Assembly: GCF_005889725.1 (NCBI RefSeq)
Contig: NZ_VCKX01000020.1
Location: forward strand, 1 to 64,000
From: Nonomuraea zeae
Lineage (GTDB): Bacteria > Actinomycetota > Actinomycetes > Streptosporangiales > Streptosporangiaceae
Length of the DNA stretch: 64,000 nucleotides
Reading direction: 5' to 3'
Shown in pieces: positions 1 to 64,000 of this stretch. The first letter of the stretch is position 1. The number at the start of each line of letters is the position of its first letter. A program made the translations under genes and the position numbers. The notes under the pieces are model-generated. The model made no database searches and was not told where the DNA came from. It saw only the letters and a program-made list of their open reading frames with translations.

Positions 1-120
1 GCCGTTGCATTCGCGCTCAACACCAGGCCCCGAAAGACGCTCGGATGGAAGACACCGGCAGAGGCGTTCAGCGAGCATCTAGACTTGCTGCTGAGCAGCA
101 GTGTTGCGACGACTGATTGA
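1..120 (+). CDS. IS30 family transposase, C-terminal end (cut by window edge)
   Basis: Thirty-nine codons run in from the left edge to a TGA at 118-120. The peptide has the typical IS30 tail LNTRPRKTLGWKTPAEAF followed by a Val-Ala-Thr-Thr-Asp ending, which closes the DDE integrase core of this family. The catalytic residues lie outside the window, so activity cannot be judged. The stop abuts an unrelated IS3 remnant, so the end of this element must lie within a few bases of 120. Confidence 0.85.
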   Translation, partial: AVAFALNTRPRKTLGWKTPAEAFSEHLDLLLSSSVATTD

Positions 121-127
121 ATCCGAG

Positions 128-442
128 GAATACACTGCGGCCCACCACCAGGAGCTGTGTCGGCGCCTGGGCGTCATCCAGTCGATGGGCCGGGTCGGGT
201 GCGCGCTCGACAACGCAGCGGCCGAGGCGTTCAACAGCACCCTCAAGGTCGAGTACGTGCACCGCCACCGGTTCCGCACCCGGGCCGAGGCCCGCCTGAA
301 GATCGCCACCTGGATCGCGGACTTCTATAACACCACCCGGCGGCACAGCGCCAATGACGGCCTGCCGCCCGTCACATTCGAACGTCACATGATCGAGAAG
401 AGACAAGCCTCATCGGCCCTGCTGAGGACCGCTGTGGCATAG
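128..442 (+). pseudogene. IS3 family transposase (OrfB) C-terminal remnant
   Basis: The reading frame carries the second half of an IS3 OrfB integrase core: LGVIQSMGRVGCALDNAAAEAFNSTLKVE, with the third catalytic acid in AAAEAF, then a FYNTTRRHSANDGLPP tail. The first two catalytic aspartates are missing because the gene starts abruptly at the junction with the IS30 end. An open frame begins with GTG at 101, but residues before about 128 belong to the neighbouring IS30 frame. It is a truncated, inactive copy; no downstream inverted repeat was identified. Confidence 0.85.
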
Positions 443-900
443 ACCGTCTCCACGATTCCATTCCAGGGGATTGACAGCTGGGACTTACCCGAACGCGACG
501 GAGATGTCATCGGTCCGGTCAGATGCGTGGATCGCCGAGCTCACCAGACCTGGTCGAATTACTCGCCCCGGACCGGTCGGCCGAAGGGGTACAGGTCGTC
601 CACCGCCCGTGTCGCAGACGCCAGCCACCCATGCGACCAGGAAGGACAACTCGCAGGGCCCATGAATGCTCCGGGCGTGACAGCCGAGCGTCCACGCCGA
701 ACGCGAGGAGAAGCCTCAGGCTCAGCTCAGCCAACCGCGTCATCTACGAAGTACTGTGGCTCCCGGTAAATGCACGACGCGGCCGTGGAGAATCTGGCAG
801 CAAACCTTCGATGTTTGGCAGGCATTGCGGTGGAGCGGCCTGTATCCGGTAGTTAATTTTGACGTAATCCCGGAACACCGCGAAGGGGCGATAGAACAAG
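443..900. other. Intergenic stretch, no recognisable gene
   Basis: Short overlapping frames occur on both strands but none shows a family motif, ribosome-binding site or consistent codon bias. It probably contains mobile-element debris and the upstream region of the secreted protein at 901. Confidence 0.5.
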
Positions 901-1209
901 ATGCGTACACAGGCACTCAAGGTGATCGGCGGGACGTTGGCCGCCCTCGCATTGACCACCGCGCCGCCCTACCCCGGCGCCACCGCCAGCGCTGACAATC
1001 CGGCCGATGTCGGGGCGGCCACCTGTGGTTGGGACCCTGTCGCCAATGATGCCTACTACAACCACTGCAACTCCAACGTCCACGTCGTCATCCGCGTCGA
1101 ACGGCACTCGGGGCTGACTGGATACGACAAATGCGTGCCTCCGGGGCGTACCTATCTCGGCTCTATGTCCGTGATCGCGTACGCCCATTACATTGGCAAG
1201 ACTTGCTGA
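901..1209 (+). CDS. Small secreted four-cysteine protein (DUF6355-like)
   Basis: This 102-residue protein starts with a Sec signal peptide: MRTQALKVIGG, a hydrophobic Leu/Ala stretch, and a likely cut after ATASA near residue 31. The mature part has four cysteines (in CGWDP, HCNSN, DKCVPP and the terminal GKTC), which would give two disulfides, and an AYYNHC segment. This resembles small actinobacterial exported proteins grouped as DUF6355; that family name is from memory. It is an isolated gene between two insertion-sequence relics, with only a weak purine-rich ribosome-binding site. Function unknown. Confidence 0.65.
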   Translation: MRTQALKVIGGTLAALALTTAPPYPGATASADNPADVGAATCGWDPVANDAYYNHCNSNVHVVIRVERHSGLTGYDKCVPPGRTYLGSMSVIAYAHYIGKTC

Positions 1210-1343
1210 ATCGGCCCAACGGGTGACACAAGGACGAAGGTATCCATTCACGCCTGCCGTTGAGCTTGGGCCTGATTTGAGGTAGACGCGCCGGTTTCTG
1301 CTGAATACGCGGATCCTGGGATGGTTCGACGTAGTTTGAGCTC

Positions 1344-1816
1344 GTATCCGGCCCTCAGGAGCTCAGCCGTGCGGAGCTGTTGACTGCTCTGGAGGAGATG
1401 CGGGCCGCGATCGCGGAGCGAGATGCCGTGATCAAGGCGCTGCTGGCCGAGGTCGAGCAGTTGAAACGGCGGGCAGGGATGGATTCGTCCAACTCCTCGA
1501 TGCCGCCGGGCAGCAACGGTCCGGCGGCACGGGCCAAACGCGCCAAGAGGCCGAAGAAGCGCTCACCGCGGTGGGCAGGCCGGGCACGCGCTGACCTGGC
1601 GCAGCGATCCGGACCAGATCAGCATCCTCGCCCCCGAAGCATGCGCCGGGTGCGGCTGCAGGCTGGCCGACCTGACGAGAAGATCGTCGCGCGGGTGCAG
1701 ATGTTCGATACCCACCGGTGAAACTGCAGGTCACCGAGTACCGGATGGTCACGGTGAGGTGCCCCGCCTGCCGGGCGAGGACCCTGGCGGCCACCTCGCC
1801 GGGACTGTCCGGACCT
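1344..1816 (+). pseudogene. IS66 family transposase, N-terminal half (split and frameshifted)
   Basis: The N-terminal coiled coil (AEVEQLKRRAGMDSSNSSMPPGS) is the normal IS66 opening, and a CPACRART zinc-binding knuckle lies near 1760-1785. The frame breaks near 1570, where GHALTWRSDPDQ continues in another frame, and again near 1690. There is no good start codon in the available frame; a TAG at 1332 closes it upstream. The half ends at about 1816, where an IS200/IS605 element begins, and continues at 3625. It is inactive. Confidence 0.8.
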
Positions 1817-1832
1817 TGTTGTTGTGACTCCT

Positions 1833-1852
1833 CCGCCCCCTAAAGAGGGCGG
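1833..1852. repeat. Hairpin at the IS200/IS605 right end
   Basis: CCGCCC (1833-1838) pairs with GGGCGG (1847-1852) across an 8-nt A-rich loop, just downstream of the tnpB stop and about 16 bp from the inferred element boundary. Members of this family carry such subterminal hairpins, which TnpA recognises as single-stranded DNA. Confidence 0.55.
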
Positions 1853-1859
1853 CTTCTCG

Positions 1860-3065
1860 CTAAGCCGCTGCGGCTTCGCGAAGGGCAAGCCCTGCCCCGA
1901 GAATGTTGATCGCCGCGTTGACGTCGGCGTGCGCGGTGTGACCGCACGCCATACAGGCGAACTCGGCTTGGGTGGCGCGGTTCTCTTTCGCCATGTGCCC
2001 GCATTGGGCGCACGTGCGGGAGGTGTTGCGGGGGTCCACGGAGATCAGCTCTCGACCGGCGCTTTCAGCCTTGTGCGCGAGGATGCCCAGGAACACCCCC
2101 CAACCCCCGTCCAGGATGCTCTTGTTCAGTCCAGCCTTGGCCGCCGCGCGGTTGGGCAGGTACCGCCTTCTCCGTCCGGTTTCGGGGCTGGGCTCTTGGT
2201 CATGCTCGCGATCCGCAGGTCCTCGTGCATGATCATGTCGTAGTCGCGGATCAGGGCGTTCGCGGCCTTGTGCGCGCCGTCGAGCCGCCCGCGCCGGACC
2301 TTGCCGTGCAGGGCTGCGACGCGGGCGACCGCCTTACGGCGGCGCTTGGACCCGCGCTTCTTACGGGCGAGGTCCTGCTGAAGCGGCTGCCAACTTCTCG
2401 GCGGAGGCCGCGAGGTGTCGCGGGTTGCCGACCTGCTCGCCGTCCGAGGTGGTCAGGAACGACGCCACGCCCATGTCCACGCCGACGACCGCACCCGTGG
2501 CGGGCAGGATCTCGGCGGGTACGTCGTCGCACGACAGGACGACGTACCCGCGGGAGCCTTCCCGCTTTACGCTGATCGTCTTCACCCGGCCCCGCACCGG
2601 GCGGTGCTGGTGCACGCGGACATGCCCGACGCCTTGAAGGCGGACGAACGTGGCGGACGAGTGCTCGGGTTGGGAGTCCCACCGGCAGCCGTCGCCGTCC
2701 TTGGGCCACTCAACCGTGTCGAACCAGCCCCGGCCCTTGAAACGCGGGAAACGCGGGAAGCCCGAAGTGCGACCGGCCTTGACGCGGTCGAAGAACGCGC
2801 GGAACGCCTTGTCCAGGCGGCGCAGGGTGGCCTGCTGGGAGGAGAACGACCAGTGCGCCTGATCGGGATCGTAGGCGCGGATCTCCTTGAGCTGGGCGGA
2901 CTGGTCACCGTACCGGATCGACACCTTGGACCGTTTGTAGGCCTCGCGCCGCTCCTCAAGCGCCGCGTTGTACAGGGCGCGGTGGTCGTCCAGGCACGCG
3001 GTGAGCGCGGCCTGCTGGTGCGCGGTCGGACGCATGAGGAACTTGTAAGACCTACGCACGGCCAC
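1860..3065 (-). pseudogene. tnpB: TnpB (OrfB) RNA-guided nuclease-like protein, two frameshifts
   Basis: The N-terminal part (MRPTAHQQAAL, YNAALEERREAYKRS, the RuvC-I segment VVGVDMGVASFLTTSDG) is in one frame. A +1 break near 2390 shifts to LARKKRGSKRRRK and YDMIMHEDLRI, and a second near 2165 leads to the C-terminal part with DPRNTSRTCAQCG and CMACG, a four-cysteine zinc ribbon, and HADVNAAINIL, which holds the last RuvC acid. Joined, these give a full-length TnpB of about 400 residues. The likely start is GTG at 3065 or 3059, overlapping the end of tnpA. As sequenced no functional protein is made. Confidence 0.85.
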
Positions 3066-3474
3066 CCGCCTTGGGCACTCGCTCATACTGCGTCTCGATG
3101 TAACGCCGCACCGTCTCTGCGGACACGGCGCCGACGGTGGCCACGAAGTAGGACCGCGACCACAGCGTGGGCAACTGGGAACGCAGGTGACCGAACTCGG
3201 CGCGCAGGTGGTGCGAGGTGAACCCCTTGAACTGGTTGGCCACATACGACGGCGAGTTCTTCGGATGCGGCTTGACGAACAGGTGCACGTGGTCGGGCAT
3301 CACCTCAAGCGCCACGATCTCCCACCCGTGCTCGTCGGCCTTGACGCGGATCAGCTCCTCCAAGCGGGCCCTCACCCGGCCGCCCAGAACGGGACGGCGG
3401 TACTTCGAGCACCACACGACGTGGTATCCGAGGTCATACGCCACACCGGGGGAGATGCGCACCTGACGAGGCAC
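3052..3474 (-). CDS. tnpA: IS200/IS605 family Y1 HUH transposase
   Basis: This 140-residue protein has the complete Y1-transposase layout: DLGYHVVWCSKYRRPVL, the HUH motif in MPDHVHLFVK, and the catalytic tyrosine in RRYIETQYE near the C-terminus. It acts as a dimer, cutting and joining single-stranded ends of the element. The start is GTG at 3474. The gene is intact and overlaps the tnpB start, so it could still mobilise the element even though tnpB is broken. Confidence 0.9.
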   Translation of the reverse strand: MPRQVRISPGVAYDLGYHVVWCSKYRRPVLGGRVRARLEELIRVKADEHGWEIVALEVMPDHVHLFVKPHPKNSPSYVANQFKGFTSHHLRAEFGHLRSQLPTLWSRSYFVATVGAVSAETVRRYIETQYERVPKAGGRA

Positions 3475-3624
3475 ACGATCATTATAACAGCATCACATAT
3501 CTAGTGCGCGATGAACGGAGATCTCTGATGCCCGAATCTGGCGGGTCACTGCACGCTCGGGCCTTGGCAGCCCTCCCGCTCCCGATTCCCCCGACGGCTA
3601 GAGCCGCCGGTCCCCTCGAGAGGT

Positions 3625-4316
3625 ACTGATGGCTCGAACGTGCGCGCCGCGACCGCGCTGCTGGCCTGCGCCGGGCATATGAGCATCAGCCGGGCCACTG
3701 ACCTGATGGGTGTGCTGCTGGACGCGCCGGTCTCCACCGGGTTCAGCGGCGGCCTGGTCAAACGGGTCGCCGACCGGCTGGCCGGCTTCGAGAGCGCGCT
3801 GAAGACCGCGTTGCGGGCGTCGCCGGTGCTGCACCACGACGAGACCCCGGCCCGCGTCGCCGCTGACGATGATGATCGGCTGCTGTATGTCTACACCGTC
3901 CGCGCCGACCGGCTGGTGTGGTTCGGCGCCGCCGACAACCGCGGCCACGCGGCGCTGGATGGCTTCGGCATCCTGCCCGGCTATCGCGGCATCCTGGTCC
4001 GCGACGACTACACGGCCTATGCCAAGTACGACAAGCACCTGGCCGGCGTGCAACTGTGCTGCGCGCATCTGCTGCGGTCGTTGCGCGGCATCGGCGAACT
4101 GGACGAGCAGGGCAGCCGGGTGCAGGCTGCTGGACCGAGCCGGTGATGAGCGCGCTGACCGACGCCAAGGCCCGCGCCGACGGTGCCACCGCCGTGGACC
4201 CCCATCCTGGACGCCCTGCGCGCCCGCTATGACCAGGCGGTGGCCTGGGGCATCGCCACCAACACCCACCGCGACTGGCCCACCGGACGACACCCCGGCT
4301 ACACCGATCCTGCTGG
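3625..4316 (+). pseudogene. IS66 family transposase, catalytic half (truncated)
   Basis: This continues the IS66 gene interrupted at 1816. It shows GHMSISRATDLMGVLL, GFSGGLVKRVADRL, the first catalytic Asp in VLHHDETP and the second in ILVRDDYTAY. A frameshift near 4125 moves the reading to WTEPVMSALTDAKARADG, and another near 4200 to ALRARYDQAVAWGIATNTHRDWP. The region with the catalytic Glu is missing: the gene stops at about 4316, where an IS1182 fragment begins on the other strand. Confidence 0.8.
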
Positions 4317-4326
4317 CTAACTCGTT

Positions 4327-5568
4327 TCAGGCCGTGAGAGAGAGTTCCGCCAGTTGGAGGCGGGCAAGGTGGCCGGTGCGGGTGCGATCGAGCGGGTGCC
4401 CGTTCCACCAGGCGTCCAAGCGGATGAGGTTGAGCGCTACGGCGGAGAAGACGTGTTCGAGGTGGACCTTGGCCAGGCCCCGGTAGCGGGCCCGGCGGAC
4501 ACCGGCGACCGCGACGGCTTGGCGCACGGTGCCCTCGACTCCGGCCCGGAGTTTGTACTTGTCCTGCCAGTCGTTGCTGATCTGATCGGCGCGGGCCTGG
4601 TCAAGAGCCTCTTGGAGAGGGCGGGCACGGATGGTGAGCTGGCGTCCACCTCTCGTGGCCGAGGTGCACAAGGAGCGAACCGGACACGGCCGGCAGACCT
4701 CGCCGCGGAACTTGACCACGATCGCCTCGGTGCCGCGCTGGGTGCACCGGCTCCAGGAGGAACTCGCCTGTCCTTGCGGGCACCTGGCCTGTTCGGCGTC
4801 CCCGTCGATGGTGAACGCCGCACGGTCATACCCGGCGGCGGCACGGGCTTGCGATGATTGATCCAGCAGAACCGGGGTGATGAGCGCGATCCCGAACCTC
4901 TCGCGGGCACCGACCAGGAGTTCCGCCGACGGATAGCCGGAATCGAGGTAGTGCTCGCCGGGCAACAGCCCACGTGCCCCGAGCATCTGTCCTTCCGCCA
5001 TCACCCCAGCACGCAAGATCACGCGCAGGAGCTTGAGAACGGACTGGTCACAGACGCGTTCCTCGATGAGAACCTGTAAAGCGTCGTGCGCCGAGCGCTT
5101 CGGACGGAACCCGAACGAGCAGCCCAGCATGTCCGCCTCGAAGACCGGTTCGAACACGATCTTCAATGCGGCCTGCACGATGCGGTCGCGAACCGCGGGA
5201 ATCGACAGCGGCCTCTGCTCGGCCGTGCCCGGCTTGGGGATCAGAACCCGCCGTGCCGGAAGTGGCCGATACCGCCCTTCCCGCAGCTCGTCGGCCAGCT
5301 CATCGAGCAGCCGGGCAACCCCGTACTCCTCGACCTGGGCCAGGGTGGTGGTGTCGATACCGGGTGCGCCGTTGTTGGCGCGCACCGCGACCCACCCGCG
5401 CTGCAGCACCTCTCTGCGGCAGACCTTGTCATACAGCGCGTGGAATCGACGTCCGGGATCGGCCTTGGCCGCCGGGTAGAGCACATGCTGCAAGGCTCGG
5501 ACCGGATCACGCGGAACCCGTGGTTCCCGCGATCCCTTGGCGGCGGGACTAGCGTGACCGGCACTCAC
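4327..5568 (-). pseudogene. Chimera: group II intron reverse transcriptase N-part fused in frame to IS1182 transposase C-part
   Basis: One uninterrupted 413-codon frame joins two unrelated proteins. Residues 1 to about 195 are a group II intron maturase: RGWVAVRANNGAPGIDTTTL, RRVLIPKPGTAEQRPLSIPAVRDRIVQ and FGFRPKRSAHDAL (RT blocks 0-2), followed by KLLRVILRAGVMAEG from a later block. The YADD catalytic block and the X domain are gone. From GARGLLPGEHYLDSGYPS onward it is an IS1182-type transposase tail with GEVCRPCPVRSLC, YKLRAGVEGTVRQAV and RYRGLAKVHLEHV. The GTG start at 5568 is preceded by a GGAGGGG ribosome-binding site. Neither half can be catalytically active; whether a protein is made is unknown. 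Confidence 0.85.
4951..4982. repeat. 32-bp repeat, copy 1 (IS1182 codons GARGLLPGEH)
   Basis: An exact 32-bp match to 13834-13865. Here it sits at the junction between the IS1182 and intron fragments. The repeated piece lies within IS1182 coding sequence, and in both copies the IS1182 homology ends at the same GCCCCGA edge. Confidence 0.85.
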
Positions 5569-6160
5569 CGGGCCCCTCCATCACAGTCGCTGCGCATCGA
5601 CGAAGCAGCGGCCTTTCCCTCACCGCCGGTTGTGTTGTCCGGTCGGCTCCAGCAGTACTACGGCCGCCTCCGACGCCCACCCGGCCAGCACTCCATTTCC
5701 CGGCGTGGACCGGTTATAGGACGCCACACTCCTGCAACACACTGTCCGCAGGTTGCCGGGCCGGGGAGGGCCTCCCCAGTTCCCGCCGCCACTATCGATA
5801 CGTTCCGCGCCCCATACGCCGGGGAGTCCTTGACGGCTGCGCTTCCACGCTCTTCACCGCGTCGCTGGCCTTCGCCCTGGATTCGGGGGCTCGGCTCTCC
5901 CTAGTTCCCGACCAATGGCCGGGACCTCTAACGACGCCGCAGGCTTCGCTTCATGCTACGGACCGCATCGTCGCTCCCCCTATTTGCAAGGCCTTTGACG
6001 CTGGGCTTCGACCCCGCCCGTTTCCAGACGAAGCCGCCAGCCTGCTACCGGGCCTCCTGGCAGCTACCCGGACCGGAATCCCACCGGCAAGCGACGACGA
6101 GCTTACGAACAGACGATCAGCCGCTACGTCACGGCTTCACCTCCGTTCTGCTGGGCGCAC
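4983..6160 (-). mobile_element. Group II intron remnant (5' ribozyme domains plus truncated maturase)
   Basis: On the minus strand the intron begins with GTGCGCC at 6160, matching the GUGYG consensus 5' end. About 590 nt of structured, gene-free sequence follow, as expected for domains I-III and the start of domain IV, and then the maturase frame opens at 5568. The 3' part (rest of the maturase, domains V and VI) is lost at the IS1182 junction near 4982, so the intron cannot splice. The 5' end rests on consensus and spacing; I did not fold it. Confidence 0.65.
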
Positions 6161-6404
6161 GAAGAATCGAGGCTAACCAGCAGGAACACCCGGCCGCGGT
6201 GTCTTTCTCCCGTATTCCGGAATCGCTGTACCCGTGGCAGATGCAGCGCTGTTTTGGCGGTAAAACAACTTATACCCTGACGGTTAAATCAATTATCGTC
6301 AGCGCGAGAGTTCCAGAGTGGCGGCCAACAGGACCCGAGGTCAAAGGCATTATATGAACCCGTGCGCGGCCATGTACGGCGGTTTATGCGGGCGCTCAGG
6401 CAGG

Positions 6405-8348
6405 GTGATCGGCGTAACCAACATCAAGCGAGGTTTGTCCCGTGTTCTCGTGGGTTTGATCGTGACAGCCGGTGCGCTGACGGTCTCTCCAGCCACGGCT
6501 CACGCGGCCGACGACAATCTGGTGGCCGCCTACGGGATGGAAGAGGAGCAGGGCGGCGCCGTACTTGACATGTCGGGCAACGGTCACGACGGCAACGTGA
6601 AGGACCCGCTGCGGGTCAACGGAAAGATCGGAAAGGCGCTCCGCTTCGACAACGCCCAGGACCTGGACCGCGTCCTGATCGTCCCGGACGCTCCCGAGCT
6701 GAGCCCGTCGTCGGCGATGACGCTGGAAGCCTGGGTGCAATCGGCCGACGATCGGCCCGACTGCCTGATCGCGGCCAAGATGATCGACCAGACGGACTTC
6801 TCCGCCGGCATCAGCATGACCAACTTGGGCTTCCGCATCGGCGGCGAGTTCCAGGGGGCGTATCAGTGCCCGCTCCCGGCCGGCGAATGGTTCCATCTGG
6901 CGGTGGTCTCCGACGGCGCGTGGATGCGCCTGGTCGTCAACGGCGTCGAGGGTTCTCCGCACCGGTGTCGGGAAACATCGACAGCGGCTCCGGCCCGCTG
7001 GTGATCGGCGGGCAGGGCGATCTGACCTCCTGTTTCGCCGGCATCGTGGACGAAGTGCGGCTGTATGCGCGGGCGCTGACGAACGAGGAGATCGCGCGGG
7101 ACATGGTCACGGCGATCGCGCAGGACGCGCGCCCGTCGGCCCCTGCGAACCTCACCGCCGACGTCAGCACCGGCGTAGCCCAGCTGTCCTGGGGCGCGGC
7201 CACGGACGACAAGGGCGTGACCGGCTACGAGATCCACCGCGACACCTCGCCGGACTTCGTGCCGTCGGACCTCACCAAGGTGGCCACGGTGACCGAGCTC
7301 TCCTACACCGATAGCTGCGCCGAACGCGGGTGGACCTACTACTACCGGGTGGTGGCGGTGGACGCCCTCCCGCAGTCAGGGCCGCCGAGCGAGCTCGTCT
7401 CCGCCACGGCCGAAGATCCCGATTGCCCGCCGACGGCCCCCGAGGTGAAGGTCTACCCGCGTCAGGGCTGGGCCGAGCTGCAGATGTGGGGCGGCCATGA
7501 CGAACACGGCATCGCCGACCTCCAGGTGCACCGCTCCACGCAACCGGACTTCACCCCCAGAGCGGAGACGCTGGTGGCCAGGTTCGACCGCTGGGTCTCC
7601 AAGGTCTACGACTCCGTGCCCGCGGCCGGGACCGTCTACTACCGGACGCTGGTCGTCGACACCGCCGACCAGCCCAGCGAGCCCTGGCCGGTGACCAAGT
7701 CCCGACATCTCCGTGCGGCCAGACCTGCAGACCACGATCGCCGGGGTGTACGCCATGAACGAGGGCACGGGCAAGGAGGTCGCCGACACCTCGGGCAAGG
7801 AACGGCACGGTTCTCTGTGGCCCGGCATCACCTGGACCGAGGGGAAGTACGGCAAGGCACTGGCCTTCAGTGGTGCGGGCGCGCACGTCCATATCTGGCC
7901 CCACCCCTCCACCGGTGCGGCGACGATCTCGGCGTGGGTGAAGCCGGCGGTGACCGGGGATCGCCTGCCCATACTGGGATGGGTGCTCAACGGCGGCGAG
8001 AAGACACTGGTACTCTTCACGTCGCTGAACTCCAGCTATACAGCGCCGGCGGCGATGATGGACAAGCGTTCGCAGGGGAACGACTACGCGATGGCACAGC
8101 AGCCTCTCCCCTTGGGCGAGTGGAGTCACCTCGCGGCCTCGTACGACGACGGCACGATCCGCCTGTTCGTCAACGGCGAGCTCGTCGCGGAGAAGTACCA
8201 CACGCTCCAGTTCGCCGATACGGGCAACCTCGAGATCGGCACTGGCAGCTACGACCTGAAGGGGACGGTGATCGACGAGGTGCGATCCTACGACGCCGCC
8301 CTGTCCCCTGCCCAGATCAAGTCCATCATGAACACCCCGATCGGCTGA
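6405..8348 (+). pseudogene. Secreted LamG-Fn3-LamG protein with two compensating frameshifts
   Basis: The encoded protein has a signal peptide (KRGLSRVLVGLIV to ATAHA), a LamG/concanavalin-A-like domain (AAYGMEEEQGGAVLDMSGNGHDG), two fibronectin-III-like modules (PANLTADVSTGVAQLSWGA; APEVKVYPRQGWAELQMWG) and a second LamG (AGVYAMNEGTGKEVADTSG to IDEVRSYDAALSPAQIKS). The first frame breaks near 6953 and the original frame returns near 7700, next to a CCC run, so two single-base indels bracket the Fn3 part. The start may be GTG 6405 or an upstream ATG at 6372. Such proteins bind carbohydrates outside the cell. It could be an intact gene carrying assembly errors. Confidence 0.75.
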
Positions 8349-8654
8349 CCGATCTGACAGATCTGACCAGGCTGATCGACAGTGGCCGGGGCTCGGGTGA
8401 GTCCCGGCCCGCCTGCTCCCTGGACCGGCCTGCGACCTCGTGAGATCGCCGTCGGCCGGCCTCCGCTCTTGACCAGGCGCAATGCCAACGCAGGCCCCGA
8501 TCCCGGTGATCTTGTGACGCGTCTTGACCCGCGTTGCTTTCGAAGTGGGGAGCCTACGGAGTCGCTATGCCCCAGGTGACGACCACTCTCTGTGTGACAA
8601 CCGTCATTCTCAGAAGCATCGAATAGGCGACAACTGATTACGCGAGGTCGCCAG
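8349..8654. other. Intergenic stretch between the LamG gene and IS1380
   Basis: No coding signal. A short GATCTGACAGATC palindrome follows the LamG stop and could be a weak terminator. The end of the IS1380 element should lie here, but I could not fix its inverted repeat. Confidence 0.4.
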
Positions 8655-10082
8655 TGCTGCCCCCTCGGTGTGCTGGCCATCGAGATCGAACTCCTCCAGC
8701 CCGCGAAGGCGTTCATCCAGGCGGGCTGCCAGCGCCATCCGGCGGGCAGGTGCAAGAGCAGGTGGCCACGCCCATCTGCAGGTCCGTGCCGGGCCAGCCG
8801 GGCGGACACGGTGATGAGGTGACGGCGCAGGGTCGCACCGCGGGCACGGGCGTGGAAGGTCGAGGCCAGGCAGCCCAGAGCACGCAGCAGATTGTGGGTG
8901 ATCGCCGCCAGGGTGAGCCAGGCGGCATTGGCCGCGAACGTGCCCGAGGACAGGTGTGCGAGCGGCCCGTCGATCAGATCAGCGTTGACCTGCTCCTGCA
9001 CCGCGTGATCACGGTGCTGCTCCTCGGCTTGGATCAGCGTGTACGGACTGTCGGTGAAGATCGGGTGGTGGCGCCAGGCGGAAAACAGTTCGTCTTGGCC
9101 GTGTCCGGCCTGCTCGTTGAGTTTCTTGACCCGCCGCACGATCAGCCGGGCGGTGACGGCCTGGCCCTTGGTGCTGGTGAAGGCGGTGTAGCCGACCTCG
9201 GCGACCTCGGCGTCGGAGACCCAGCCGCCGGCCTGCTCATCGAAGATCGCTCGAGGGTAGGCGATCGGGGTCCAGGCGCCCTCGTCGATGGCTGCGATCG
9301 CTGCTTTGACCTTGGGGTCCAGTTGGCGGTGACGGAGAAGCGGGCGTGCTGGTCGCGGCAGGCGCCGATGACCTCGGCGCTGTAGAAGGCCGAGTCGCCG
9401 CGCACGATCAGGGTGCCTGAGCAGCCCGCGGCGCGGGCGGCCGGGATCGACTCGCGCACCAGGGACGCCGCGCCGCGTGCGGAGCCTGCGCTGCCGCCGC
9501 GCAACCGGGTGGCGGCCACCACCGGCGCGGCCAATGGCGTGGACAACGTCACGGCCAGCACGTTCAGGCCACGCACCAGCACACTCTTGCCGCCGATCTT
9601 GGTGTGGCCGAACCCGGAGCCCTGCTTGGTATAGCCGTAGGTGCGCCGCTGCATCGAGTCGATGTCGGGGACAGCCAGCACCTGCTTGCCGGGCAGCAGC
9701 GGCGTGTGAGCGGCCAGCGTGACCAGCACCTGCCGGGCGACCTTGTCCAACTGGCGCACGTTTCCCAGGTGAAGGCGCGCAGGAACGACCCGAGCGTGGA
9801 CAGCGCGCGGATACCGTCGAACAGCTTGTCCATCCCGCAGTGCCGCAGCGCGTCCAGGTCGTCGATGCTGTCGGCGCCGCAGGCCATCCCGGCCACGATC
9901 GAGACGACCTTGGCTGCCGGATGGGCTCCGGGGGCAGCCGTCAGGGCCACGTGCTCGCCGGCCAGTCGCTGCAGCCCGGCTCGCTCCGCCAGCCGCAGCG
10001 CCGGGGCCAGGCCAGCATAAGAGATCACGTACTCGTCGTCGAAGATCGCCTGCGTACGGCTGGCGGCAGGGGAGAATCGCAC
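8655..10082 (-). pseudogene. IS1380 family transposase with at least three frameshifts
   Basis: Starting at GTG 10082, the first segment (VISYAGLAPALRLAERAGL, VSIVAGMACGADSIDDLD) has the IS1380 N-terminal signature. It shifts near 9765 to GNVRQLDKVARQVL and VLAVPDIDSMQRRTYGY, with the first catalytic Asp in PDIDS; RGDSAFYSAEVI holds the second. Another break near 9325 leads to DEQAGGWVSDAEVAEVGYTAF and the C-terminal AAWLTLAAITHNLLRALG. A last shift occurs near 8800. All the usual domains are present, so this is a decayed full-length copy. Confidence 0.85.
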
Positions 10083-10085
10083 TTA

Positions 10086-10153
10086 CGAGGTGCCTTCCTG
10101 AGCTGGCTGATTGCGTGAAGAACTCCAATCTTCCCAGTTCAGAGGGCACCTCG
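10086..10153. repeat. Imperfect long inverted repeat upstream of the IS1380 transposase
   Basis: CGAGGTGCC plus 12 further bases (10086-10106) is matched by an imperfect reverse complement at 10134-10153, giving a hairpin of about 20 bp with a loop of about 27 nt just before the transposase start. It may be an end structure or an expression-limiting hairpin of the element. Confidence 0.5.
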
Positions 10154-10386
10154 CCTCATTTCGCCAACTCCACCCCAGATTCCGATCGGGGCTCAGTACT
10201 GACACGTTTCTTACAGGCGCCCCCGTACCAAGGAGCGCTCGTGCCTGGCGACTCGGCGTACCCGGCGTAGATGACCAGGCCCGAGGCGTTGACCAGGGCA
10301 GGCCCGGCGGCCGATAAGCAGGACCGGCACGCAACGACTTCACCGGAACAGGGCCGCAGTCACACCCGGCCAGCAACTACGATCAC
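10154..10386. other. Intergenic stretch between IS1380 and IS66
   Basis: No coding signal or recognised motif. It should contain the outer end of the IS1380 element. Confidence 0.4.
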
Positions 10387-10394
10387 CTTTGAAG
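10387..10394. repeat. Target-site duplication, left copy (CTTTGAAG)
   Basis: The 8 bp immediately outside the left GTAAG end of the IS66 element match 12060-12067 exactly. Eight base pairs is the usual IS66 duplication length. Confidence 0.85.
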
Positions 10395-12059
10395 GTAAGC
10401 ATTCACCTCCAGCGCATTTCGGCTTCTGGTGATCGCGCTGTGTGATCGTCCTCAGGCATGCGTGAGGACGGCCGATCCTGGGATGGTCAGCCGGTTACCG
10501 GGTCGGGTGGCATCCAGAGGTTGCCCAGCAGCGCGTTGCGTAGGACGGTCATGACGTCGAGGCTGTGCTTGAGTGCGGTGGATAGGTAGCCGCGTACGGC
10601 GTAGCGGTGCTCGGTGGCCTTCTCCGAGCGGAGCCTGCCGGAGATTTTCTGCTGGGTTTTGGCTGGTCGCAGGTCGCGTTCGGCCTGGTTGTTCGTCGGT
10701 GGGATCCGTAAGTCGCAGGCGAAGCGCAGGACGTCGTCGGCGCGGTCGCGCAGCACCTCCAGCAGCACCCGGCCGACCGACTGGGTGACGGTCTTGGCCG
10801 GCCCCGGCAGGCGCTTGACCTGCGACAGTCCGACGGCAACTCCGCCGCGGTACATCTTGGTGAACATCGCCAGGGTGCCAGCCTCGATGGCGTCTTTGTC
10901 CTGGTCGCGGGCGAGGTTGGCGGCGTGGATCGAGCCGCGCAGCGCCATCTGCAGCTGCCGGGGCCAGCGAGCATCTGGGTAGGTCTCCGCACAGTCTTCA
11001 AGATCGCGATTGAGGTGCGCCGCGCAGAGTTGGTGATCACGCGCACCCAGGTCGGTGGCGTCGTAGTTCTGGTAGCGGTCATGGACCACCACGCCGGTCA
11101 GGTCGGCCACCACGAACTTCTTGAAGGTCTCCAGGTCCCGCCCGCCGAGCATGTACCAGGTCAGCAGCCGGTCGCAGGCCACCAGCAGGTACTTCTTAGC
11201 CTTCTTCGGCCCGACCCGGATGGGCGTCTCGTCGCAGCACACCACGTAGGCCAGGGTGAGCAGCATCCGGATCCGCGCGTTCGCGGGATGCGACCGCGAC
11301 GGCGGCCCGGCCGATCAAGCCGTGCACGAACCCGGGCGAGGGCTCCGCACCGGTGAGCGAGGCCACCAACACGGCGACCCGGTGCACCGGAATCGCGTGA
11401 ACAACCAGCAGATACACACACCACGCCTGCAGATTGACCCCCAGACTGACCGGTGCCGGGGGCACGCCCGGCGCGGTATGCACGGCGCCGCACCGGCAGG
11501 CGACCGTGTGCACCTGATGCTGGAATCGGCGAGCCACCAGCAGCGGGATCTCGGTCTGCTGGTGCCGGGCCGTCACCCCCAGATCGGCTGCCTGGCCCAG
11601 ATCGGTCCCGCACCCGCATCGGCCTTGTGGATAGTGCTCGACGATGTCGCCATCGGCGACCTCATCGGACCAGGCCAGCGCCCTACCCTGGGCACCGGGC
11701 TGCTTACCCGGCCGACGCCGACCGCTGCTGACCTCGCGATCCTTGGGCTGCTGGCGGCCGGGAAGGTCATCGACCGAGGGCGGCATCCCGGAATTGCCGC
11801 TGTTACGCGAGACCAGCCGCTCCAGCTTGGCCACCCGCTCGCGCAGCGCAGCGTTCTCGGCCCGAAGCTCGGCTACCTCCGCCTTCAACGCGGTGTTCTC
11901 GGCCATGAGCGCGCGCGTCAGAGCGATCAGCTCCTCGCGGGACAGCTCCTCCAGGCCGGACACCTGAAGATCACATCATCCGAGCCCGATTTGATCAAAG
12001 TGACGACGGTCACGCAACCACTCGAACTGCTACATCCTGTGCACGACGTGAAAACTTAC
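10395..12059 (-). mobile_element. IS66 family insertion sequence with both ends
   Basis: The element is 1665 bp. The left end reads GTAAGCATTCACCTCC and the right end, inverted, GTAAGTTTTCACGTCG, so the termini start with the family GTAAG and share a TTCAC block. Flanking CTTTGAAG copies show that this is a real transposition product. It is the single-gene type, with only a TnpC-like transposase. Confidence 0.85.
10487..11963 (-). pseudogene. tnpC: IS66 family transposase, one frameshift
   Basis: The start near 11963 (MSGLEELSREELIAL) leads into the coiled coil ENTALKAEVAELRAENAALR, then NSGNSGMPPSVDD and a cysteine knuckle (GRCGCGTDL). The frame breaks near 11275, and the catalytic part continues as YVVCCDETPIRVGPKKAKKY, VVHDRYQNYD and NNQAERDLRP, supplying the D, D and E residues. 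The C-terminal RNALLGNLWMPPDPVTG is intact. Only this one indel separates the gene from a complete transposase, which fits the recent insertion shown by the target duplication. A sequencing error is possible. Confidence 0.85.
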
Positions 12060-12067
12060 CTTTGAAG
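12060..12067. repeat. Target-site duplication, right copy (CTTTGAAG)
   Basis: Exact partner of 10387-10394, directly outside the right IS66 end. Confidence 0.85.
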
Positions 12068-12187
12068 TGCAATGACAGTGGCAGTAATCGCGTGATTTCT
12101 GGCCTTCTCTCGTCTCGACGGTGGCGCATTCCATCTGTGAAGATCACGAACTGATATTCTCAGTCGGATGGAAGGCATGAGATCGCT

Positions 12188-13750
12188 GTGTGGTCTTCAC
12201 CTCTCATAAACAAGAGTCTGCGCAGGGTGGCCGTCTTGGCGGCAGCTGCGATGACGATGCCCGCGGTCGCCGCCCCCGCGCATGCAAACCCCGATCCCGC
12301 CTCTCTGGTCGCGGCCGTGACGGCCGATCACATCCAGCGGCACGTGCAGGCGCTGCAGTCGATTGCTGACACTCACGGCGGCACCCGCGCCTCCGGCACC
12401 TCCGGCTATGACGCTTCGGCCCAGTACGTGGCAGGGCGGCTGCGGAGCGCGGGCCTCAATGTCGCGCTGCAGCCCTTCTCTTTCCCCTTCTACCAAGAGA
12501 ACGCTGTCGGCACGCTGGAACAGGTCTCACCGGAGTCGAAGAGCTACGCCCCGACGCCGCCTAATGGCAGTACCGTCGGTGACTTCTTCACCATGATCTA
12601 CTCCGGTGCGGGTGATGTGCGCGCAACGGTGCAGAGTGTGGATCTCCCCCTGCCGCCGACGCCCACTCCCAGCTCCACGTCCGGCTGCGAGACCGAGGAC
12701 TTCGCTGACTTCAAGGCCGGCAACATTGCCCTGATCCAGCGTGGCAGCTGCGACTTCGCGGTGAAGGCGGCCAATGCCAAGACCGCGGGTGCGGCAGCCG
12801 TGATCATTTTCAACTCAGGACAGCCAGGCCGTACCGGCACCATCCAGGCGACCCTGGGTAACCCGGTGGGTATTCCCGTCGTGGGCACCACTTTCGCCCT
12901 GGGCGAGGACCTCGCCTCGCCAACCGGTACGGTGGCGCACCTCAAGCTGGACACGACCAGCGAGATGCGCACCACTCATAACGTGATCGCTGAGTCACCC
13001 GGCGGCGACTCCGGCAACGTGGTGATGCTCGGCGCACATCTCGACAGTGTGGTCGCCGGCCCCGGTATCAACGACAATGCCTCCGGAAGCGTGGGACTGC
13101 TGGAAGCAGCCCTGCTAACGGCGAAGCTCAAGCCGCACAACAAGGTGCGCTTCGCCTGGTGGGGCGCCGAGGAATTCGGACTGCGTGGCTCCACCGAGTA
13201 CGTGAACGCCCTTTCGGCCGACCAGCTCGGCCAGGTCAAGCTGTACCTGAACTTCGACATGATCGCCTCACCCAACTACGCCCTGCAGGTCTACGACGGC
13301 GACGGCTCGGGTGGAAGCGGAGCACCCGTGGGGCCGCCCGGCTCCAGCGATATCGAAAAGAACTTCCAAAGCTACTACGAAACCCTAGGCCTCCGTCACA
13401 CGAGCGCCGCATTCAACGGCCGCTCCGACTACGGACCGTTCATCGAGAAGGGAATCCCCGCCGGCGGCATCTTCACCGGCTCCGACGGCCTGAAGACGGC
13501 CGAGGAGCAGCAATTGTTCGGCGGTACCGCCGGAACCCCCTATGACTCTTGCTACCACCGGTCCTGTGACACGGCTGCGAACATCAACGCCAAGGCACTG
13601 CTCGTCAACACCGGTGCCATCGTCTACGCGACGGCGACCTACGCCTTCGATGAGAACCTCCCCGGCACGGGCATGAAGCGCACGACAGGGGAGAAGGACA
13701 CCTCCTCACACAACAGCCACGGCGAGCACGACCGCGAGCTCACCCGCTAA
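12188..13750 (+). CDS. Secreted M28 family metallo-aminopeptidase with PA domain
   Basis: This 520-residue zinc exopeptidase has a signal peptide (NKSLRRVAVLAAAAM to APAHA). Residues about 130-260 form an inserted protease-associated domain (GNIALIQRGSCDFAVKAANA). The peptidase core follows with its two-zinc ligands: GAHLDSVVAGPGINDNASG near residue 281, the catalytic and metal Glu pair in WWGAEEFGLRGS near 323, the Asp in NFDMI, and the last His in YHRSCDT near 456. It belongs to the Streptomyces aminopeptidase S type and should remove N-terminal residues from extracellular peptides. The GTG start follows GGAAGG. A hydrophilic tail ends the protein and a hairpin terminator follows. It could in principle trim exported peptides, but there is no evidence linking it to the lanthipeptide. 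Confidence 0.93.
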   Translation: MWSSPLINKSLRRVAVLAAAAMTMPAVAAPAHANPDPASLVAAVTADHIQRHVQALQSIADTHGGTRASGTSGYDASAQYVAGRLRSAGLNVALQPFSFPFYQENAVGTLEQVSPESKSYAPTPPNGSTVGDFFTMIYSGAGDVRATVQSVDLPLPPTPTPSSTSGCETEDFADFKAGNIALIQRGSCDFAVKAANAKTAGAAAVIIFNSGQPGRTGTIQATLGNPVGIPVVGTTFALGEDLASPTGTVAHLKLDTTSEMRTTHNVIAESPGGDSGNVVMLGAHLDSVVAGPGINDNASGSVGLLEAALLTAKLKPHNKVRFAWWGAEEFGLRGSTEYVNALSADQLGQVKLYLNFDMIASPNYALQVYDGDGSGGSGAPVGPPGSSDIEKNFQSYYETLGLRHTSAAFNGRSDYGPFIEKGIPAGGIFTGSDGLKTAEEQQLFGGTAGTPYDSCYHRSCDTAANINAKALLVNTGAIVYATATYAFDENLPGTGMKRTTGEKDTSSHNSHGEHDRELTR

Positions 13751-13768
13751 CACGTTCGTCGAACACCC

Positions 13769-13795
13769 GGAGCGGCGTCCCCGTCGCGCCGCTCC
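13769..13795 (+). terminator. Hairpin terminator after the M28 peptidase gene
   Basis: GGAGCGGCG (13769-13777) pairs with CGCCGCTCC (13787-13795) over a 9-nt loop, 18 bp past the stop codon. There is no U-tract, which is usual for GC-rich actinobacterial terminators. Confidence 0.6.
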
Positions 13796-13833
13796 TGGCC
13801 AACTCGGTCACCGCGAGGATGAACGCACGACCT

Positions 13834-13865
13834 GTGCTCGCCGGGCAACAGCCCACGTGCCCCGA
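13834..13865. repeat. 32-bp repeat, copy 2 (IS1182 fragment)
   Basis: An exact copy of 4951-4982, sitting directly against the serine recombinase relic. Outside these 32 bp the two loci do not match. Confidence 0.85.
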
Positions 13866-14230
13866 TGGAACTGGCACTCGCCAAAGCCGCCACCGCGATC
13901 ACCCGCATGATCGAGGCATTCCAAGAGCAGCTGATCACCGTCGACGAGCTGCGCACCCGCATGCCCGACCTGCGAGCATGACAAGCAGGGCTGCGTGGGC
14001 AGTTGGAGGCGCTGCAAGCCAGCTCGCCGACCGCGAGGCCTACCTCAAACTCGCCGACGACCTCGGCGGCTTCCTCACCCAACTGCACACTGCCGCTGGC
14101 ACCAGCAACGTATCCGAACGTCAGCGCATCCTGCGACTGCTGGTCAAAGACATCCTCATCGGCCAGAAAGATCACCATCCCGCACCGTACCCCTGTCCGC
14201 GGACAACCCGGCGCCCCACGCCCCAACCTC
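13866..14230 (+). pseudogene. Large serine recombinase, C-terminal relic
   Basis: Conceptual translation gives ELALAKAATAITRMIEAF, ITVDELRTRMPDLRA, then, after a stop at 13980 and a frame change, ADREAYLKLADDLGGFL and NVSERQRILRLLVKDILIG. This is the coiled-coil C-terminal region of large serine recombinases. The catalytic N-terminal domain and zinc ribbon are absent. It begins exactly at the edge of the 32-bp repeat. Confidence 0.75.
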
Positions 14231-15058
14231 GACACCGATACGGAGGGTGCCCATCGGCCACGTTATCCATTGCGCCGGGGGCGTGACGACACACCTGTTC
14301 ACCGGCTTCGTCTACGACGGCACACCATCCACGGAGGTGTCGGTGTGTACCGGGCTGGTGACGGCAGGGGCACGTGCGCGTGCATTACCGGCGTTAATCC
14401 GGCGAGGAGCTCACCGACCTGCTCAACGAGATCATCGAATGACAGCTAAGGCGTTGCGTAGAGGCCGCCGATCGGGCTGCGAGAATGCTCAAAAGAGGCG
14501 CGCCCAGCATCGCAATCATCACGCTGGTGAAGCCCTTCTGCGCGTCAAACCCTGCCTTCTGCCCTTTGCCGATACACGGCCGTCTCGAGCAGAACGACGC
14601 GGACTTGCCTGCACTCTCCCTCGAGCAGGCCGGCCAGCAACCGGAAGCCAGCCGGATTAAGCCGACCATAAAGACTCTTCACAAACCTTGAGAAACAACG
14701 TCAGGATAACGATGGGACAGGCGGAACGCTGAGCACTTTTCTGCCATTGTTCGACTTCATCACGCCAAAGAGACTCTGCCGGATTCTGCCTGTTCAGGCG
14801 CCGGTCAGTGCCTCTTTGGTCCAGCCCCACTCGGGAGCCGGCGGCCAGCGGCCATATCTTCAAAGCGTGACTTATATCACATTTACGGTTTTTCAGAGTT
14901 TGCCTCTCATTAATGGTGATATCTCTGTGAGCCAACTCGATCTTTGTACGGGGCAACAAGCAGGATCCGAGTCGAGAAACACGGGGAACGAGCGAGCACA
15001 CCACTCGCCGGTCGATCGTGCCTTTCATCCCGTCTGGAACTTTACGAATGGAACGTCA
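14231..15058. other. Long gap with no recognisable intact gene
   Basis: Several short frames exist on both strands; one plus-strand stretch (GEELTDLLNEIIE then TGA near 14450) looks like the end of a decayed gene, but I do not recognise it. The last 300 bp form the upstream region of the secreted protein at 15059, whose frame is open far upstream but lacks coding character there. Confidence 0.45.
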
Positions 15059-16453
15059 ATGCGAATCTCCGCATCCGTAGGACGGCTGGCGCTCGGCCTG
15101 ACCGCGGTCGCCGCGCTTACCACTGCCACCGGCTTCGAGGCCGTGGCGGCCGTCGAGCTCAGCCCGGAGGCGGCCGCGTCCGCCTTGGCCGAAAAGAGTG
15201 GCAAGACTGTGGCCGTGCCGAGTCTGACCGACGAGACCAGTACCACCGTCGCCAACCCTGATGGCAGCTTCACCGCCTCGATCACCTCCGGCCCGTCCAA
15301 CGTCGAGCTGGCGGACGGCACGTGGAAGGCCGTCGACACCACGCTGGAGACACACGGCTCAGTGCTCAAGCCGCGTGTTTCACGGGTCAACATTGAGGTC
15401 TCGGCCGGCGGCGACGGCCCGCTCGCCAAGCTTGTCGACGACAGTGGCCGCGTGTTCGCGCCCCGGTGGCCTTCGCCTCTCTCCGAACCGTCGGTCCAGG
15501 GCAACGTCGCCACCTTCACCGACGCGGCCGGGCAGGGGGCCGATCTGGTGGTGACCGTGCTGCCGACGGGCTTCCGCTACGACGTCGTGCTGCGTGACAA
15601 GCCCGCGGGCCCGCTGGAGCTACGCATCCCCGTAGACACCCAGGGCGTGGACCTGCAGGCCACACCTGATGGAGGTCTGCAGCTCAAGAGCGCTGACGGC
15701 GGGGTGGTCGCCGCCGCTGCGCAGCCGCTCGCCTACGACTCCAGCGGCCGCGGCAAGGCGCGCGGCGGCGCGGTCTCCAAGATCGCCAGCGCGGTCGAGA
15801 CTCAGGACGGTGTCAAGGTACTGGTCCTGAAGCCGGATACGTCGTTCCTGGCCGACCCCGCCCGCGTCTACCCCGTGACCCTCGCCCCGGCGATCACCCT
15901 GCCCGGCGTCGTCACCGACACCGACGTGGCCACGTCATGGGCCTCCCACCCGGGCGACGTCATGATCATCGCCGGTACGATGCCGTGGGAGAACGGCCAG
16001 GGCGACGACGTCATGCGCAGCCTGATCAAGTTCGACACGCAGAAGATCAATGGCAAGCGCGTCATCCTGGCCGGCCTCGGCATGTGGAACCTGGAAACCA
16101 ACGCCTGCGGGGCCGAGGTCGGTTCCGGCCTCACGGCCGAGCGCATCACCAGCCCCTGGGACGAGACCAACCTCAACTGGGGCAACAAGCCCTCCACCAC
16201 GCACCAGGGGGCGAGCACCAACCGCGCGGGCCGCGGCCGTACCTGGACCGAGCCATGCGCCGCGGGCGCCGGCTTCCTCGCCTGGCCGGTGACCGACATC
16301 GCCAAGGCGTGGGCGGGGGGCGCACCCAACCACGGCATTCAACTGCGCGGCGCGGACGAGAACGAGAAGACGAACTGGCGGGCGTTCGCCGCATCGGAGA
16401 ACAAGAACGAGGGCGTGCACCCGCCGACCCTCACGGTCGCCTACTGGCGCTGA
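15059..16453 (+). CDS. Secreted DNRLRE-domain-like protein
   Basis: The 464-residue protein has a signal peptide (MRISASVGRLALGLTAVAAL, cut near EAVAA). The middle part is rich in beta structure (NPDGSFTASITSGPSNVELADGTWKAVDT) and matches the N-terminal region often found before RHS/YD-repeat wall proteins. The C-terminal third is DNRLRE/CBM96-like: SLIKFDTQKINGKRVILAGLGMWN, TSPWDETNLNWGNKPST, WPVTDIAKAWAGGAPNHGIQLRG. Such modules bind polymers or stabilise wall proteins. No RHS repeats or toxin follow; the gene ends with LTVAYWR and a stop. The start was chosen because the signal peptide begins there, although the ribosome-binding site is weak. Confidence 0.8.
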   Translation: MRISASVGRLALGLTAVAALTTATGFEAVAAVELSPEAAASALAEKSGKTVAVPSLTDETSTTVANPDGSFTASITSGPSNVELADGTWKAVDTTLETHGSVLKPRVSRVNIEVSAGGDGPLAKLVDDSGRVFAPRWPSPLSEPSVQGNVATFTDAAGQGADLVVTVLPTGFRYDVVLRDKPAGPLELRIPVDTQGVDLQATPDGGLQLKSADGGVVAAAAQPLAYDSSGRGKARGGAVSKIASAVETQDGVKVLVLKPDTSFLADPARVYPVTLAPAITLPGVVTDTDVATSWASHPGDVMIIAGTMPWENGQGDDVMRSLIKFDTQKINGKRVILAGLGMWNLETNACGAEVGSGLTAERITSPWDETNLNWGNKPSTTHQGASTNRAGRGRTWTEPCAAGAGFLAWPVTDIAKAWAGGAPNHGIQLRGADENEKTNWRAFAASENKNEGVHPPTLTVAYWR

Positions 16454-16481
16454 CCTCCTGCATTCATCCGCCCCTTCACCC

Positions 16482-16507
16482 GCCGCCGTCCGTCTGCCGG
16501 GCGGCGG
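16482..16507 (+). terminator. GC-rich hairpin after the DNRLRE gene
   Basis: GCCGCCG and CGGCGGC-type arms flank a short spacer 30 bp past the stop. It is a plausible intrinsic terminator without a U-tract. Confidence 0.45.
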
Positions 16508-16599
16508 CGCCTTCATCCGCATTCATCGCCTCCGCCGCTATCATCAGCCCGCCTGTTGCTCGATAGCGAGTCTTCTTCACGCCGAAATCGATGACGAGG

Positions 16600-17160
16600 A
16601 CACCGAGATGGCTTCAGGCTGCGTATCCATCAGCCCGCCCCGATGCGAACCGCCAGCCATGATCGTCACTTGGCCCGCCGAGCCGATCGGGCGCGTTGCG
16701 CTGCTCGATGCCGACTGAGCCGGAGGCGGCCGAGCTGGCGAGGCTCGCTGTGCGCCGCGCCCCAATGTGCTTTCAGCCGGGCCGAGGATGAGCGTGCACC
16801 TGTCCAGAGCGGTCGCTGGAAGACGGCGAGGTCGTTTCCATCGGCGCAGGCCACGTCGGGGTTTTCCATCCTCTGCGATACCGGGCACGCGTTCGAAAGA
16901 TTCAGCACGTGCGCAAGGTGGCGGGATCCCACCTCCCATAATCGCACTGTCGCGTCGACGGAGCCGGTGACTGCAAACCGGACGGCCCTTCAGGATCATG
17001 CACTCCACCGCGCCCCCGGGCCGGCGTGGCCAACCAGCGGAGGGCCGACCTGCCTGCCGGTGGCCAGATCCCCACAGCCGCACCTTCACATCGCCATAGA
17101 CGCTCGCCGCAACCGCCGTCTCCTTGATGATCTTTTCGCCAGTTAGCGCCTGGATGCTGC
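16600..17160 (-). pseudogene. Decayed WD40-repeat gene fragment
   Basis: Reading across frames on the minus strand gives GEKIIKETAVAA, YGDVKVRLWDLATGRQVGPPLVGHAG, then VTGSVDATVRLWEVGSRHLAHVL. These are consecutive WD40 blades with the (V/K)VRLW(D/E) endings and the GH between blades. At least two frameshifts interrupt them, and neither start nor stop can be placed. Beta-propeller genes of this sort are common in actinomycetes, often with kinase or NTPase domains, none of which remain here. Confidence 0.7.
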
Positions 17161-17268
17161 CACCCTCAGTGTTTCGGGATTGCCGGGCCGGCATGCCCGC
17201 TACCGTGCGGGATCATTCCGCCGCCATCCTGGCGGGCACCGCGAGAGCAGCGACGATAAGGGGACGCA

Positions 17269-19122
17269 GTGTCGCAGGTCCAGATGCGCCTGGGTGTGCT
17301 TGGACCGCTGGAGGTGGAGATCGAGGGCAGGCAGGTGTCCTTGCCTGCGGGCAAGCACCGTGTTCTGCTCGCTGCTCTCCTGCTGCGGGGCAACCTCACC
17401 GTCCGTAGGGACGAATTGATCGACTACGTGTGGGACGGCGCGCCGCCGCCCGGCGCGCGCGGCGCCGTGCAGACCTACATGGCCCGGTTGCGAGCCGCCC
17501 TCCAGCCGGCCTGCGTGATCGTCACCCGGTCCGACGGCTACCTCATCGAGATGCCCGAAACCGCCCTGGACCTGCACCGCTTCCGGGAACTCGGCGCCCG
17601 GGCCGAGACGGCCGCGGCGCAGGACCGGGCCGCGGAGTCCGCCCTGCTCCAGCAGGCCCTGGAGCTGTGGCGGGGGCCCGCCCTCGCCGACGTGCCGTCC
17701 GAGACTCTGCGCACGCTGGCTGCGATCCCGCTCGCCGAGGAACGGCTGGCGACGCTGGAGCGCCGTATCGAGGCGGACCTCACCCTCGGCAGACACCGGC
17801 AGGTGCTCGCTGAACTGCGGACGCTCACCGCCGAACACCCGCTGCACGAGCGCTTCTGGGGGCAACTGGTCATGGCGCTGCACGGCAGCGGACGACAGGC
17901 CGAGGCCTTGGAGGCGTTTCGCGGGCTCCGCCGGCTGCTGCACGACGAACTCGGCATCGAGCCGGGCGAGGACCTGCAGGCCCTGCACCGTCAGGTGCTC
18001 AACGGCGCGCCGGCCCTCCCCAGCCGGCCGCGCCATGCTTCTCCGCTCGTTTCCCGGCCTGGTGTGTGGCGCGCCAGCTGCCATCTGCCGCCGGACGTCG
18101 GCGCCTATGCTGGACGCGCGGAGCTGATCGCGGAGGCCACGGTCCTGCTAGCGGGCGCCGGCCGCACTGCGGTGCCCGTTCTGGCGGTGTGCGGCGCGCC
18201 CGGGACCGGGAAGACGGCCCTGGCCCTCAGGATCGCGCATCAGATCCGGTACGCCTTCCTGGACGGCCAGTGGTTCGTCCGGCTGCGTGATGCTGAAGGC
18301 AAGCCGCGCGATCCCTCCGGCGTGCTCGCCGAGGTGCTCCTCGCGGCCGGGGTGGACCGGGCGTCCGTCCCCGGCGACTTGGCGGCGCGGGCGGCCCGGC
18401 TGCGCGCCGAGCTGGCCGGCCGCTCGTTGCTTTTGGTGCTGGACGACGCCGCCGATGCGGCTCAGATCAGGCCGTTGCTGCCCGGTGTCGCGGGTTGCGC
18501 GGTGATCGTCACCAGCCGGACCGACCTACGCGGCCTCGCCGCGCTGCACGACGCCCGCGTCGTCACGCTGGAGCCGCTGCGGCGCGCGGAGTCGGTGCGG
18601 CTGCTCGCGGAACTCGTCCCGGGCGGGGAGGCCGGCGACGAGGGCAGGCGAGCGGAGATCGCCGGGCTCTGCGACGACCTGCCGCTGGCGATCAGGTTGG
18701 CCGCGGCCAATCTGATCGGCCGCTCCCCTGCCGAGGCGAGCCGCTATCTGGCCCGGCTGCGTTCGGGCGACCGGCTCGGCATGCTGGCGGTGGCGGGCGA
18801 CGCCGAGGCGTCGATGCGGGCCGCTTACGACCGCTCCTACCTGGCGCTGCCGCCTGCTGCCCGCCAGCTCTTCCGCCTTCTCGCGCCGGTGCCGGGCGAC
18901 ATCTCGCTGGAGGCCGCGGCGGGGCTGCTGGCTGTGCCGGCCCGGGAGGCCGAGCCACTGCTCGCCACGCTGACCGCCGCGCACCTCGTGCGGCAAGCCG
19001 GCGCCGGCGACCGCTACCGGCTCGACCCGCTGCCGCGGCTGTATGCCGCCGAGCGGCTGGCCGCGGAGGAGGCCCCGTTCCCCCGGGCGACCGCCACGGA
19101 GCGGCGGCTGGTTTGCCCATGA
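17269..19122 (+). CDS. SARP family transcriptional activator with NB-ARC ATPase domain
   Basis: This 617-residue regulator has an OmpR-like winged helix (residues 1-95: LRGNLTVRRDELIDYVWDG), a bacterial transcriptional activation domain (about 100-245: YLIEMPETALDLHRFREL, LHGSGRQAEALEAFRGLRRLL), and an NB-ARC ATPase with Walker A GAPGTGKTAL near 310, Walker B LLLVLDDAAD near 387 and GLCDDLPLAIRLAA. It lacks the C-terminal TPR array of AfsR and stops soon after the ATPase. SARPs bind direct repeats spaced by one or two helical turns next to promoters of biosynthetic genes; a matching array lies at 24367-24410 between lanB and lanA. Its stop precedes the end of the convergent cupin gene. GTG start. 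Confidence 0.9.
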   Translation: MSQVQMRLGVLGPLEVEIEGRQVSLPAGKHRVLLAALLLRGNLTVRRDELIDYVWDGAPPPGARGAVQTYMARLRAALQPACVIVTRSDGYLIEMPETALDLHRFRELGARAETAAAQDRAAESALLQQALELWRGPALADVPSETLRTLAAIPLAEERLATLERRIEADLTLGRHRQVLAELRTLTAEHPLHERFWGQLVMALHGSGRQAEALEAFRGLRRLLHDELGIEPGEDLQALHRQVLNGAPALPSRPRHASPLVSRPGVWRASCHLPPDVGAYAGRAELIAEATVLLAGAGRTAVPVLAVCGAPGTGKTALALRIAHQIRYAFLDGQWFVRLRDAEGKPRDPSGVLAEVLLAAGVDRASVPGDLAARAARLRAELAGRSLLLVLDDAADAAQIRPLLPGVAGCAVIVTSRTDLRGLAALHDARVVTLEPLRRAESVRLLAELVPGGEAGDEGRRAEIAGLCDDLPLAIRLAAANLIGRSPAEASRYLARLRSGDRLGMLAVAGDAEASMRAAYDRSYLALPPAARQLFRLLAPVPGDISLEAAAGLLAVPAREAEPLLATLTAAHLVRQAGAGDRYRLDPLPRLYAAERLAAEEAPFPRATATERRLVCP

Positions 19123-19309
19123 CCCACAGACCGAGGACGCCCTGACGTGGCGGCCCGGCGTGCGCCTGCGCGAGATGTCGCGGCACGCCGTCGCCGCGAC
19201 GGACGCTTCTGCGTCACGGCAGGCCGCCGGCGGCGTGGATCCTGCGCAGCGCCCCCAGAGGGCCTCGATCCTGCCTTTCCGCCCGACCGGCAGGTGCTCC
19301 TGCCAGTGA

Positions 19310-19830
19310 AGGCTGCGCTGACCTGCGCAGCCCAGGCCTGTACGACCTCGCGCAGCCGCGGCGGATTCACCATGACGGACAGGTGCAGGGAACCCTGCGA
19401 CCCGGCCCGCGCCCGATGCCCCATGCCCAGCGGCACGTACAGTCCCTCACCTGCGCGCAGTTCGACCTCCTTCGTGACGGCGTCCTCACTGGGGATCTCG
19501 GCGAGGTCCCAGTCGTCGCCGGCCGGCACGTCGTAGAGCGTCCAGCGCTTGCTCCCCTCCGCCTGGATGACGAATACGTGGGTGCCGCCCCGGTGGGCCC
19601 GCGTGCCAAAGTGGTCGGGAGAAGTCAAGAACGCGACGGTCTGGACGCGCGCCGCCAGCTCCTTGGTCCGATGTCGTGAAGCGGAGCACGCTCCGCCCCC
19701 AATCGAGACGCTCGGCCTCCTCCGGCTTGGCGAACAGCCATGCCCACGCCGATGCGATGGCCTCCACCTCGACGTCCTCCATCCGGTGCCCTTTCACAAT
19801 GTCGCCCAGCGGGCGTCTTGTGTCGGTCAC
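19310..19830 (-). pseudogene. Cupin/JmjC-like protein of the lanthipeptide locus, frameshifted
   Basis: The first frame gives MTDTRRPLGDIVKGHRMEDV and ASAWAWLFAKPEEAERLDW. A frame change near 19685 then continues as TVAFLTSPDHFGTRAHRGGTHVFVIQ, GSKRWTLYDVP and ELRAGEGLYVPLGMGHRA, the double-stranded beta-helix of JmjC/ROXA-type cupins. The usual HxD iron-binding pair is replaced by His-Arg-Gly, although the distal His in GMGHRA remains. The gene starts 25 bp after lanC and belongs to the lanB-lanC transcript. The C-terminus is uncertain: codon bias fades beyond about 19310. The frameshift could be real decay or an assembly error. A hydroxylase or halogenase-like tailoring role is only a guess. 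Confidence 0.65.
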
Positions 19831-19855
19831 AAGTCTGTTCCGTCCGCGCTGCCGC

Positions 19856-21217
19856 TCACCGCACCAGCAGGGCCGCGTCCCAGCCGCTTTCCGCCGGCCG
19901 GTCGCCTGCGTACGCGTGCAGCGCTAGCGCGATCCCCGCGGCCCCCTCGAGGAAGCCGGGCAGGTCGACGGTCTCCCCAGCGTGCAGGGTTGCCCCCCGG
20001 AATCCGAACGGGGCTTGCGGGTCATAGAGGTCGAGCGCCCGATCCGCGAGCCGGTCTGCGGTGCCGGCCAACTCTGCGTCGTCTGCGTCGCGGGCCACCA
20101 TGCGGGTCAAGTGGAGCAGGCCCGCCCACCCGTGACACAACCCCGCGTCCTGCGGACCATGCCGCTCGTCCGGCAGCGTTAGGGTGCCACGCAACGCTTC
20201 CACGGCGAATCGGTGCCATTCCGGCCGGTCCAGCGCCATTCCGGCCAGTTGCAGGGCGCGCGCCGCACCGGGAACGCCGTAGCACCATGCCGAGCGACCG
20301 CGAGACAGGTCGGCAGGGCAGACGGCGAGTTCCTCGCGCTGCACAAAGCTGGGCCAGTACGCGCCCCCCTCATCGATGCGGTGCCAGTCGAGCATCCAGT
20401 CGACGATCCGCACCATGGCCTCATCGTGCCCGGGCACGCGCACGCCCTCCTGCCACGCGAGGGCCAGCAGCGCAAGCGGTCCCGGCACTCCGTGAGCGAG
20501 CCCCAGGTTGCCGTGCCCGCCGTACCCGTCCACCGACTCGCTGTTCGGTGTATGCGACACCCACCAGCCCGGCAGCGCCGCGTGCTCTCCCGCGAAAGGC
20601 TTGGTCAGGGCGACGAGGTAGGAGAGGATTTCCACCAGGGTCAAGCGGGCGGCCGGGGCGGGCCGGTCGAGGAGGTAGCGCCCCACGCCCGTCACGCCGC
20701 TGATGATGTCGTAGGCCACGAACGGCGTGCCTGCTCGGCCGGCTTCGATGCGCTCCCATTCGGGGCGCAGCTGCGCCGGAACCCAGGCCGCGAGATGCTC
20801 GTCGACCGACTTGAGGATCTTGGCGTACTCGCCGGGGCGGCGTCTGGCACGCGAGGCAGCGAAGGCAAGGGCCACGTAGCCGGTGTAGAGCCCGGAGGCA
20901 TGCGCCTGAGCCACCTCTGCGGCGGCATGCGTCAGGTATTCGTGCGCGACCCATCGGTAGGCGATGTCGGTGTGCGCTAGCTCGCCGTACAGCAGGGCTA
21001 AGGCCGGATATCCGTCGGTGATGGACGTTGGGTGCCAGATCGGCATGCGTGTCCCGTCCGGCAGTGGACGCGTGTTGTCCCGGGCCGTCGCGTGCTCGGC
21101 GACGAAGCTCGGGTCGGCGAGTCGTTCGGCGAGTTCGGCCACGGCCGCGGCGGCCCTGGCTCGTGTCCCGGCGTCCACGCCACCTCGTGGGCGGGCCGAT
21201 TGCTCGGTGTGTGTCAT
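19856..21217 (-). CDS. lanC: Lanthipeptide cyclase LanC
   Basis: This 453-residue protein is an alpha/alpha-barrel cyclase that joins Cys thiols to dehydrated Ser/Thr to form lanthionine rings. It has the LanC landmarks: GNLGLAHGVPGPLALL, the first zinc Cys in RSAWCYGVPG near residue 311, and the Cys-His pair in DAGLCHGWAG near 363. The ATG overlaps the lanB stop by 4 bp (ATGA), giving tight coupling and near-equal synthesis with the dehydratase. All zinc ligands are present, so the enzyme looks active. Confidence 0.95.
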   Translation of the reverse strand: MTHTEQSARPRGGVDAGTRARAAAAVAELAERLADPSFVAEHATARDNTRPLPDGTRMPIWHPTSITDGYPALALLYGELAHTDIAYRWVAHEYLTHAAAEVAQAHASGLYTGYVALAFAASRARRRPGEYAKILKSVDEHLAAWVPAQLRPEWERIEAGRAGTPFVAYDIISGVTGVGRYLLDRPAPAARLTLVEILSYLVALTKPFAGEHAALPGWWVSHTPNSESVDGYGGHGNLGLAHGVPGPLALLALAWQEGVRVPGHDEAMVRIVDWMLDWHRIDEGGAYWPSFVQREELAVCPADLSRGRSAWCYGVPGAARALQLAGMALDRPEWHRFAVEALRGTLTLPDERHGPQDAGLCHGWAGLLHLTRMVARDADDAELAGTADRLADRALDLYDPQAPFGFRGATLHAGETVDLPGFLEGAAGIALALHAYAGDRPAESGWDAALLVR

Positions 21218-24200
21218 GCCATGAATCTCTTCCGTGAGAGGGCCGCTTCCACGACGCCGCGGGCGATGGCCAGCGTCCGTGGCTCGGTGGTGGGCCGGAC
21301 GCCGATGAGCCGGTTGTGGTGCATGTGCAGGAGCCCGCTGACCACGGCGGATCGCGTGTCGCTGAGCGGCTCCGCAGCCTCCTCCCGGATGGCGCTTCCG
21401 TAGGTTTCGAGGGCGGGCCTGCGTGCCCGCCAGATTTCCAGGAGCTCGGCGCCGCCCTTCCGGGCCGCCAGCGCGGGCCAGTCACCGTCCGGGTCGATGA
21501 GCCGGATCGCCTCCTGGCGCTTGTCCCGGAACGCGGCGTGGTGATCTCCCTTTGGCAGGAAGGACAGCAGCCACTGCTGCCAGTCGGGGTCGCCGAGGCT
21601 GCGTAGGATGTCTATGTAGTTGGCCGCCACCAGGAGTTCCGCGTCGATGTCCAGGTCGCGCTCGCGTAGGCGGAGTTGGGCCAGGACCGCGGCGCTGTCG
21701 GCGGCGAATACTCCTTCGGCGGACTCGATGGTCTCCGCGCCACCGTACCTGGCGACCTCGGGCTCGTAGACGTCGAGCGCGAGGCGCGAGGCAAGCCCAG
21801 CGTGGCACAGCGTTTCGGCCCAGTCACGCAGGGCGGGCAGCAGGCGCGCATTCACCTCATGTGGATCCCCGTGGAAGCGGAGCCGAAGGTGCGGGTCGGG
21901 ATCCTGGTAGCGGATGAAGAACCAGCGGTCCACCGAGGGGGGCAGGTCCGTGAGCAGATCGGGCAGATGCCGTCCCAGGAGCTCGTCCTGTCTTGCGCGG
22001 GTGCTGTACAGCTTCGCGTAGAGCCATTCGCCGCCTGGTAGATAGCGCGGGCGCGGTGCCTTGCCGCGCGGCATGTGCCTGGGGGGCCGTGCGGCGCCGT
22101 TCACGAGCGTCAGGGGGACGACGAGCTCGTTGGCGTGCCCGTCCAGCCATCCTGTCTCCTCGGGCGTGCCGGACGGCTCGCGCACCGTTACCTCGGGGTG
22201 GCGTGACAGCTCGTCCCGGAGCAGCCTGCGGTGCAGGGGTATGGTTAGGTGGAGTTCTACCCGGTGATCACCCATCGCCACCTGTACCCGGTCGGGCACC
22301 CGCCACCGTGCCCGCCAGGCGTCCAGCGCTGTGGACCACTCGTCGTCACTCAGATTCCGGTCACGCATGCGAGTGTCGGCCCGCCAGCGGGCCGGGGCGA
22401 GCACCGTGCGACCGTAACGGACTCTCGGCAGCCAGGGAAGTGCCTCGGCAGCGCCCCATGACCAGCCGTGCAGGTGGCGATGTCCACCGTCGGCGATCTC
22501 CCGGATGAGGCGGACCGCGTTGGCGCTCAGCCGCGTAGCGTCCAGCATGTGCGGTGAGACGGCTGTGATCTCCCGGCCGTGCGGGGCGGAGACCAGGAAC
22601 AGCCCGTGGCCGTCCGCCCCGACCAGGAGGTCGCCCGCGCCAAGCACGCGCGGATCCGACCGCTCGGCGAAGGTGCCCACGGCGAGGGTGTGGTCGCACA
22701 CCACGGGCACCTGCGCGACGTTGGCCACGCGTGGTGCGACCGGCTGGAAGATCAACTGAGCCCGGACCGGCCGATCGCCTCCGGGGGTGACGGGGGCCAT
22801 CGGATAGCTTCCCTCAGGGAACAGGTAGGCGAAGCGCCCGAAGAAGGACCCGGCCATCGAGGAGCCGCCCGAGGGCACGAGCGCTAGCTGGAATTCGCCT
22901 CCATCGAGGGCTTCTGCGGAGTTGGCGAGGACCTGCACGCACAGCTCCGCGGACTCAGTCGGAGGCAGATGGGACTCTTGGTCGCCGGCGAGCCGGGCCA
23001 CCAGCTCATCGTTCAGCACGACCTCGGCCGACCCGTCCAGCAACGCTTGTTGTGCCAGCTCGGCAAGCAGTTCGTCGTTCGGGTTCCAGCGTTCGGGAGC
23101 CGGCTTCGACGGCCGTTCGCTTTCCGGGACCGTGTATCCGGAGGGGAAGCCGAGACCGCGTTCGGGGTCGACGAGCTCGATAAGGGGGATCAGTTGGTCG
23201 GTGCCATAGCGTTCGAGGAATGCTGTGTGATACTCCGTCACGTGCGGCGGGAGCTCCCCGAGGGTGGACATGCGCTGCAGCGCCGTTGCCGCCGCAGCCA
23301 CCTCGTCGGCCACTTTCCTGGGCAGCCTCACGTCGGCGTCCAAGCGCATGTCCACGTGGATCGGTGACGTGTCCGCTGGCCGCAGTGCGCGCATCGCGGC
23401 GATGGCCGCGCGCCACGCGAGGCGGCCCTCCCCCGGCGGGCACTCGGTATAGCGGGTCAGCGCCGCGGCGATCTCACGTAGCTGGACTGCCTCCTCGAGA
23501 CCGTCCACGGCAGCGACCCGGTCGAGCACGTAGGCCAGCGGGTCGGCGCTGCTCAGCGGCGGGCGAAGGTCGGTGAGCAGCACCTCGTGCTCTACGAGCT
23601 GGCCAATCATGGCCTCGATGGCGTCTGCCGACGCCCGGAGGAAGGCCGCCTTCAGCCGGTCGAGCAGGTCGGCGTACGGGACGGGCTGCGTGGCCCACTC
23701 CATCGCCAGGCGCACCGGTCCGCTGTAGCGGATCGACAGTTCTTTGGTGCTCCTTCCGCCGTCCGGGCCGCGACGTCGTACGTAGGGCAGCACCAGCCGG
23801 TCGCCGCGAACGGCGCAGAGGTCGTTGGCGACCACACGCAGCCGCCTGCGCACACGCGGATCGCGTTCCCAGTCGGCGAGCAGCGTGGCGAGCCAGCCGG
23901 CGTCTGGACGTACCCCCTTGGCATGGGTACCGCCCAGGCGCACCTTGGTCGTGTCGCCGAAGCCGGCCAAGGCCACGCCGGCGAGCAGGCCGAAGGGTGT
24001 GGGGCGGCTGGCCATCCGCAGCAGGTAACGCGCTGTCGCCATGACCGCGCGCCGCCGCTTGGCCGCCTCAACCGGCCGTCCGGCCTCGATCCGGCTGAGG
24101 GTGCCAGCCAGCGAGTCACTGGACACCTCCAGGGCCTCGCGCAGCAGCGAGTCACGCAGGGCCTCCTCCAAGAAGGTTTTGCCCTCCTCGTCGTCCGCAT

Positions 24201-24291
24201 CCGCGCGGACCCTGGTAACCCATGCGACGGGCGCCGCCGGAACGCGCAGCAAGGCGGCGCCCGTGGCTGCGAAGCGCGGCTTGTCATTCAT
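21214..24291 (-). CDS. lanB: Full-length lanthipeptide dehydratase LanB
   Basis: At 1025 residues this is a complete class I dehydratase. The N-terminal glutamylation domain contains MASRPTPFGLLAG at 93-105 and uses glutamyl-tRNA to activate Ser/Thr. The C-terminal elimination domain (SpaB_C type, from about residue 740) shows RWFFIRYQDPDPHLRLRFHG and LDVYEPEVARYGG. The first codon lies 12 bp after a GGGGGA ribosome-binding site. It reads divergently from the precursor gene and is followed by lanC. Having both domains in one protein separates it from the split dehydratases of thiopeptide pathways. Confidence 0.95.
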   Translation of the reverse strand: MNDKPRFAATGAALLRVPAAPVAWVTRVRADADDEEGKTFLEEALRDSLLREALEVSSDSLAGTLSRIEAGRPVEAAKRRRAVMATARYLLRMASRPTPFGLLAGVALAGFGDTTKVRLGGTHAKGVRPDAGWLATLLADWERDPRVRRRLRVVANDLCAVRGDRLVLPYVRRRGPDGGRSTKELSIRYSGPVRLAMEWATQPVPYADLLDRLKAAFLRASADAIEAMIGQLVEHEVLLTDLRPPLSSADPLAYVLDRVAAVDGLEEAVQLREIAAALTRYTECPPGEGRLAWRAAIAAMRALRPADTSPIHVDMRLDADVRLPRKVADEVAAAATALQRMSTLGELPPHVTEYHTAFLERYGTDQLIPLIELVDPERGLGFPSGYTVPESERPSKPAPERWNPNDELLAELAQQALLDGSAEVVLNDELVARLAGDQESHLPPTESAELCVQVLANSAEALDGGEFQLALVPSGGSSMAGSFFGRFAYLFPEGSYPMAPVTPGGDRPVRAQLIFQPVAPRVANVAQVPVVCDHTLAVGTFAERSDPRVLGAGDLLVGADGHGLFLVSAPHGREITAVSPHMLDATRLSANAVRLIREIADGGHRHLHGWSWGAAEALPWLPRVRYGRTVLAPARWRADTRMRDRNLSDDEWSTALDAWRARWRVPDRVQVAMGDHRVELHLTIPLHRRLLRDELSRHPEVTVREPSGTPEETGWLDGHANELVVPLTLVNGAARPPRHMPRGKAPRPRYLPGGEWLYAKLYSTRARQDELLGRHLPDLLTDLPPSVDRWFFIRYQDPDPHLRLRFHGDPHEVNARLLPALRDWAETLCHAGLASRLALDVYEPEVARYGGAETIESAEGVFAADSAAVLAQLRLRERDLDIDAELLVAANYIDILRSLGDPDWQQWLLSFLPKGDHHAAFRDKRQEAIRLIDPDGDWPALAARKGGAELLEIWRARRPALETYGSAIREEAAEPLSDTRSAVVSGLLHMHHNRLIGVRPTTEPRTLAIARGVVEAALSRKRFMA

Positions 24292-24324
24292 GCGAGCTCC
24301 CCCGGATATGAACCGAACGCGGCC

Positions 24325-24352
24325 ACCCTAGCCAGCCATGTCATGCCCGTCA
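24325..24352 (-). promoter_or_regulatory. Probable lanB-lanC promoter
   Basis: On the minus strand TGACGG (24352-24347) and TAGGGT (24330-24325) are 16 bp apart, a good actinobacterial -35/-10 pair, placing the start of transcription about 27 bp before the lanB ATG. The upstream edge of the -35 box is 15 bp from the 11-bp repeat array. Confidence 0.5.
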
Positions 24353-24366
24353 CCGCCCTGACAGGG

Positions 24367-24410
24367 CGCGTGATCGGCGCGTAAGCGGCGCGCACTCGCC
24401 GCGTAAGCGC
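24367..24410. promoter_or_regulatory. Four 11-bp tandem repeats, putative SARP operator
   Basis: Units start at 24367 (CGCGTGATCGG), 24378 (CGCGTAAGCGG), 24389 (CGCGCACTCGC) and 24400 (CGCGTAAGCGC). Units 2 and 4 share CGCGTAAGCG exactly; the other two match it at 8 and 7 of 10 positions. An 11-bp period is the known spacing of heptamer repeats bound by SARP regulators. The array lies between the divergent lanB and lanA genes, and a SARP is encoded in the same cluster. Confidence 0.65.
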
Positions 24411-24428
24411 ACTGCGGGATGGTAGTGG

Positions 24429-24458
24429 CGGTCGCCCTCCGTGCATGGAGGGCGACCG
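24429..24458. promoter_or_regulatory. Perfect 12-bp stem-loop in the lanA leader
   Basis: CGGTCGCCCTCC (24429-24440) pairs with GGAGGGCGACCG (24447-24458) across a 6-nt loop, 61 bp before the lanA start and 19 bp after the repeat array. It could stabilise the leader RNA, attenuate transcription, or mark the transcript start region. Confidence 0.55.
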
Positions 24459-24519
24459 TTTCGCATGCCGTCCTGGGCGCGCAGGATACGGCCAAGCCCG
24501 AACGAGAATAAGGAGCGAC

Positions 24520-24729
24520 ATGTCGCCGATGACATTGTCCGATGAGGACCTGTTTGATCTAGACCTCGAGGTGGTGTCCGCGGATGGGCGGTCCGACACC
24601 ACTCAGTACGCCTCGGGGGGCGGGTATGTGTGCAGCCCGGGATTCAGCACCGCCTGCTACACCTCTCGGTGCCCCACCAACGGCTGTACATACAGCAACC
24701 GCGCCAATTGCTGCATGAGGCCCGTGTAA
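24520..24729 (+). CDS. lanA: Class I lanthipeptide precursor, FDLD-type leader
   Basis: The 69-residue peptide follows an AAGGAG ribosome-binding site 5 bp before the ATG. Its acidic leader holds the motif LFDLDLEVV (FDLD at residues 12-15), the recognition box of actinobacterial class I lanthipeptides of the FxLD/FDLD group. The C-terminal part, from about residue 25, is rich in Gly, Ser, Thr and Tyr and has six Cys at 38, 46, 51, 56, 64 and 65, ending NCCMRPV. Twelve Ser/Thr precede or lie among the cysteines, so up to six rings are possible. The CSPG stretch recalls the CTPG of nisin rings, but the spacing differs. The leader cleavage site is not obvious. It is divergent from lanB-lanC and followed by the exporter. 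Confidence 0.92.
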   Translation: MSPMTLSDEDLFDLDLEVVSADGRSDTTQYASGGGYVCSPGFSTACYTSRCPTNGCTYSNRANCCMRPV

Positions 24730-24747
24730 GGCCGAACGGTCGCCTCT

Positions 24748-24777
24748 GACCGGAGGGACGCCTCCGTCCCTCCGGTC
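24748..24777 (+). terminator. Perfect 13-bp hairpin between lanA and lanT
   Basis: GACCGGAGGGACG (24748-24760) pairs completely with CGTCCCTCCGGTC (24765-24777) over a CCTC loop, 18 bp after the lanA stop. It likely acts as a partial terminator and 3' stabiliser, giving more precursor than exporter mRNA, a common arrangement for RiPP precursors. Confidence 0.8.
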
Positions 24778-24813
24778 GTGTCATGTCCCGATCCTGAGGG
24801 GAGGCCGAGACGC

Positions 24814-26769
24814 GTGGAAGGCATGCGGCCGAACTCCCGTTCCGGCCGGCACCGCGCCGACGGCCGGGTGCACATCCCGGAGGTCGACCCGCTGTTCGGC
24901 AGCGGCATCAGAATGACCGCCGGCTGGGCGCAGCACGACGGGGCCGGAGCTGATCTCGGCTTCTGGACGCTGCTGTGGCGGTTGCCGCGCCTGATGCGGA
25001 TCAGTTTCGGGCTGGCGTGGCACGCGGGCCACCTGTTGCTGCCCGTGGCCATCGCCGCGAAGCTGCTCGCGGGCGCGGCCACCGGCGTGGTGCTGCTGGC
25101 CACCAACGAGGCCCTGGCGCTGCTCCTGGCTGGCACGCCCACCGTCGAACGGCTCGTGGACGCCCTCCCCGTCCTGCTCGCCGTGGCTGCCGGCGGGGTG
25201 GCGCGCAGCCTGCTGTCCTCGCTGGGCGACGCGACGAACGGCAAACTCGCCCCCCGCATCGACCGAGCCGCGACCGTCAAGCTGCTCGAACGGGCCGTGC
25301 GGGTGGAACTCGTCATCATCAAGAACGCCGAGTTCCGCAATCTGATGTCGGCCGCGGCGCGCGGCGCGCTGTCGGCCCGGATGGTCACCACGTACGCGAT
25401 CGCGCTGGTGGAGGCGGTGACCGGGCTGGTCGCCGCGGCCGGGGTGCTGACCGTGCTGCACCCGATGCTGATGCCGCTGATGGCGGCCGTCACGGTTCCG
25501 TCAGCCTGGGGCGCGGTCCGCATGGCGCGGGCCCGGTTCACCTCCATGAAGCGGTGGACGGAGCTGCAGCGGCAGCTCGAGACCCTGTCCGAGTTGCTGA
25601 TCGGGGCCTCGCCCGCGGAGGAGGTGCGCGCCCATCGGGCGGACGGCTTCCTGCTCCATCACTACCAGCGGCTGGCCCGGCTGTCGGAGGCGGAGCAGGC
25701 CCGACTCGCCGGCCTGGAGGCACGCACGACGCTGTTGTCCGATGGCGTCGCCGGTCTGGCCAAGCTCGGCATGTACGGGGTGCTGGGCGCTCTACTCGTC
25801 TCCGGTTCGGTGCGGCTGGCCGTCGCCGGGACGGTCCTGATCGCCATCCGCACCGGCACGCACCATCTCACCTCGCTGGTGTCCGCGGTGAACGACCTGT
25901 ACGAGCAGGGCCTGTTCGTCCAGGACTGGAAGCAGGCGTGCGACCGGGCCGAGGCGGAGGCGATACGCGGCGGGGCGTTCGAGCTCACCGCACCGCCCGA
26001 CCAGATCTCCGTCCGGGACCTGTGGTTCACCTACCCGAACAACGAGCAGCCCTCGCTCGCCGGGGTCGACATGACCATCCGCAGAGGGGAGATCGTCGCC
26101 CTGGTAGGTGAGAACGGCTCGGGCAAGACGACGCTGGCCAAGGTGCTGGTCGGCCTGTACATGCCGCAGGCCGGCGCGGTCTGGTGGGACGGCCGCACCA
26201 CCGCCGAGGTGGACCGTGCCAGCCTCTACGACCACGTCGCCCTCGTCGCGCAGGACTTCGTGGAGTGGCCGTTCACCGCCCGGGTCAACGTGACGATCGG
26301 CCGCGCGACGCGCCGACCCGATGCCGATGCGCTGGACGCCTCGGCCGCATTCGGCCGGGCCGATGAGGTGGTGGCGCGCCTCGACGCCGGCTGGGACACG
26401 TTGCTGGCGCCCGAGTTCCTGGGCGGCACCATGTTGTCCGGCGGACAGTGGCAGCGCATCGGACTGGCCCGCGCGCACTACCGCGACGCGGCTGTGGTGA
26501 TCTTCGACGAGCCCACGGCCGCACTGGACCCCCGCGCGGAGGTCGCGGTGTTCGAGCGGGTCAGTGATCTGGCCCAGGAGGGCCGGGCCGTCGTCCTCGT
26601 CACCCACCGGCTGGCGTCCGTGCGCCGCGCGGACCGCATCTACGTCCTGGAGCGCGGGAAGGTGATCGAGCAGGGCACGCACGCGACTCTCATGGCGCTG
26701 AACGGCCGCTACGCCGAGCTGTACACCCTACAGGCCAGCCAGCACCAGGATCCGGTGTCTCCAGCATGA
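24814..26769 (+). CDS. lanT: ABC exporter (fused membrane and ATPase domains), lanthipeptide transporter
   Basis: The GTG at 24814 was chosen because GAGGGGAGG lies 9 bp upstream; the frame is open further up. The 651-residue half-transporter has about six membrane segments (LLLPVAIAAKLLAGAATGVVLL; VTGLVAAAGVLTVLHPMLMP), then an ATPase with Walker A LVGENGSGKTTL near 432, signature MLSGGQWQRIGLARA near 541, Walker B VVIFDEPTAALDP near 560 and switch His in LVTHRLASV. There is no N-terminal C39 peptidase domain, so it exports the peptide without cutting the leader. It probably works as a homodimer. Confidence 0.92.
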   Translation: MEGMRPNSRSGRHRADGRVHIPEVDPLFGSGIRMTAGWAQHDGAGADLGFWTLLWRLPRLMRISFGLAWHAGHLLLPVAIAAKLLAGAATGVVLLATNEALALLLAGTPTVERLVDALPVLLAVAAGGVARSLLSSLGDATNGKLAPRIDRAATVKLLERAVRVELVIIKNAEFRNLMSAAARGALSARMVTTYAIALVEAVTGLVAAAGVLTVLHPMLMPLMAAVTVPSAWGAVRMARARFTSMKRWTELQRQLETLSELLIGASPAEEVRAHRADGFLLHHYQRLARLSEAEQARLAGLEARTTLLSDGVAGLAKLGMYGVLGALLVSGSVRLAVAGTVLIAIRTGTHHLTSLVSAVNDLYEQGLFVQDWKQACDRAEAEAIRGGAFELTAPPDQISVRDLWFTYPNNEQPSLAGVDMTIRRGEIVALVGENGSGKTTLAKVLVGLYMPQAGAVWWDGRTTAEVDRASLYDHVALVAQDFVEWPFTARVNVTIGRATRRPDADALDASAAFGRADEVVARLDAGWDTLLAPEFLGGTMLSGGQWQRIGLARAHYRDAAVVIFDEPTAALDPRAEVAVFERVSDLAQEGRAVVLVTHRLASVRRADRIYVLERGKVIEQGTHATLMALNGRYAELYTLQASQHQDPVSPA

Positions 26770-27586
26770 TCCTGGACGACCGTCCTTGGCCGCCGTACGG
26801 GCGACACCGGCGCAGTTCGCATCGCCGGTGACGACTCAGGATCTGGTTCATGGCCGAAGCGCTCATGTCCGACTCCTATCTGGTCGGCGCGGCACACGGT
26901 GGCCAGGCAGATCCCGAACCGGGTGCCAACTGCCGCAACCATCGTGGGCATCTGGACAGCTCCCGCCGCCGGCGGAGCGTAAGGTCACCACGCTTATGGG
27001 CCGTCCCAGCACGGCGGCATCGATATGGAGATCGTCGGAGGCAAGGCCGTGGGGTCACCGTGGGCAGCACTGGCGTCTCTGAGATATCGCTCTCGGGCGG
27101 GCGGCCAAGCTGCTGCCCGGCTCGGCGGAGCACACCCTGATCGAATGGCCGTGGGCCGGTGCAGCGCGCCCCACCGACGTCCGGTCACACGAGACCGCCT
27201 TCCGCGACCTGCTCAGCCTCGAGACCGGAGGGTTTTTCGCGTGGACAGGTCCTCTACGACCTTCCACCGGACGCGCAGGCACTTCGGGCCTCAGCCGCCC
27301 CCGGGGGAACACGGCTCAGTCCGGTCGACCGTGGCGCCGATCAGTTATCGCCACCGAGGACTGTTCAGCTCCCGAATCAACGACACACAGGTGAAAGTGG
27401 CGAACCTACGCCACATCGGCCGATAAACGCTTGGACGCATGCCCCTGAACACCTCACCCGGCACAGATGGAATCAACCACAGGAAGGTCTTCGTCCCACT
27501 CCCCCAGATACTCCCGTCGGATACGAGGTGGCGGCCGCAGGTCCACGACAAATGCCAAGAAATCGGACCTGTCTCGACCAGCTGGT
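26770..27586. other. Gap of about 800 bp with gene debris only
   Basis: No frame has consistent coding character. A plus-strand stretch near 27100-27240 (KLLPGSAEHTLIEWPWAGA, HETAFRDLLSLETGGFF) looks like the end of a decayed gene that I do not recognise. No leader protease gene is found here, although this is where one might be expected. Confidence 0.5.
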
Positions 27587-27602
27587 CAGACTCATGAGTC
27601 TG
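27587..27602. promoter_or_regulatory. Perfect 16-bp palindrome, probable TetR autoregulatory operator
   Basis: CAGACTCATGAGTCTG is fully symmetric and ends 30 bp before the TetR start codon, overlapping the expected -35 region. TATGCT at 27621-27626 is a good -10 box; it would start transcription at or next to the ATG at 27633, giving a leaderless mRNA. Confidence 0.65.
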
Positions 27603-27632
27603 CTTTGGCGGGCTGTCGCGTATGCTGACGCC

Positions 27633-28280
27633 ATGAGTGCAGCCGTCGCGGCCCGTGGCCGGATCGACAAGCGGCAGGCGATCCTCAACGCCGCGTTCGC
27701 CGTCTTCGCCCGTTCGGGATACGCCCAGGCCGGCGTGGACATGATCGCGGCGGAGGCCGGGGTGGCCAAGGCCACCGTGTACAGCCATTTCGGCGACAAG
27801 GAGACCTTGCTTCGTGAGGCCATCGCCGCCTCCGCCGACCGGGCGCTGTCCGACAATCTGGCCGCGGTCGACCGGCTCACCGATCGTGGTCACGACCTCG
27901 GCGCCACCCTCGAAGGCGTCGGCCTGCGCCTGCTCCAGTGCTACTGCGACGACCGATCCTGGGCGCTGCGCCGGCTGCTGTCCGCTGAGATCAACCAGTT
28001 CCCCGACCTGCTCGACATCATCCACACACGCGCCGCCGACCGGATCACCGAAGCCCTGGCCGACCGGCTTGCGCGACTCACCGTCACCGGACACCTGCAC
28101 ACCCCCGATCCGCTCCTGGCCGCCGAGCAGTTCTTCGCCTTGCTGACCGGTCCGATGGACAGACGGGCGCGCCTCGGCACTCGCCACGTCCCCGTCGCCG
28201 AGCTGCGCGGTCTCTCGCGTGCCGCGGTCCACACCTTCCTGCAGGCGTTCACGGTCGCCGGCTCGCGGCCTGGTGAGTGA
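27633..28280 (+). CDS. TetR family transcriptional regulator
   Basis: The 215-residue protein has a standard N-terminal TetR helix-turn-helix: KRQAILNAAFAVFARSGYAQAGVDMIAAEAGVAKATVYSHFGDKETL, residues about 13-60. The C-terminal half (CYCDDRSWALRRLLSAEINQFPDLLD; LLAAEQFFALLTGPMD) matches the AefR/TetR_C_7-like group, whose members sense small hydrophobic ligands and often control efflux pumps. The ATG at 27633 is favoured by the nearby -10 box and the lack of a ribosome-binding site, consistent with leaderless translation. No target gene remains next to it. Confidence 0.88.
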   Translation: MSAAVAARGRIDKRQAILNAAFAVFARSGYAQAGVDMIAAEAGVAKATVYSHFGDKETLLREAIAASADRALSDNLAAVDRLTDRGHDLGATLEGVGLRLLQCYCDDRSWALRRLLSAEINQFPDLLDIIHTRAADRITEALADRLARLTVTGHLHTPDPLLAAEQFFALLTGPMDRRARLGTRHVPVAELRGLSRAAVHTFLQAFTVAGSRPGE

Positions 28281-28747
28281 GCATGCCGCGAAGCTGCGCG
28301 GCAGAGTCGGAGCCGGCCGGAGGGACCCTCGATCTTCCCCGGCTTCGATCTCTGACCCGGCGTAGTACGGCGTTGCACGACACGCCTGACGGCGTGGCGA
28401 TCTCGTGGTCCAGCCAACCAGCGCCGGCATTCGCGGCCGGCATCGGAGCCGGGGCCCAAACGTCTGGGCGATCACTTCACGCTCGAACCTGTTAGCGGGA
28501 GGATCCGCGTAACGGTTGGCCGTCTTGAGCCCGAGCTCGGCGCGCGGGCCTGGCAGGGCCTCGCTTCGGTGATGGTGGGCCGGCGCGGTGCGTGTCCCCC
28601 GTACGGCCACAACGTCACGTCTTCTCCCCGGCAGGCCGTCAAAGTCATCTCGACCACGTCCGCGGCGCCCTGCGACGAGTCGCGGCGGCACACGCATACG
28701 CTGTGACCCGGCCCTGTGCCGGGCGGCCTGGGCCCTGTCCCGGATCG
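28281..28747. other. Intergenic stretch between convergent genes
   Basis: No intact gene or strong hairpin found. Short frames on both strands lack recognisable motifs. Confidence 0.45.
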
Positions 28748-30145
28748 TCAGCCCTTCAGCCGGCCCGCCACCCGCTTCGCCAGGTCTCGCATGCTTTCGC
28801 ACTGCTCGCCGGCATTAACGCTGGCCGCGGGCAGCTCGGGATCGGTCATGGAGAAGATCGCCACGAACCGGCCTTGACGGATCACCAGCGCGCCTGCCGG
28901 TCGCGCGTATTTCCTGGTCACGCAGTAGGCGTTCGCGGCCAATGCGGCCTTCAACGGCTTTCCCGCCTCAGCTCGCCGGCCGATGGCCATCGCGTGGTCG
29001 GCGGCGGCATCGGCGGTGTAGCTGGTGATGGCCATCGTGAGTGTGTGCCGGTCGACCGCGTCCTCGCCGCTGAACCTCTTGCATTCGGTGTAGGTGTAAG
29101 CGTATTCCATGGGGTCGGCGATGCCCGTCCCTCCGCTGCTGAAGTCCGTACGGCCAACCGCCGAGCCGAATATCTCCTCCACGAACGGCGCCGGCGGCTG
29201 GCCGAAGTGCGTGTGGAAGTCCTCGGCCCGGAGCGCGGCGCAAGGTGAAGCAGGCTCAGAGGTGAGCAGCGGGCTGTCGTAGATGACGGCCGGGGTCCCT
29301 GTGGGACTGAGCGACACTCTCCTCAGATTTCTGGCGACCGTAGTCAGCACGGCCTGTTCAAGCCGGCTGGCATCGGCGCCGCGGGGCAGCATCATCGTCA
29401 GCCGCGCCGCCGTCTTGCCCAGCCGTAGCCCGTATCTGAGATAGACGGTTGCTTCGTCCATCCCGTAGGTATTGCCTTGTCGTACCGAGACATCTGCGAT
29501 GGCGGGCCGGGTGCGGTATCGCTTGAATTCGTACACCATCGCCGAGGGCGTCGTGTACGCCTCCTGGAATACCTCGATCTCCACGTGCCCCTTCGGCTCG
29601 ATCAGGTATCGACAGGAATTGGGCGGGGTGACCGGGAAGAAGAGCTGACTGCCCTTGTCCACATCCCCACGGCCCTGGCCGTCGAAAACGGAGCGATGGT
29701 AGGCGGCTCCCAGCGGGTTGGGAATGAGGAGCAGCCCATGGTTTTTCAGCTCAGCGAGGGTCAGGAGCGCGCAGGCCGGGATCACCGGCGTGCCGCCGTA
29801 TCGCAGGGGCACCGGGCTTGCTCGTTCCACCAGCGGCGCGGGGTCGGCTATCCCGTCGGAAATGTCGCGGTAGCCCTTACGGGGGACCGTCCGTAGCTTG
29901 GTGTCATCCGTGCTGGCCTCCTGCGATTTCGTGGTGGACGGAGCCACCAGCCGCCACCCGGTGTATCCCTTCACCAGGACGCCTGCGACGATGCCGAGAG
30001 CGATGACGAGGACGGCCGCCAGCCCTGCGGCGATGAGCCATGCTGCCAGCCCGCTGCGCCGTCGGCGCCTCGGTGGTCCGCCAGGGAACGGGGGCGGTGG
30101 GGGGTACGCTCCTCGCGGGCGCGGACCGTTGGGCCGGTGTGCCAC
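28748..30145 (-). CDS. Membrane-anchored protein with two DUF3558-like domains
   Basis: The 465-residue protein has a Pro-rich, Arg-rich cytoplasmic N-terminus (PPPPPFPGGPPRRRRRSG), one membrane helix (LAAWLIAAGLAAVLVIALGIVAG) and a large outer part. That part contains two similar units, each opening with a Cys followed by a helix (CALLTLAELKNHGL; CAALRAEDFHTHFG) and with a later Cys (NSCRYLI; TECKRFSG), the pattern of DUF3558-type exported proteins. It probably sits on the outer face of the membrane. Function unknown. It is divergent from an ECF sigma factor gene. The DUF3558 link is by pattern only. Confidence 0.7.
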   Translation of the reverse strand: MAHRPNGPRPRGAYPPPPPFPGGPPRRRRRSGLAAWLIAAGLAAVLVIALGIVAGVLVKGYTGWRLVAPSTTKSQEASTDDTKLRTVPRKGYRDISDGIADPAPLVERASPVPLRYGGTPVIPACALLTLAELKNHGLLLIPNPLGAAYHRSVFDGQGRGDVDKGSQLFFPVTPPNSCRYLIEPKGHVEIEVFQEAYTTPSAMVYEFKRYRTRPAIADVSVRQGNTYGMDEATVYLRYGLRLGKTAARLTMMLPRGADASRLEQAVLTTVARNLRRVSLSPTGTPAVIYDSPLLTSEPASPCAALRAEDFHTHFGQPPAPFVEEIFGSAVGRTDFSSGGTGIADPMEYAYTYTECKRFSGEDAVDRHTLTMAITSYTADAAADHAMAIGRRAEAGKPLKAALAANAYCVTRKYARPAGALVIRQGRFVAIFSMTDPELPAASVNAGEQCESMRDLAKRVAGRLKG

Positions 30146-30414
30146 GTCATTGCCTACATTCGATGATCAACGCTGCCGGGCCGTGCTCAGAGGAGGCTGA
30201 CAGCACAAGCCCCGTCGTTGCCAGCGGCAGCGCTGCCGAACAGCGCCATATTTCTGCCAGGTGGGTCGTTGGCGTTCAGGTTGCAGGCGTCATCCCCGCT
30301 CGCCGCCATGGAGGCGGTGCGATCGCATCGGCACGCCGCAGGCAACACCTACGCGACGGCGCCACCGATACGCGTACCCGTCCGCTGTCACTGCTCATAG
30401 CGACCTGCAACATT

Positions 30415-30458
30415 CCGTGTGGTGCCGGACACCTACCTAGGTGTCCGGCACCACACGG
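30415..30458. promoter_or_regulatory. Perfect 21-bp inverted repeat just before the sigma-factor ribosome-binding site
   Basis: CCGTGTGGTGCCGGACACCTA (21 bp from 30415) is exactly mirrored at 30438-30458, separated by only CC. The repeat ends 1 bp before the AAGGAG of the sigma gene. It lies between divergent genes, so it is not a terminator for either; it may be a DNA operator or a leader hairpin limiting translation. Confidence 0.75.
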
Positions 30459-30470
30459 CAAGGAGACTCT

Positions 30471-30983
30471 GTGACACACCGTGACCGCTTCGAAGCGGTC
30501 TATGACACCTACTACCCGGCGATATACCGGTACGCCGCGCGCCGTGCCGGCTCCCCCGACGACGCCGCGGACGTCATCTCCGAGACGTTCCTCACCCTCT
30601 GGCGGCGCATCGGCGATGTGCCCGAAGGCGAGGAAGCACTGCTGTGGCTGTACGGCGTGGCCCGGCGCGTGCTGGCCAACCAGAAGCGTGGCGCTTCCCG
30701 CAGGGCCGTGCTCGCCGAACGGCTGCGTAGCGAACTGGCAGCCTTCCGGCCGGTCAAGCTGATCGATCTGGACCATGTCCGCACCGCGTTCGAGGAGTTG
30801 CCCGAGCGTGACCGTGAAGTCTTGGCGCTGGCCTGCTGGGAGGGCCTGACCGGCGAGCAGATCGCCAAGGTCGTGGGATGTACGGCTATCGCCGCCCGGC
30901 CCCGGCTGCATCGGGCGCGTAAACGGCTGGCGGCGGCGCTGGAGCGGCAGGCGTCCTTGACGATCGCGATGGGGGAAGCATGA
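30471..30983 (+). CDS. ECF-type RNA polymerase sigma factor
   Basis: The 170-residue protein has region 2 (FEAVYDTYYPAIYRYAARR, DAADVISETFLTLWRRI) and region 4 (AFEELPERDREVLALACWEGLTGEQIAKVVGCTAIAARPRLHRARKRL). The GTG start follows AAGGAG by 5 bp. It directs RNA polymerase to a small regulon, usually including its own operon. The stop overlaps the next start (ATGA), so the CU044_5270 protein is translationally coupled and is the likely modulator. The long inverted repeat upstream suggests special control of synthesis. Confidence 0.92.
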   Translation: MTHRDRFEAVYDTYYPAIYRYAARRAGSPDDAADVISETFLTLWRRIGDVPEGEEALLWLYGVARRVLANQKRGASRRAVLAERLRSELAAFRPVKLIDLDHVRTAFEELPERDREVLALACWEGLTGEQIAKVVGCTAIAARPRLHRARKRLAAALERQASLTIAMGEA

Positions 30984-32047
30984 GTGACATCGACAACGTG
31001 GTCAGGGCCATCGATCCGGCACCGAACGCGCCGGATCAGGGACACGGGGCGCGCCAGCTGCGTGAGGCCATCATGGCGACCCCGGTGCGTCCGCGTCGGA
31101 TGACCCGGCGCCTGACGTGGCGGACCGGCTCCATGGGGCTCGCCGTAGCCGCCGCTGTGGCCGCCGCTGTGGCCGCGACAATGGCGGTCTTGGGCCGGAG
31201 CGTCCCCGCTCCCCCGCCTTCGCCTCCGGCCACCCCCGACGGCGCCTCCCTGTCGGGCGTCTCACTCTTGCTGGTCGCCGCCGCCAAGGCCGAAGCCGCC
31301 CCGGAAGGGGCCTACTGGCACCTCAAGGAGCTGTACACGAGGCGGGGGCCCTGGCCGTTCAGCAGGAACGGCATCATCTACCGCCTGGAGACCTCAAGCA
31401 TCTCCGAGCGGTGGGTGGACACAGACGGCCGAGGCTGGATCGGTTACAGGCAACTGGCCGCACGCCCCCTGGACCTGGAGGCGTGGCGCCGGGACGGCTC
31501 GCCGACCGAATGGGCCATCGGCAAGGACGGCGGTGTCTACACCACCTCCCCCGGCAAGGGCACGCTCATCCGGCTCAAGAGGAAGCAGAAGCTGCACTGG
31601 AGTGCCATGCCCTTGACCTTGCAGCAGGTCCAGGCGCTGCCCGCCGACCCGGAAGCGCTGAAGAAGCGGGCCGCCGAGGCGATCCTCAGCGATCAGGATT
31701 TCGTCGGTTCGGTCGCGGACGGCCTGCCACCCACCCTGGCCGACCTCCTGTACCAGCTGCCCGCCTCCCCGCAGGTGCGCAGCGCCGCCTACCAGGCGCT
31801 GGCGACACTGCCCACGGTACGGGTCGAGGGCCCGACCACCGACCCGCTGGGGCGGCCGGGCCTCGCCGTGACCTTCCCGATCCAGAACGGCCGGTCCGCA
31901 CGGACCAGACTGATCATCGACCTTGAGACCTCCAAGGTCCTGGCCGTCGATGTCATCGGCATGCCGGCGAAGAACGGCGATGGAGCCGGGGTGGTACTGG
32001 AGTCCGGCTGGACCGGCATCAAGCCATCTCCTCCCGCGGCCGAGTGA
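30980..32047 (+). CDS. CU044_5270 family membrane protein (sigma-factor partner)
   Basis: Of 355 residues, the first 45 are cytoplasmic, followed by one membrane helix (GSMGLAVAAAVAAAVAATMAVL) and an outer domain with the family marks APEGAYWHLKELYT, QVQALPADPEALKKR, LADLLYQLPASPQVRSAAYQALATLP and the C-terminal TRLIIDLETSKVLAVD. Members nearly always follow an ECF sigma factor and are thought to act as anti-sigma or sensor proteins, though this is inferred from gene order. It overlaps the sigma gene by 4 bp. A GC-rich hairpin follows. Confidence 0.88.
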   Translation: MSDIDNVVRAIDPAPNAPDQGHGARQLREAIMATPVRPRRMTRRLTWRTGSMGLAVAAAVAAAVAATMAVLGRSVPAPPPSPPATPDGASLSGVSLLLVAAAKAEAAPEGAYWHLKELYTRRGPWPFSRNGIIYRLETSSISERWVDTDGRGWIGYRQLAARPLDLEAWRRDGSPTEWAIGKDGGVYTTSPGKGTLIRLKRKQKLHWSAMPLTLQQVQALPADPEALKKRAAEAILSDQDFVGSVADGLPPTLADLLYQLPASPQVRSAAYQALATLPTVRVEGPTTDPLGRPGLAVTFPIQNGRSARTRLIIDLETSKVLAVDVIGMPAKNGDGAGVVLESGWTGIKPSPPAAE

Positions 32048-32049
32048 TC

Positions 32050-32067
32050 GCCGCCGGGCCGGGCGGC
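32050..32067 (+). terminator. Short GC hairpin after the first sigma operon
   Basis: GCCGCC (32050-32055) pairs with GGCGGC (32062-32067) with a 6-nt loop, starting 2 bp after the stop codon. Confidence 0.45.
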
Positions 32068-32102
32068 CGGGTTTCGATGGGTTGCATCAAGGCCGCTGTT
32101 GC

Positions 32103-32388
32103 CTACTCGTGCGGCACGGGGGTGGTGATGATCCCTCCTAAAAGCGGCTCGCCTTGCACCATCTCTTGGTCGAGCAGCACTCCGGAGATGCGGCTGGCCA
32201 GTGCGAGGGCAGGCGCCACCGAGTCGGACAGGTATTGGAGGCCGGTGCCAGCCGGCTCCGGATCCAAGCCGAGTTCGCGCATGTGCTCATTCAGCGCGTC
32301 GGGTCGGGCGCCCCACCGCTCTCGGGGTGTTTGCGGGCGGAAAGCGGTACGTTCCTCGCCGTCGACGGCATGCGCGAAAGGAAACCTT
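32103..32388 (-). pseudogene. DUF6461-like protein, C-terminal fragment
   Basis: The minus strand reads FAHAVDGEERTAFRPQTP, RWGARPDALNEHMRELGLDP, PALALASRISGVLLDQEMV and a stop at 32103. This matches the end of actinobacterial DUF6461 proteins (a field such as FxxYFPxxRxGxDPDxL, then ALALAxxxTGVxLT). A TGA near 32390 closes the frame upstream and no N-terminal part was found. The family name is from memory of its conserved pattern. Confidence 0.55.
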
Positions 32389-32495
32389 GATCAGGGAAAC
32401 GCGAACACTCTTGGGGCTATCGGAGAAGAAGGGACGATGGATTCGCGCGAGAGAAGGCGGCCGATGACACCCAGTGCGACGGCGAGAGCCGTGAC

Positions 32496-33071
32496 ATGAC
32501 CCAAGCGACGCAACAGGCGACTGACGCCGAGCTCATCGAATGCTCCTTACAACAGCCGGACTGCTTCGCCGCACTGTTCCACCGCCACTACTCGTCGATC
32601 CACGGCTACGCCGAGCGGCGGTTGTCGCGCCCGCTGGCCGATGACATCGCCGCCGAGACGTTCCTGATCGCGTTCGACCGGCGTGACACCTATGACCTGG
32701 CCCGGCCGGACGCACGGCCTTGGCTGTACGGGATCGCCTCGAACCTGATCTCACGCCACCACCGGGCGGAGATCCGGCAGTACCGGGCGCTGGCCAGGAC
32801 GGACCCGGGGGAGGTCGGTGAGGACCACGCCGAACGAGTTGCGGACTCGCTCGACGCCTCCACCGACCGTGGTCGGCTGGCGGCGGCGCTGGCCGAGTTG
32901 CCGGCCGAGGAGCGGGATGTGCTGCTGCTGGTCGCCTGGGCCGAGTTGAGCTCCGACGAGGTCGGCAGAGCGCTCGGCGTGCCCGCTGGCACGGTCCGCT
33001 CGCGGCTGCACCGGGCCCGTACGAAGATCCGCGCCGTGCTCGATTCGGCGCTCACCAGGAAGGAGCGTTGA
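32496..33071 (+). CDS. ECF-type RNA polymerase sigma factor
   Basis: The 191-residue protein shows region 2 (CFAALFHRHYSSIHGYAERRL, LADDIAAETFLIAFDRRDTYD, ARPWLYGIASNLISRHHR) and region 4 (ALAELPAEERDVLLLVAWAELSSDEVGRALGVPAGTVRSRLHRARTKI). It is more typical in sequence than the sigma factor at 30471 and belongs to the group paired with CU044_5270 proteins. The next gene starts 3 bp after its stop. Upstream lies a gene fragment rather than a promoter I can identify. Confidence 0.93.
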   Translation: MTQATQQATDAELIECSLQQPDCFAALFHRHYSSIHGYAERRLSRPLADDIAAETFLIAFDRRDTYDLARPDARPWLYGIASNLISRHHRAEIRQYRALARTDPGEVGEDHAERVADSLDASTDRGRLAAALAELPAEERDVLLLVAWAELSSDEVGRALGVPAGTVRSRLHRARTKIRAVLDSALTRKER

Positions 33072-33073
33072 TC

Positions 33074-34117
33074 ATGGGCGAGTACTCGCAGGCCGATCTG
33101 GAGGCACTGCGCCAGGCCTGGCCACAGCCTGCCCCGCCATCGCCTGATGCCCACGCTGCCGCCCGGGACGCACTCCTCCGGCGGGCTATGGCGGCGGCGC
33201 CTCCGCGGGCCGGTCGCGTTCGCCTGCCCAGGACGGGGCGGCGGGCCGTCACGATCGGCATGCTCGCTGCCGTGATCTCGGCGATCGCTCTGGTGCTCGA
33301 CCCCGCGGAAGTCGAGGCGCCACGCTCGATCATGCCCGGCATGGGGGTGCCGGCCGCCAACGCGCAGGCCGTGCTCGGCCGGGCCGCCGAGGTCGCCGGA
33401 GACCGCGCGTTCACCGCCCCCCGCCCTGACCAGTGGGTCTACATCGAGACCCGCGTGCGGGGCGTCGGGAAGGCCGCCCGGGGCGAGGTGCAGACCCCGC
33501 GAACGCCGCTGGAGACCAGCGTGGACCGGGCATGGACCCGGGCCGACGGCAAAGAAGTAGCCCTCTTCGAGGACGGCAAGCTGGTTCGCTCGCCTACCGG
33601 CGGCGGCATGCCTCCCGTGGACTATGCCACGGTGGCGGCGCTCCCCACGGATCCCGATGCGCTGCTGGCCTGGATGTACGCCAATATGGGCGGTCTGCAA
33701 GATTCCGAGGAGGACCGGCACAACTGGGCTTACCTGCTTCTTGGCTCACTGCTGGCCCAGAACCTGGTGCCTCCGGTGCAGGAGGCGGCCGTCTACGGGG
33801 CCATGGCCAAGATCCCCGGGGTGACGGTGACCCCGGACGCCGTCGACGTCGATGGGCGGCCGGCGGTGGCGGTGGCCCGTGTCGAAGACGGCTGGGTGAG
33901 CCACGAACTGCTGCTCGACCGCTCCACCTACACCTACCTGGGCGAGCGTGCGATCGCCAGCGCCGACTACACCGCCCCGGAGCCAGGCACCCACCTGGAG
34001 GAGGGCCAGAAGATGATCAACATGGGGCCTTCCTACACGATCAAGAAGGGGACGATCATGACGCTCGCTGTCCGTCTGAACATCGGGGTCACCGATCGGC
34101 CTGGGGTGAGGCCCTGA
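33074..34117 (+). CDS. CU044_5270 family membrane protein (sigma-factor partner)
   Basis: The 347-residue protein starts at ATG 33074, 8 bp after AAGGAG; an in-frame TTG at 33068 is less likely. It has a cytoplasmic N-terminus, a single helix (RAVTIGMLAAVISAIALVLD) and the outer domain QAVLGRAAEVAGDRAFTAPRPDQWVYIETR, ALPTDPDALLAWMYANMG, QEAAVYGAMAKIPGV, LLDRSTYTYLGERAI. The layout is the same as the protein at 30980 but the sequence differs, so these are two separate sigma/partner pairs, not a recent duplication. The stop overlaps the next frame (CTGA). Confidence 0.88.
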   Translation: MGEYSQADLEALRQAWPQPAPPSPDAHAAARDALLRRAMAAAPPRAGRVRLPRTGRRAVTIGMLAAVISAIALVLDPAEVEAPRSIMPGMGVPAANAQAVLGRAAEVAGDRAFTAPRPDQWVYIETRVRGVGKAARGEVQTPRTPLETSVDRAWTRADGKEVALFEDGKLVRSPTGGGMPPVDYATVAALPTDPDALLAWMYANMGGLQDSEEDRHNWAYLLLGSLLAQNLVPPVQEAAVYGAMAKIPGVTVTPDAVDVDGRPAVAVARVEDGWVSHELLLDRSTYTYLGERAIASADYTAPEPGTHLEEGQKMINMGPSYTIKKGTIMTLAVRLNIGVTDRPGVRP

Positions 34118-34500
34118 GCCGTGGTCGCCAGCGCGGGTGGGCGCTGGCCGCGGCGTCGCTGCTGCTGGCGCTCCCCTCGGCCGCCAATCTGGCCAGTGGG
34201 CTCACCTTGATCTGGACGCCATGGCTCCCGTTGCCACTGCTCGACCTGCTGGCGCGAAGGGGACTGCTCGACGTGTGGCTGGTAGCGGATCTCCTCGCCG
34301 CCTCGGGCGCCCTGGGGGCGGCCGGGATAGCAGCGCACGTCGCGCGGGAACGGACCGCCAGCACGCTGCTGCTTGCCGCGGTTTCGGCGATCAGCCTCGC
34401 CGTCGCCATGATCGGAGGTGGCTGGCTCCCCGCATAGTACGGCGTGGCATACGCCGCGGCGCTGATGCTGCTGCGAACCTTCCGGCGGGCACGGCTCTGA
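34114..34500 (+). pseudogene. Small integral membrane protein with an in-frame amber codon
   Basis: The frame gives three to four membrane helices (WALAAASLLLALPSAANLAS, WLPLPLLDLLA, VADLLAASGALGAAGIAAHV, TLLLAAVSAISLAVAMIGG), then TAG at 34435, and after it AYAAALMLLRTFRRARL with a TGA at 34498. Hydrophobicity continues smoothly across the TAG and the natural basic tail follows, so the stop looks like a point mutation. No ATG or GTG start lies in this frame nearby; a CTG at 34114 overlapping the previous stop is the best placed. It would be the third gene of the sigma operon. Confidence 0.6.
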
Positions 34501-35082
34501 TCAAGTGTGAGACGACGTTTGATGTGACGACGATCGAGGGTTTGGCATCACGCTCGTGAGTATCGTCCGACAGGCACGATGCCGTTCCGCAGGTCAGCGC
34601 ATGTCGCTTCCGACAACTTCGAGCGGAAAGGACGCCGGGTTCCGGTGCACTTGGCCAGGCAGGTGGTGGCCTTCGCGCAGATGTTTCTTATGCCTCACCG
34701 ATTCCGGCTGGGTGTGAGGTAGTGGGGCGGGCGGTGCGGGGCGTTCCACGGGCGGCGCAGATCCTCGGCCAGGCGAGTTGGGTGTGCGCGACGATGATCA
34801 GTCAGGTCCAACGGGTCTGCGGCTTCACGCGTGCGAATGTTGGGGACGGTCCAGCGCGAGCAGCGGCCCCAGGCGCTTGGTGATCCGGCGGCGCAAGACA
34901 CTACGGGCGCCCTCTGCCGCAGCCCTTTCCCGGGCTGTCTCCGCCTCGTTCCCGCACGATTCGCACCAGCCGCTCGGACCGGTTCATCCGCAGCTCAGCG
35001 AAGTTTCCACCCACAATGGATCAGCTCGCAACGCCCCATCTATACACGGAAGACGCCACTCCATCACTTTTTGCAACAATTC
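34501..35082. other. Gap with no intact gene
   Basis: One minus-strand stretch near 34840-34950 (ETARERAAAEGARSVLRRRITKRLG) has coding character but no start or stop in register and I do not recognise it. The rest has no visible feature. Confidence 0.4.
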
Positions 35083-37638
35083 TTAGATCAGCCGACGGCC
35101 CACCACTCTCCGTGTCCCGGCAATTCCCCCGGCCACCAGCGCGGTCAGCAACGGCACCCCGAACGCGAACGCCGCGATGAACAGCCAGGGGATCTCGATG
35201 GTCGTGGGTCCAGGAGCGGAGGAGAGGCTCTCCATCGCGTGGAACGAGGTCTCGTAGCCCATGGGCCAGGACAGCGCGATCCCGGCGACGAGCCCGGCCA
35301 CCGTGCCGACCGCGACGCCCAGCCCCGCGACGTACCCGGCGTGCCCGGCCACCACCAGCCGCCTGATGCGTGGCGGCGCGCCGGTCGCCGACATGGTGTC
35401 CAGGTCGCGCCGCATGTCGGCCGTGGCGAGCCCGGTGGCCGCGAGTGTGCCGCCGAGCACCAACATCGTGGCGATCCCCAGCAGGATGGGGAGTCCGACC
35501 TGTGTGAACGCTTCGTCAGGGCCGGTCTCAGCCCGGATCATGATCCGTTCCGCGTACGGTGTGAGATTGCGGTGCACCTGTGCGAGGTTCGCCGGATCGT
35601 GCATGGTGTACAGGCGCCGTTCCTTGGCTCGCAGGCCCAGTGAGGTCAGCGCGGCGGGAGGGATCACGGCGCCGCGCACTCTCGGGTCGGCCGGTGTCGC
35701 CAGCACGGCGGGGACCTGCTTGGGCGCAGGGCGGGGGTCGGTCGTCCCCTCAGCCGGGTCGAGTTCCACGGTTGCCATGCCGTTTTTGATTAGATCGGGG
35801 GCGAAGACCACGATCGTGCCCGCGGCCAGCGCCGTTGCGGCCTGGCCATCGGGCCGTCCCTGGATGAACGCGAGCAAGCGAGTGTCGCCGACCAGCGGTT
35901 CACTGCGTTCCCTGGAGACCTGGCAGGGGACATCGCAGTCAGGCACGAGGCGGATGGTCAGCTCACGGCCTTGGGCGTCCGTGGGGGCCTGGCCGGCGAC
36001 CAGCCGAGCCCCCTTCATCTCCTTCTGGGCCGCCGTCTTGAGCTCGGCCCAGCCTTGATCGTCCAGGTCGAAGGCGCCGATCTCCACGGTGCCGGTCGGG
36101 ACTTGCGCGAAGTGAGCGGCCTCGTGCCCGGCTTCGGCGCCGGTGAGGCCGATGCTGAAGGCGACGGCCATCGTGGTGACAGCCATGACCGCCGCCGCGG
36201 CGGACGCCGTACGGGATCGGTGACGAGAGGCGTCCCGAACCGACAGGCGCAGCGGGAGCGGCAGGCGGTGGGCGAGCCGGCCGGTGCGCCGCACCAGCCA
36301 CGGCATGAGCGCGACCAGCCCCAGCACGACCAGCCCCACAGCCGCCACGGTCAGCGACCCGTCGCCGCGCAGGCTCAACCACGTGACGACCATCCCGAGC
36401 GCCACACAGGCCAGACCGAGTACAGGACGGCCTGCCCGATCGCGCACCGTACCCTCGCGTCCGGCCAGCACTTGGGCAGGGCTCTGGCGGGCGGCCTGCA
36501 CGGCCGGCACGACGGCGGCGATCAACCCGCTGACCACGCCCAAGGCGGCCACACCGGCGACAGCCGCCCACGGAACCTCGACGGGGCCGAGCGTGCCCGT
36601 CCATTGCCCGGCCAGCGGAGCCACGGCCAGCGCTCCCCCAACGCCGAACACGGCCCCCGCCAGCGCCGCCGCGCCTCCGATTACCAGGCCATCGGCCAGC
36701 ACGATGGCCCGCAGGTGCCGGCCCGAGCCGCCCTGGGCCGCGATCACGGCCAGCTCCCGGCGCCGCCGCCGCAGACCCACGGCGAATGCGGGCCCCGCCA
36801 GCAGCACCGTCTCCATGACGATGAAGACGACGGCGAGTGCGATCATGATCGGGCCGTCGCCATCCGGGATCTCATAGTGCGGATCGGAGGGCGGGTTCTC
36901 GACCACCGCTCGCGCATGGACGACCAGCCCGTGGCCGTTCAGCCGCTGGATCTGCGGCCAGTCGAGCGGCGCAGTGGCATCGACGAGCCAGCCCGTACCG
37001 CTCCCGTTACGCTTGTCCAGCAGGAGCACGCCACGGAAACCGGCCATCTCGGTGTGGGCGGGCCTGTTCGGATACGCGACCACGCCGACCACGCGCACCT
37101 GCGTCCTGCCCAGTGTCACGCTGATCGTGCCACCCAGCTTCACGCCCCGCTCAAGCAGCGCGGGCGTCACCACGACCTCATCTGGCGAAGCCGGGTACCG
37201 GCCCTGCACCAGGGGGCGCATGCCGCGCGCCATCGGGTCGCGCAGGTCCACCTCTATGGCCGACGCCTCGTCATAGCCGTCGCCGGTCAGGAATTTCACA
37301 CTGCCCTTGTCGTACGGCACGATCCTGCCTTTGACGAGCGCGGCGATCTGGGCCGTTGTCCACGGCGAGTCCGCGGCCCTTTCCTCCTTCTCTGGGTGGA
37401 TGCGGCGGAAGTCCTGCGCGACCCGCTGGTGGGGCTCGGTGCCGATCCGGGCGTCGGCACTACCCAGGCTGGCGGCCAGGTCCTCTCGATCGTTCACCTC
37501 GAGCGTCGCCCATCCCGTGAGCACGCCGGTGATGAGCAGCACCGGCAGGCCGATCATCACCATGATCAGCGCCGTGCGGCCTTTGAAGCGTCGCGCGCCC
37601 CTGCAGGAGATCCGCAGCGCGGCCACGAACGCGCTCAC
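35083..37638 (-). CDS. FtsX/MacB-type ABC transporter permease
   Basis: The GTG start at 37638 overlaps the stop of the ATPase remnant (GTGA), so the 851-residue reading from VSAFVAALRISCRG is preferred over the longer open frame. The order is one helix near residue 25 (TALIMVMIGLPVLLITGVLT), an outer domain, a first FtsX block (MIALAVVFIVMETVLLAGPAFAVGLRRRRRELAVIAAQGGS), a second after DASRHRSRTASAAAAVMAVTTM, and a final one (ILLGIATMLVLGGTLAATGLA). Proteins of this class move lipids, peptides or antibiotics outward, or signal in two-component modules, but need an ATPase, which here is broken. Confidence 0.88.
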   Translation of the reverse strand: MSAFVAALRISCRGARRFKGRTALIMVMIGLPVLLITGVLTGWATLEVNDREDLAASLGSADARIGTEPHQRVAQDFRRIHPEKEERAADSPWTTAQIAALVKGRIVPYDKGSVKFLTGDGYDEASAIEVDLRDPMARGMRPLVQGRYPASPDEVVVTPALLERGVKLGGTISVTLGRTQVRVVGVVAYPNRPAHTEMAGFRGVLLLDKRNGSGTGWLVDATAPLDWPQIQRLNGHGLVVHARAVVENPPSDPHYEIPDGDGPIMIALAVVFIVMETVLLAGPAFAVGLRRRRRELAVIAAQGGSGRHLRAIVLADGLVIGGAAALAGAVFGVGGALAVAPLAGQWTGTLGPVEVPWAAVAGVAALGVVSGLIAAVVPAVQAARQSPAQVLAGREGTVRDRAGRPVLGLACVALGMVVTWLSLRGDGSLTVAAVGLVVLGLVALMPWLVRRTGRLAHRLPLPLRLSVRDASRHRSRTASAAAAVMAVTTMAVAFSIGLTGAEAGHEAAHFAQVPTGTVEIGAFDLDDQGWAELKTAAQKEMKGARLVAGQAPTDAQGRELTIRLVPDCDVPCQVSRERSEPLVGDTRLLAFIQGRPDGQAATALAAGTIVVFAPDLIKNGMATVELDPAEGTTDPRPAPKQVPAVLATPADPRVRGAVIPPAALTSLGLRAKERRLYTMHDPANLAQVHRNLTPYAERIMIRAETGPDEAFTQVGLPILLGIATMLVLGGTLAATGLATADMRRDLDTMSATGAPPRIRRLVVAGHAGYVAGLGVAVGTVAGLVAGIALSWPMGYETSFHAMESLSSAPGPTTIEIPWLFIAAFAFGVPLLTALVAGGIAGTRRVVGRRLI

Positions 37639-37961
37639 CAGGCGCCGCCCAGGGACATGGACGTCGAGCCGGCGAGTTCTCCGTCGGCCAGGAACACCAC
37701 TCGGGCCGCCCACCCGGCGCACCAAGGCTCGTGGATGGCCAGCGGTACGACAGCGCCACCGTCACAGCGGGTACGCGATAGCCGCAGGATCTCCACTCCC
37801 GCGGCGGTGTCCAGCGCACCCGTCGGCTCGCCGACGGGCAGGCGCCGCTCCGGCCCCACGACTCCGGCCGCCTCGCCGCCTGAGATGTCGCGGTTCACTC
37901 TCTTGAACGCATGCACATCGCCGAACACGCGCGTCGCCTCCTCCAACCCCACCAGGGTCAT
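37635..37961 (-). pseudogene. ABC transporter ATPase with internal deletion
   Basis: The 108-codon frame joins an N-terminal strand (LVGLEEATRVFGDVHAFKRVN) to the post-Walker-B half (PVGEPTGALDTAAGVEILRL, then the switch region VPLAIHEPWCAGWAARVVFLADGELA). The segment with Walker A, the Q loop and the LSGGQ signature, about 110 residues, has been removed without breaking the frame. The remnant cannot bind and hydrolyse ATP. Start ATG 37961. It still overlaps the permease start, preserving the operon layout. Confidence 0.75.
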
Positions 37962-38230
37962 GCAGGCCCGGCCGACAGGCAGAGTCCAGATTCCCATTGC
38001 TCAGCAACGCGACCAGCCGAGCTCGATCGGCGTAGATACCGAGTATGCATACGTGGTATGCACCTGACAAGGAGATGCAGAGCTTTGGCAGAAACACGAC
38101 GTTCGTCTTCAACTCGCGCAGTCGTCAGCTGATCCGCGATCGGTCGACTGCTCTCCTTGATGCTGGAGCAGTTCCTGGTGGACCGAGCGATGGTGCATGG
38201 GTCGCTGACGTTGCTCTCTATGCTGCTCCG

Positions 38231-38722
38231 ATGGCTGATTCTCCCCCGCCTGCAGGCCACGCCGGCGCCGTCGTGCGCGCTCGTCCCGGCCACGCCTGTG
38301 CAGTGATGGTTATGGGGGCCGCGCTCACAGTGACCGCCTTCCTCCCATGGACGGGCTTCACCGCCCCAACCCATCAGCCAAGCACCGGCCTGGGCAGCGC
38401 CTTCGCCTACGAACTCCCCGGCATCGACAGCGTTTTGGGCGTTTGCACGCTCGTGGCGGGGGCCGGCACGGCGGCGCTTGGATGCACCGAGCTGCTCACC
38501 CGTCGCCAGCTGACAGTGTTCACGGTCATCCCCGGGGCGCTCGCGGTTTTGGCCCTGGCGCTCTTCGCCATCAGATCAGGTGGCATCGCAGCTCTCATAG
38601 CCCACGATCCCTGGGCGTCTTGGCATGAACCCACGCTCAGGCCGGGCTGGTTTGTCGCTCTCGCATCAGCAATGGCCGTGACTGTCCTCGCTTGTCGGTC
38701 CCTCACCCGACGACGCCCATAA
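38231..38722 (+). CDS. Small four-helix membrane protein, unknown function
   Basis: From ATG 38231 the 163-residue protein has four predicted membrane helices: CAVMVMGAALTVTAFLPW, SVLGVCTLVAGAGTAALGC, FTVIPGALAVLALALFAI and WFVALASAMAVTVLACRSL, with a basic C-terminus. The frame is open further upstream, but that part overlaps the divergent promoter region and has no hydrophobic character. The FLPW motif after helix 1 is common in actinobacterial hypothetical membrane proteins. No functional assignment. Confidence 0.6.
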   Translation: MADSPPPAGHAGAVVRARPGHACAVMVMGAALTVTAFLPWTGFTAPTHQPSTGLGSAFAYELPGIDSVLGVCTLVAGAGTAALGCTELLTRRQLTVFTVIPGALAVLALALFAIRSGGIAALIAHDPWASWHEPTLRPGWFVALASAMAVTVLACRSLTRRRP

Positions 38723-38815
38723 CGAAGCGCGGCATCAAGACCATCATTGCCCGACGCGGCATCTTCCACGGCTCAGCTTTGGGCAAGGTTCGCTGGAAGG
38801 TCGAGCGCGCGCTGT
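38723..38815 (+). pseudogene. IS5 family transposase, short C-terminal relic
   Basis: The peptide KRGIKTIIARRGIFHGSALGKVRWKVERAL resembles the IS5-group tail RRxGIxxxIARRGxxHGSGLGxxRWVVERT, which contains the catalytic Glu. The match ends after about 31 residues and nothing of the element is left on either side. Confidence 0.5.
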
Positions 38816-39438
38816 GCACCGCGAGGCGCTCTGTTGCATCCACGCTTCAGCCGGGAGGGACTTGAGTGGAGGTTCTTGGGTCTGATGGCACGGGTGGGGA
38901 GGTGGTGCCGCACATATGCCTCGCACCGCCTCGCGATAGACGAGCCCGTCCCTGACTGGCTGTGGACCGTCGCCCGTGCGGTCATACTCGACACGTTGTC
39001 CAGCGCGTCAGCTTAGCTGCACGTCAAGATGGAGTGCGGCCTATGCACCTTCCGCAAGGTCTCCCGCGGACGCATTCCCCTCCACCACGCCGGTGTCCAG
39101 ACCAACCCCCACCGCGCATATCCCCCGGCCATGGACCGTATCGCCACCCAACTGCCTGACCGAAGAGCGCGGAACCGCCCGATGGGTGCCCGTCGCAGCC
39201 GGACACCGGACACACGAAATAGAGCTCGCGGGCAGTGCAGTCGGCGGCCCCCGGCGGCGACCGGCCCCTGGCGATCCTGACACCGCCGCCTGCCGGTCCC
39301 CCGATGACAAAGGCGCGCCTGGCTGTCCGCGTCCTCGTAGGCTCCCATGACACCTGGCTTCCCGGCCCGTTGAGCGTCGCCGGCACAAACCAACCGGCTC
39401 GGGCCTTGCATGTAGATATCCGCCTTCCCGGACAGCTT
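38816..39438. other. Gap with no recognisable gene
   Basis: Several short frames on both strands lack ribosome-binding sites and family motifs. Probably eroded sequence next to the IS5 and peptidase relics. Confidence 0.45.
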
Positions 39439-40204
39439 TCAAGCGACCTCTGACGAAGGCGCGGTCCAGGTGTTGCACGAGGCGGCGTCGCCGGTGGCGA
39501 AGCCGCGCTTGAGCCACATGCGCACGTTGGCGGTCTTGCCGTACAGCCTTTCCTCGCCGGGTTCGTCACCCCCGATGAGCCCTTGGAGCTCCTTCCAGTC
39601 GTGCGTGCTGCGGCCGGGGACGGGCCAGATGCTCTTGATGAACGCTCCTGCCAGGCAGTCACTTTGAAGGCTGTGGCGGCGCAATCGCTCTGCACGTTCA
39701 GACTTGCTGTCATAGAAGGCCTCGACATCCACGCTGAAGGAGATGCCGACGAGCCGCTGGACGTGGTAGGCGTACACTGCGGCGGCGTTGTACATCAGCC
39801 ACAGGTCGGAAGGATCGTCCAGCCGTGACTTGCCGGGTTTGAAGGCGACCGTGGGGGGTCCTCGCAGTAGACGGCGCCGGAGTCCTGCTTGCGGCCGATG
39901 CCGCAATACGAGCCCGTCACGAACTTCAGGCGAGGGGCCTCGAACCGCACCCCGTTCTCCGACAGGTGCTGCTCCCAGGTGGATTCGAGACACTGTACGA
40001 CGGTAGCGAGGTAACGCTTGGCCGCCGCCTGGTTGTTGCGCTTGACGGGCGGCTCCTCGCACGTCGACTCGGGCAGCCTGCCCATTTTGTACAGGCCGTT
40101 GTCCGTCAAGACCCGTGCTTGACGAGATAGGCAGTCGCGGCCGCCGGCCCGCTCAGCAGTAGGGTCGCGGCGCAGGTCAGGGCGGCGATCAGTGGAATCT
40201 TCAT
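39439..40204 (-). pseudogene. Neutral zinc metallopeptidase-like secreted protein, frameshifted and lacking the active site
   Basis: Starting at ATG 40204 there is a clean signal peptide (MKIPLIAALTCAATLLLSGP to AAATA). After a break near 40115 the frame continues NGLYKMGRLPESTCEEPPVKRNN, RYLATVVQCLESTWEQHL and RLKFVTGSYCG; after a second near 39860 it gives VEAFYDSKSERAERLRRHSLQSDCLAGAF and a C-terminal domain to 39439. The family's HEYGHHVQ metal site reads AVYAYHVQ here, so both His and the Glu are gone. It is a relic twice over: broken frame and lost catalysis. The active-site loss may have come first, as some family members are pseudo-enzymes. Confidence 0.75.
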
Positions 40205-40450
40205 GGCGGGAGACTAGGGCTGGCACGTCACAGGGGGCGAGCGCAAATCCGGACCCGGCTGCGATGGCATCAGAGATTGGCGGAGATCAAGCGCACGTTG
40301 GCATCCATCCGGCGATTCGCGCCTGCGACAGGACATAACGTGCCGGTCAGCCTCATCATTAACTGATTCCTGCGGCGCATGAGCGTCTCTCAGCAAGGGC
40401 GTCCCACCGCTGCCAAGTTCCAAGTTTCTCATGAGAAGGAGAACCTTGCG

Positions 40451-41029
40451 ATGAACGCAGACGACATTGAACTCACTGTCGAGGAGGCCCGCGCCCGCTT
40501 GGGCGACGTGGCGAACCGCGCCGACCAAGCCGGGCAGATCACCTACCTGACGCGCAACGGCCGGCGGGTCGCGGCCATCGTTCCCCTCCATCGCACCGCG
40601 GAGGCGGCCGACGTCATCGTCATGACGTCGGTGGATCTCATCGCCGAGGAGACTGGCGCAACCGTTGAGAACGTACACGCGGCGATTGAGCACGTCAGTG
40701 CTCTGGCTGTCGGGGAATCGATTGTGACCAGTGATGACCACGATCTGGTGGGCATGGACAGGGTCGCCCTCTCCGCCGTCTACGAGCAGCTTGGCCGGAC
40801 CATCAGATTCATCCGTTCGAGGGAGGACGGTGAGCGCGATACCGTGACATTCACCATCAAAGATCTCGAGATCACCGAGACCTCCATCGTGAACGGCATC
40901 GCTCAAACCCATACCGACACGGGAGCCGGTCTGCGTGACATCGACGCGTACCTGAATGAGCGCGCCACAGACCTCATAGCCGAGGGTTACAGCGAGGATC
41001 TGCCGACGATCTGGGACGGCTCGTCGTAG
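40451..41029 (+). CDS. Phd/YefM-type antitoxin domain protein with C-terminal extension
   Basis: ATG 40451 follows AAGGAG by about 9 bp. The N-terminal 45 residues of 192 (LTVEEARARLGDVANRADQAGQITYLTRNGRRVAAIVP) match the Phd/YefM fold that binds DNA and neutralises a toxin. The remaining 145 residues are unusual for an antitoxin (which normally totals 80-95), acidic and helical, and include VTFTIKDLEITETSIVNGIAQTH. No RelE, Doc or PIN toxin follows. It could be a solitary regulator or a fusion in which the extension has replaced the toxin-binding tail. Confidence 0.7.
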   Translation: MNADDIELTVEEARARLGDVANRADQAGQITYLTRNGRRVAAIVPLHRTAEAADVIVMTSVDLIAEETGATVENVHAAIEHVSALAVGESIVTSDDHDLVGMDRVALSAVYEQLGRTIRFIRSREDGERDTVTFTIKDLEITETSIVNGIAQTHTDTGAGLRDIDAYLNERATDLIAEGYSEDLPTIWDGSS

Positions 41030-41330
41030 CGGTGCTCCTGCTCGTCGCCTGGTCGCCGGCGTCGTCGACCCGCAGGAGCAGGGCAGGAAGTGGGCCACGT
41101 GCATGCGCGAGCACGGCACGCCGGTGGAGGAGCCCCGAGCGAAACGGCGCCGGCGCCTGAGTGTGCTCGCCCAGCAGGCCGGCAAGGGCAAGGTCCGCGT
41201 TCGCCCGCGGCAAGTCGTCGCACGCAGTGTCGCAAGCGAGACCGGAGCTACGCGGTCTCGCACTACGTCGCAAAAGACGCTGTCGATAGAGGTGGAGGCG
41301 GGACCCGCCGTCCAGGACCTCTTTGCCTGA
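41030..41330 (+). pseudogene. Possible fragment of a small exported lipoprotein
   Basis: One frame reads AGVVDPQEQGRKWATCMREHGTPVEEP, which recalls the CMREHG(V)xxPDP segment of actinobacterial lipoproteins. There is no signal peptide or start in register, and downstream residues look random. Low confidence. Confidence 0.3.
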
Positions 41331-41478
41331 CCCACATGACTACATGACCAGACTCGTGCGTATGGTTCAATGAACTTGTCGGTACGTCAGCGGCACCGGT
41401 GGCGGTGAGCTGTCCGCGACGGGCGACCAGCGTGGCCGAGGCACTGTGGACAGATGAGATGACAAGGATGCCGATTTG

Positions 41479-42303
41479 ATGAAGACGTATGTGATCACCG
41501 GTGGCACCGACGGCATCGGTGCGGCGCTGGCCCGCACGCTGTTCTCACGAGGTGATAGAGCCGTGGTGATCGGGACCGATCCGGCGAAGGGCGAGCGGCT
41601 CGTGGCCGAGGCCGCCTCGGCGCCGGGAAGCGCGGCGTTCGTCGAAGCCGACCTCAGCCTGGTCTCCAGCACCCGCCGCACCATTGACAGGCTCGCCGAG
41701 GAGTATCCGGCCATCGACGGCGTGGTGCTGTGCGCACGGTTCATGCGCTCCAACCGGTCGGTGACCGCCGAGGGGTTCGAGGACAACTTCGCCCTGTTCT
41801 ACCTCAGCCGCCTGCTGTTCAGCTACGGGCTGCTCGGTCAGCTGGAGAAGACGGCCCGGCCGGTGATCGTGAACGTCGCCGGTCCCGGCCATGACACGCC
41901 GATCGCCTGGGACGATCTGCAGAGCGCCCGTCAGTACGACCTGGTAAACGCGATGTTCATGACCGGGCGCCTGAACGATCTGCTCGGAGTGACCTTCGCC
42001 GAGCGGCACGGCGATGGGCCGGTGCGATACGTGCTCTTCCATCCCAGCACCACGGCGACCAGTTACGCGGGTGAGTTCGACCCGCAGACCGCCGCCTACC
42101 TCCGGCAGCAGCGGATGATGGCCAAACCCGCGACCGATGTGGTCCCGCCGCTCCTGCGGGTGCTCGATGACCCGCCGACGCCGCCCTTGACCGCGTTCAA
42201 CCTGTTCACCGAGCTCAACGTGCGCAGCAAGCTCTTCTCCCCAACGGACGCGGAACGGCTGTCCCGCCTCACCGACGAGCTGCTGGCCGGCATCACCGCG
42301 TGA
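41479..42303 (+). CDS. Short-chain dehydrogenase/reductase-like protein with altered active site
   Basis: The 274-residue protein opens with a clear Rossmann cofactor site (TYVITGGTDGIGAALARTLFSRGD) and keeps VEADLSLVSSTRRTIDRLAEEYPAIDGVVLCA, including the DLS adenine-binding motif. The Asn-Ala-Gly strand reads LCARF. Where the catalytic YxxSK should lie, the sequence is FMTGRLND, so neither Tyr nor Lys is in place. The region RSKLFSPTDAERLSRLTDELL ends the protein in the usual way. It probably binds NAD(P) but may not be a classical oxidoreductase. The first ATG after TTG 41476 is chosen as start. Confidence 0.8.
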   Translation: MKTYVITGGTDGIGAALARTLFSRGDRAVVIGTDPAKGERLVAEAASAPGSAAFVEADLSLVSSTRRTIDRLAEEYPAIDGVVLCARFMRSNRSVTAEGFEDNFALFYLSRLLFSYGLLGQLEKTARPVIVNVAGPGHDTPIAWDDLQSARQYDLVNAMFMTGRLNDLLGVTFAERHGDGPVRYVLFHPSTTATSYAGEFDPQTAAYLRQQRMMAKPATDVVPPLLRVLDDPPTPPLTAFNLFTELNVRSKLFSPTDAERLSRLTDELLAGITA

Positions 42304-42505
42304 ACCCCGAGGGCGCCGGCCAGCTGGGCGATCCCGGCCGCATGGCCGCGCAGCCCGAATGCTCACCCCCGGTGTCCCCTTCGAGCGGATTTCCATGCCG
42401 TGCTTGGCCGGGCAACGCCTGCTGGAGAGGCAGATATACGCCCGGTATACGCTCCGCGCAACGCGCTGGCCCTAAGCTTTGCGCTCATCGAAGAAGGGAT
42501 GTGCG

Positions 42506-42898
42506 ATGACGCGCAAGCATGTGCTGGTGGCCACCCTGGCCGCCGGTTTGATGTTCACCACGGTTCCCGCGTCGGCGACCGCGTACCAGGCGAATGAGAA
42601 GGCCGCATTCACCCTGAGCCAGACCTCCGGCCCCAAGGGAGGCAAGCTCGTCGTCGGCTACGCCGTCGTCTGGGCGAAGGACTTGGAGAACACGGCTCTC
42701 GTGGAGAAGAAGACCAAGGCGGTTCACACACGTCTTCCCTTCAAGAAGAGCTTCACGGTGAAGCAGGACACCTGCGTGATCGTGGCGGTGGCCGAAGGGA
42801 AGAAGGGAGTGCGGCTCCGCCTGAACGTGACCGTCGACGGCGCCGCCGTGAGCAGCAAGCGCGGGAAGGCGCCGTACTACGTTCATTGCAACGTCTAG
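42506..42898 (+). CDS. Small secreted protein, unknown function
   Basis: ATG 42506 follows AGAAGGG. The 130-residue product has a signal peptide (MTRKHVLVATLAAGLMFTTVPASATA) and a Lys-rich, beta-strand-like mature part with two cysteines (QDTCVIVAVAEG; YYVHCNV), enough for one disulfide. No family recognised. It stands alone between an SDR gene and a TIGR04222-like gene; a basic mature part suggests binding to wall polymers, but this is a guess. Confidence 0.65.
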   Translation: MTRKHVLVATLAAGLMFTTVPASATAYQANEKAAFTLSQTSGPKGGKLVVGYAVVWAKDLENTALVEKKTKAVHTRLPFKKSFTVKQDTCVIVAVAEGKKGVRLRLNVTVDGAAVSSKRGKAPYYVHCNV

Positions 42899-42966
42899 GA
42901 CCTTTGCCGAATCACGAAGCGGGGAGAGCGGCGTCAGGCGGCGCCTCGTCGAGAAGGTGGTGCGCT

Positions 42967-43476
42967 GTGGATCGCAATGAGCTGGCCTACCTCAGCGGTG
43001 GTCCTCATCGGGTGGCGCTGGCGGCTCTGGTCACCCTTGTTCTGGAGGGCCGGATGCGTCTGTCCTACGCGGGCAAGCTCTACGCGGTCGCGGGAGCCAC
43101 CGGTGGCGACCCTGTCGAGGAGATCGCGTTGCTGCAGCGTTCCACCCTCCCGGAGGCTCTCGCGGCAGTGGCGGGCCATGAGAGCGTACGGGCGGTGGAG
43201 GAAGACCTCATACGCCGTGAGCTGGTCACGCGGAGCTGGCTGGGCCGTTTCCGGCGTGCCACCCCGGCCGGCCGCAGGCTGATCGAGCAGGCCGGCCCCG
43301 CTCCCCGGGGAAGCGTGGTCGGGGTCGCGCTCGACGGCCTGGCCGGGATCTCCGATGAGAAGATCCGCCGGCAGTTCGGCGGAAGCCGCAGGAAGCGAGG
43401 TTCCCTGCGCGGCCAGGGCACGGGAGGCTGGGACGCCACAGGCAACACGCTGGGCGGTGACGGAACCCCTTCTTGA
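42967..43476 (+). CDS. TIGR04222-like domain protein, soluble form
   Basis: The GTG at 42967 opens MDRNELAYLSGGPHRVALAALVTLVLEGRMRLSYAGKLY, which matches the start of the TIGR04222 domain (DxxELAYLxGGPxRAVxxALxxLxxxGxxR). In most relatives this domain is followed by a membrane part with Gly-rich Cys motifs; here the protein is only 169 residues, with no membrane helix, and ends in a Gly/Arg-rich tail (RRKRGSLRGQGTGGWDATG). The winged-helix-like unit may bind protein partners. Function unknown. Confidence 0.7.
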   Translation: MDRNELAYLSGGPHRVALAALVTLVLEGRMRLSYAGKLYAVAGATGGDPVEEIALLQRSTLPEALAAVAGHESVRAVEEDLIRRELVTRSWLGRFRRATPAGRRLIEQAGPAPRGSVVGVALDGLAGISDEKIRRQFGGSRRKRGSLRGQGTGGWDATGNTLGGDGTPS

Positions 43477-43524
43477 CCGCGGAGAGATCACGCGCGCCTG
43501 CCCGTCCATGCAGTGATCGTCGCG

Positions 43525-44037
43525 CTAGAAGCGTTCGATGACCAGTTCCCGCAGGGGCCGTCGTCCTCGCGGGATCGCCGAGGTGCCCGGCGGGGCAGGT
43601 GCCGGATGGCCGAGCGAGATCGCCGTACGGACGTGCCACGGCTCGTGGAGGCCGGCGAGCGCGGTGGCCTTACCGGCATTCGCCGCGGGGAAGAACGAGG
43701 CCGGGCAGGTGCCGAGGCCCAGGGTGTGGGCGGCGAGCATGATGTTCTGGGCGGCCCTGCCCGCGTCGAACTCGGCGTCCTGCGTGCTCACCGTGGCGTC
43801 CACGGCCAGCAGGATCGCCACGGGCGCGCCCGCCAGATGCCCGGCGTAGGCGCCGAGCCGGCTCAGCTCCCGCAGGAGGGCCCGGTCGCGGACCGCCGCG
43901 AAACGCCACGGCTGGCGGTTGCGGGCCGAGCCCGCCCAGCGCCCCGCCTCCAGCACCGCCATCACGTGCGCGTCCTGGACGGGCGCCGCGGCGAACGTGC
44001 GGGTGGCTCTGAGACTCGTGATCAACTCCAGCGACAT
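43525..44037 (-). CDS. Nitroreductase family FMN-dependent oxidoreductase
   Basis: The 170-residue protein starts at ATG 44037. It shows the nitroreductase FMN-binding pattern: LITSLRATRTFAAAPV near the N-terminus, EAGRWAGSARNRQPWRFAAV (the SxxNxQPWxF block), DAGRAAQNIMLAAHTLGLGTCPASFF in the middle, and ISLGHPA before the C-terminus. These enzymes use FMN and NAD(P)H to reduce nitro groups, enones or flavins. The product is short for the family but has all core blocks. Convergent with the TIGR04222-like gene. Confidence 0.88.
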   Translation of the reverse strand: MSLELITSLRATRTFAAAPVQDAHVMAVLEAGRWAGSARNRQPWRFAAVRDRALLRELSRLGAYAGHLAGAPVAILLAVDATVSTQDAEFDAGRAAQNIMLAAHTLGLGTCPASFFPAANAGKATALAGLHEPWHVRTAISLGHPAPAPPGTSAIPRGRRPLRELVIERF

Positions 44038-44603
44038 GCGTGCAAGGCTAACTCCGCAGGGGGCCGTCCCTGCCGAGCCGATCAGGCCGCGTCGCCGCCC
44101 TCGGCCCGCGTGCAGGTGACGTCCATTACGAGCCGGGACGCGCCTCGCGGCAGCTGGCCGCCCTGAGCACGACCGGCTCACGTGCCGGCGTCCCCTGTAC
44201 CAGCCGCGCCGCCACCAGGGCCAACACGCCCGCCTCGTGCACCAGGACACCGGCGCTGAAGTCGATACACAACGATCGAAGGCAGAAAAGACGCGCGGTT
44301 TGGCAGATGCGAAGCCTGTGAGGCGGTGGCCGCCAGTCGATAATCGAGCGCAGGCGCATCCGACCGCCGAACAGCCCTCCTGCCGGCGATCCGGGTCAGG
44401 ACCGACGCCAAGGTCGGGTTGAGGACCCTGCGCGGCACGACGGAAAAGGGATCTCCACCTGGTCGAGCCAGGCAAAAGGACCAGCGGGCGGTGGCGGCCG
44501 GAGGGTGGACGGCCGTGCGATGGCTGCCTGCGGCAGCGCCGACGGGTCTGATCAACAGCCGCAAGTCTGGTGCTGACAACTGATTCATAACGGGGAAGGG
44601 CTC
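44038..44603. other. Gap with decayed sequence only
   Basis: A minus-strand stretch at about 44126-44280 (DFSAGVLVHEAGVLALVAARLVQGTPA) has coding character but neither start nor known family. The final 100 bp form the promoter region of the surface protein at 44604; no clear -35/-10 pair was chosen. Confidence 0.4.
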
Positions 44604-45857
44604 GTGCACACATCTCAGGAGAGGCGTCGCCTCTCCCGTACAACATCCGCGTTGATGAGTACGTTCATCATCGTCGTCTGCTCCATGTTCATGGCGGCGC
44701 CGCCGACGCCGGCCTCGGCAGCGGCGACGAAGCAGTTCACCTACACCTGCAGCGGCCAGCCGTTCACGAACACCTCGATCACGGTGGGGCTCAGCGCGCC
44801 TGACTCGGTGACGGCGGGCCAGAGCTTCACCCTGACGGTGAACATCCCCGCGCTGACGCTGGCGACGGCGCCGGCTGCCGCCACCACCGTGCAGGCGACC
44901 TTGGCGCTCACGCCAACAGGTGGCAGCAGCTCCGACACCGCCGCGAAGCCAGGAGCGACGGTCACGGCCGGGCAGACGGCTGTGCCCGCCGGCACCGTCA
45001 CGTACCAAGTCACGGCGGCCACCAGCGCCGCGACGAAGGTCAGCATCAAGCCCGGTGAGCTGAAGCTCGCCCTGACCAGCGCCTCGAGCACCGCCACGAT
45101 CTGCACCACGACATCCACAGAGGTCTTGGACGTGCCGATCGGCACCGGCGGCGGCACCGATGAGGCCATCGTCGCCTACGACTGCATCCTCCCCGGCGTC
45201 AGCGATGACCACGCCGAGGTGGACATCAAGGTCGTCATGACCACCCCCACCAACGCCACGGCCAACGCCGACGCCTCGATCACCTGGACAGGCACCATCC
45301 AGAGCACCGGTGACGCCCTCAAACCCCCCGCCGGTGTCGTCATCACAGGCGCCAAGCTCTTCGCCACCATCGAAGCGAGCGGCGCGGGTGTCCCCGCCAC
45401 CGCGACGGGCGAGGCCGCCCTCAATGTCACGGCGGGCTCGGACATCACGACACTGCCCACCATCACCATCAAGGTCAAGCCGACCACGGCGGGGACCGTG
45501 TCGCTGACCGCGGGCGACCTCGCCCTCGGCCCCACCTCGACCTCGCCCGTGATCAAATGCACGGCCCCGGCCACCGGCCTCAAGGCCTACACGTTCACGG
45601 TGGCCAATGCCTCGACCAGTCCGAGCCCCACGACCAGTGACGCCCCCACCACGACCCGCACCGCCACCATAACCATCACCCCTCCGGCCAAGAAGCCCTC
45701 GACGAGGAAGTCCCAGACACCCAAGGCGGGCGCGGACACCGGCGCCGGCGGCACGACGGGCCCTGACGGGCGGTTGTTCATCCTGACCGGCACGGCTCTG
45801 GTCGCCGCCGCCGCGATCGGCGGGCTGGTCATGCGGCGCCGTTCCCTCAAGAGCTGA
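44604..45857 (+). CDS. Cell-surface protein with two disulfide Ig-like domains and a sorting-type tail
   Basis: GTG 44604 follows GGGGAAGG. The 417-residue product has a signal peptide (TTSALMSTFIIVVCSMFMAAPP to ASAAA), two similar beta-rich domains (KQFTYTCSGQPFTNTSITVGLSAPDSVTAGQSFTL; IVAYDCILPGVSDDHAEVDIKVVMTTPTN), each with a Cys pair, and a Ser/Thr/Pro-rich stalk. The end carries KAGADTGAGG, a hydrophobic segment (LFILTGTALVAAAAIGGLV) and a basic MRRRSLKS tail. This is the architecture of sortase substrates, though the motif is not a canonical LPxTG. The sortase gene follows 6 bp later. Confidence 0.8.
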   Translation: MHTSQERRRLSRTTSALMSTFIIVVCSMFMAAPPTPASAAATKQFTYTCSGQPFTNTSITVGLSAPDSVTAGQSFTLTVNIPALTLATAPAAATTVQATLALTPTGGSSSDTAAKPGATVTAGQTAVPAGTVTYQVTAATSAATKVSIKPGELKLALTSASSTATICTTTSTEVLDVPIGTGGGTDEAIVAYDCILPGVSDDHAEVDIKVVMTTPTNATANADASITWTGTIQSTGDALKPPAGVVITGAKLFATIEASGAGVPATATGEAALNVTAGSDITTLPTITIKVKPTTAGTVSLTAGDLALGPTSTSPVIKCTAPATGLKAYTFTVANASTSPSPTTSDAPTTTRTATITITPPAKKPSTRKSQTPKAGADTGAGGTTGPDGRLFILTGTALVAAAAIGGLVMRRRSLKS

Positions 45858-45863
45858 GACGAG

Positions 45864-46625
45864 ATGCCGGGTCAGCATCCGTACGACGGCGCTCCCGTGC
45901 CTGCTCCGCCACCCGAAGACAGAGGCGGCGCCATGCTCATGGCCGCCCTGATCCTGGCCGCCGTCGCGGGCGTGGCGGCGGTCGTGACGGGCCTGCTGAT
46001 AGTGCTGGACTCGCCCGGAGACTACGGCCTGCAGAGCAAAAGGGACACCCTGGACCTGCAGGCGCAGCCGGAGCAGGGCGGCCAGCCGGCGCAGGCGCTC
46101 TTCCAGGCGCCGGCCGACGTGCCGCCGCCGTTGCCGCAGATCACCCCGGCGCCTGCGATGCTGCCGTCGACCCCGATCAGGATCATGATCAAGCGGCTGG
46201 GCATCGATGCGCCCATCGAGTCGGTGGGCCTGGCCAGGGACGGCGCGATCGAGGTGCCCCCGGCGGACAACGTCAATCTGGTCGGCTGGTACCGGAACAT
46301 GTCCACCCCAGGTGAGGCGGGCCCGGCAGTGCTGCTCGGACACAAGGACACGCGCACACGCGACGCCGTGTTCGCCCGGCTGCGGGAGATCAAGAACGGC
46401 GACGTGGTCGAGGTCAAGCGCCAGGACAAGACGACCGTGGTCTTCACCGTCGGCGGCGTCGAGCAGACGGGCAAGAAGACCTTCCCGACCCAGCGCGTAT
46501 ACGGGCCCCGGGACAACGCCCAGCTCCACCTCATCACCTGCGGCGGCGACTTCGATCGGATCACCGGACACTACCCCGACAACGTCATCGTCTACGCGAC
46601 GATGACGAGCTCGCATCGAAGCTGA
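45864..46625 (+). CDS. Class F sortase
   Basis: The 253-residue protein has one N-terminal membrane anchor (AMLMAALILAAVAGVAAVVTGLLIVL) and an extracellular sortase barrel. Catalytic residues are visible: His in GPAVLLGHKDTRTRDAVFARL, Cys in QLHLITCGGDFDRITGHYPDNVIVYA, with the Arg in FDRITGHY. The TCGG...TGHYxDNVIVYA ending is typical of actinobacterial class F. It lies directly downstream of a surface protein with a sorting-like tail, so it probably anchors that protein to the wall or stem peptide. Confidence 0.9.
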   Translation: MPGQHPYDGAPVPAPPPEDRGGAMLMAALILAAVAGVAAVVTGLLIVLDSPGDYGLQSKRDTLDLQAQPEQGGQPAQALFQAPADVPPPLPQITPAPAMLPSTPIRIMIKRLGIDAPIESVGLARDGAIEVPPADNVNLVGWYRNMSTPGEAGPAVLLGHKDTRTRDAVFARLREIKNGDVVEVKRQDKTTVVFTVGGVEQTGKKTFPTQRVYGPRDNAQLHLITCGGDFDRITGHYPDNVIVYATMTSSHRS

Positions 46626-46851
46626 GTGCGCGGCGCGCCGGGGCCGGGAGAGCGATCCGACCGACAGCGGCCGAGGCCAGATGTCACCAACCATCTTCGC
46701 CCGCACGTTACGCACCGTTCGGTATGCAACGGCTGCTCTACCGGACTGTGGGCCAGTGCTCCGGCGTTCACGCCGGGGGTGAAGGCCCACGCGGGAGTGC
46801 CCGCTGGGGCGCGAGCGTGCCCTAGCCTTTCGCGAGCGTGTGCAGGTCAGC

Positions 46852-47279
46852 TCACACGGGTCGTTTCTGCTGTTCGATGTACTGCTTGAGGATCGTGAGC
46901 GGTGCGCCGCCCACGCTTGCGGCGAAGTAGGAGCCGGACCAGAAATGGCCGTCCCACAGGTACTGGCGGACGTGAGCGCTGTATTCCTCGCGCAGCATCC
47001 GCGCCGAGACGCCCTTCAGTGAGTTGACGAGCTTGGACAGGCGACCTTCGGCGGGTAGTGGACCAGCAGGTGGACGTGGTCGTGTTCGCCGTTGAACTCG
47101 CGAAGTTCGACCTCGAAGTCGGCGCAGACCTCGCGCATGAGTTCCTCGCAGCGGACCAGCATGGGGTCGGTGAACACCCCACGCCGGTACTTCGTCACGA
47201 ACACCAAGTGTGCGTGGAGGTTGTAGACAACATGGCGTCCCGTGCGTACATCGGGATTTGGATTCCACCGCGGTGACAT
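46852..47279 (-). pseudogene. tnpA: IS200/IS605 family transposase, one frameshift
   Basis: The start MSPRWNPNPDVRTGRHVVYNLHAHLVFVTKYRRGVF and the HUH motif in GEHDHVHLLVHYPP are in one frame. A break near 47045 shifts to LSKLVNSLKGVSARMLR, LWDGHFWSGSYFAASVGG and the catalytic Tyr in LKQYIEQQKRPV. Only the indel keeps it from being a complete Y1 transposase. It is more distant from the tnpA at 3052 than a recent duplicate would be. Confidence 0.85.
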
Positions 47280-47716
47280 AAACCAAATGATGCGATCACG
47301 GTGTGGAGTTGGTGAGGCAGGCTCGCCGCGTTCCCGTGAGTGCCGCGCTGACCCGGCTCTATGCCGACTACCAGCAAGAACGCTGGCGGCTGCTGGGAGA
47401 TGCCGCCGAGAACAGCCCGTTTGTGTTCGTCAATCTCTACCGCTCCCCGCTGGGAACGGCAATGCGGCCCGACGGGGTAGAAGAGCTGTTCGAGCGGCTC
47501 TCCCGCGATGCCGGGATCAAGGCGACCCCGCATACCTGCCGGCACACCTTCGCCACTCATCTGGTGCGTGCCGGTGTCGACCGCGACGTGGTGCAGGAGT
47601 TGCTTGGACATGCCTCGCCGATGAGCACCGCCATTTACACGCACGCCGACTGGTCGGACCTGCAGGCGGCGGTCGCGGCGATCGATCCGAGCCGACGAGT
47701 GGCGGGAGCTCCATGA
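47280..47716 (+). pseudogene. Tyrosine recombinase, C-terminal catalytic part (Tn554 TnpA-like)
   Basis: The frame carries the last three catalytic motifs of a tyrosine recombinase: [27 protein letters not shown] (HxxR and the second His) and the nucleophile in TAIYTH, before a tail ending RRVAGAP. The N-terminal SAM-like domain and the first Arg are missing at the junction with the tnpA relic. Its stop overlaps the start of the next frame (ATGA), the spacing seen in three-gene recombinase units. Confidence 0.75.
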
Positions 47717-48796
47717 GCAGGTCGGCGGTGCTGCGGCTCGCGGGTGCGTCATCGTCGGAGTCCTCCGCTCCGGCCGACCGGCTGGTGGGCTTGCTGGATC
47801 CGGGCTGGCGGTCCGGAGCCTGTGGACGCCGATCATCGGATCTTGCTGGTGTCGCGTGACGATGCCTGGATCACCTCCTATTGCTGCGTGGCCGGAGGCT
47901 GTGACCACCAGCCACGTCATCGCGGCGTGCAGTTGTGTCAGGGGCACCACCGGTTGTGGTGTCAGGCGGGTCGGCCAGAGGTTCAGGCCTGGGCTCGCGA
48001 CGTTGAAGGCGAGCCAGAACGGCTGTGTGTGGTAGGCCGCGGCGTCAGCTCCTGCCAGCTCCCGGCCTCCAGCGGCGATCTGTGTCATCGCCATGCTGAG
48101 CAGTTGCGACACTGGCCCGTGGACCAGACAGCGGCTGGAGCGAGAGGGCACGCCGCACCCGGTCCCCGAACCGTGCCAGATCCCGCATTGCCGCTTCCGC
48201 TCGCGGGGACGCCGCCAGCACGGCCTGATCTTGTGCAAGCATCACGCCAATCGCGCCGACTACTACTTGCGCACGCATCCGCAGGCTGACCTGGCATGGT
48301 GGGCCTGCGCAGTGGCACCGATGCGGGTGGGCGTGCTGGCGTTCGCCGGGGTGAGCGAGCGCGTGCAAGCGTCGACCCTGTTCTGACGGCCCACCTGCGC
48401 GCCGTCGCTGTCCCCTACGGACTTTGCGAGGAGCCCAGCAACGTCAAAGCCGGCGGCCAGCAGTGCCCGATCCGCTACCAGTGCGCAGGCTGCGGCCATT
48501 TCGAGAGCAACGTCTCCTACCTGCCCGAGCTGCGGGCACGCCTGGATGAACTGCTGCGCGCCCGCGAGATGGGCATCACAATGGGGGCTGCGGCATGGGC
48601 CCTGCCCCAGCAGCAAGAGATCGACCGCTACCGAGAGATGATCATCGGGATGGAGGACCAGTGGGAGCGGTTGAGCGCTGAGGAACGCGTCACGATCGAG
48701 GAGGCAACCACCTTGCTGCGTCAAGCTCGTCGCAGCCAAGCCGTCTTCCTCGGCACCCCAGCCTTGCGTCCGGCAGCACGCGGCGATGAGCACTGA
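47713..48796 (+). pseudogene. Tn554 TnpB-like recombinase: zinc-motif N-part and C-part, middle deleted, frameshifted
   Basis: Across frames, the plus strand shows repeated zinc motifs (CCVAGGCDHQPRHRGVQLCQGHH; CQLPASSGDLCHRHAEQLRHW; CQIPHCRFRSRGRRQHGLILCKHH), typical of the N-terminal half of long actinobacterial TnpB-like integrases. It then jumps to a C-terminal part (QQCPIRYQCAGCGHFESNVSYLPELRARLDELL to TLLRQARRSQAVFLGTP). The tyrosine recombinase core that should lie between is absent. At least three frame changes occur. Confidence 0.6.
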
Positions 48797-49326
48797 CCAC
48801 GCCGCGCGTCGTGTCGCGGCCCTGCACCGGGCACGCGCTGACGAGGCTGCCCGCAAACGCCAGGCCGTGCTGGACACCCTGCAGAAGATGGCCGGCAACG
48901 GTGTCCGAGTCACCCTTGACCTTGTCGCCCGCCAAGCTGACGTCTCACGCCAGTTCCTATACAGCGACTCTGAACTCCGCGCCTCAGTCGAACAGGCCCG
49001 CAACACGCCTCCATCCGCGCCCCACCATGACCTCAGCGAGGACTCGGGCGGCCTGCGCACCGACCTGCTGCTGGCCCGCGAAGAGATCAAGCGACTCCGG
49101 ACAGAGAACGCCAAGCTCAAGACCAAGCTCATCGGCATGTCGCCAGCTCCCAGCTGACCGACGACGAGGCTCTGCACGAACTGACTACCCGCAACATGGA
49201 ACTCGCCCGCGAAACCACCAGCCTGCGCCGCCAACTCGCCACTGCCAACGAGGACCTGACCGCCGCTCGCAACACCAACCGAGACCTGATGACGGAGCTC
49301 AACCGTCGCCGCAGCCGACGTGAATG
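48786..49326 (+). pseudogene. DUF6262 (TnpC-like) accessory protein, frameshifted
   Basis: ATG 48786 overlaps the previous stop. The frame gives AALHRARADEAARKRQAVLDTLQKMAGNG, VTLDLVARQADVSRQFLYSDSELR (a helix-turn-helix-like part) and LLAREEIKRLRTENAKLKTKL, then stops at 49157. A shifted frame carries on with a coiled coil (HELTTRNMELARETTSLRRQLATANEDL) to a stop at 49326. Proteins of this type follow recombinase pairs in Tn554-like elements and are thought to help orient transposition. Confidence 0.7.
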
Positions 49327-49386
49327 ACGTCCCTGGCATGCAAATACCGGCGTTGACCTGCGACATCACAAAACCACCACCGGAAA

Positions 49387-49704
49387 ATGAACCGCTCGAT
49401 CGCTGGGCAAGCGTGGGGCCGGACGGTCACTCTGCTGGAATACAAGACCTCCGACCGAGGCGGCCACGTCGTGAAGGTTCCCGCGCGGGGGACCTCGCAG
49501 ACCTGTCACCAGTGCGGCCACCGTGACCCGGTGGCCCGGGACGGGATCAGGTACGCCTGCGCCAACCCCGCGTGCGGTTGGGTCGAGCATGCCGACACCA
49601 ACGCCGCGATCAATATCAAGAACGCCGTCGGAATGCCGGTGTCAGGACGTGGAGACCTCGGGGCTGCCCGGTCTGTGAAGCGTCAACCCCCGCGCGCCGC
49701 TTAA
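49387..49704 (+). pseudogene. TnpB C-terminal fragment (RuvC end and zinc ribbon)
   Basis: The frame begins MNRSIAGQAWGRTVTLLEYK and continues with RGTSQTCHQCGHRD, a CANPACGW pair (completing the four-Cys zinc ribbon) and HADTNAAINIKNAV, holding the last RuvC Asp. The first 250 or so residues are gone. A hairpin-rich end follows, as expected for the 3' end of this family, where the guide RNA is normally encoded. Confidence 0.8.
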
Positions 49705-49725
49705 CCGCGACGCGACGGGAGAACC

Positions 49726-49758
49726 TCCGGCCTTCGGGCCGGGGAGGAGTTCGACGTA
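49726..49758. repeat. Hairpin at the 3' end of the tnpB fragment
   Basis: CCTCCGGCC and GGCCGGGGAGG surround a TTCG tetraloop, flanked by GAAC and GTTC. This stable stem lies about 25 bp past the tnpB stop and probably marks the right end of the element and the 3' end of its guide RNA. Confidence 0.55.
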
Positions 49759-49806
49759 GCCACCAATGATCACGGCCTTACGTGAGGTCGGGAGAGGGGA
49801 TCGTGG

Positions 49807-50454
49807 ATGCGCATCGGAATTTTGGGCACCGGAACGCTGGCGGCGGCACTGGGCCAGGCCTGGGCAAGCTCCGGACATGAGCTGGCCGTCGCCGGGCGAT
49901 CATCAGCCAAGACGCAGGACCTCGCTGCACGGCTGGGCCATGGGGTGCGCGCCCTCACACCGCGCCAGGCGGTGGCGGATCGCGACGCCGTGCTGCTCGC
50001 GGTGTCCTGGCAGGGCGCCGAGGACATGCTGCACAGCGCGGGCGCGGGTGACGGCTCCCTGGAGGGAACAGCCTTGATCGATCCGACGAACGCCGTCGAG
50101 CACGGGGTGGGTGTCGTGCTCACCGGACCGGGCGAGGCGATGGCGCAGCGGATTGCCCGGCTGTCTCCAGGAGCGCACGTCGTGAAGGCCTTCCACATGT
50201 TCCCCTCCGATCAGTGGGCGAAGTCTCGCGCCAGCGACGAAACCCTTGTCACGGTGGCGATGTGCGGTGATGACCCCGAAGCGTTGCGCCTCGTCGGCGA
50301 GCTGGTCCGTGATGCCGGCGGAGCCCCGACCGTCCTGGGTTCGCTGGATCGTGCTCGACAGCTCGAGGAGGTAGCAGGTTTCGTCATCGGCCTGGCTTTC
50401 GCCGGCACTGACCCCAGCTCCGCCATTCCACGTGTCCCATCAAAGGCTGCGTGA
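49807..50454 (+). CDS. NADPH-dependent F420 reductase-like protein (Rossmann)
   Basis: The 215-residue protein opens with GILGTGTLAAALGQAWASSGHELAVAGRS, a Rossmann site whose GRSS end favours NADP. Later blocks are DAVLLAVSWQGAEDML, ALIDPTNAVEHGVG, HVVKAFHMFPSDQW and VAMCGDDPEALRLVGELVRDAGG, matching the Fno/NPD family that transfers hydride between NADPH and F420. A short second domain ends the protein. It has its own start after GAGGGGATCGTGG and no operon partner. Confidence 0.88.
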   Translation: MRIGILGTGTLAAALGQAWASSGHELAVAGRSSAKTQDLAARLGHGVRALTPRQAVADRDAVLLAVSWQGAEDMLHSAGAGDGSLEGTALIDPTNAVEHGVGVVLTGPGEAMAQRIARLSPGAHVVKAFHMFPSDQWAKSRASDETLVTVAMCGDDPEALRLVGELVRDAGGAPTVLGSLDRARQLEEVAGFVIGLAFAGTDPSSAIPRVPSKAA

Positions 50455-50685
50455 CAGCTTCTGACCGGCGGCGACCGCGCAGTAAGCATGTGGTCTTCGC
50501 GGGTATCCACGAGGAGAACGACGGCGCCGTCCAGGATTCGGCCGGCTCACCGTGCGCTCGACGGTCCACCGACGGAGCGGGTCGAAGACCTGGATGCCCT
50601 TGTGTTCGTCAAGTGGCCAGGCTGGGGCATGGGCATGGTCGGCTGTCGCGAACGGTCGGAGCCGGCCGCGCGCGACCGAGGATGA

Positions 50686-51288
50686 TCACTCGGTTCTGCG
50701 CGGGGCGATGATGTAGCTGAATGACCACAGGAAGTCGATGCCCAGCGCCACGGCCCACGGCAGCATGGGCCCCCACAGCACGGCTGCCTGATCGAGGTCT
50801 TCGACGATCAGCGTGAAGACGCCGAGCGTCACCGCGGCGATCGCGTAGGCGAGCAGGTGACGCAGCCACATGACGCGCTCGCGGGCGGCGTGCGAGCGCC
50901 CGGCCCGGCTATCACGCGGCGATGGTCCGAGCCCCTCCTCCACGACGACGTCCTCACGGCTGCGGCCGCCCTGTGCCTCCGCCGTCCCAAGGCTGGCATG
51001 CCTTTTTCGCGTGACACGGGCCACGCGCTCGTCGGCCCAGCGGATCATCGTGGGACCGAAAGCGACGGTGACACCTAGATAGACGCCGGCCAGGGCGTGC
51101 CCCAGATCTGGCGTCGCGCCGCGATACAGGTCGGCGGCGGACAGGACGAGCAGCATCACGTCGATGACCGGCACGCACGCGAGGAGGACCGTGCCCAGGC
51201 GTGGGGCACGCGCCAGGTAACGGGCCGACAAGCCGAGCCCGAGCAAGACCCAGAAGGCGACTTCGCACCCGACGATCAGTCCGATCAC
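50686..51288 (-). CDS. Five-helix membrane protein, unknown function
   Basis: The GTG at 51288 follows GGAGGG. The 200-residue protein has helices at VGCEVAFWVLLGLGLSARYL, LGTVLLACVPVIDVMLLVLSAADL and ALAGVYLGVTVAFGPTMI, a polar Arg-rich loop (about 90-135), then LLAYAIAAVTLGVFTLIV and WAVALGIDFLWSFSYII. Similar proteins are annotated only as hypothetical integral membrane proteins. It shares a 65-bp divergent promoter region with the TetR gene at 51353, so it is the most likely target of that repressor. Confidence 0.75.
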   Translation of the reverse strand: MIGLIVGCEVAFWVLLGLGLSARYLARAPRLGTVLLACVPVIDVMLLVLSAADLYRGATPDLGHALAGVYLGVTVAFGPTMIRWADERVARVTRKRHASLGTAEAQGGRSREDVVVEEGLGPSPRDSRAGRSHAARERVMWLRHLLAYAIAAVTLGVFTLIVEDLDQAAVLWGPMLPWAVALGIDFLWSFSYIIAPRRTE

Positions 51289-51307
51289 CAGGCCCTCCTT
51301 TTTTCAT

Positions 51308-51339
51308 ACGATCGTCTTATCTCTTTATAACACGATCGT
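51308..51339. promoter_or_regulatory. Two ACGATCGT palindromes in the shared promoter (TetR operator)
   Basis: The self-complementary octamer ACGATCGT occurs at 51308-51315 and 51332-51339, 24 bp apart. The second is extended to the 10-bp palindrome CACGATCGTG. They flank TATAAC (51326-51331), a good -10 box for the TetR gene, and also cover the start region of the divergent membrane-protein gene. Confidence 0.65.
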
Positions 51340-51352
51340 GCGATTATGGGGC

Positions 51353-51958
51353 ATGCCGAAGATTGTGGATCACCAGGCACGCCGGGTCGAGTTGGCCGAG
51401 GCGGTCTGGCAGGTCATCGCACATGACGGGATCGCAGAGGTGTCGGTCCGGGCGGTCGCGGCCGCGGCCGGATGGTCCACCGGCACCCTGGGCCACTACT
51501 TCCGCTCCCGGGCCGACCTTGTCGCCTTCGCCGCCGAGCTGGTGGTGGAACGGGTGACTGCGCGCGTGATCGCCCGCATGCACGACCTGCCGCCGCAACT
51601 GGCCCCGATCGAGCGGGCGCGAACCCTGCTGGCCGAGACCATGCCCGGTGACCCGCAACGCTTCACCGAGTCCTCCATCGCCTTCGCCTTCCTGGCGCTG
51701 GGCCTGCGCGACCCTCGCCTGGCCGCCATCCAGCAATGGCATTTCGGCGGCATGTACGACCTGTGTCGCACGCTGATGCACGACCTCGCCGCCCACGGCG
51801 CACCGCTGGCCGGCTCACCACCCGACAGCGCGGCCCGCCGGCTGCATGCGGTGGTCGACGGGCTGTCCATACACGTCCTGGCAGGACACCTGACCCCCGC
51901 GGAAATGGCCGCCGAACTGGATGCCCACCTGGCAACGCTGACCTCCGCCCCAGGATGA
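51353..51958 (+). CDS. TetR family transcriptional regulator (BetI-like)
   Basis: The 201-residue protein starts at ATG 51353, close to the -10 box. Its helix-turn-helix is ELAEAVWQVIAHDGIAEVSVRAVAAAAGWSTGTLGHYFRSRADLVAFA. The C-terminal domain (SSIAFAFLALGLRDPRLAAIQQWH; RRLHAVVDGLSIHVLAGHLTP) resembles the TetR_C_6/BetI group. It likely represses itself and the divergent membrane-protein gene through the two ACGATCGT sites; the ligand is unknown. Confidence 0.9.
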   Translation: MPKIVDHQARRVELAEAVWQVIAHDGIAEVSVRAVAAAAGWSTGTLGHYFRSRADLVAFAAELVVERVTARVIARMHDLPPQLAPIERARTLLAETMPGDPQRFTESSIAFAFLALGLRDPRLAAIQQWHFGGMYDLCRTLMHDLAAHGAPLAGSPPDSAARRLHAVVDGLSIHVLAGHLTPAEMAAELDAHLATLTSAPG

Positions 51959-52151
51959 CACCAGACCCTCACTTCTGCCCGCGTGGCGGTGCAGGCCGAG
52001 GCCGTATGGGTTCTCGGCCGGACCCCCGACAGCTACGAACGCCGGCCTGCGAGTTCGCCCACACCCGACGCGCGAGCAAATCGGTCGCGAAGGACCCGCG
52101 AGCGTCGTTTCCTGTTGCCGTCGCCGACAGGCGCAGTCCGGGACCGACAGA

Positions 52152-52367
52152 TCAGGCGCTAGCGGCCGCTCGCCACCGTGCCAGAATCGCCGTGTCGTCA
52201 TGGTCTCCGTGCCATGCGGCTGCCTCAGGGATGGCGAAAGGCAACCAGTCCCCGTACTCCGGAGCATCGGGAGCGATGTCGCGCGTCCCCTCGACCCGGG
52301 TCCCGTCCGGCAACGTGGTCGGCTCGGGGACGCGAAGGACTCCGCCGGCCAACATGATGGCGGTCAT
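52152..52367 (-). CDS. Small hypothetical protein
   Basis: The 71-residue product begins at ATG 52367, 8 bp after GAAGGGA. It has one short hydrophobic start (MTAIMLAGGVLRVPEP) and an acidic remainder (GDWLPFAIPEAAAWHGDHDDTAILARW). No family recognised. It lies 80 bp after the zincin-like gene on the same strand, so it may be co-transcribed. The good ribosome-binding site and codon bias support it as real. Confidence 0.5.
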   Translation of the reverse strand: MTAIMLAGGVLRVPEPTTLPDGTRVEGTRDIAPDAPEYGDWLPFAIPEAAAWHGDHDDTAILARWRAAASA

Positions 52368-52446
52368 GAGCAGTGTCCCTTCCGTCTCACACGTCCCCTT
52401 CCTCAAGCCAGCATAGCGCGCGGGCCCGATCGCCGGGGGAAGTCCT

Positions 52447-53334
52447 TCACCCGACGCCATAACGGCCCGCCAGCCACAAATAGGCCTGCTGGGCGGCATA
52501 CTCATCGCCGAACAGCGTGATCAGGCGCCGCGCCCGGCGGGTGAGCACGCACGCGAAGGCTTCAGCGAAAAGCTCGGCCACGTCCTGGCGATAGGGGGGC
52601 GCCAGGTGCTCGGCGCGAAGCGCGTGCAGCCCCGCCCAGAACTCCCCATGGGACGGCATCCCGTCCATATGGTCCGTGGCATGCCCGAGCTCATGGCCCG
52701 CCACGCTCACCGAAGGAGAGGGCACACTCCCGACTCCGATCCGGCGCCGGTTGGGGTCGTACACGCCGGCGCTGCGCTCCCAGCCTCCCCTCTGCACCGG
52801 CAGCTCAACGCCACGCAAGTCCCCGAACCCGGGCAGGTCCGGCACGGCACCGGGCCCGACCACGACGCCACCGGTCAGATGAGCGGCCAGCCGCACACCC
52901 AGCGCACGCGGCACCGCGGCCAGTGTCATGATCGCTAACAGGACCTCGGCCGGGGGAAATGTTCCGGGGTCCCATGCGCGCACCAGTCGTTCCTCGATCG
53001 CGCCGACATCCATCCAGCCTGGCCGTCCCCTGCTCTGGCTGGCCACACCCATCTCCCCCGGTTGCTCACGCTGGACGACCGCCGGCCGCTCCCGCCTACG
53101 AGCAGGGGGCGCCGCGGTCGCCGGAACGGCGTCAATGATCGCGAACTCTAGCGGCGCCGGTACCTTTGCGCAGCTGTCTTCCGACGACGGAACCGGGGTG
53201 GTTGTCGGCGACGTGCGGCGATCAGACTGATTTGCGTGCAGGGCGGCCGGCCGCTCTTCGGCCTGCGGGGTATGCGGCTCAATGTCCTGGGGGAGGCATG
53301 CCCGACCGCTACCACGATGCTCGGTCGTCGCCAT
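52447..53334 (-). CDS. Zincin-like metallopeptidase (HELGH)
   Basis: The C-terminal 180 residues of this 295-residue protein form a small zinc protease: FPPAEVLLAIMTLAAV, GVYDPNRRRIGVG, the metal site SVAGHELGHATDHMDG (HExxH), and DVAELFAEAFACVL, which would supply the third ligand Glu as in the anthrax lethal factor-like (ATLF) group. The first 110 residues are low complexity, rich in Pro, Arg and Glu, with no signal peptide, so a shorter start is possible. Such domains occur in polymorphic toxins and in self-processing proteins. No immunity or secretion partner lies nearby. Confidence 0.75.
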   Translation of the reverse strand: MATTEHRGSGRACLPQDIEPHTPQAEERPAALHANQSDRRTSPTTTPVPSSEDSCAKVPAPLEFAIIDAVPATAAPPARRRERPAVVQREQPGEMGVASQSRGRPGWMDVGAIEERLVRAWDPGTFPPAEVLLAIMTLAAVPRALGVRLAAHLTGGVVVGPGAVPDLPGFGDLRGVELPVQRGGWERSAGVYDPNRRRIGVGSVPSPSVSVAGHELGHATDHMDGMPSHGEFWAGLHALRAEHLAPPYRQDVAELFAEAFACVLTRRARRLITLFGDEYAAQQAYLWLAGRYGVG

Positions 53335-54455
53335 GATCCTGGCCTACGGTGTTGCGCCACCGGTCTTGGCGGGTGCACCGCCCTGTCGATGGGCACGCCA
53401 GTGAGTCCGCCGTAGGTGGCCGGAGCGGCTGGCGTGCCGGCGGCCAGCGGACCGAGCAGCACGTATCGGCCGACCAGACTACGTGGGTGCCGCCGGGCAG
53501 GCGGGCCAGGTGTGCTGTGGACGGCCAAGCTGATGCGTTGGTGTAGGGCTCACAGCCGCCTGCCGCACAGCGAGCTGACGCGGATCGCCGATGGCGTCAG
53601 GCACCTCCAGGAAGCTGAGGCGAGTTCGTCGACGGTCTTTAGTCGTCGAGTTGGGATACCTCAACCACCGAGAGGTGCTCTGTCAGCTCTGGGAGCGCGG
53701 GCTGCCAGCGGTTGGCGTCGGTGGTGAGAGTAGGGCAGGCTCGGAGCACGGGCTTGGAGCGCTGTCTGCACGTGCCACAGGTCCTCTTGTGCGTCCATCT
53801 CCAGGCGCATCCGTGCCAGGTCGGTGGTGTCGTCGAAGGTGGTGAGTCCGGCGAAACCGGCGCAGTCCAGTCGGCCTACGCCTCGGATGATGGCGAGTTA
53901 CTCGTTGGTGGCCGCCGTCTCCACGGTGGCGCCGGTGATGGCGAGCGCCACGGAAGATCCAAGGTGGCCGTCCGCTCATAATGTGGAGATCGTCGGGCGG
54001 GCGCGGTGTGTATCGTCAAGGAGATCGGCACCAAGATCTCCTGTGCCTGGCCCTTGAGCAGACCGACGCAACGTAGTGGGGGACGCGGCTTGTCAGGTCC
54101 TGGCTCAGCGCTGGCGCCCCAACTGCCGCGCTGAGGGGCGTGTTGCACGGGCCGGATGCTCTGCTCTCCTTCTGCGGACGACCGCTTAAGACTGTGTGCT
54201 CACTGACCCCGTTCGGCCGCGAGTTCTCCGAGGCCTTGGCGCCGCTTTCCGACCGGGGTCATCGCCGCATGGAAAAGCTGGCCAGGTCCCACCGGCCTCC
54301 TGAGACAGCGCCGATCACCAGTCACGGGTTGCGCTGCTGGGCCCTCATCATGATCTCAATGAAGCCGGGCCCGCCTTGCCTGTCGGGATGCCGTGCCTCG
54401 AGCACGGTGACGCATCGAAGTCACCTGCGCGTTGCTCTGTTGGAGACGGATCGGA
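53335..54455. other. Gap of about 1.1 kb with decayed coding sequence
   Basis: On the minus strand about 53750-53900 reads LAIIRGVGRLDCAGFAGLTTFDDTTDLARMRLEMDAQEDLW in one frame, clearly once a protein, but it has stops on both sides and I do not recognise it. Other segments show only short frames. There are no hairpins of note and no RNA gene. Confidence 0.45.
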
Positions 54456-55007
54456 TCACACGGGGTCCCGATCGACGGCCGCCCCTGCGAGAATCCGCCT
54501 GGCCAGGGCCGGCGAGCCACTGGTCGGCAGGACGGCGCGGGCGATGGCGGCGCGTTCGGCCGCCTCGTGTTCGGCAGCCTCCTGCTCCGCTGCGGTACGG
54601 CTGTCATAGGCGGCGCGGGCCGCGGCGATGGCGTTCTGGTGTTCCTCGGTCCAGACGACGAGGGCGCGGATGGTGCTGTGCAGGGTCGCACCCATCGGCG
54701 TCAGCGCGTAGTCCACGCGCGGCGGGACGGTCGGGTGCACCGTCCTGCTCACCAGCCCGTCGCGCTCCAGATGCCGCAGGGTGCGGGTCAGCATCCGCTG
54801 GCTGACCCCGTCGATCGCGCGGCGCAGCTCGGTGAAACGCAGGCTGCGTTTGTCCAGCAGCGCGATCACCAGGAGCGACCACTTGTCGGCGACGCGGTCG
54901 AGGATTTGCCGTACCTCGCAGTCGGCGCGCTGGTCCCATTGGAGAACGTCCTCGTCGATGCCGGTATCCGCGCAGTAACCGAGGGACTCGAAAGTGCCGT
55001 CTTCCAT
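54456..55007 (-). CDS. HxlR family transcriptional regulator
   Basis: The 183-residue protein starts at ATG 55007. It has the family signature: DCEVRQILDRVADKWSLLVIALLDKRSLRFTELRRAIDGVSQRMLTRTLRHLERDGLVSRTVHPTVPPRVDYALTPMG, a winged helix whose entrance Cys (ADCEV) often senses electrophiles or oxidants. The C-terminal 60 residues are an Ala/Glu-rich helix longer than usual. It is divergent from an MFS exporter and a flavin-type enzyme, which it probably controls through sites in the 107-bp gap. Confidence 0.9.
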   Translation of the reverse strand: MEDGTFESLGYCADTGIDEDVLQWDQRADCEVRQILDRVADKWSLLVIALLDKRSLRFTELRRAIDGVSQRMLTRTLRHLERDGLVSRTVHPTVPPRVDYALTPMGATLHSTIRALVVWTEEHQNAIAAARAAYDSRTAAEQEAAEHEAAERAAIARAVLPTSGSPALARRILAGAAVDRDPV

Positions 55008-55035
55008 GCTCACTGATGGTGCCCGACGATGCTGT

Positions 55036-55088
55036 CGGTTACAAGAGGGAACCGGCGGGCTTTCAGGGAACCGCCCCGGGCCTGGTTC
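55036..55088. promoter_or_regulatory. Two inverted repeats in the HxlR/MFS divergent promoter
   Basis: CGGTT (55036-55040) and AACCG (55050-55054) form one dyad with a 9-bp spacer; GAACC (55068-55072) and GGTTC (55084-55088) form a second with an 11-bp spacer. Both have the short arms and roughly one-turn spacing of winged-helix operators. Confidence 0.45.
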
Positions 55089-55114
55089 TCGCGACACGAG
55101 GGAGTGGGGTAGCG

Positions 55115-56563
55115 ATGTCCAATTCCGTTACTGGATCGGCCGGTGGGCCAGCCCGCCTGACGGGGCGTGCGTGGGGCGTACTGCTGGTGTTGTGCGGCGC
55201 GATCTTCCTGGAGGGGATCGACGTGGCGATGCTGAACGTGGCGCTGCCGTCGATTCGCGCCGACTTGGGCCTGTCCACCGGGATGCTCAGCGGGGTCGTC
55301 AGCGCCTACGTGCTGGGCTACGGCGGGTTCATGTTGCTGGGCGGACGCGTCGCCGATCTGCTGGGCCACCGCCGGATGTTCGTGCTGTGGCTGACGGTCT
55401 TCCTGATCTTCTCCGGGCTCGGCGGGTTCGCCACGGAGGGCTGGATGCTGCTGGCCGCCCGGTTCGTCACGGGGGTCGCGGCCGCGTTCATGGCCCCCGC
55501 CGGGCTGGCGCTGGTCACGTCCAACTTTCCGGAGGGGCCCGCGCGTACCAAGGCGCTCGGTGTATATGCGGGGACGGCGGCGGGCGGGTTCTCACTCGGC
55601 GTGGTCGCAGGCGGCGCGCTCGCCTCGTTCGACTGGCGATGGGTGTTCTTCGCACCGGTGATCCTGTCGGCGCTGATCCTGGTGGCGGCCCTGCTCCTTG
55701 TCCGCGACACGGGCGGTGAGCGCCCCTCGGGCGGCTTTGACCTGGCGGGGGCGATCACCATAACTGGAGCAATGCTACTGCTGGTGTACGGGGTGGTCCG
55801 GCTGGAGCACCCCGGCGACGGCCCCGGTCTGACCGCCGGCGTGTTCGCGGCAGCCCTGGCGCTGCTGGGGCTGTTCACGGCGATCGAGCGGCGGTCTTCG
55901 TCCCCGCTGCTGCGGCTGGGGATCCTGCGAACGGCGCCGCTGGTGCGCGTGAACGTGGCCGCGCTGCTGTTCCTGGCCGCGTTCGCGGGCTTTCAGTTCC
56001 TGGCCACCTTGTACTTCCAGGAACTGCGCGGCTGGAACACGATGCAGACTGGCCTGGCCATGCTGGTGATCGGCATCGACACCGTCCTCGCGCCGGTTCT
56101 GACGCCGCGCCTGGTGAACCGCTTCGGCAACACGCGCGTGCTGTTCGGCGGCATCGTGCTCGCGGTGGCCGCGTACGCGCTGTTCCTTCCCGTCGGGATG
56201 GACTGGACCTACGCCGCCATGCTGCCGGCGCTGTTCCTGCTCGGACTGGCCTTCTCCCTGGCGTACGGTCCGCTGACCATGGCCGCCACCGACGGCGTCG
56301 CGGAGGACGAACACGGCCTGGCGGGCGGCCTGCTCTACACCTCCATCCAGTTCGGCACGGCGCTCGGGCTGTCAGCGGTCACCGCCGTCAGCGTCGCCGC
56401 CGGCTCGGGCCTGGACGCCCTGCGCACCGCGCTGATCATTCCCGTGGCGGCGGCGGCGCTCGGCGCGATCGTCATCGCGTTCGGCCTCCGTGCGCCCGCC
56501 GTGCCGGACAACACACAACCGGTCGCGACCACCCCGGCCGAGTCCACCACAACCGCCGCCTGA
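55115..56563 (+). CDS. MFS drug exporter, DHA2 type (14 helices)
   Basis: The 482-residue protein has 14 predicted membrane helices and the usual MFS marks: LEGIDVAMLNVALPSIRADLGLS in helix 1, GGRVADLLGHRRMF in the loop between helices 2 and 3, and PAGLALVTSNFPEGPARTKALGVYAGTAAGGFSLGVVAGG near helix 5, the motif C region of exporters. It uses the proton gradient to expel drugs or metabolites. It is divergent from an HxlR regulator and 15 bp upstream of a PNPOx-like gene, forming a small stress or resistance unit. ATG 55115 is preceded by GGAGTGGGG. Confidence 0.93.
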   Translation: MSNSVTGSAGGPARLTGRAWGVLLVLCGAIFLEGIDVAMLNVALPSIRADLGLSTGMLSGVVSAYVLGYGGFMLLGGRVADLLGHRRMFVLWLTVFLIFSGLGGFATEGWMLLAARFVTGVAAAFMAPAGLALVTSNFPEGPARTKALGVYAGTAAGGFSLGVVAGGALASFDWRWVFFAPVILSALILVAALLLVRDTGGERPSGGFDLAGAITITGAMLLLVYGVVRLEHPGDGPGLTAGVFAAALALLGLFTAIERRSSSPLLRLGILRTAPLVRVNVAALLFLAAFAGFQFLATLYFQELRGWNTMQTGLAMLVIGIDTVLAPVLTPRLVNRFGNTRVLFGGIVLAVAAYALFLPVGMDWTYAAMLPALFLLGLAFSLAYGPLTMAATDGVAEDEHGLAGGLLYTSIQFGTALGLSAVTAVSVAAGSGLDALRTALIIPVAAAALGAIVIAFGLRAPAVPDNTQPVATTPAESTTTAA

Positions 56564-56578
56564 GAAGGGAGGGAACCG

Positions 56579-57067
56579 ATGGTCACACACGTAGTGTCGT
56601 TCGCCGAGATCAAGGACCAATTCGACGCCTACATCGGCGACATTGTGTACGCGACCATGACCACCGTCGACACGAGGGGACGGCCGCGCGCACGAGTGCT
56701 GATCCCGGTCTGGGAGACCGTCGACGGCACCCCACTGGGCTGGCTGGCCACCTACAAGACGCCGGTCAAGGCTGCCCACCTGGCGGGCAACCCGCACACC
56801 ACATTCTCCTACTGGACGCCACGGCAGAACGCGGTGAGCGTCGACGCCGTCGCCGCCTGGAGCGACGACCTGGAGATCAAGCGGCACGTGTGGGACCTGT
56901 ACCGGCGAACGAGCCCGAAGGGAGCCGGGTACGACCTGGGCAACTTCTGGCATGGCGGGCCCGGTGATCCGGAACTGCACCTCCTGCGGCTGGAGCCCTG
57001 GCGCATCCAGGTGATCCGTGGGACGGACCTGCACAGCAGAATCTGGTACGCAGCACGAAGAGGCTGA
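56579..57067 (+). CDS. Pyridoxamine 5'-phosphate oxidase-like flavin/F420 protein
   Basis: The 162-residue split-barrel protein starts after GAAGGGAGGG. It shows IVYATMTTVDTRGRPRARVLIPVWE, LGWLATYKTPVKAAHLAGNPHTTFSYWTPRQN and LHLLRLEPWRIQVIRG, the order of strands that bind FMN or F420 phosphate in this fold. Such enzymes reduce or oxidise small molecules. It is 15 bp after the MFS gene and so in the same transcript, suggesting joint detoxification under HxlR control. Confidence 0.85.
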   Translation: MVTHVVSFAEIKDQFDAYIGDIVYATMTTVDTRGRPRARVLIPVWETVDGTPLGWLATYKTPVKAAHLAGNPHTTFSYWTPRQNAVSVDAVAAWSDDLEIKRHVWDLYRRTSPKGAGYDLGNFWHGGPGDPELHLLRLEPWRIQVIRGTDLHSRIWYAARRG

Positions 57068-57241
57068 CAGGGGCGCGGCGACGTCTCGATGGAGTATCCC
57101 GCCGGCGCGCATCCGCGCCAGCTCGGTCTGCCGGCGGGCGGTACGTTGGAGTTGTTTGCCCCCGCTGAAGACGAGCTCGTGCTGGTGTCAGCAGGCGCGC
57201 CCGGGTCCTGGCCCGGGGCCGGTAAGCCCTGCTGGCGCTGT

Positions 57242-58345
57242 TCAGTGCTGGCGGCGGCGGAAGGTGACGATCGACTCGGAGTCGCCATTTCTGACTGTCG
57301 TCATCAGCCAGATCTGTGATGTGCCCGGGATGCGCTCGATCAGGGCGCCCTCCACCACGCCGGGCGAGGGAGGCAGTTCGCGCCTCCAGGTCCTGCCGTT
57401 CCAGTGCAGGATCATGACGTGGCTGGGCCGGTAGGTGTCGTCCAAGCCGGCGATCCACACGTCGTCGGGGCCGAACGCGGTCACGCTGTGCAGCGCGCCT
57501 CGCCAGCCCGCCGGGAGGGTCACGCGCTGCCAGGAGCCGCCGTCCCAGCGCAGCACGAGAGGGTCCAGGTCCGCGCCGGCCGCGCCCACCGCCCATACGT
57601 CGGACGGGCTGTTCTGCCAGATCCCGCTGAGTCTGCTTGCGGGTATGACGGGCACCTTCGTCTCCTGGAACCGGCCGTTCCTGCCGTGCCAGATCATCAG
57701 CCGCTCGTTCTGCTGCCCGGCGATCCACGTGTGGTCGGAGCCCCCGTCGATCGCCACCAGGTCGGTAGTCTTCTCGTCCAGTTCGAGCACCTTGGTGAAG
57801 CGGGCGCCGTCCCACAGCACGGCGTCCGAGGAAGAGATGAGGATTGCCCGGTTCCGGTCCACCGCGACGTCCAGCCCGGCCAGGGGCGGCTTGTGACGGC
57901 GCCAGGCACGCCCATCCCACTGCAGGGCGAGGGGCTCGTACTCGTCGCCTCCCACCGCCCAGACGTTGCGGGGGCCGTCGGCGTCCACTCCGTCCAAGCT
58001 GCCCGGCCGTTCGGGGACGAGCTTGCGCCAGCGGGAACCGTCCCACCCGCGCAGCGTCCCCTTGACGCCGTCCTCCCAGCCGTGGTACCCCACGGCCCAG
58101 GCCGCGTCAGGGCCCGCGGCGACGACGTCAGACAGCCCTCTCTCCCACCAGTCGTCATGGGGCAGCCCGGGAACGCGCTGCCACTTCAACGACAGGGGGA
58201 TCTCCTCCAGCGGCGGCCCAAGGCTGGGCGTGACCACCGACGTGCTCGCCGACGTGGCGGTCACGGGCGCGGGGGCCGGCGTCGATTCTGCGGTGCAGCC
58301 CAGCGTCATCAGGCAGATCAGGACGACCAGCAGCCGAGCCCTCAC
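57242..58345 (-). CDS. Exported lipoprotein, beta-propeller-like
   Basis: GTG 58345 overlaps the stop of the upstream gene (GTGA). The 367-residue product has a lipoprotein signal (RARLLVVLICLMTLGC), a Ser/Thr/Pro linker, then repeated units: LSDVVAAGPDAAWAVGYHGW, VDADGPRNVWAVGGDEYEPLALQWDGRAWRR, NSPSDVWAVGAAGADLDPLVLRWDGGSWQR, AFGPDDVWIAGL. The DVWAVG...(L/V)xWDGxxW units suggest a beta-propeller of five to seven blades. It should sit on the outer membrane face and bind a partner. It is a paralogue of the gene upstream. Confidence 0.8.
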   Translation of the reverse strand: MRARLLVVLICLMTLGCTAESTPAPAPVTATSASTSVVTPSLGPPLEEIPLSLKWQRVPGLPHDDWWERGLSDVVAAGPDAAWAVGYHGWEDGVKGTLRGWDGSRWRKLVPERPGSLDGVDADGPRNVWAVGGDEYEPLALQWDGRAWRRHKPPLAGLDVAVDRNRAILISSSDAVLWDGARFTKVLELDEKTTDLVAIDGGSDHTWIAGQQNERLMIWHGRNGRFQETKVPVIPASRLSGIWQNSPSDVWAVGAAGADLDPLVLRWDGGSWQRVTLPAGWRGALHSVTAFGPDDVWIAGLDDTYRPSHVMILHWNGRTWRRELPPSPGVVEGALIERIPGTSQIWLMTTVRNGDSESIVTFRRRQH

Positions 58346-59469
58346 CGGCTCCTCCTCATCACGAAGGGCCGCTGCACGCCGCCCGCGATCCACGGCACGC
58401 CGTCCACCACGGCCAGCTCCAATCCGTACAGATCACCCGTGCGCACGTACTCGCGCGTCCACACGCCGTCATAGTGCAGGATCATCACCTCGCCCGCCCG
58501 CGCGAAGTCGGCGCCCGCCACCCACACGCCCGTCCTTGGCGAGACGGCCACGTCCAGCAACGTGCCCTGCCAACTGGGGAGCTTCATCTGCCGCCAGGCC
58601 TTGCCGTCCCCATGCATGACAAGCGGCAAGAGCTGGGAGGGTGGGCTGGTGGCCGCCGAGGCTTTTGACTCGAGCCCGCCGCCTTGACCCGGGCAGAACA
58701 CCTCGGGGTCCGCGCCGATCGTGTAGCCCCGTTCGCCAGCCCAGCCGGCGGCGCCCACGGCCCACACGTCCGACGGGCCGCGTACCGCAATCGCGTTCAG
58801 ATACCCATCCGGTACGGCCGGCAGGGCCACCTCCTCGAAGGGCGCTCCCGGACGGGCCCGGTGCCAGATCGCCGGGAACGCCTGCTTGCAAGACTCCTCC
58901 GGTTTCGCACCGGCAATCCAGACCTGCCCGGCCTGAGCGGCGACCGAGCCGAACAGCCCCGGCCGACCTCCCACCAGCACCGCCTGCCGCCCGTCCCACA
59001 TGACCGAGGACGGGCGGTCGTTGTCGCTTCCGGCCAGCGTCACGCGGTCGCCGTCCACGGCGATGCCGTGCACGGCCAGGTTGGCCGCGCTGAACCAGCT
59101 GCTGTCCCTCCAGCGTGAGCCGTCCCAGCGGAACACCTGCGAGGCGACTCCGTCGCCAGTGCTGGGGTCCTCGCCCGCGCTCGCGATCCAGAGGTCTGCG
59201 GGGCCCGTTCCGGCGATCGTGTCCACCGTGTACTCGCCCGCGAGGTGCTTCTTGATCCACCGCGCGCCGTCCCAGCGGGCCAGCAGCGGCTTACCGTCAC
59301 CAGAGCCGCCAACCCACACCTGATCTCTACCGAACGCCAGCAGCGCTGAGAGCGATGCCTCGCTCTTGAACTCCAGCCCCGTCACCGGTTCCCACTGCTC
59401 GTCTGACTCCGACGATGCGACGAACGTCGCCAGCAGACAGGCGCCAGCCAGCAGGCAAGTGATCCTCAT
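58342..59469 (-). CDS. Exported beta-propeller-like protein
   Basis: The 375-residue product has a signal peptide (MRITCLLAGACLLATFVAS; a Cys at the end of the hydrophobic part could be a weak lipobox) and the same repeats as its neighbour: ALLAFGRDQVWVGGSGDGKPLLARWDGARW, GTGPADLWIASAGED, VRGPSDVWAVGAAGW, SPRTGVWVAGADFARAG. Two Cys (EESCKQAF; PEVFCPGQ) may form a disulfide. It is the first gene of a two-gene operon with a 4-bp overlap, so the two propellers are probably made together and may form a complex. Confidence 0.8.
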   Translation of the reverse strand: MRITCLLAGACLLATFVASSESDEQWEPVTGLEFKSEASLSALLAFGRDQVWVGGSGDGKPLLARWDGARWIKKHLAGEYTVDTIAGTGPADLWIASAGEDPSTGDGVASQVFRWDGSRWRDSSWFSAANLAVHGIAVDGDRVTLAGSDNDRPSSVMWDGRQAVLVGGRPGLFGSVAAQAGQVWIAGAKPEESCKQAFPAIWHRARPGAPFEEVALPAVPDGYLNAIAVRGPSDVWAVGAAGWAGERGYTIGADPEVFCPGQGGGLESKASAATSPPSQLLPLVMHGDGKAWRQMKLPSWQGTLLDVAVSPRTGVWVAGADFARAGEVMILHYDGVWTREYVRTGDLYGLELAVVDGVPWIAGGVQRPFVMRRSR

Positions 59470-59856
59470 GCCGGCGGATTATAGGGATCGCCTCCCACAG
59501 GCACCGACGGGGCAAGGCGCGTGGAGCGCCGTGCGTGGAGACGCGCACGCTGCGCGCGCGCTGTGGGGCGCTTCGTCGTATCCCTAACTCGGTAGGAGGA
59601 ACTCTGAGGGATGTTCCTGGGTCGCCTGGCTTACCTGGAGGGGAATCCTGAAGAGGATCAAGAGCGTGCCAGGGACGCGGTGGCCGTGTGGAGGCGTCCA
59701 GGGCGGGGTACCGCGAGACCCGCGCGATATGGCCAAGCCTGTATTGGTTGAAGCCCAATCTCCAGCGGTGAGAGTGCGCACCCGCCGGAACGACGCCTGG
59801 AACGGGTGCCGTGTCATGTCTCGGCATGAACCGTGAGACGGGAGGACCTCCGTGAC
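59470..59856. other. Non-coding region upstream of a large hairpin, possible RNA
   Basis: No gene-like frame. The stretch 59590-59850 on the plus strand is rich in short complementary segments and leads directly into the hairpin at 59857, so it could be a structured transcript or a gene relic. I found no match to an RNA family I know. Confidence 0.35.
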
Positions 59857-59899
59857 CGCCGAGTAGCCGAGGGGACTCTCACCCCTCGGCTACTCGGCG
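59857..59899 (+). terminator. Perfect 18-bp stem-loop
   Basis: CGCCGAGTAGCCGAGGGG (59857-59874) pairs without mismatch with 59882-59899 over the 7-nt loop ACTCTCA. Both neighbouring genes point away from it, so it does not terminate either; it may end a plus-strand transcript from the region before it. A GGAGG and a GTG lie just upstream, opening a four-codon frame (Met-Thr-Ala-Glu, then TAG inside the left arm). Confidence 0.7.
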
Positions 59900-60039
59900 C
59901 TGTGCGCAGGCGAAATTAGGGGCCATCCTTTGCGTGACAGCGATCAGCAGCCTGTCCGGGATACGCCGGAGTTTGCCAGATTCCGCCAGAAGCGAAGTAA
60001 TGTTGACGCATAACGCGGAAGTCTGATCGGATAAATCTC

Positions 60040-61038
60040 ATGCGAGTTGCTGTCATCGGCGGAACGGAATTCATCGGGCGTCGCCTGGTCGAGACTCTGG
60101 TCAGACGGGGTGACGAAGTCATGGTAGTACATCGAGGACACACCGAGCCAGATGATCTTGTGAAATGCGCCCATATTCATGTGGACCGCCGTGACTTCTC
60201 GACGGTTGCAGGCCAGGTGAAAGCATTCCGCCCGGACGCCGTGGTGGACACCATCGCGCTCACTCGTGCTGATGTGGACGCCGTTCTGTCTCATCTGCCG
60301 GACGTTCATCTGCTCGTGCTTTCCAGCATGGACGTTTACCGCTCGTATGAGTTGTATCTGGCGGGTGATGACACACCAATGCCAGTCCCGCTTACCGAAG
60401 AAAGCCTGCTGCGTCACCAGCGCTACCCCTATCGTGGGACCGACAGGGAGGCGGACGACTACGACTACGAAAAGCTTGACGTCGAGCCTGCCTACCTGGC
60501 GCGTCATGGCACTGTGCTCCGGCTGGCGATGATTTATGGTCCGCGTGACCCCCAACAGCGCGAAGAGTTCGTGCTGCGGCGGGTCCGCGCGAAGCGCATG
60601 CGCATTCCGGTTGGTCCTGGCGCCACGTTACTTCCTCGGCTCCACGTCGACGATGCCGTGGCGGCCATGCTGCTCGCGCTTGACCGCCCAGGGGTCTCTT
60701 CCGGAGAGGTATTCAACATCGGTGAAGCGGCAACATACACCATCAGGGGCTGGATGCGGACGATCCTCGCAGCGGCCGGTCACGAAGCCGAACTGGTGGA
60801 CGTGCCGGACGACCTTCTACCCGATGATCTCGGCATCACGCGGAAGACCGCCCAGCATCTGCTGGTGAGCAGCCAGAAAGCTCGGTCCCTCCTTGGTTTC
60901 GAGCCAGCGGATCCTGCCGTCGCCATCACCCGGTCCGTACGCTGGCACCTGGAGCACCCTCCTGCGAACGAGGACACCGGCTTCGCCGCCGATGACAGGG
61001 CCTTGGCGCTGGCGAATGCAGGGCCTGAGCTAGCGTAG
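60040..61038 (+). CDS. NAD-dependent epimerase/dehydratase (extended SDR)
   Basis: The 332-residue protein begins with the NAD site VAVIGGTEFIGRRLVETLVRRGDEVMVVHRG, continues with DRRDFSTVAGQVKAFRPDAVVDTIALTRADVD, has the catalytic Ser in LLVLSSMDVYRSYE and the Tyr/Lys pair in DYDYEKLDVE, and ends with RLHVDDAVAAMLLALDRPG and GEVFNIGEAATYTIRGWMRTIL. This is the layout of nucleotide-sugar epimerases and reductases, but the substrate cannot be told. Lower GC codon use than its neighbours may point to transfer. Confidence 0.88.
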   Translation: MRVAVIGGTEFIGRRLVETLVRRGDEVMVVHRGHTEPDDLVKCAHIHVDRRDFSTVAGQVKAFRPDAVVDTIALTRADVDAVLSHLPDVHLLVLSSMDVYRSYELYLAGDDTPMPVPLTEESLLRHQRYPYRGTDREADDYDYEKLDVEPAYLARHGTVLRLAMIYGPRDPQQREEFVLRRVRAKRMRIPVGPGATLLPRLHVDDAVAAMLLALDRPGVSSGEVFNIGEAATYTIRGWMRTILAAAGHEAELVDVPDDLLPDDLGITRKTAQHLLVSSQKARSLLGFEPADPAVAITRSVRWHLEHPPANEDTGFAADDRALALANAGPELA

Positions 61039-61058
61039 AGAGCAAGCCGGAGAGCCGT

Positions 61059-61313
61059 GTGCCAGTCGAAACAAACAAGCACAACGCGACGGCGGCGCTG
61101 GAGAAGCCGGGACTTCACGGCGTCGAGATCGAATCGACACTCGCATCACCGGCCGACATGACCTCGGCCGACGATGGCGCGCCGAACCTCACCGATGCAG
61201 CCTTGACTGGGAATTCGCCTGCCACGAAACTCGCGCGGCTTCACGTTGGCGGAGTCATGTCGGCCGACACACTGGCGTTGCCACCAAGGACATACTCCGG
61301 TCCGAGAGTCTGA
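61059..61313 (+). CDS. Possible small hypothetical protein
   Basis: The 84-codon frame begins with GTG 20 bp after the epimerase stop, with GGAGAG before it. The product is acidic to neutral with Ala/Thr-rich segments and no hydrophobic part or known motif. It may be a coupled small gene or chance. Confidence 0.3.
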   Translation: MPVETNKHNATAALEKPGLHGVEIESTLASPADMTSADDGAPNLTDAALTGNSPATKLARLHVGGVMSADTLALPPRTYSGPRV

Positions 61314-61768
61314 GCGGCGGTCGTCGCCAGGCAACCCTCCTAAGAGGTGGCGTCACCTTCGCGCCGCCGAAACGGCGTCCGTCACCTCGCGGGCTGAGGT
61401 AGCGCCGGGGCAGCCCAAATCGTTCCGAAAGCGAACCCTTCACGGACGTCCGGCACAACAGCGCAGCGCCCGATAAGGATCGGTCGAACGCACCGGTGAG
61501 AACCAGTGCTTTTCCGCACGCTACGCTGCCTCTTCTCGCAGGCCCACTTGGCAACTCCAGCCCCATACTCCAGTTCCGCGAAGCCGGACAAATCACTCGC
61601 TGGCCAGAACGCCTCGGCTATCTGAGGCGGCGGAGTCCCGTCTCCTCGCGATCGGCGGTTTTCGACGAAAGTTGGCAGGAATCGAACCGTATGTCGCGTC
61701 CTTTTCTCTATATGCTCCGCGAGCAGCTTGAAGAGTCGGCGAACGGCCGACAAGAAAAGGAGAGATAC
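61314..61768. other. Gap upstream of the small secreted peptide gene
   Basis: No recognisable gene. The frame of the next gene is open upstream to about 61496, with an ATG at 61691, but the signal peptide and ribosome-binding site favour the later start. Confidence 0.4.
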
Positions 61769-61939
61769 ATGCGCAATCTCCGGCACTGGGCAAGGTTCGC
61801 GCTGGCCGGTGTGGTGCTCGCCCTGAGCGCCGTCACGCTGGTCGCCGCGCCGGCCGTCGCCATGGCCGAATCCGGTGGCACCTCGTCCAGCAGCACCGAC
61901 TGCGGCGGCATGCCGTACAACGGCGGGCCGTGCGGCTGA
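61769..61939 (+). CDS. Very small secreted Gly/Ser-rich peptide with a cysteine pair
   Basis: ATG 61769 sits 6 bp after AAAAGGAGA, the best ribosome-binding site nearby. The 56-residue product is a signal peptide (MRNLRHWARFALAGVVLALSAVTLVAAPAVAMA) followed by a mature part of about 23 residues, ESGGTSSSSTDCGGMPYNG and a Gly-Pro-Cys-Gly end. The two Cys are 10 residues apart and could form a disulfide loop. It might be a peptide signal, a bacteriocin-like peptide or a wall peptide; nothing nearby decides. An upstream ATG at 61691 would hide the signal peptide. Confidence 0.6.
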   Translation: MRNLRHWARFALAGVVLALSAVTLVAAPAVAMAESGGTSSSSTDCGGMPYNGGPCG

Positions 61940-62196
61940 CCGGCACTGACGAGGCGACGACTTCCTCCACTCGATGAGCCAAGCCGCGCGTGAGCGGGGC
62001 CGGCACGTCGGCGACGGCCCCGGTTTCGCGGGTATGGCAGGGGGATCCGAGCCGCTGGACTTCACCGGTTTCAGCGAGGTCTACGAGGTCCTCCTTCAAC
62101 CAGCCTTCCCAGTCCGGATCACAGCGGGGTTCCCATCTGCTCGGCGTCCTCGTGGAGATCGACTTCGTCGCGTACCAGAGCGCGTAGGGTCGGAGC

Positions 62197-63384
62197 GTGG
62201 ACAGTTCGCTCTACGTCTTGGTCGAGGACCTGCGCGGTGAGGGTGTGGAGAAGGTGCTCGACCGCGTGCGGGGGTATGGCGTGGCCGGGATCACGGTCGG
62301 CGCCGTCCATCACGAGTCCCGCGACATCACCCCGCACGGGCTGTCCAAGCTGACCCTGCGGCACGACGGGGCGCACTTCGACCTGCCGGGCGACCTGTTC
62401 GCCGAGCTGCGCCTGGTGCCGCCCGCCGGTTACACCGACGCCTTCGACGGCCTGCTCGACGCCTGCCGGGCGCGCGGCTTGAAGGTGCACGGCCGGACGG
62501 TGTTCCTGCGCAACGGCACGCTCGGCGCCCAGCACCCCGACGTGAGCGTGCGCAACTGCTTTGGCGACCGCGGCTTCCCGACCGACCTGTGCCCGGCCCA
62601 TCCCGAGGTTCGGCAGTACGCCGTGGCTCTGGCCAGGTCGGTGGCCAGGCTCGGGGTGGACAGCGTGGTCGCCGAGGGACTGCACTACCGGCCGCTCAAG
62701 GCCGAGCGGTCGTTCGTGCCGCTCGGGCCGATGGACGCCTACCTGATGGCCTTGTGCTTCTGCGACTTCTGCATGGCGCGCGCCTCCGATCTCGGCGTCG
62801 ACGCCGGCATGGCGCGCGAGGAGTGCGCGCGGATCGTCGGCGGCCTCCTCGAAGGCGACGCACCGGCCGAGGGCGAGGTGACCAGGGCCGCCCTGACCGC
62901 CTACGCGGGGCCCGACGTCGTCGGCTACGCGCGCGCCCGCTGCGCGACCGTGACCTCACTGGTCTCGCAGGTGGCGGACGCAGTGGCGAGCGAGGGGTCC
63001 AGGCTGGTCTTCGTCGACCCGACGGGCGCGGTGAAGGGCTACCGGGACGGCTTGCCCTCGCCGGTGCTGGCCGCGTACGACGGCTGGCAACTGGGCGTCG
63101 ACCCGGTCGCTCTGAGCGACCTCATGCTCTCCTTCACCGTGCTCGCCTACGCGCGCGACGCCACCCGGGTCGCCGACGACGTGGACGCCTACCTGCGCTC
63201 GGTCGGCAAGGACCGGCAGGTGCGCGCGGTGCTGCGCCCCGGCTACCCCGACAGCGACTCAGCCGACCGGCTGACAGCCAAGGTGCACGGCGCCCGGGCA
63301 GCCGGCGCGCACGCCGTCGACTTCTACGCCTACGGCCTGGCCAGTCACCCCGTGCTCGACCGCATCCCGCACGCGCTCAGCTGA
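62197..63384 (+). CDS. TIM-barrel-like protein, possible glycosyl hydrolase relative
   Basis: The GTG start opens MDSSLYVLVEDLRGEGVEKVLDRVRGYGVAGITVGAVHHESRD, and the order of strands and helices through HGRTVFLRN, FPTDLCPAHPEVRQYAVALARSVARLGVDSVVAEGLHYRP, FCDFC, RLVFVDPTGAVKGY and AVLRPGYPDSDSADRL fits an (alpha/beta)8 barrel of the putative glycoside hydrolase type. Its 395 residues have no signal peptide, so it is cytoplasmic. The Cys-rich CFCDFCMARA stretch is notable and could bind metal. The GTG lies after GGGTCGGAG. No neighbouring sugar genes except the epimerase 1.2 kb upstream. Confidence 0.6.
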   Translation: MDSSLYVLVEDLRGEGVEKVLDRVRGYGVAGITVGAVHHESRDITPHGLSKLTLRHDGAHFDLPGDLFAELRLVPPAGYTDAFDGLLDACRARGLKVHGRTVFLRNGTLGAQHPDVSVRNCFGDRGFPTDLCPAHPEVRQYAVALARSVARLGVDSVVAEGLHYRPLKAERSFVPLGPMDAYLMALCFCDFCMARASDLGVDAGMAREECARIVGGLLEGDAPAEGEVTRAALTAYAGPDVVGYARARCATVTSLVSQVADAVASEGSRLVFVDPTGAVKGYRDGLPSPVLAAYDGWQLGVDPVALSDLMLSFTVLAYARDATRVADDVDAYLRSVGKDRQVRAVLRPGYPDSDSADRLTAKVHGARAAGAHAVDFYAYGLASHPVLDRIPHALS

Positions 63385-63558
63385 TCTCCCTTTTGCCGCA
63401 CGGGGGCCGGCTGAGGTCGAGCGGAGCGAAACCCTGCCGGAGATCGGCAGCGTGGTCGAGGAGACAGCCGCCATCAGCCGCTCCCGGCCCAAGCTGCGCG
63501 CCGTCGTCGAGCGGATGCATCAGGAGGGGCGGCGGAGCTGGGTCTACCGGGCCAGGCG

Positions 63559-63978
63559 TTACTCGGGCGGGTCAGAGATCTCGATGACGTGCAGCGGCTC
63601 CTCGAAGGCTCGGACGGCGGCGCTCCAGTGGGAGCCTTCGAGAGTGAGGATCGGGCAAACGGAGGTGTCGGCCAGCGCGGCGACGTGGGCGTCGCCCCAG
63701 TCGAGGCCGGTGCGGCTGAGTACGGACGCCAGGGTGATGCCGTGCTCGGGTTCGCGGAGGCCGGCCACCGTAATCTGAGCCATCGTGGCGATGCCGAGCA
63801 GGAGGTCTGCGGCTTCCTTGGAGCCGGAGTCCCGGGCTGCTGCAGCAACGGCGACGACGGACATGACCATTGGCTGGCCCTGCTCGTCCCAGCGGGCCAC
63901 CATCTCCATGAGGTTGAGATCGCCGCGCGCCAGCTCTACCAGGACGCCGGTGTCGAGGATGAGCGGTGGCAGAGTCAC
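63559..63978 (-). CDS. vapC: PIN domain ribonuclease (VapC-like toxin)
   Basis: The 139-residue protein starts at GTG 63978 and begins PPLILDTGVLVELARGD, with the first acidic residue of the PIN site at Asp 9. A later block GLDWGDAHVAALADTSVCPILTLEG supplies the remaining acids. VapC toxins cut RNA and are held inactive by an antitoxin made from the same operon. The start overlaps the stop of an upstream gene by 4 bp (GTGA), the normal antitoxin-toxin arrangement. Confidence 0.8.
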   Translation of the reverse strand: MTLPPLILDTGVLVELARGDLNLMEMVARWDEQGQPMVMSVVAVAAAARDSGSKEAADLLLGIATMAQITVAGLREPEHGITLASVLSRTGLDWGDAHVAALADTSVCPILTLEGSHWSAAVRAFEEPLHVIEISDPPE

Positions 63979-64000
63979 TTCGCCCCATCGGCGGCCAGGG
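63975..64000 (-). CDS. Last codons of an upstream gene, probably the antitoxin
   Basis: The minus strand enters at the window edge with codons for Leu-Ala-Ala-Asp-Gly-Ala-Lys and a TGA at 63977-63975, overlapping the toxin start. Only the tail is visible; antitoxin identity is inferred from position. Confidence 0.4.

Follow-up and report, generated by a model that had tools for sequence, protein, structure and literature searches.

Extent and gene content of the locus

What kind of biosynthetic unit lies between positions 17269 and 26769, and how much of it is still in working order? We analysed the window, that is, the whole stretch of 64,000 bases (the first 64,000 of the 78,856 bases of a contig, in the 13.6-Mb, 756-contig genome of a soil actinobacterium), and recognised the following features in it.

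17269..19122, plus strand: SARP-type activator, 617 aa (Trans_reg_C; BTAD, 3e-42; NB-ARC, 1e-7)
19219..19782, minus strand: remnant of a JmjC_2 (PF08007) oxygenase gene, a probable pseudogene, overlapping the 204-aa ORF (19014-19628) of the earlier reading
19856..21217, minus strand: LanC cyclase, 453 aa (LANC_like, 3.9e-51)
21214..24291, minus strand: LanB, full-length dehydratase, 1025 aa (Pfam Lant_dehydr_N, PF04738, 1e-200; Lant_dehydr_C, PF14028, 8e-55)
24369..24408, plus strand: four direct repeats (CGTGATC/CGTAAGC/CGCACTC/CGTAAGC), 11 bp apart, a putative SARP operator between lanB and lanA
24520..24729, plus strand: LanA precursor, 69 aa (ORF with a GGAG ribosome site upstream)
24747..24778, plus strand: predicted RNA hairpin in the 64-nt gap between lanA and lanT
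24814..26769, plus strand: LanT, ABC exporter (ABC_tran, 4e-29; the ORF opens at 24778)

The first-pass annotation had described a compact class I lanthipeptide locus at 17269-26769, and most of this description stood: the genes for SARP, LanC, LanB, LanA and the exporter are open, and the layout is the divergent one that had been claimed, with SARP on the plus strand, JmjC, LanC and LanB on the minus strand, and LanA and LanT on the plus strand. The part that did not stand is the cupin/JmjC gene, which is not intact. The proposed borders proved nearly exact, in that similarity to the cluster of Nonomuraea thailandensis begins 83 bp ahead of the SARP ORF and ends with lanT (window 17186-26762). 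Outside this interval, the N. thailandensis stretches L049 and L050 showed no DNA similarity, and the preceding 19 kb (L122) showed none either. Because the similarity is confined in this way, SARP-JmjC-LanC-LanB-LanA-LanT is one unit with unrelated flanks. Domain searches of the cassette recognised no protease, LanD or immunity gene. Transposase genes are also present in the region. Judged from its sequence, the locus, carried by a Nonomuraea species, is with a probability of roughly 85% a self-contained cassette for a class I lanthipeptide, operating by the mechanism proposed below.

Biosynthetic enzymes and exporter

The assignment to class I rests on several features. First, LanB carries the glutamylation and elimination domains (PF04738 and PF14028, assigned at the domain and alignment level), and its solved relatives are MibB (5ehk, 1e-143), which is the closest, 9g04 and NisB (4wd9). 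Second, LanC is a separate protein, the ATG of its gene overlapping the lanB stop codon by 4 bp; it was aligned to the solved structure 8byk, matched NisC too, and contains the motifs HGVPG, WCYG and CHGW, in which HG, WCYG and CHG are presumably the zinc and catalytic residues. Third, the precursor has an FDLD leader, and this combination of a full LanB, a separate LanC with HG, WCxG and CHG motifs and an FDLD precursor marks class I at the sequence level. Domains, alignments and ORFs thus bear out the claim that LanB, LanC, LanT and LanA are encoded by open genes for class I lanthipeptide biosynthesis. In LanT, a peptidase domain was sought and gave no match. Its start is more likely the GTG at 24814 than the ORF opening at 24778, as the GTG is found at the same place in the ortholog and GGGGAGG lies upstream of it in the window.

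Compared with their N. thailandensis orthologs, LanT is 0.885 identical (dN/dS 0.15), LanC 0.75 (0.27), LanB 0.742 (0.32) and SARP 0.698 (0.38), giving a dN/dS range of 0.15-0.38 across the exporter, enzymes and regulator.

Precursor peptide and product

What peptide would these enzymes modify? LanA has an FDLD-type leader (...LFDLDLEVV), and its last 34 residues, which follow YASGGG, contain 6 Cys and 8 Ser/Thr. The first 35 residues are 0.714 identical to the N. thailandensis ortholog, with a dN/dS of 0.25; the remainder is only 0.357 identical, with a dN/dS of 0.63 over 28 codons whose alignment is uncertain. At the level of sequence, then, the leader is conserved between the two strains and the core is not, and this pair illustrates how a leader can be kept while the core diverges between related strains. 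The number of Cys in LanA is 6 in the window, 7 in N. thailandensis and 6 in Virgisporangium.

In a search of 341 genomes of the family (E 0.01 or better), LanA matched 11, its own genome included. Five of the 10 other matches are precursors beside a LanB: that of N. thailandensis (G023) is close, and four (L041, L043, L045, L046) have other leader types. The remaining five (L039, L040, L042, L044, L047) were discarded as relatives; they have neither a LanB match nor a precursor-like stretch and look like chance.

The earlier statement that the product cannot be matched to a known compound holds as far as we examined it. No NCBIfam precursor model exceeded its cut-off for the window LanA, the scores being 18.3 of 40 bits for elgicin (the best), 17.4 against a cut-off of 20 for the FDLD model and 10.6 of 29.3 for gallidermin/nisin, so that the peptide falls outside these families as modelled; the N. 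thailandensis LanA matches no NCBIfam precursor model at all. The open full-text literature yielded no described product, no description of either the N. thailandensis DSM 46694 or the Virgisporangium aurantiacum cluster, and no paper combining 'lanthipeptide' with 'Nonomuraea thailandensis'.

Might the product nevertheless be an antibiotic that binds lipid II, as in the nisin/NAI-107 type? In favour of this, MibB of NAI-107 is the solved structure nearest to LanB, and SIFPCTSGC in the Virgisporangium precursor resembles the ring A/B motif S-x3-C-T-x-G-C. However, the window core (VCSPGFSTAC) does not have the ring B cysteine of the motif, and the core of the N. thailandensis ortholog does not have the motif either; we therefore regard a lipid II-binding product as unlikely. 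The preferred reading is that of a class I cluster that looks complete, bringing together a minimal set of enzymes and a lanthipeptide precursor that is apparently undescribed: an ordinary example of a known lanthipeptide type, whose product is probably new.

A probably disrupted JmjC oxygenase gene

The cupin/JmjC gene had been counted as part of the locus, but the 204-aa ORF at 19014-19628 is a single fragment of a frame-broken remnant. The N. thailandensis ortholog is intact, with 322 aa and a JmjC_2 domain, and its solved relatives are MINA, NO66 and ribosomal L16 arginine hydroxylases. In the window, 3 bases stand in place of 269 ortholog bases (window 19658/19662 against L049 5887/6157), a net loss of 266 bp, which is not divisible by three; further downstream there are small indels. 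Two pieces, each in a frame of its own, were recovered by the search, and by eye parts of the tail could be made out in additional frames. Furthermore, the HxD metal motif reads HRG instead of HRD. Of seven relatives taken for the alignment, two (L101, L102) had been picked in the wrong frame and were left out of the count; HxD and the distal His are kept in all five that were correctly framed (L049, L052, L054, L061, L062). With its deletion, frame breaks and HRG, the window copy has no intact HxD...H triad such as a JmjC-tailored RiPP would need. Replacement of Asp by Gly in HxD might bring to mind alpha-ketoglutarate halogenases, a reading of HRG that the frame breaks render moot.

After alignment with the intact ortholog, we rejected the ORF as a working tailoring enzyme; unless the assembly is wrong, the window gene, as its sequence reads, is a pseudogene. 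It exemplifies how a recognisable domain match can be a pseudogene. When the rest of the genome was searched for an intact homologue, nothing closer than distant matches (29% and 33%) turned up. The best explanation is that an ancestral JmjC oxygenase step was lost in the window strain, the gene being still intact in N. thailandensis. The N. thailandensis gene, rather than the window copy, is the better lead for new chemistry. BipG of biphenomycin, a JmjC protein of a RiPP, is reported to be an ornithine hydroxylase (PMC12707348), and PMC12710340 places bacterial JmjC homologues in RiPP-like contexts. Within the portions of the open full-text literature retrieved for 'lanthipeptide' and 'JmjC', we found no description of a lanthipeptide JmjC enzyme.

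Does this loss mark the onset of a wider decay? The JmjC pseudogene could be the first sign that the whole cluster is going silent and that no peptide is made. On the same contig and in a congener (G043), the family also occurs as reduced type-2 copies; these, together with the transposase genes in the region, are in keeping with this. However, the remaining genes of the cassette have open frames and dN/dS values far under 1, and the ribosome site, hairpin and repeats are all in place, which makes a decaying, silent cluster rather improbable. We thus retain the reading of a cassette that has lost one tailoring gene.

Regulation

The in-cluster SARP claimed previously is present, its identity being supported by its domains; a TPR domain was sought in it without a match. 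We considered that the protein might be truncated and dropped the idea: similarity to the paralog (the second copy described below; 62% identity, dN/dS 0.36) ends at residue 603, and the paralog stops 14 codons later. As similarity to the ortholog and paralog ceases at residues 612 and 603, respectively, the tail is variable.

A classical SARP site consists of heptamers spaced 11 bp apart (PMC5930380, PMC10972967). The window contains both a SARP gene and 11-bp-spaced heptamer direct repeats upstream of its candidate target genes. These repeats were first spotted by eye and then tested statistically, with eight combinations of period and copy number run per region. The best three-copy period-11 score was matched by 0/200 shuffles in the window, 1/200 in N. 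thailandensis and 0/200 in the second copy, and the scores for the control periods 10, 12 and 22 in the window were reached in 103, 199 and 61 of 200 shuffles. Other low counts were for two copies at period 22 in the window (2/200) and two copies at period 11 in the second copy (1/200), both reflecting the same repeats, and for three copies at period 22 in N. thailandensis (7/200). Across the 64 kb, the window repeats were the only period-11 cluster with a score of at least 20; among periods 8 to 16, period 9 gave one such cluster and period 12 gave four. A pair pattern matched once in the window (0/100 shuffles) and once in N. thailandensis (any match in 2/200), and a looser one matched twice in the second copy (two matches in 0/200), although these counts are not independent evidence, because the patterns were built from the sites themselves. 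In Virgisporangium, the exact pattern had no match and the three-copy period-11 score was reached in 14/200 shuffles, so that its repeats are only suggestive. Taken together, the sequence evidence for a SARP operator is good.

Was the combination of genes uncommon, as had been suggested? The support for this is weak. SARPs drive the cinnamycin (CinR1) and kyamicin clusters (PMC6974636); 8 of the 59 distinct loci compared, the window included, have a JmjC match close to a related LanB; and the JmjC gene is broken here.

A second regulatory element may lie between lanA and lanT. For the 64-nt gap, the predicted folding energy is -33.2 kcal/mol (z -3.98, 0/200 shuffles), and the corresponding stretches of N. 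thailandensis and Virgisporangium gave z -1.78 (9/200) and z -3.47 (1/200), respectively. The hairpin is possibly a partial terminator or an mRNA-stability element.

A second LanB copy on the contig

A second copy (L048), lying 47 kb downstream and outside the window, comprises a SARP gene (5011-6915) and a complete LanB gene (6910-9987) whose product is 65% identical to the window LanB. Might the two LanBs form one split system, LanB-2 acting also on the window LanA or on its own neighbour, LanA-2, a 47-aa ORF with FDLD and no Cys? LanB-2 is a full 1025-aa ORF whose dN/dS is 0.32 when compared with the window LanB, and repeats of the SARP type adjoin it. However, no LanC, LanT or JmjC match was found beside it, and at the same locus of the congener G043, the SARP gene is open, LanB is reduced to two remnants and the LanA-2 stop is identical. 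A split system is therefore highly improbable, and the second copy, though its LanB is open, is by its sequence probably a relic.

Proposed mechanism

For the cassette itself, we propose the following. SARP would activate the two divergent units by binding the four 11-bp repeats that separate lanB from lanA; because of the hairpin between lanA and lanT, LanA would be made in excess over LanT. From what is known of these families, LanB would recognise the FDLD leader and dehydrate Ser/Thr of the core through tRNA-Glu-dependent glutamylation followed by elimination, LanC would join Cys to the dehydro residues to give at most six (methyl)lanthionines, and LanT would export the peptide, its leader being removed by a protease encoded elsewhere. 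An ancestral JmjC oxygenase step would have dropped out in this strain. We speculate, tentatively and with the odds against it, that the clusters represent a small class I subfamily under SARP control, in which one conserved leader and enzyme set serves Cys-rich cores that diverge freely; a JmjC peptide oxygenase would be optional, used by the sibling on its lanthipeptide and lost here. If so, the window and N. thailandensis would make up a naturally occurring plus/minus pair for a lanthipeptide hydroxylation not yet described.

Relatives and comparison with known systems

LanB matches at E 1e-200 or better occur in 7 of 54 genomes of the genus, with identity above 60% only in the same genome and N. 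thailandensis; LanT, at E 1e-190 or better, was matched only in its own genome (1/394 in the class sample). In a pattern-based scan of genome contigs, which can miss relatives, 97 pattern stretches yielded 51 LanB loci, and those of N. thailandensis (74%) and Virgisporangium aurantiacum (56%) were the best. In a tree of 29 chosen LanBs, the window, N. thailandensis, second-copy and Virgisporangium proteins grouped together (support 100/99); one branch (L098, length 8.28) is probably a wrong frame and leaves this clade of four unaffected. More distant relatives in N. solani, N. basaltis, N. glycinis, Actinoallomurus iriomotensis and Actinomadura DC4 have two LanC genes, and the four whose precursor was read have a different precursor type.

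How does the cassette compare with known systems? It resembles the nisin system in the domain make-up of LanB and LanC, the ABC exporter and a related leader motif, which is FNLD in nisin. The nisin system also has LanP, LanFEG and LanRK, for which no counterpart was recognised in the cassette. To NAI-107 (microbisporicin), a class I lantibiotic, it is linked by the resemblance of LanB to MibB (5ehk, E 1e-143); the NAI-107 cluster has LanD, a halogenase, a P450 and sigma/anti-sigma control, none of which was recognised here. The Virgisporangium aurantiacum cluster (L066) has no JmjC match, and its SARP has 1028 aa, a TPR domain and the other orientation; it shares with the window the FDLD leader and a 6-Cys core, with identities of 63% for LanT, 55% for LanB, 52% for LanC and 53% for SARP. 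Finally, the N. thailandensis DSM 46694 cluster (L049/L060) differs in its intact JmjC gene and its 7-Cys core, 36% identical over 28 unsurely aligned residues, and is like the window in gene order, leader type, LanT (88.5%), LanC (75%), LanB (74%) and SARP (70%).

Second locus and neighbourhood of the cassette

A second SARP and LanB locus lies on the same contig past the window end (stretch L048), 47 kb from the lanthipeptide cassette, and is accompanied by a LanA-like ORF; LanC is absent at this locus. At the matching locus of a congener genome (G043, L121), LanB persists as remnants after a deletion.

Features in the window, in L048 and in the Virgisporangium aurantiacum cluster (L066)
Window 10487-11266: IS66 transposase gene
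Window 12188-13750: PA-domain peptidase of family M28, 3.5 kb upstream of SARP
L048 1721-3040: ISL3 transposase gene
L048 5011-6915: second SARP
L048 6910-9987: second LanB, full-length
L048 10158-10301: LanA-like ORF without cysteine
L048 12406-13092: HTH_Tnp_1 transposase gene
L066 7210-7422: precursor with SIFPCTSGC

The three transposase genes flank the cassette on both sides, some distance off. The peptidase falls beyond the limits of the shared cassette and is at most a candidate leader protease.

Related clusters and precursors

Related class I loci of Nonomuraea and Actinoallomurus (L052, L053, L054, L061, L062) each carry two LanC genes, and the precursors read in four of them (L052, L053, L054, L061) share six conserved cysteines (TCG...WSGTC...APGMC). 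In two other genera of the window organism's family, further FDLD-type precursors adjoin LanBs matching the window LanB at 50% (L043) and 38% (L041). The SIFPCTSGC of the Virgisporangium precursor resembles the ring A/B motif of nisin and NAI-107.
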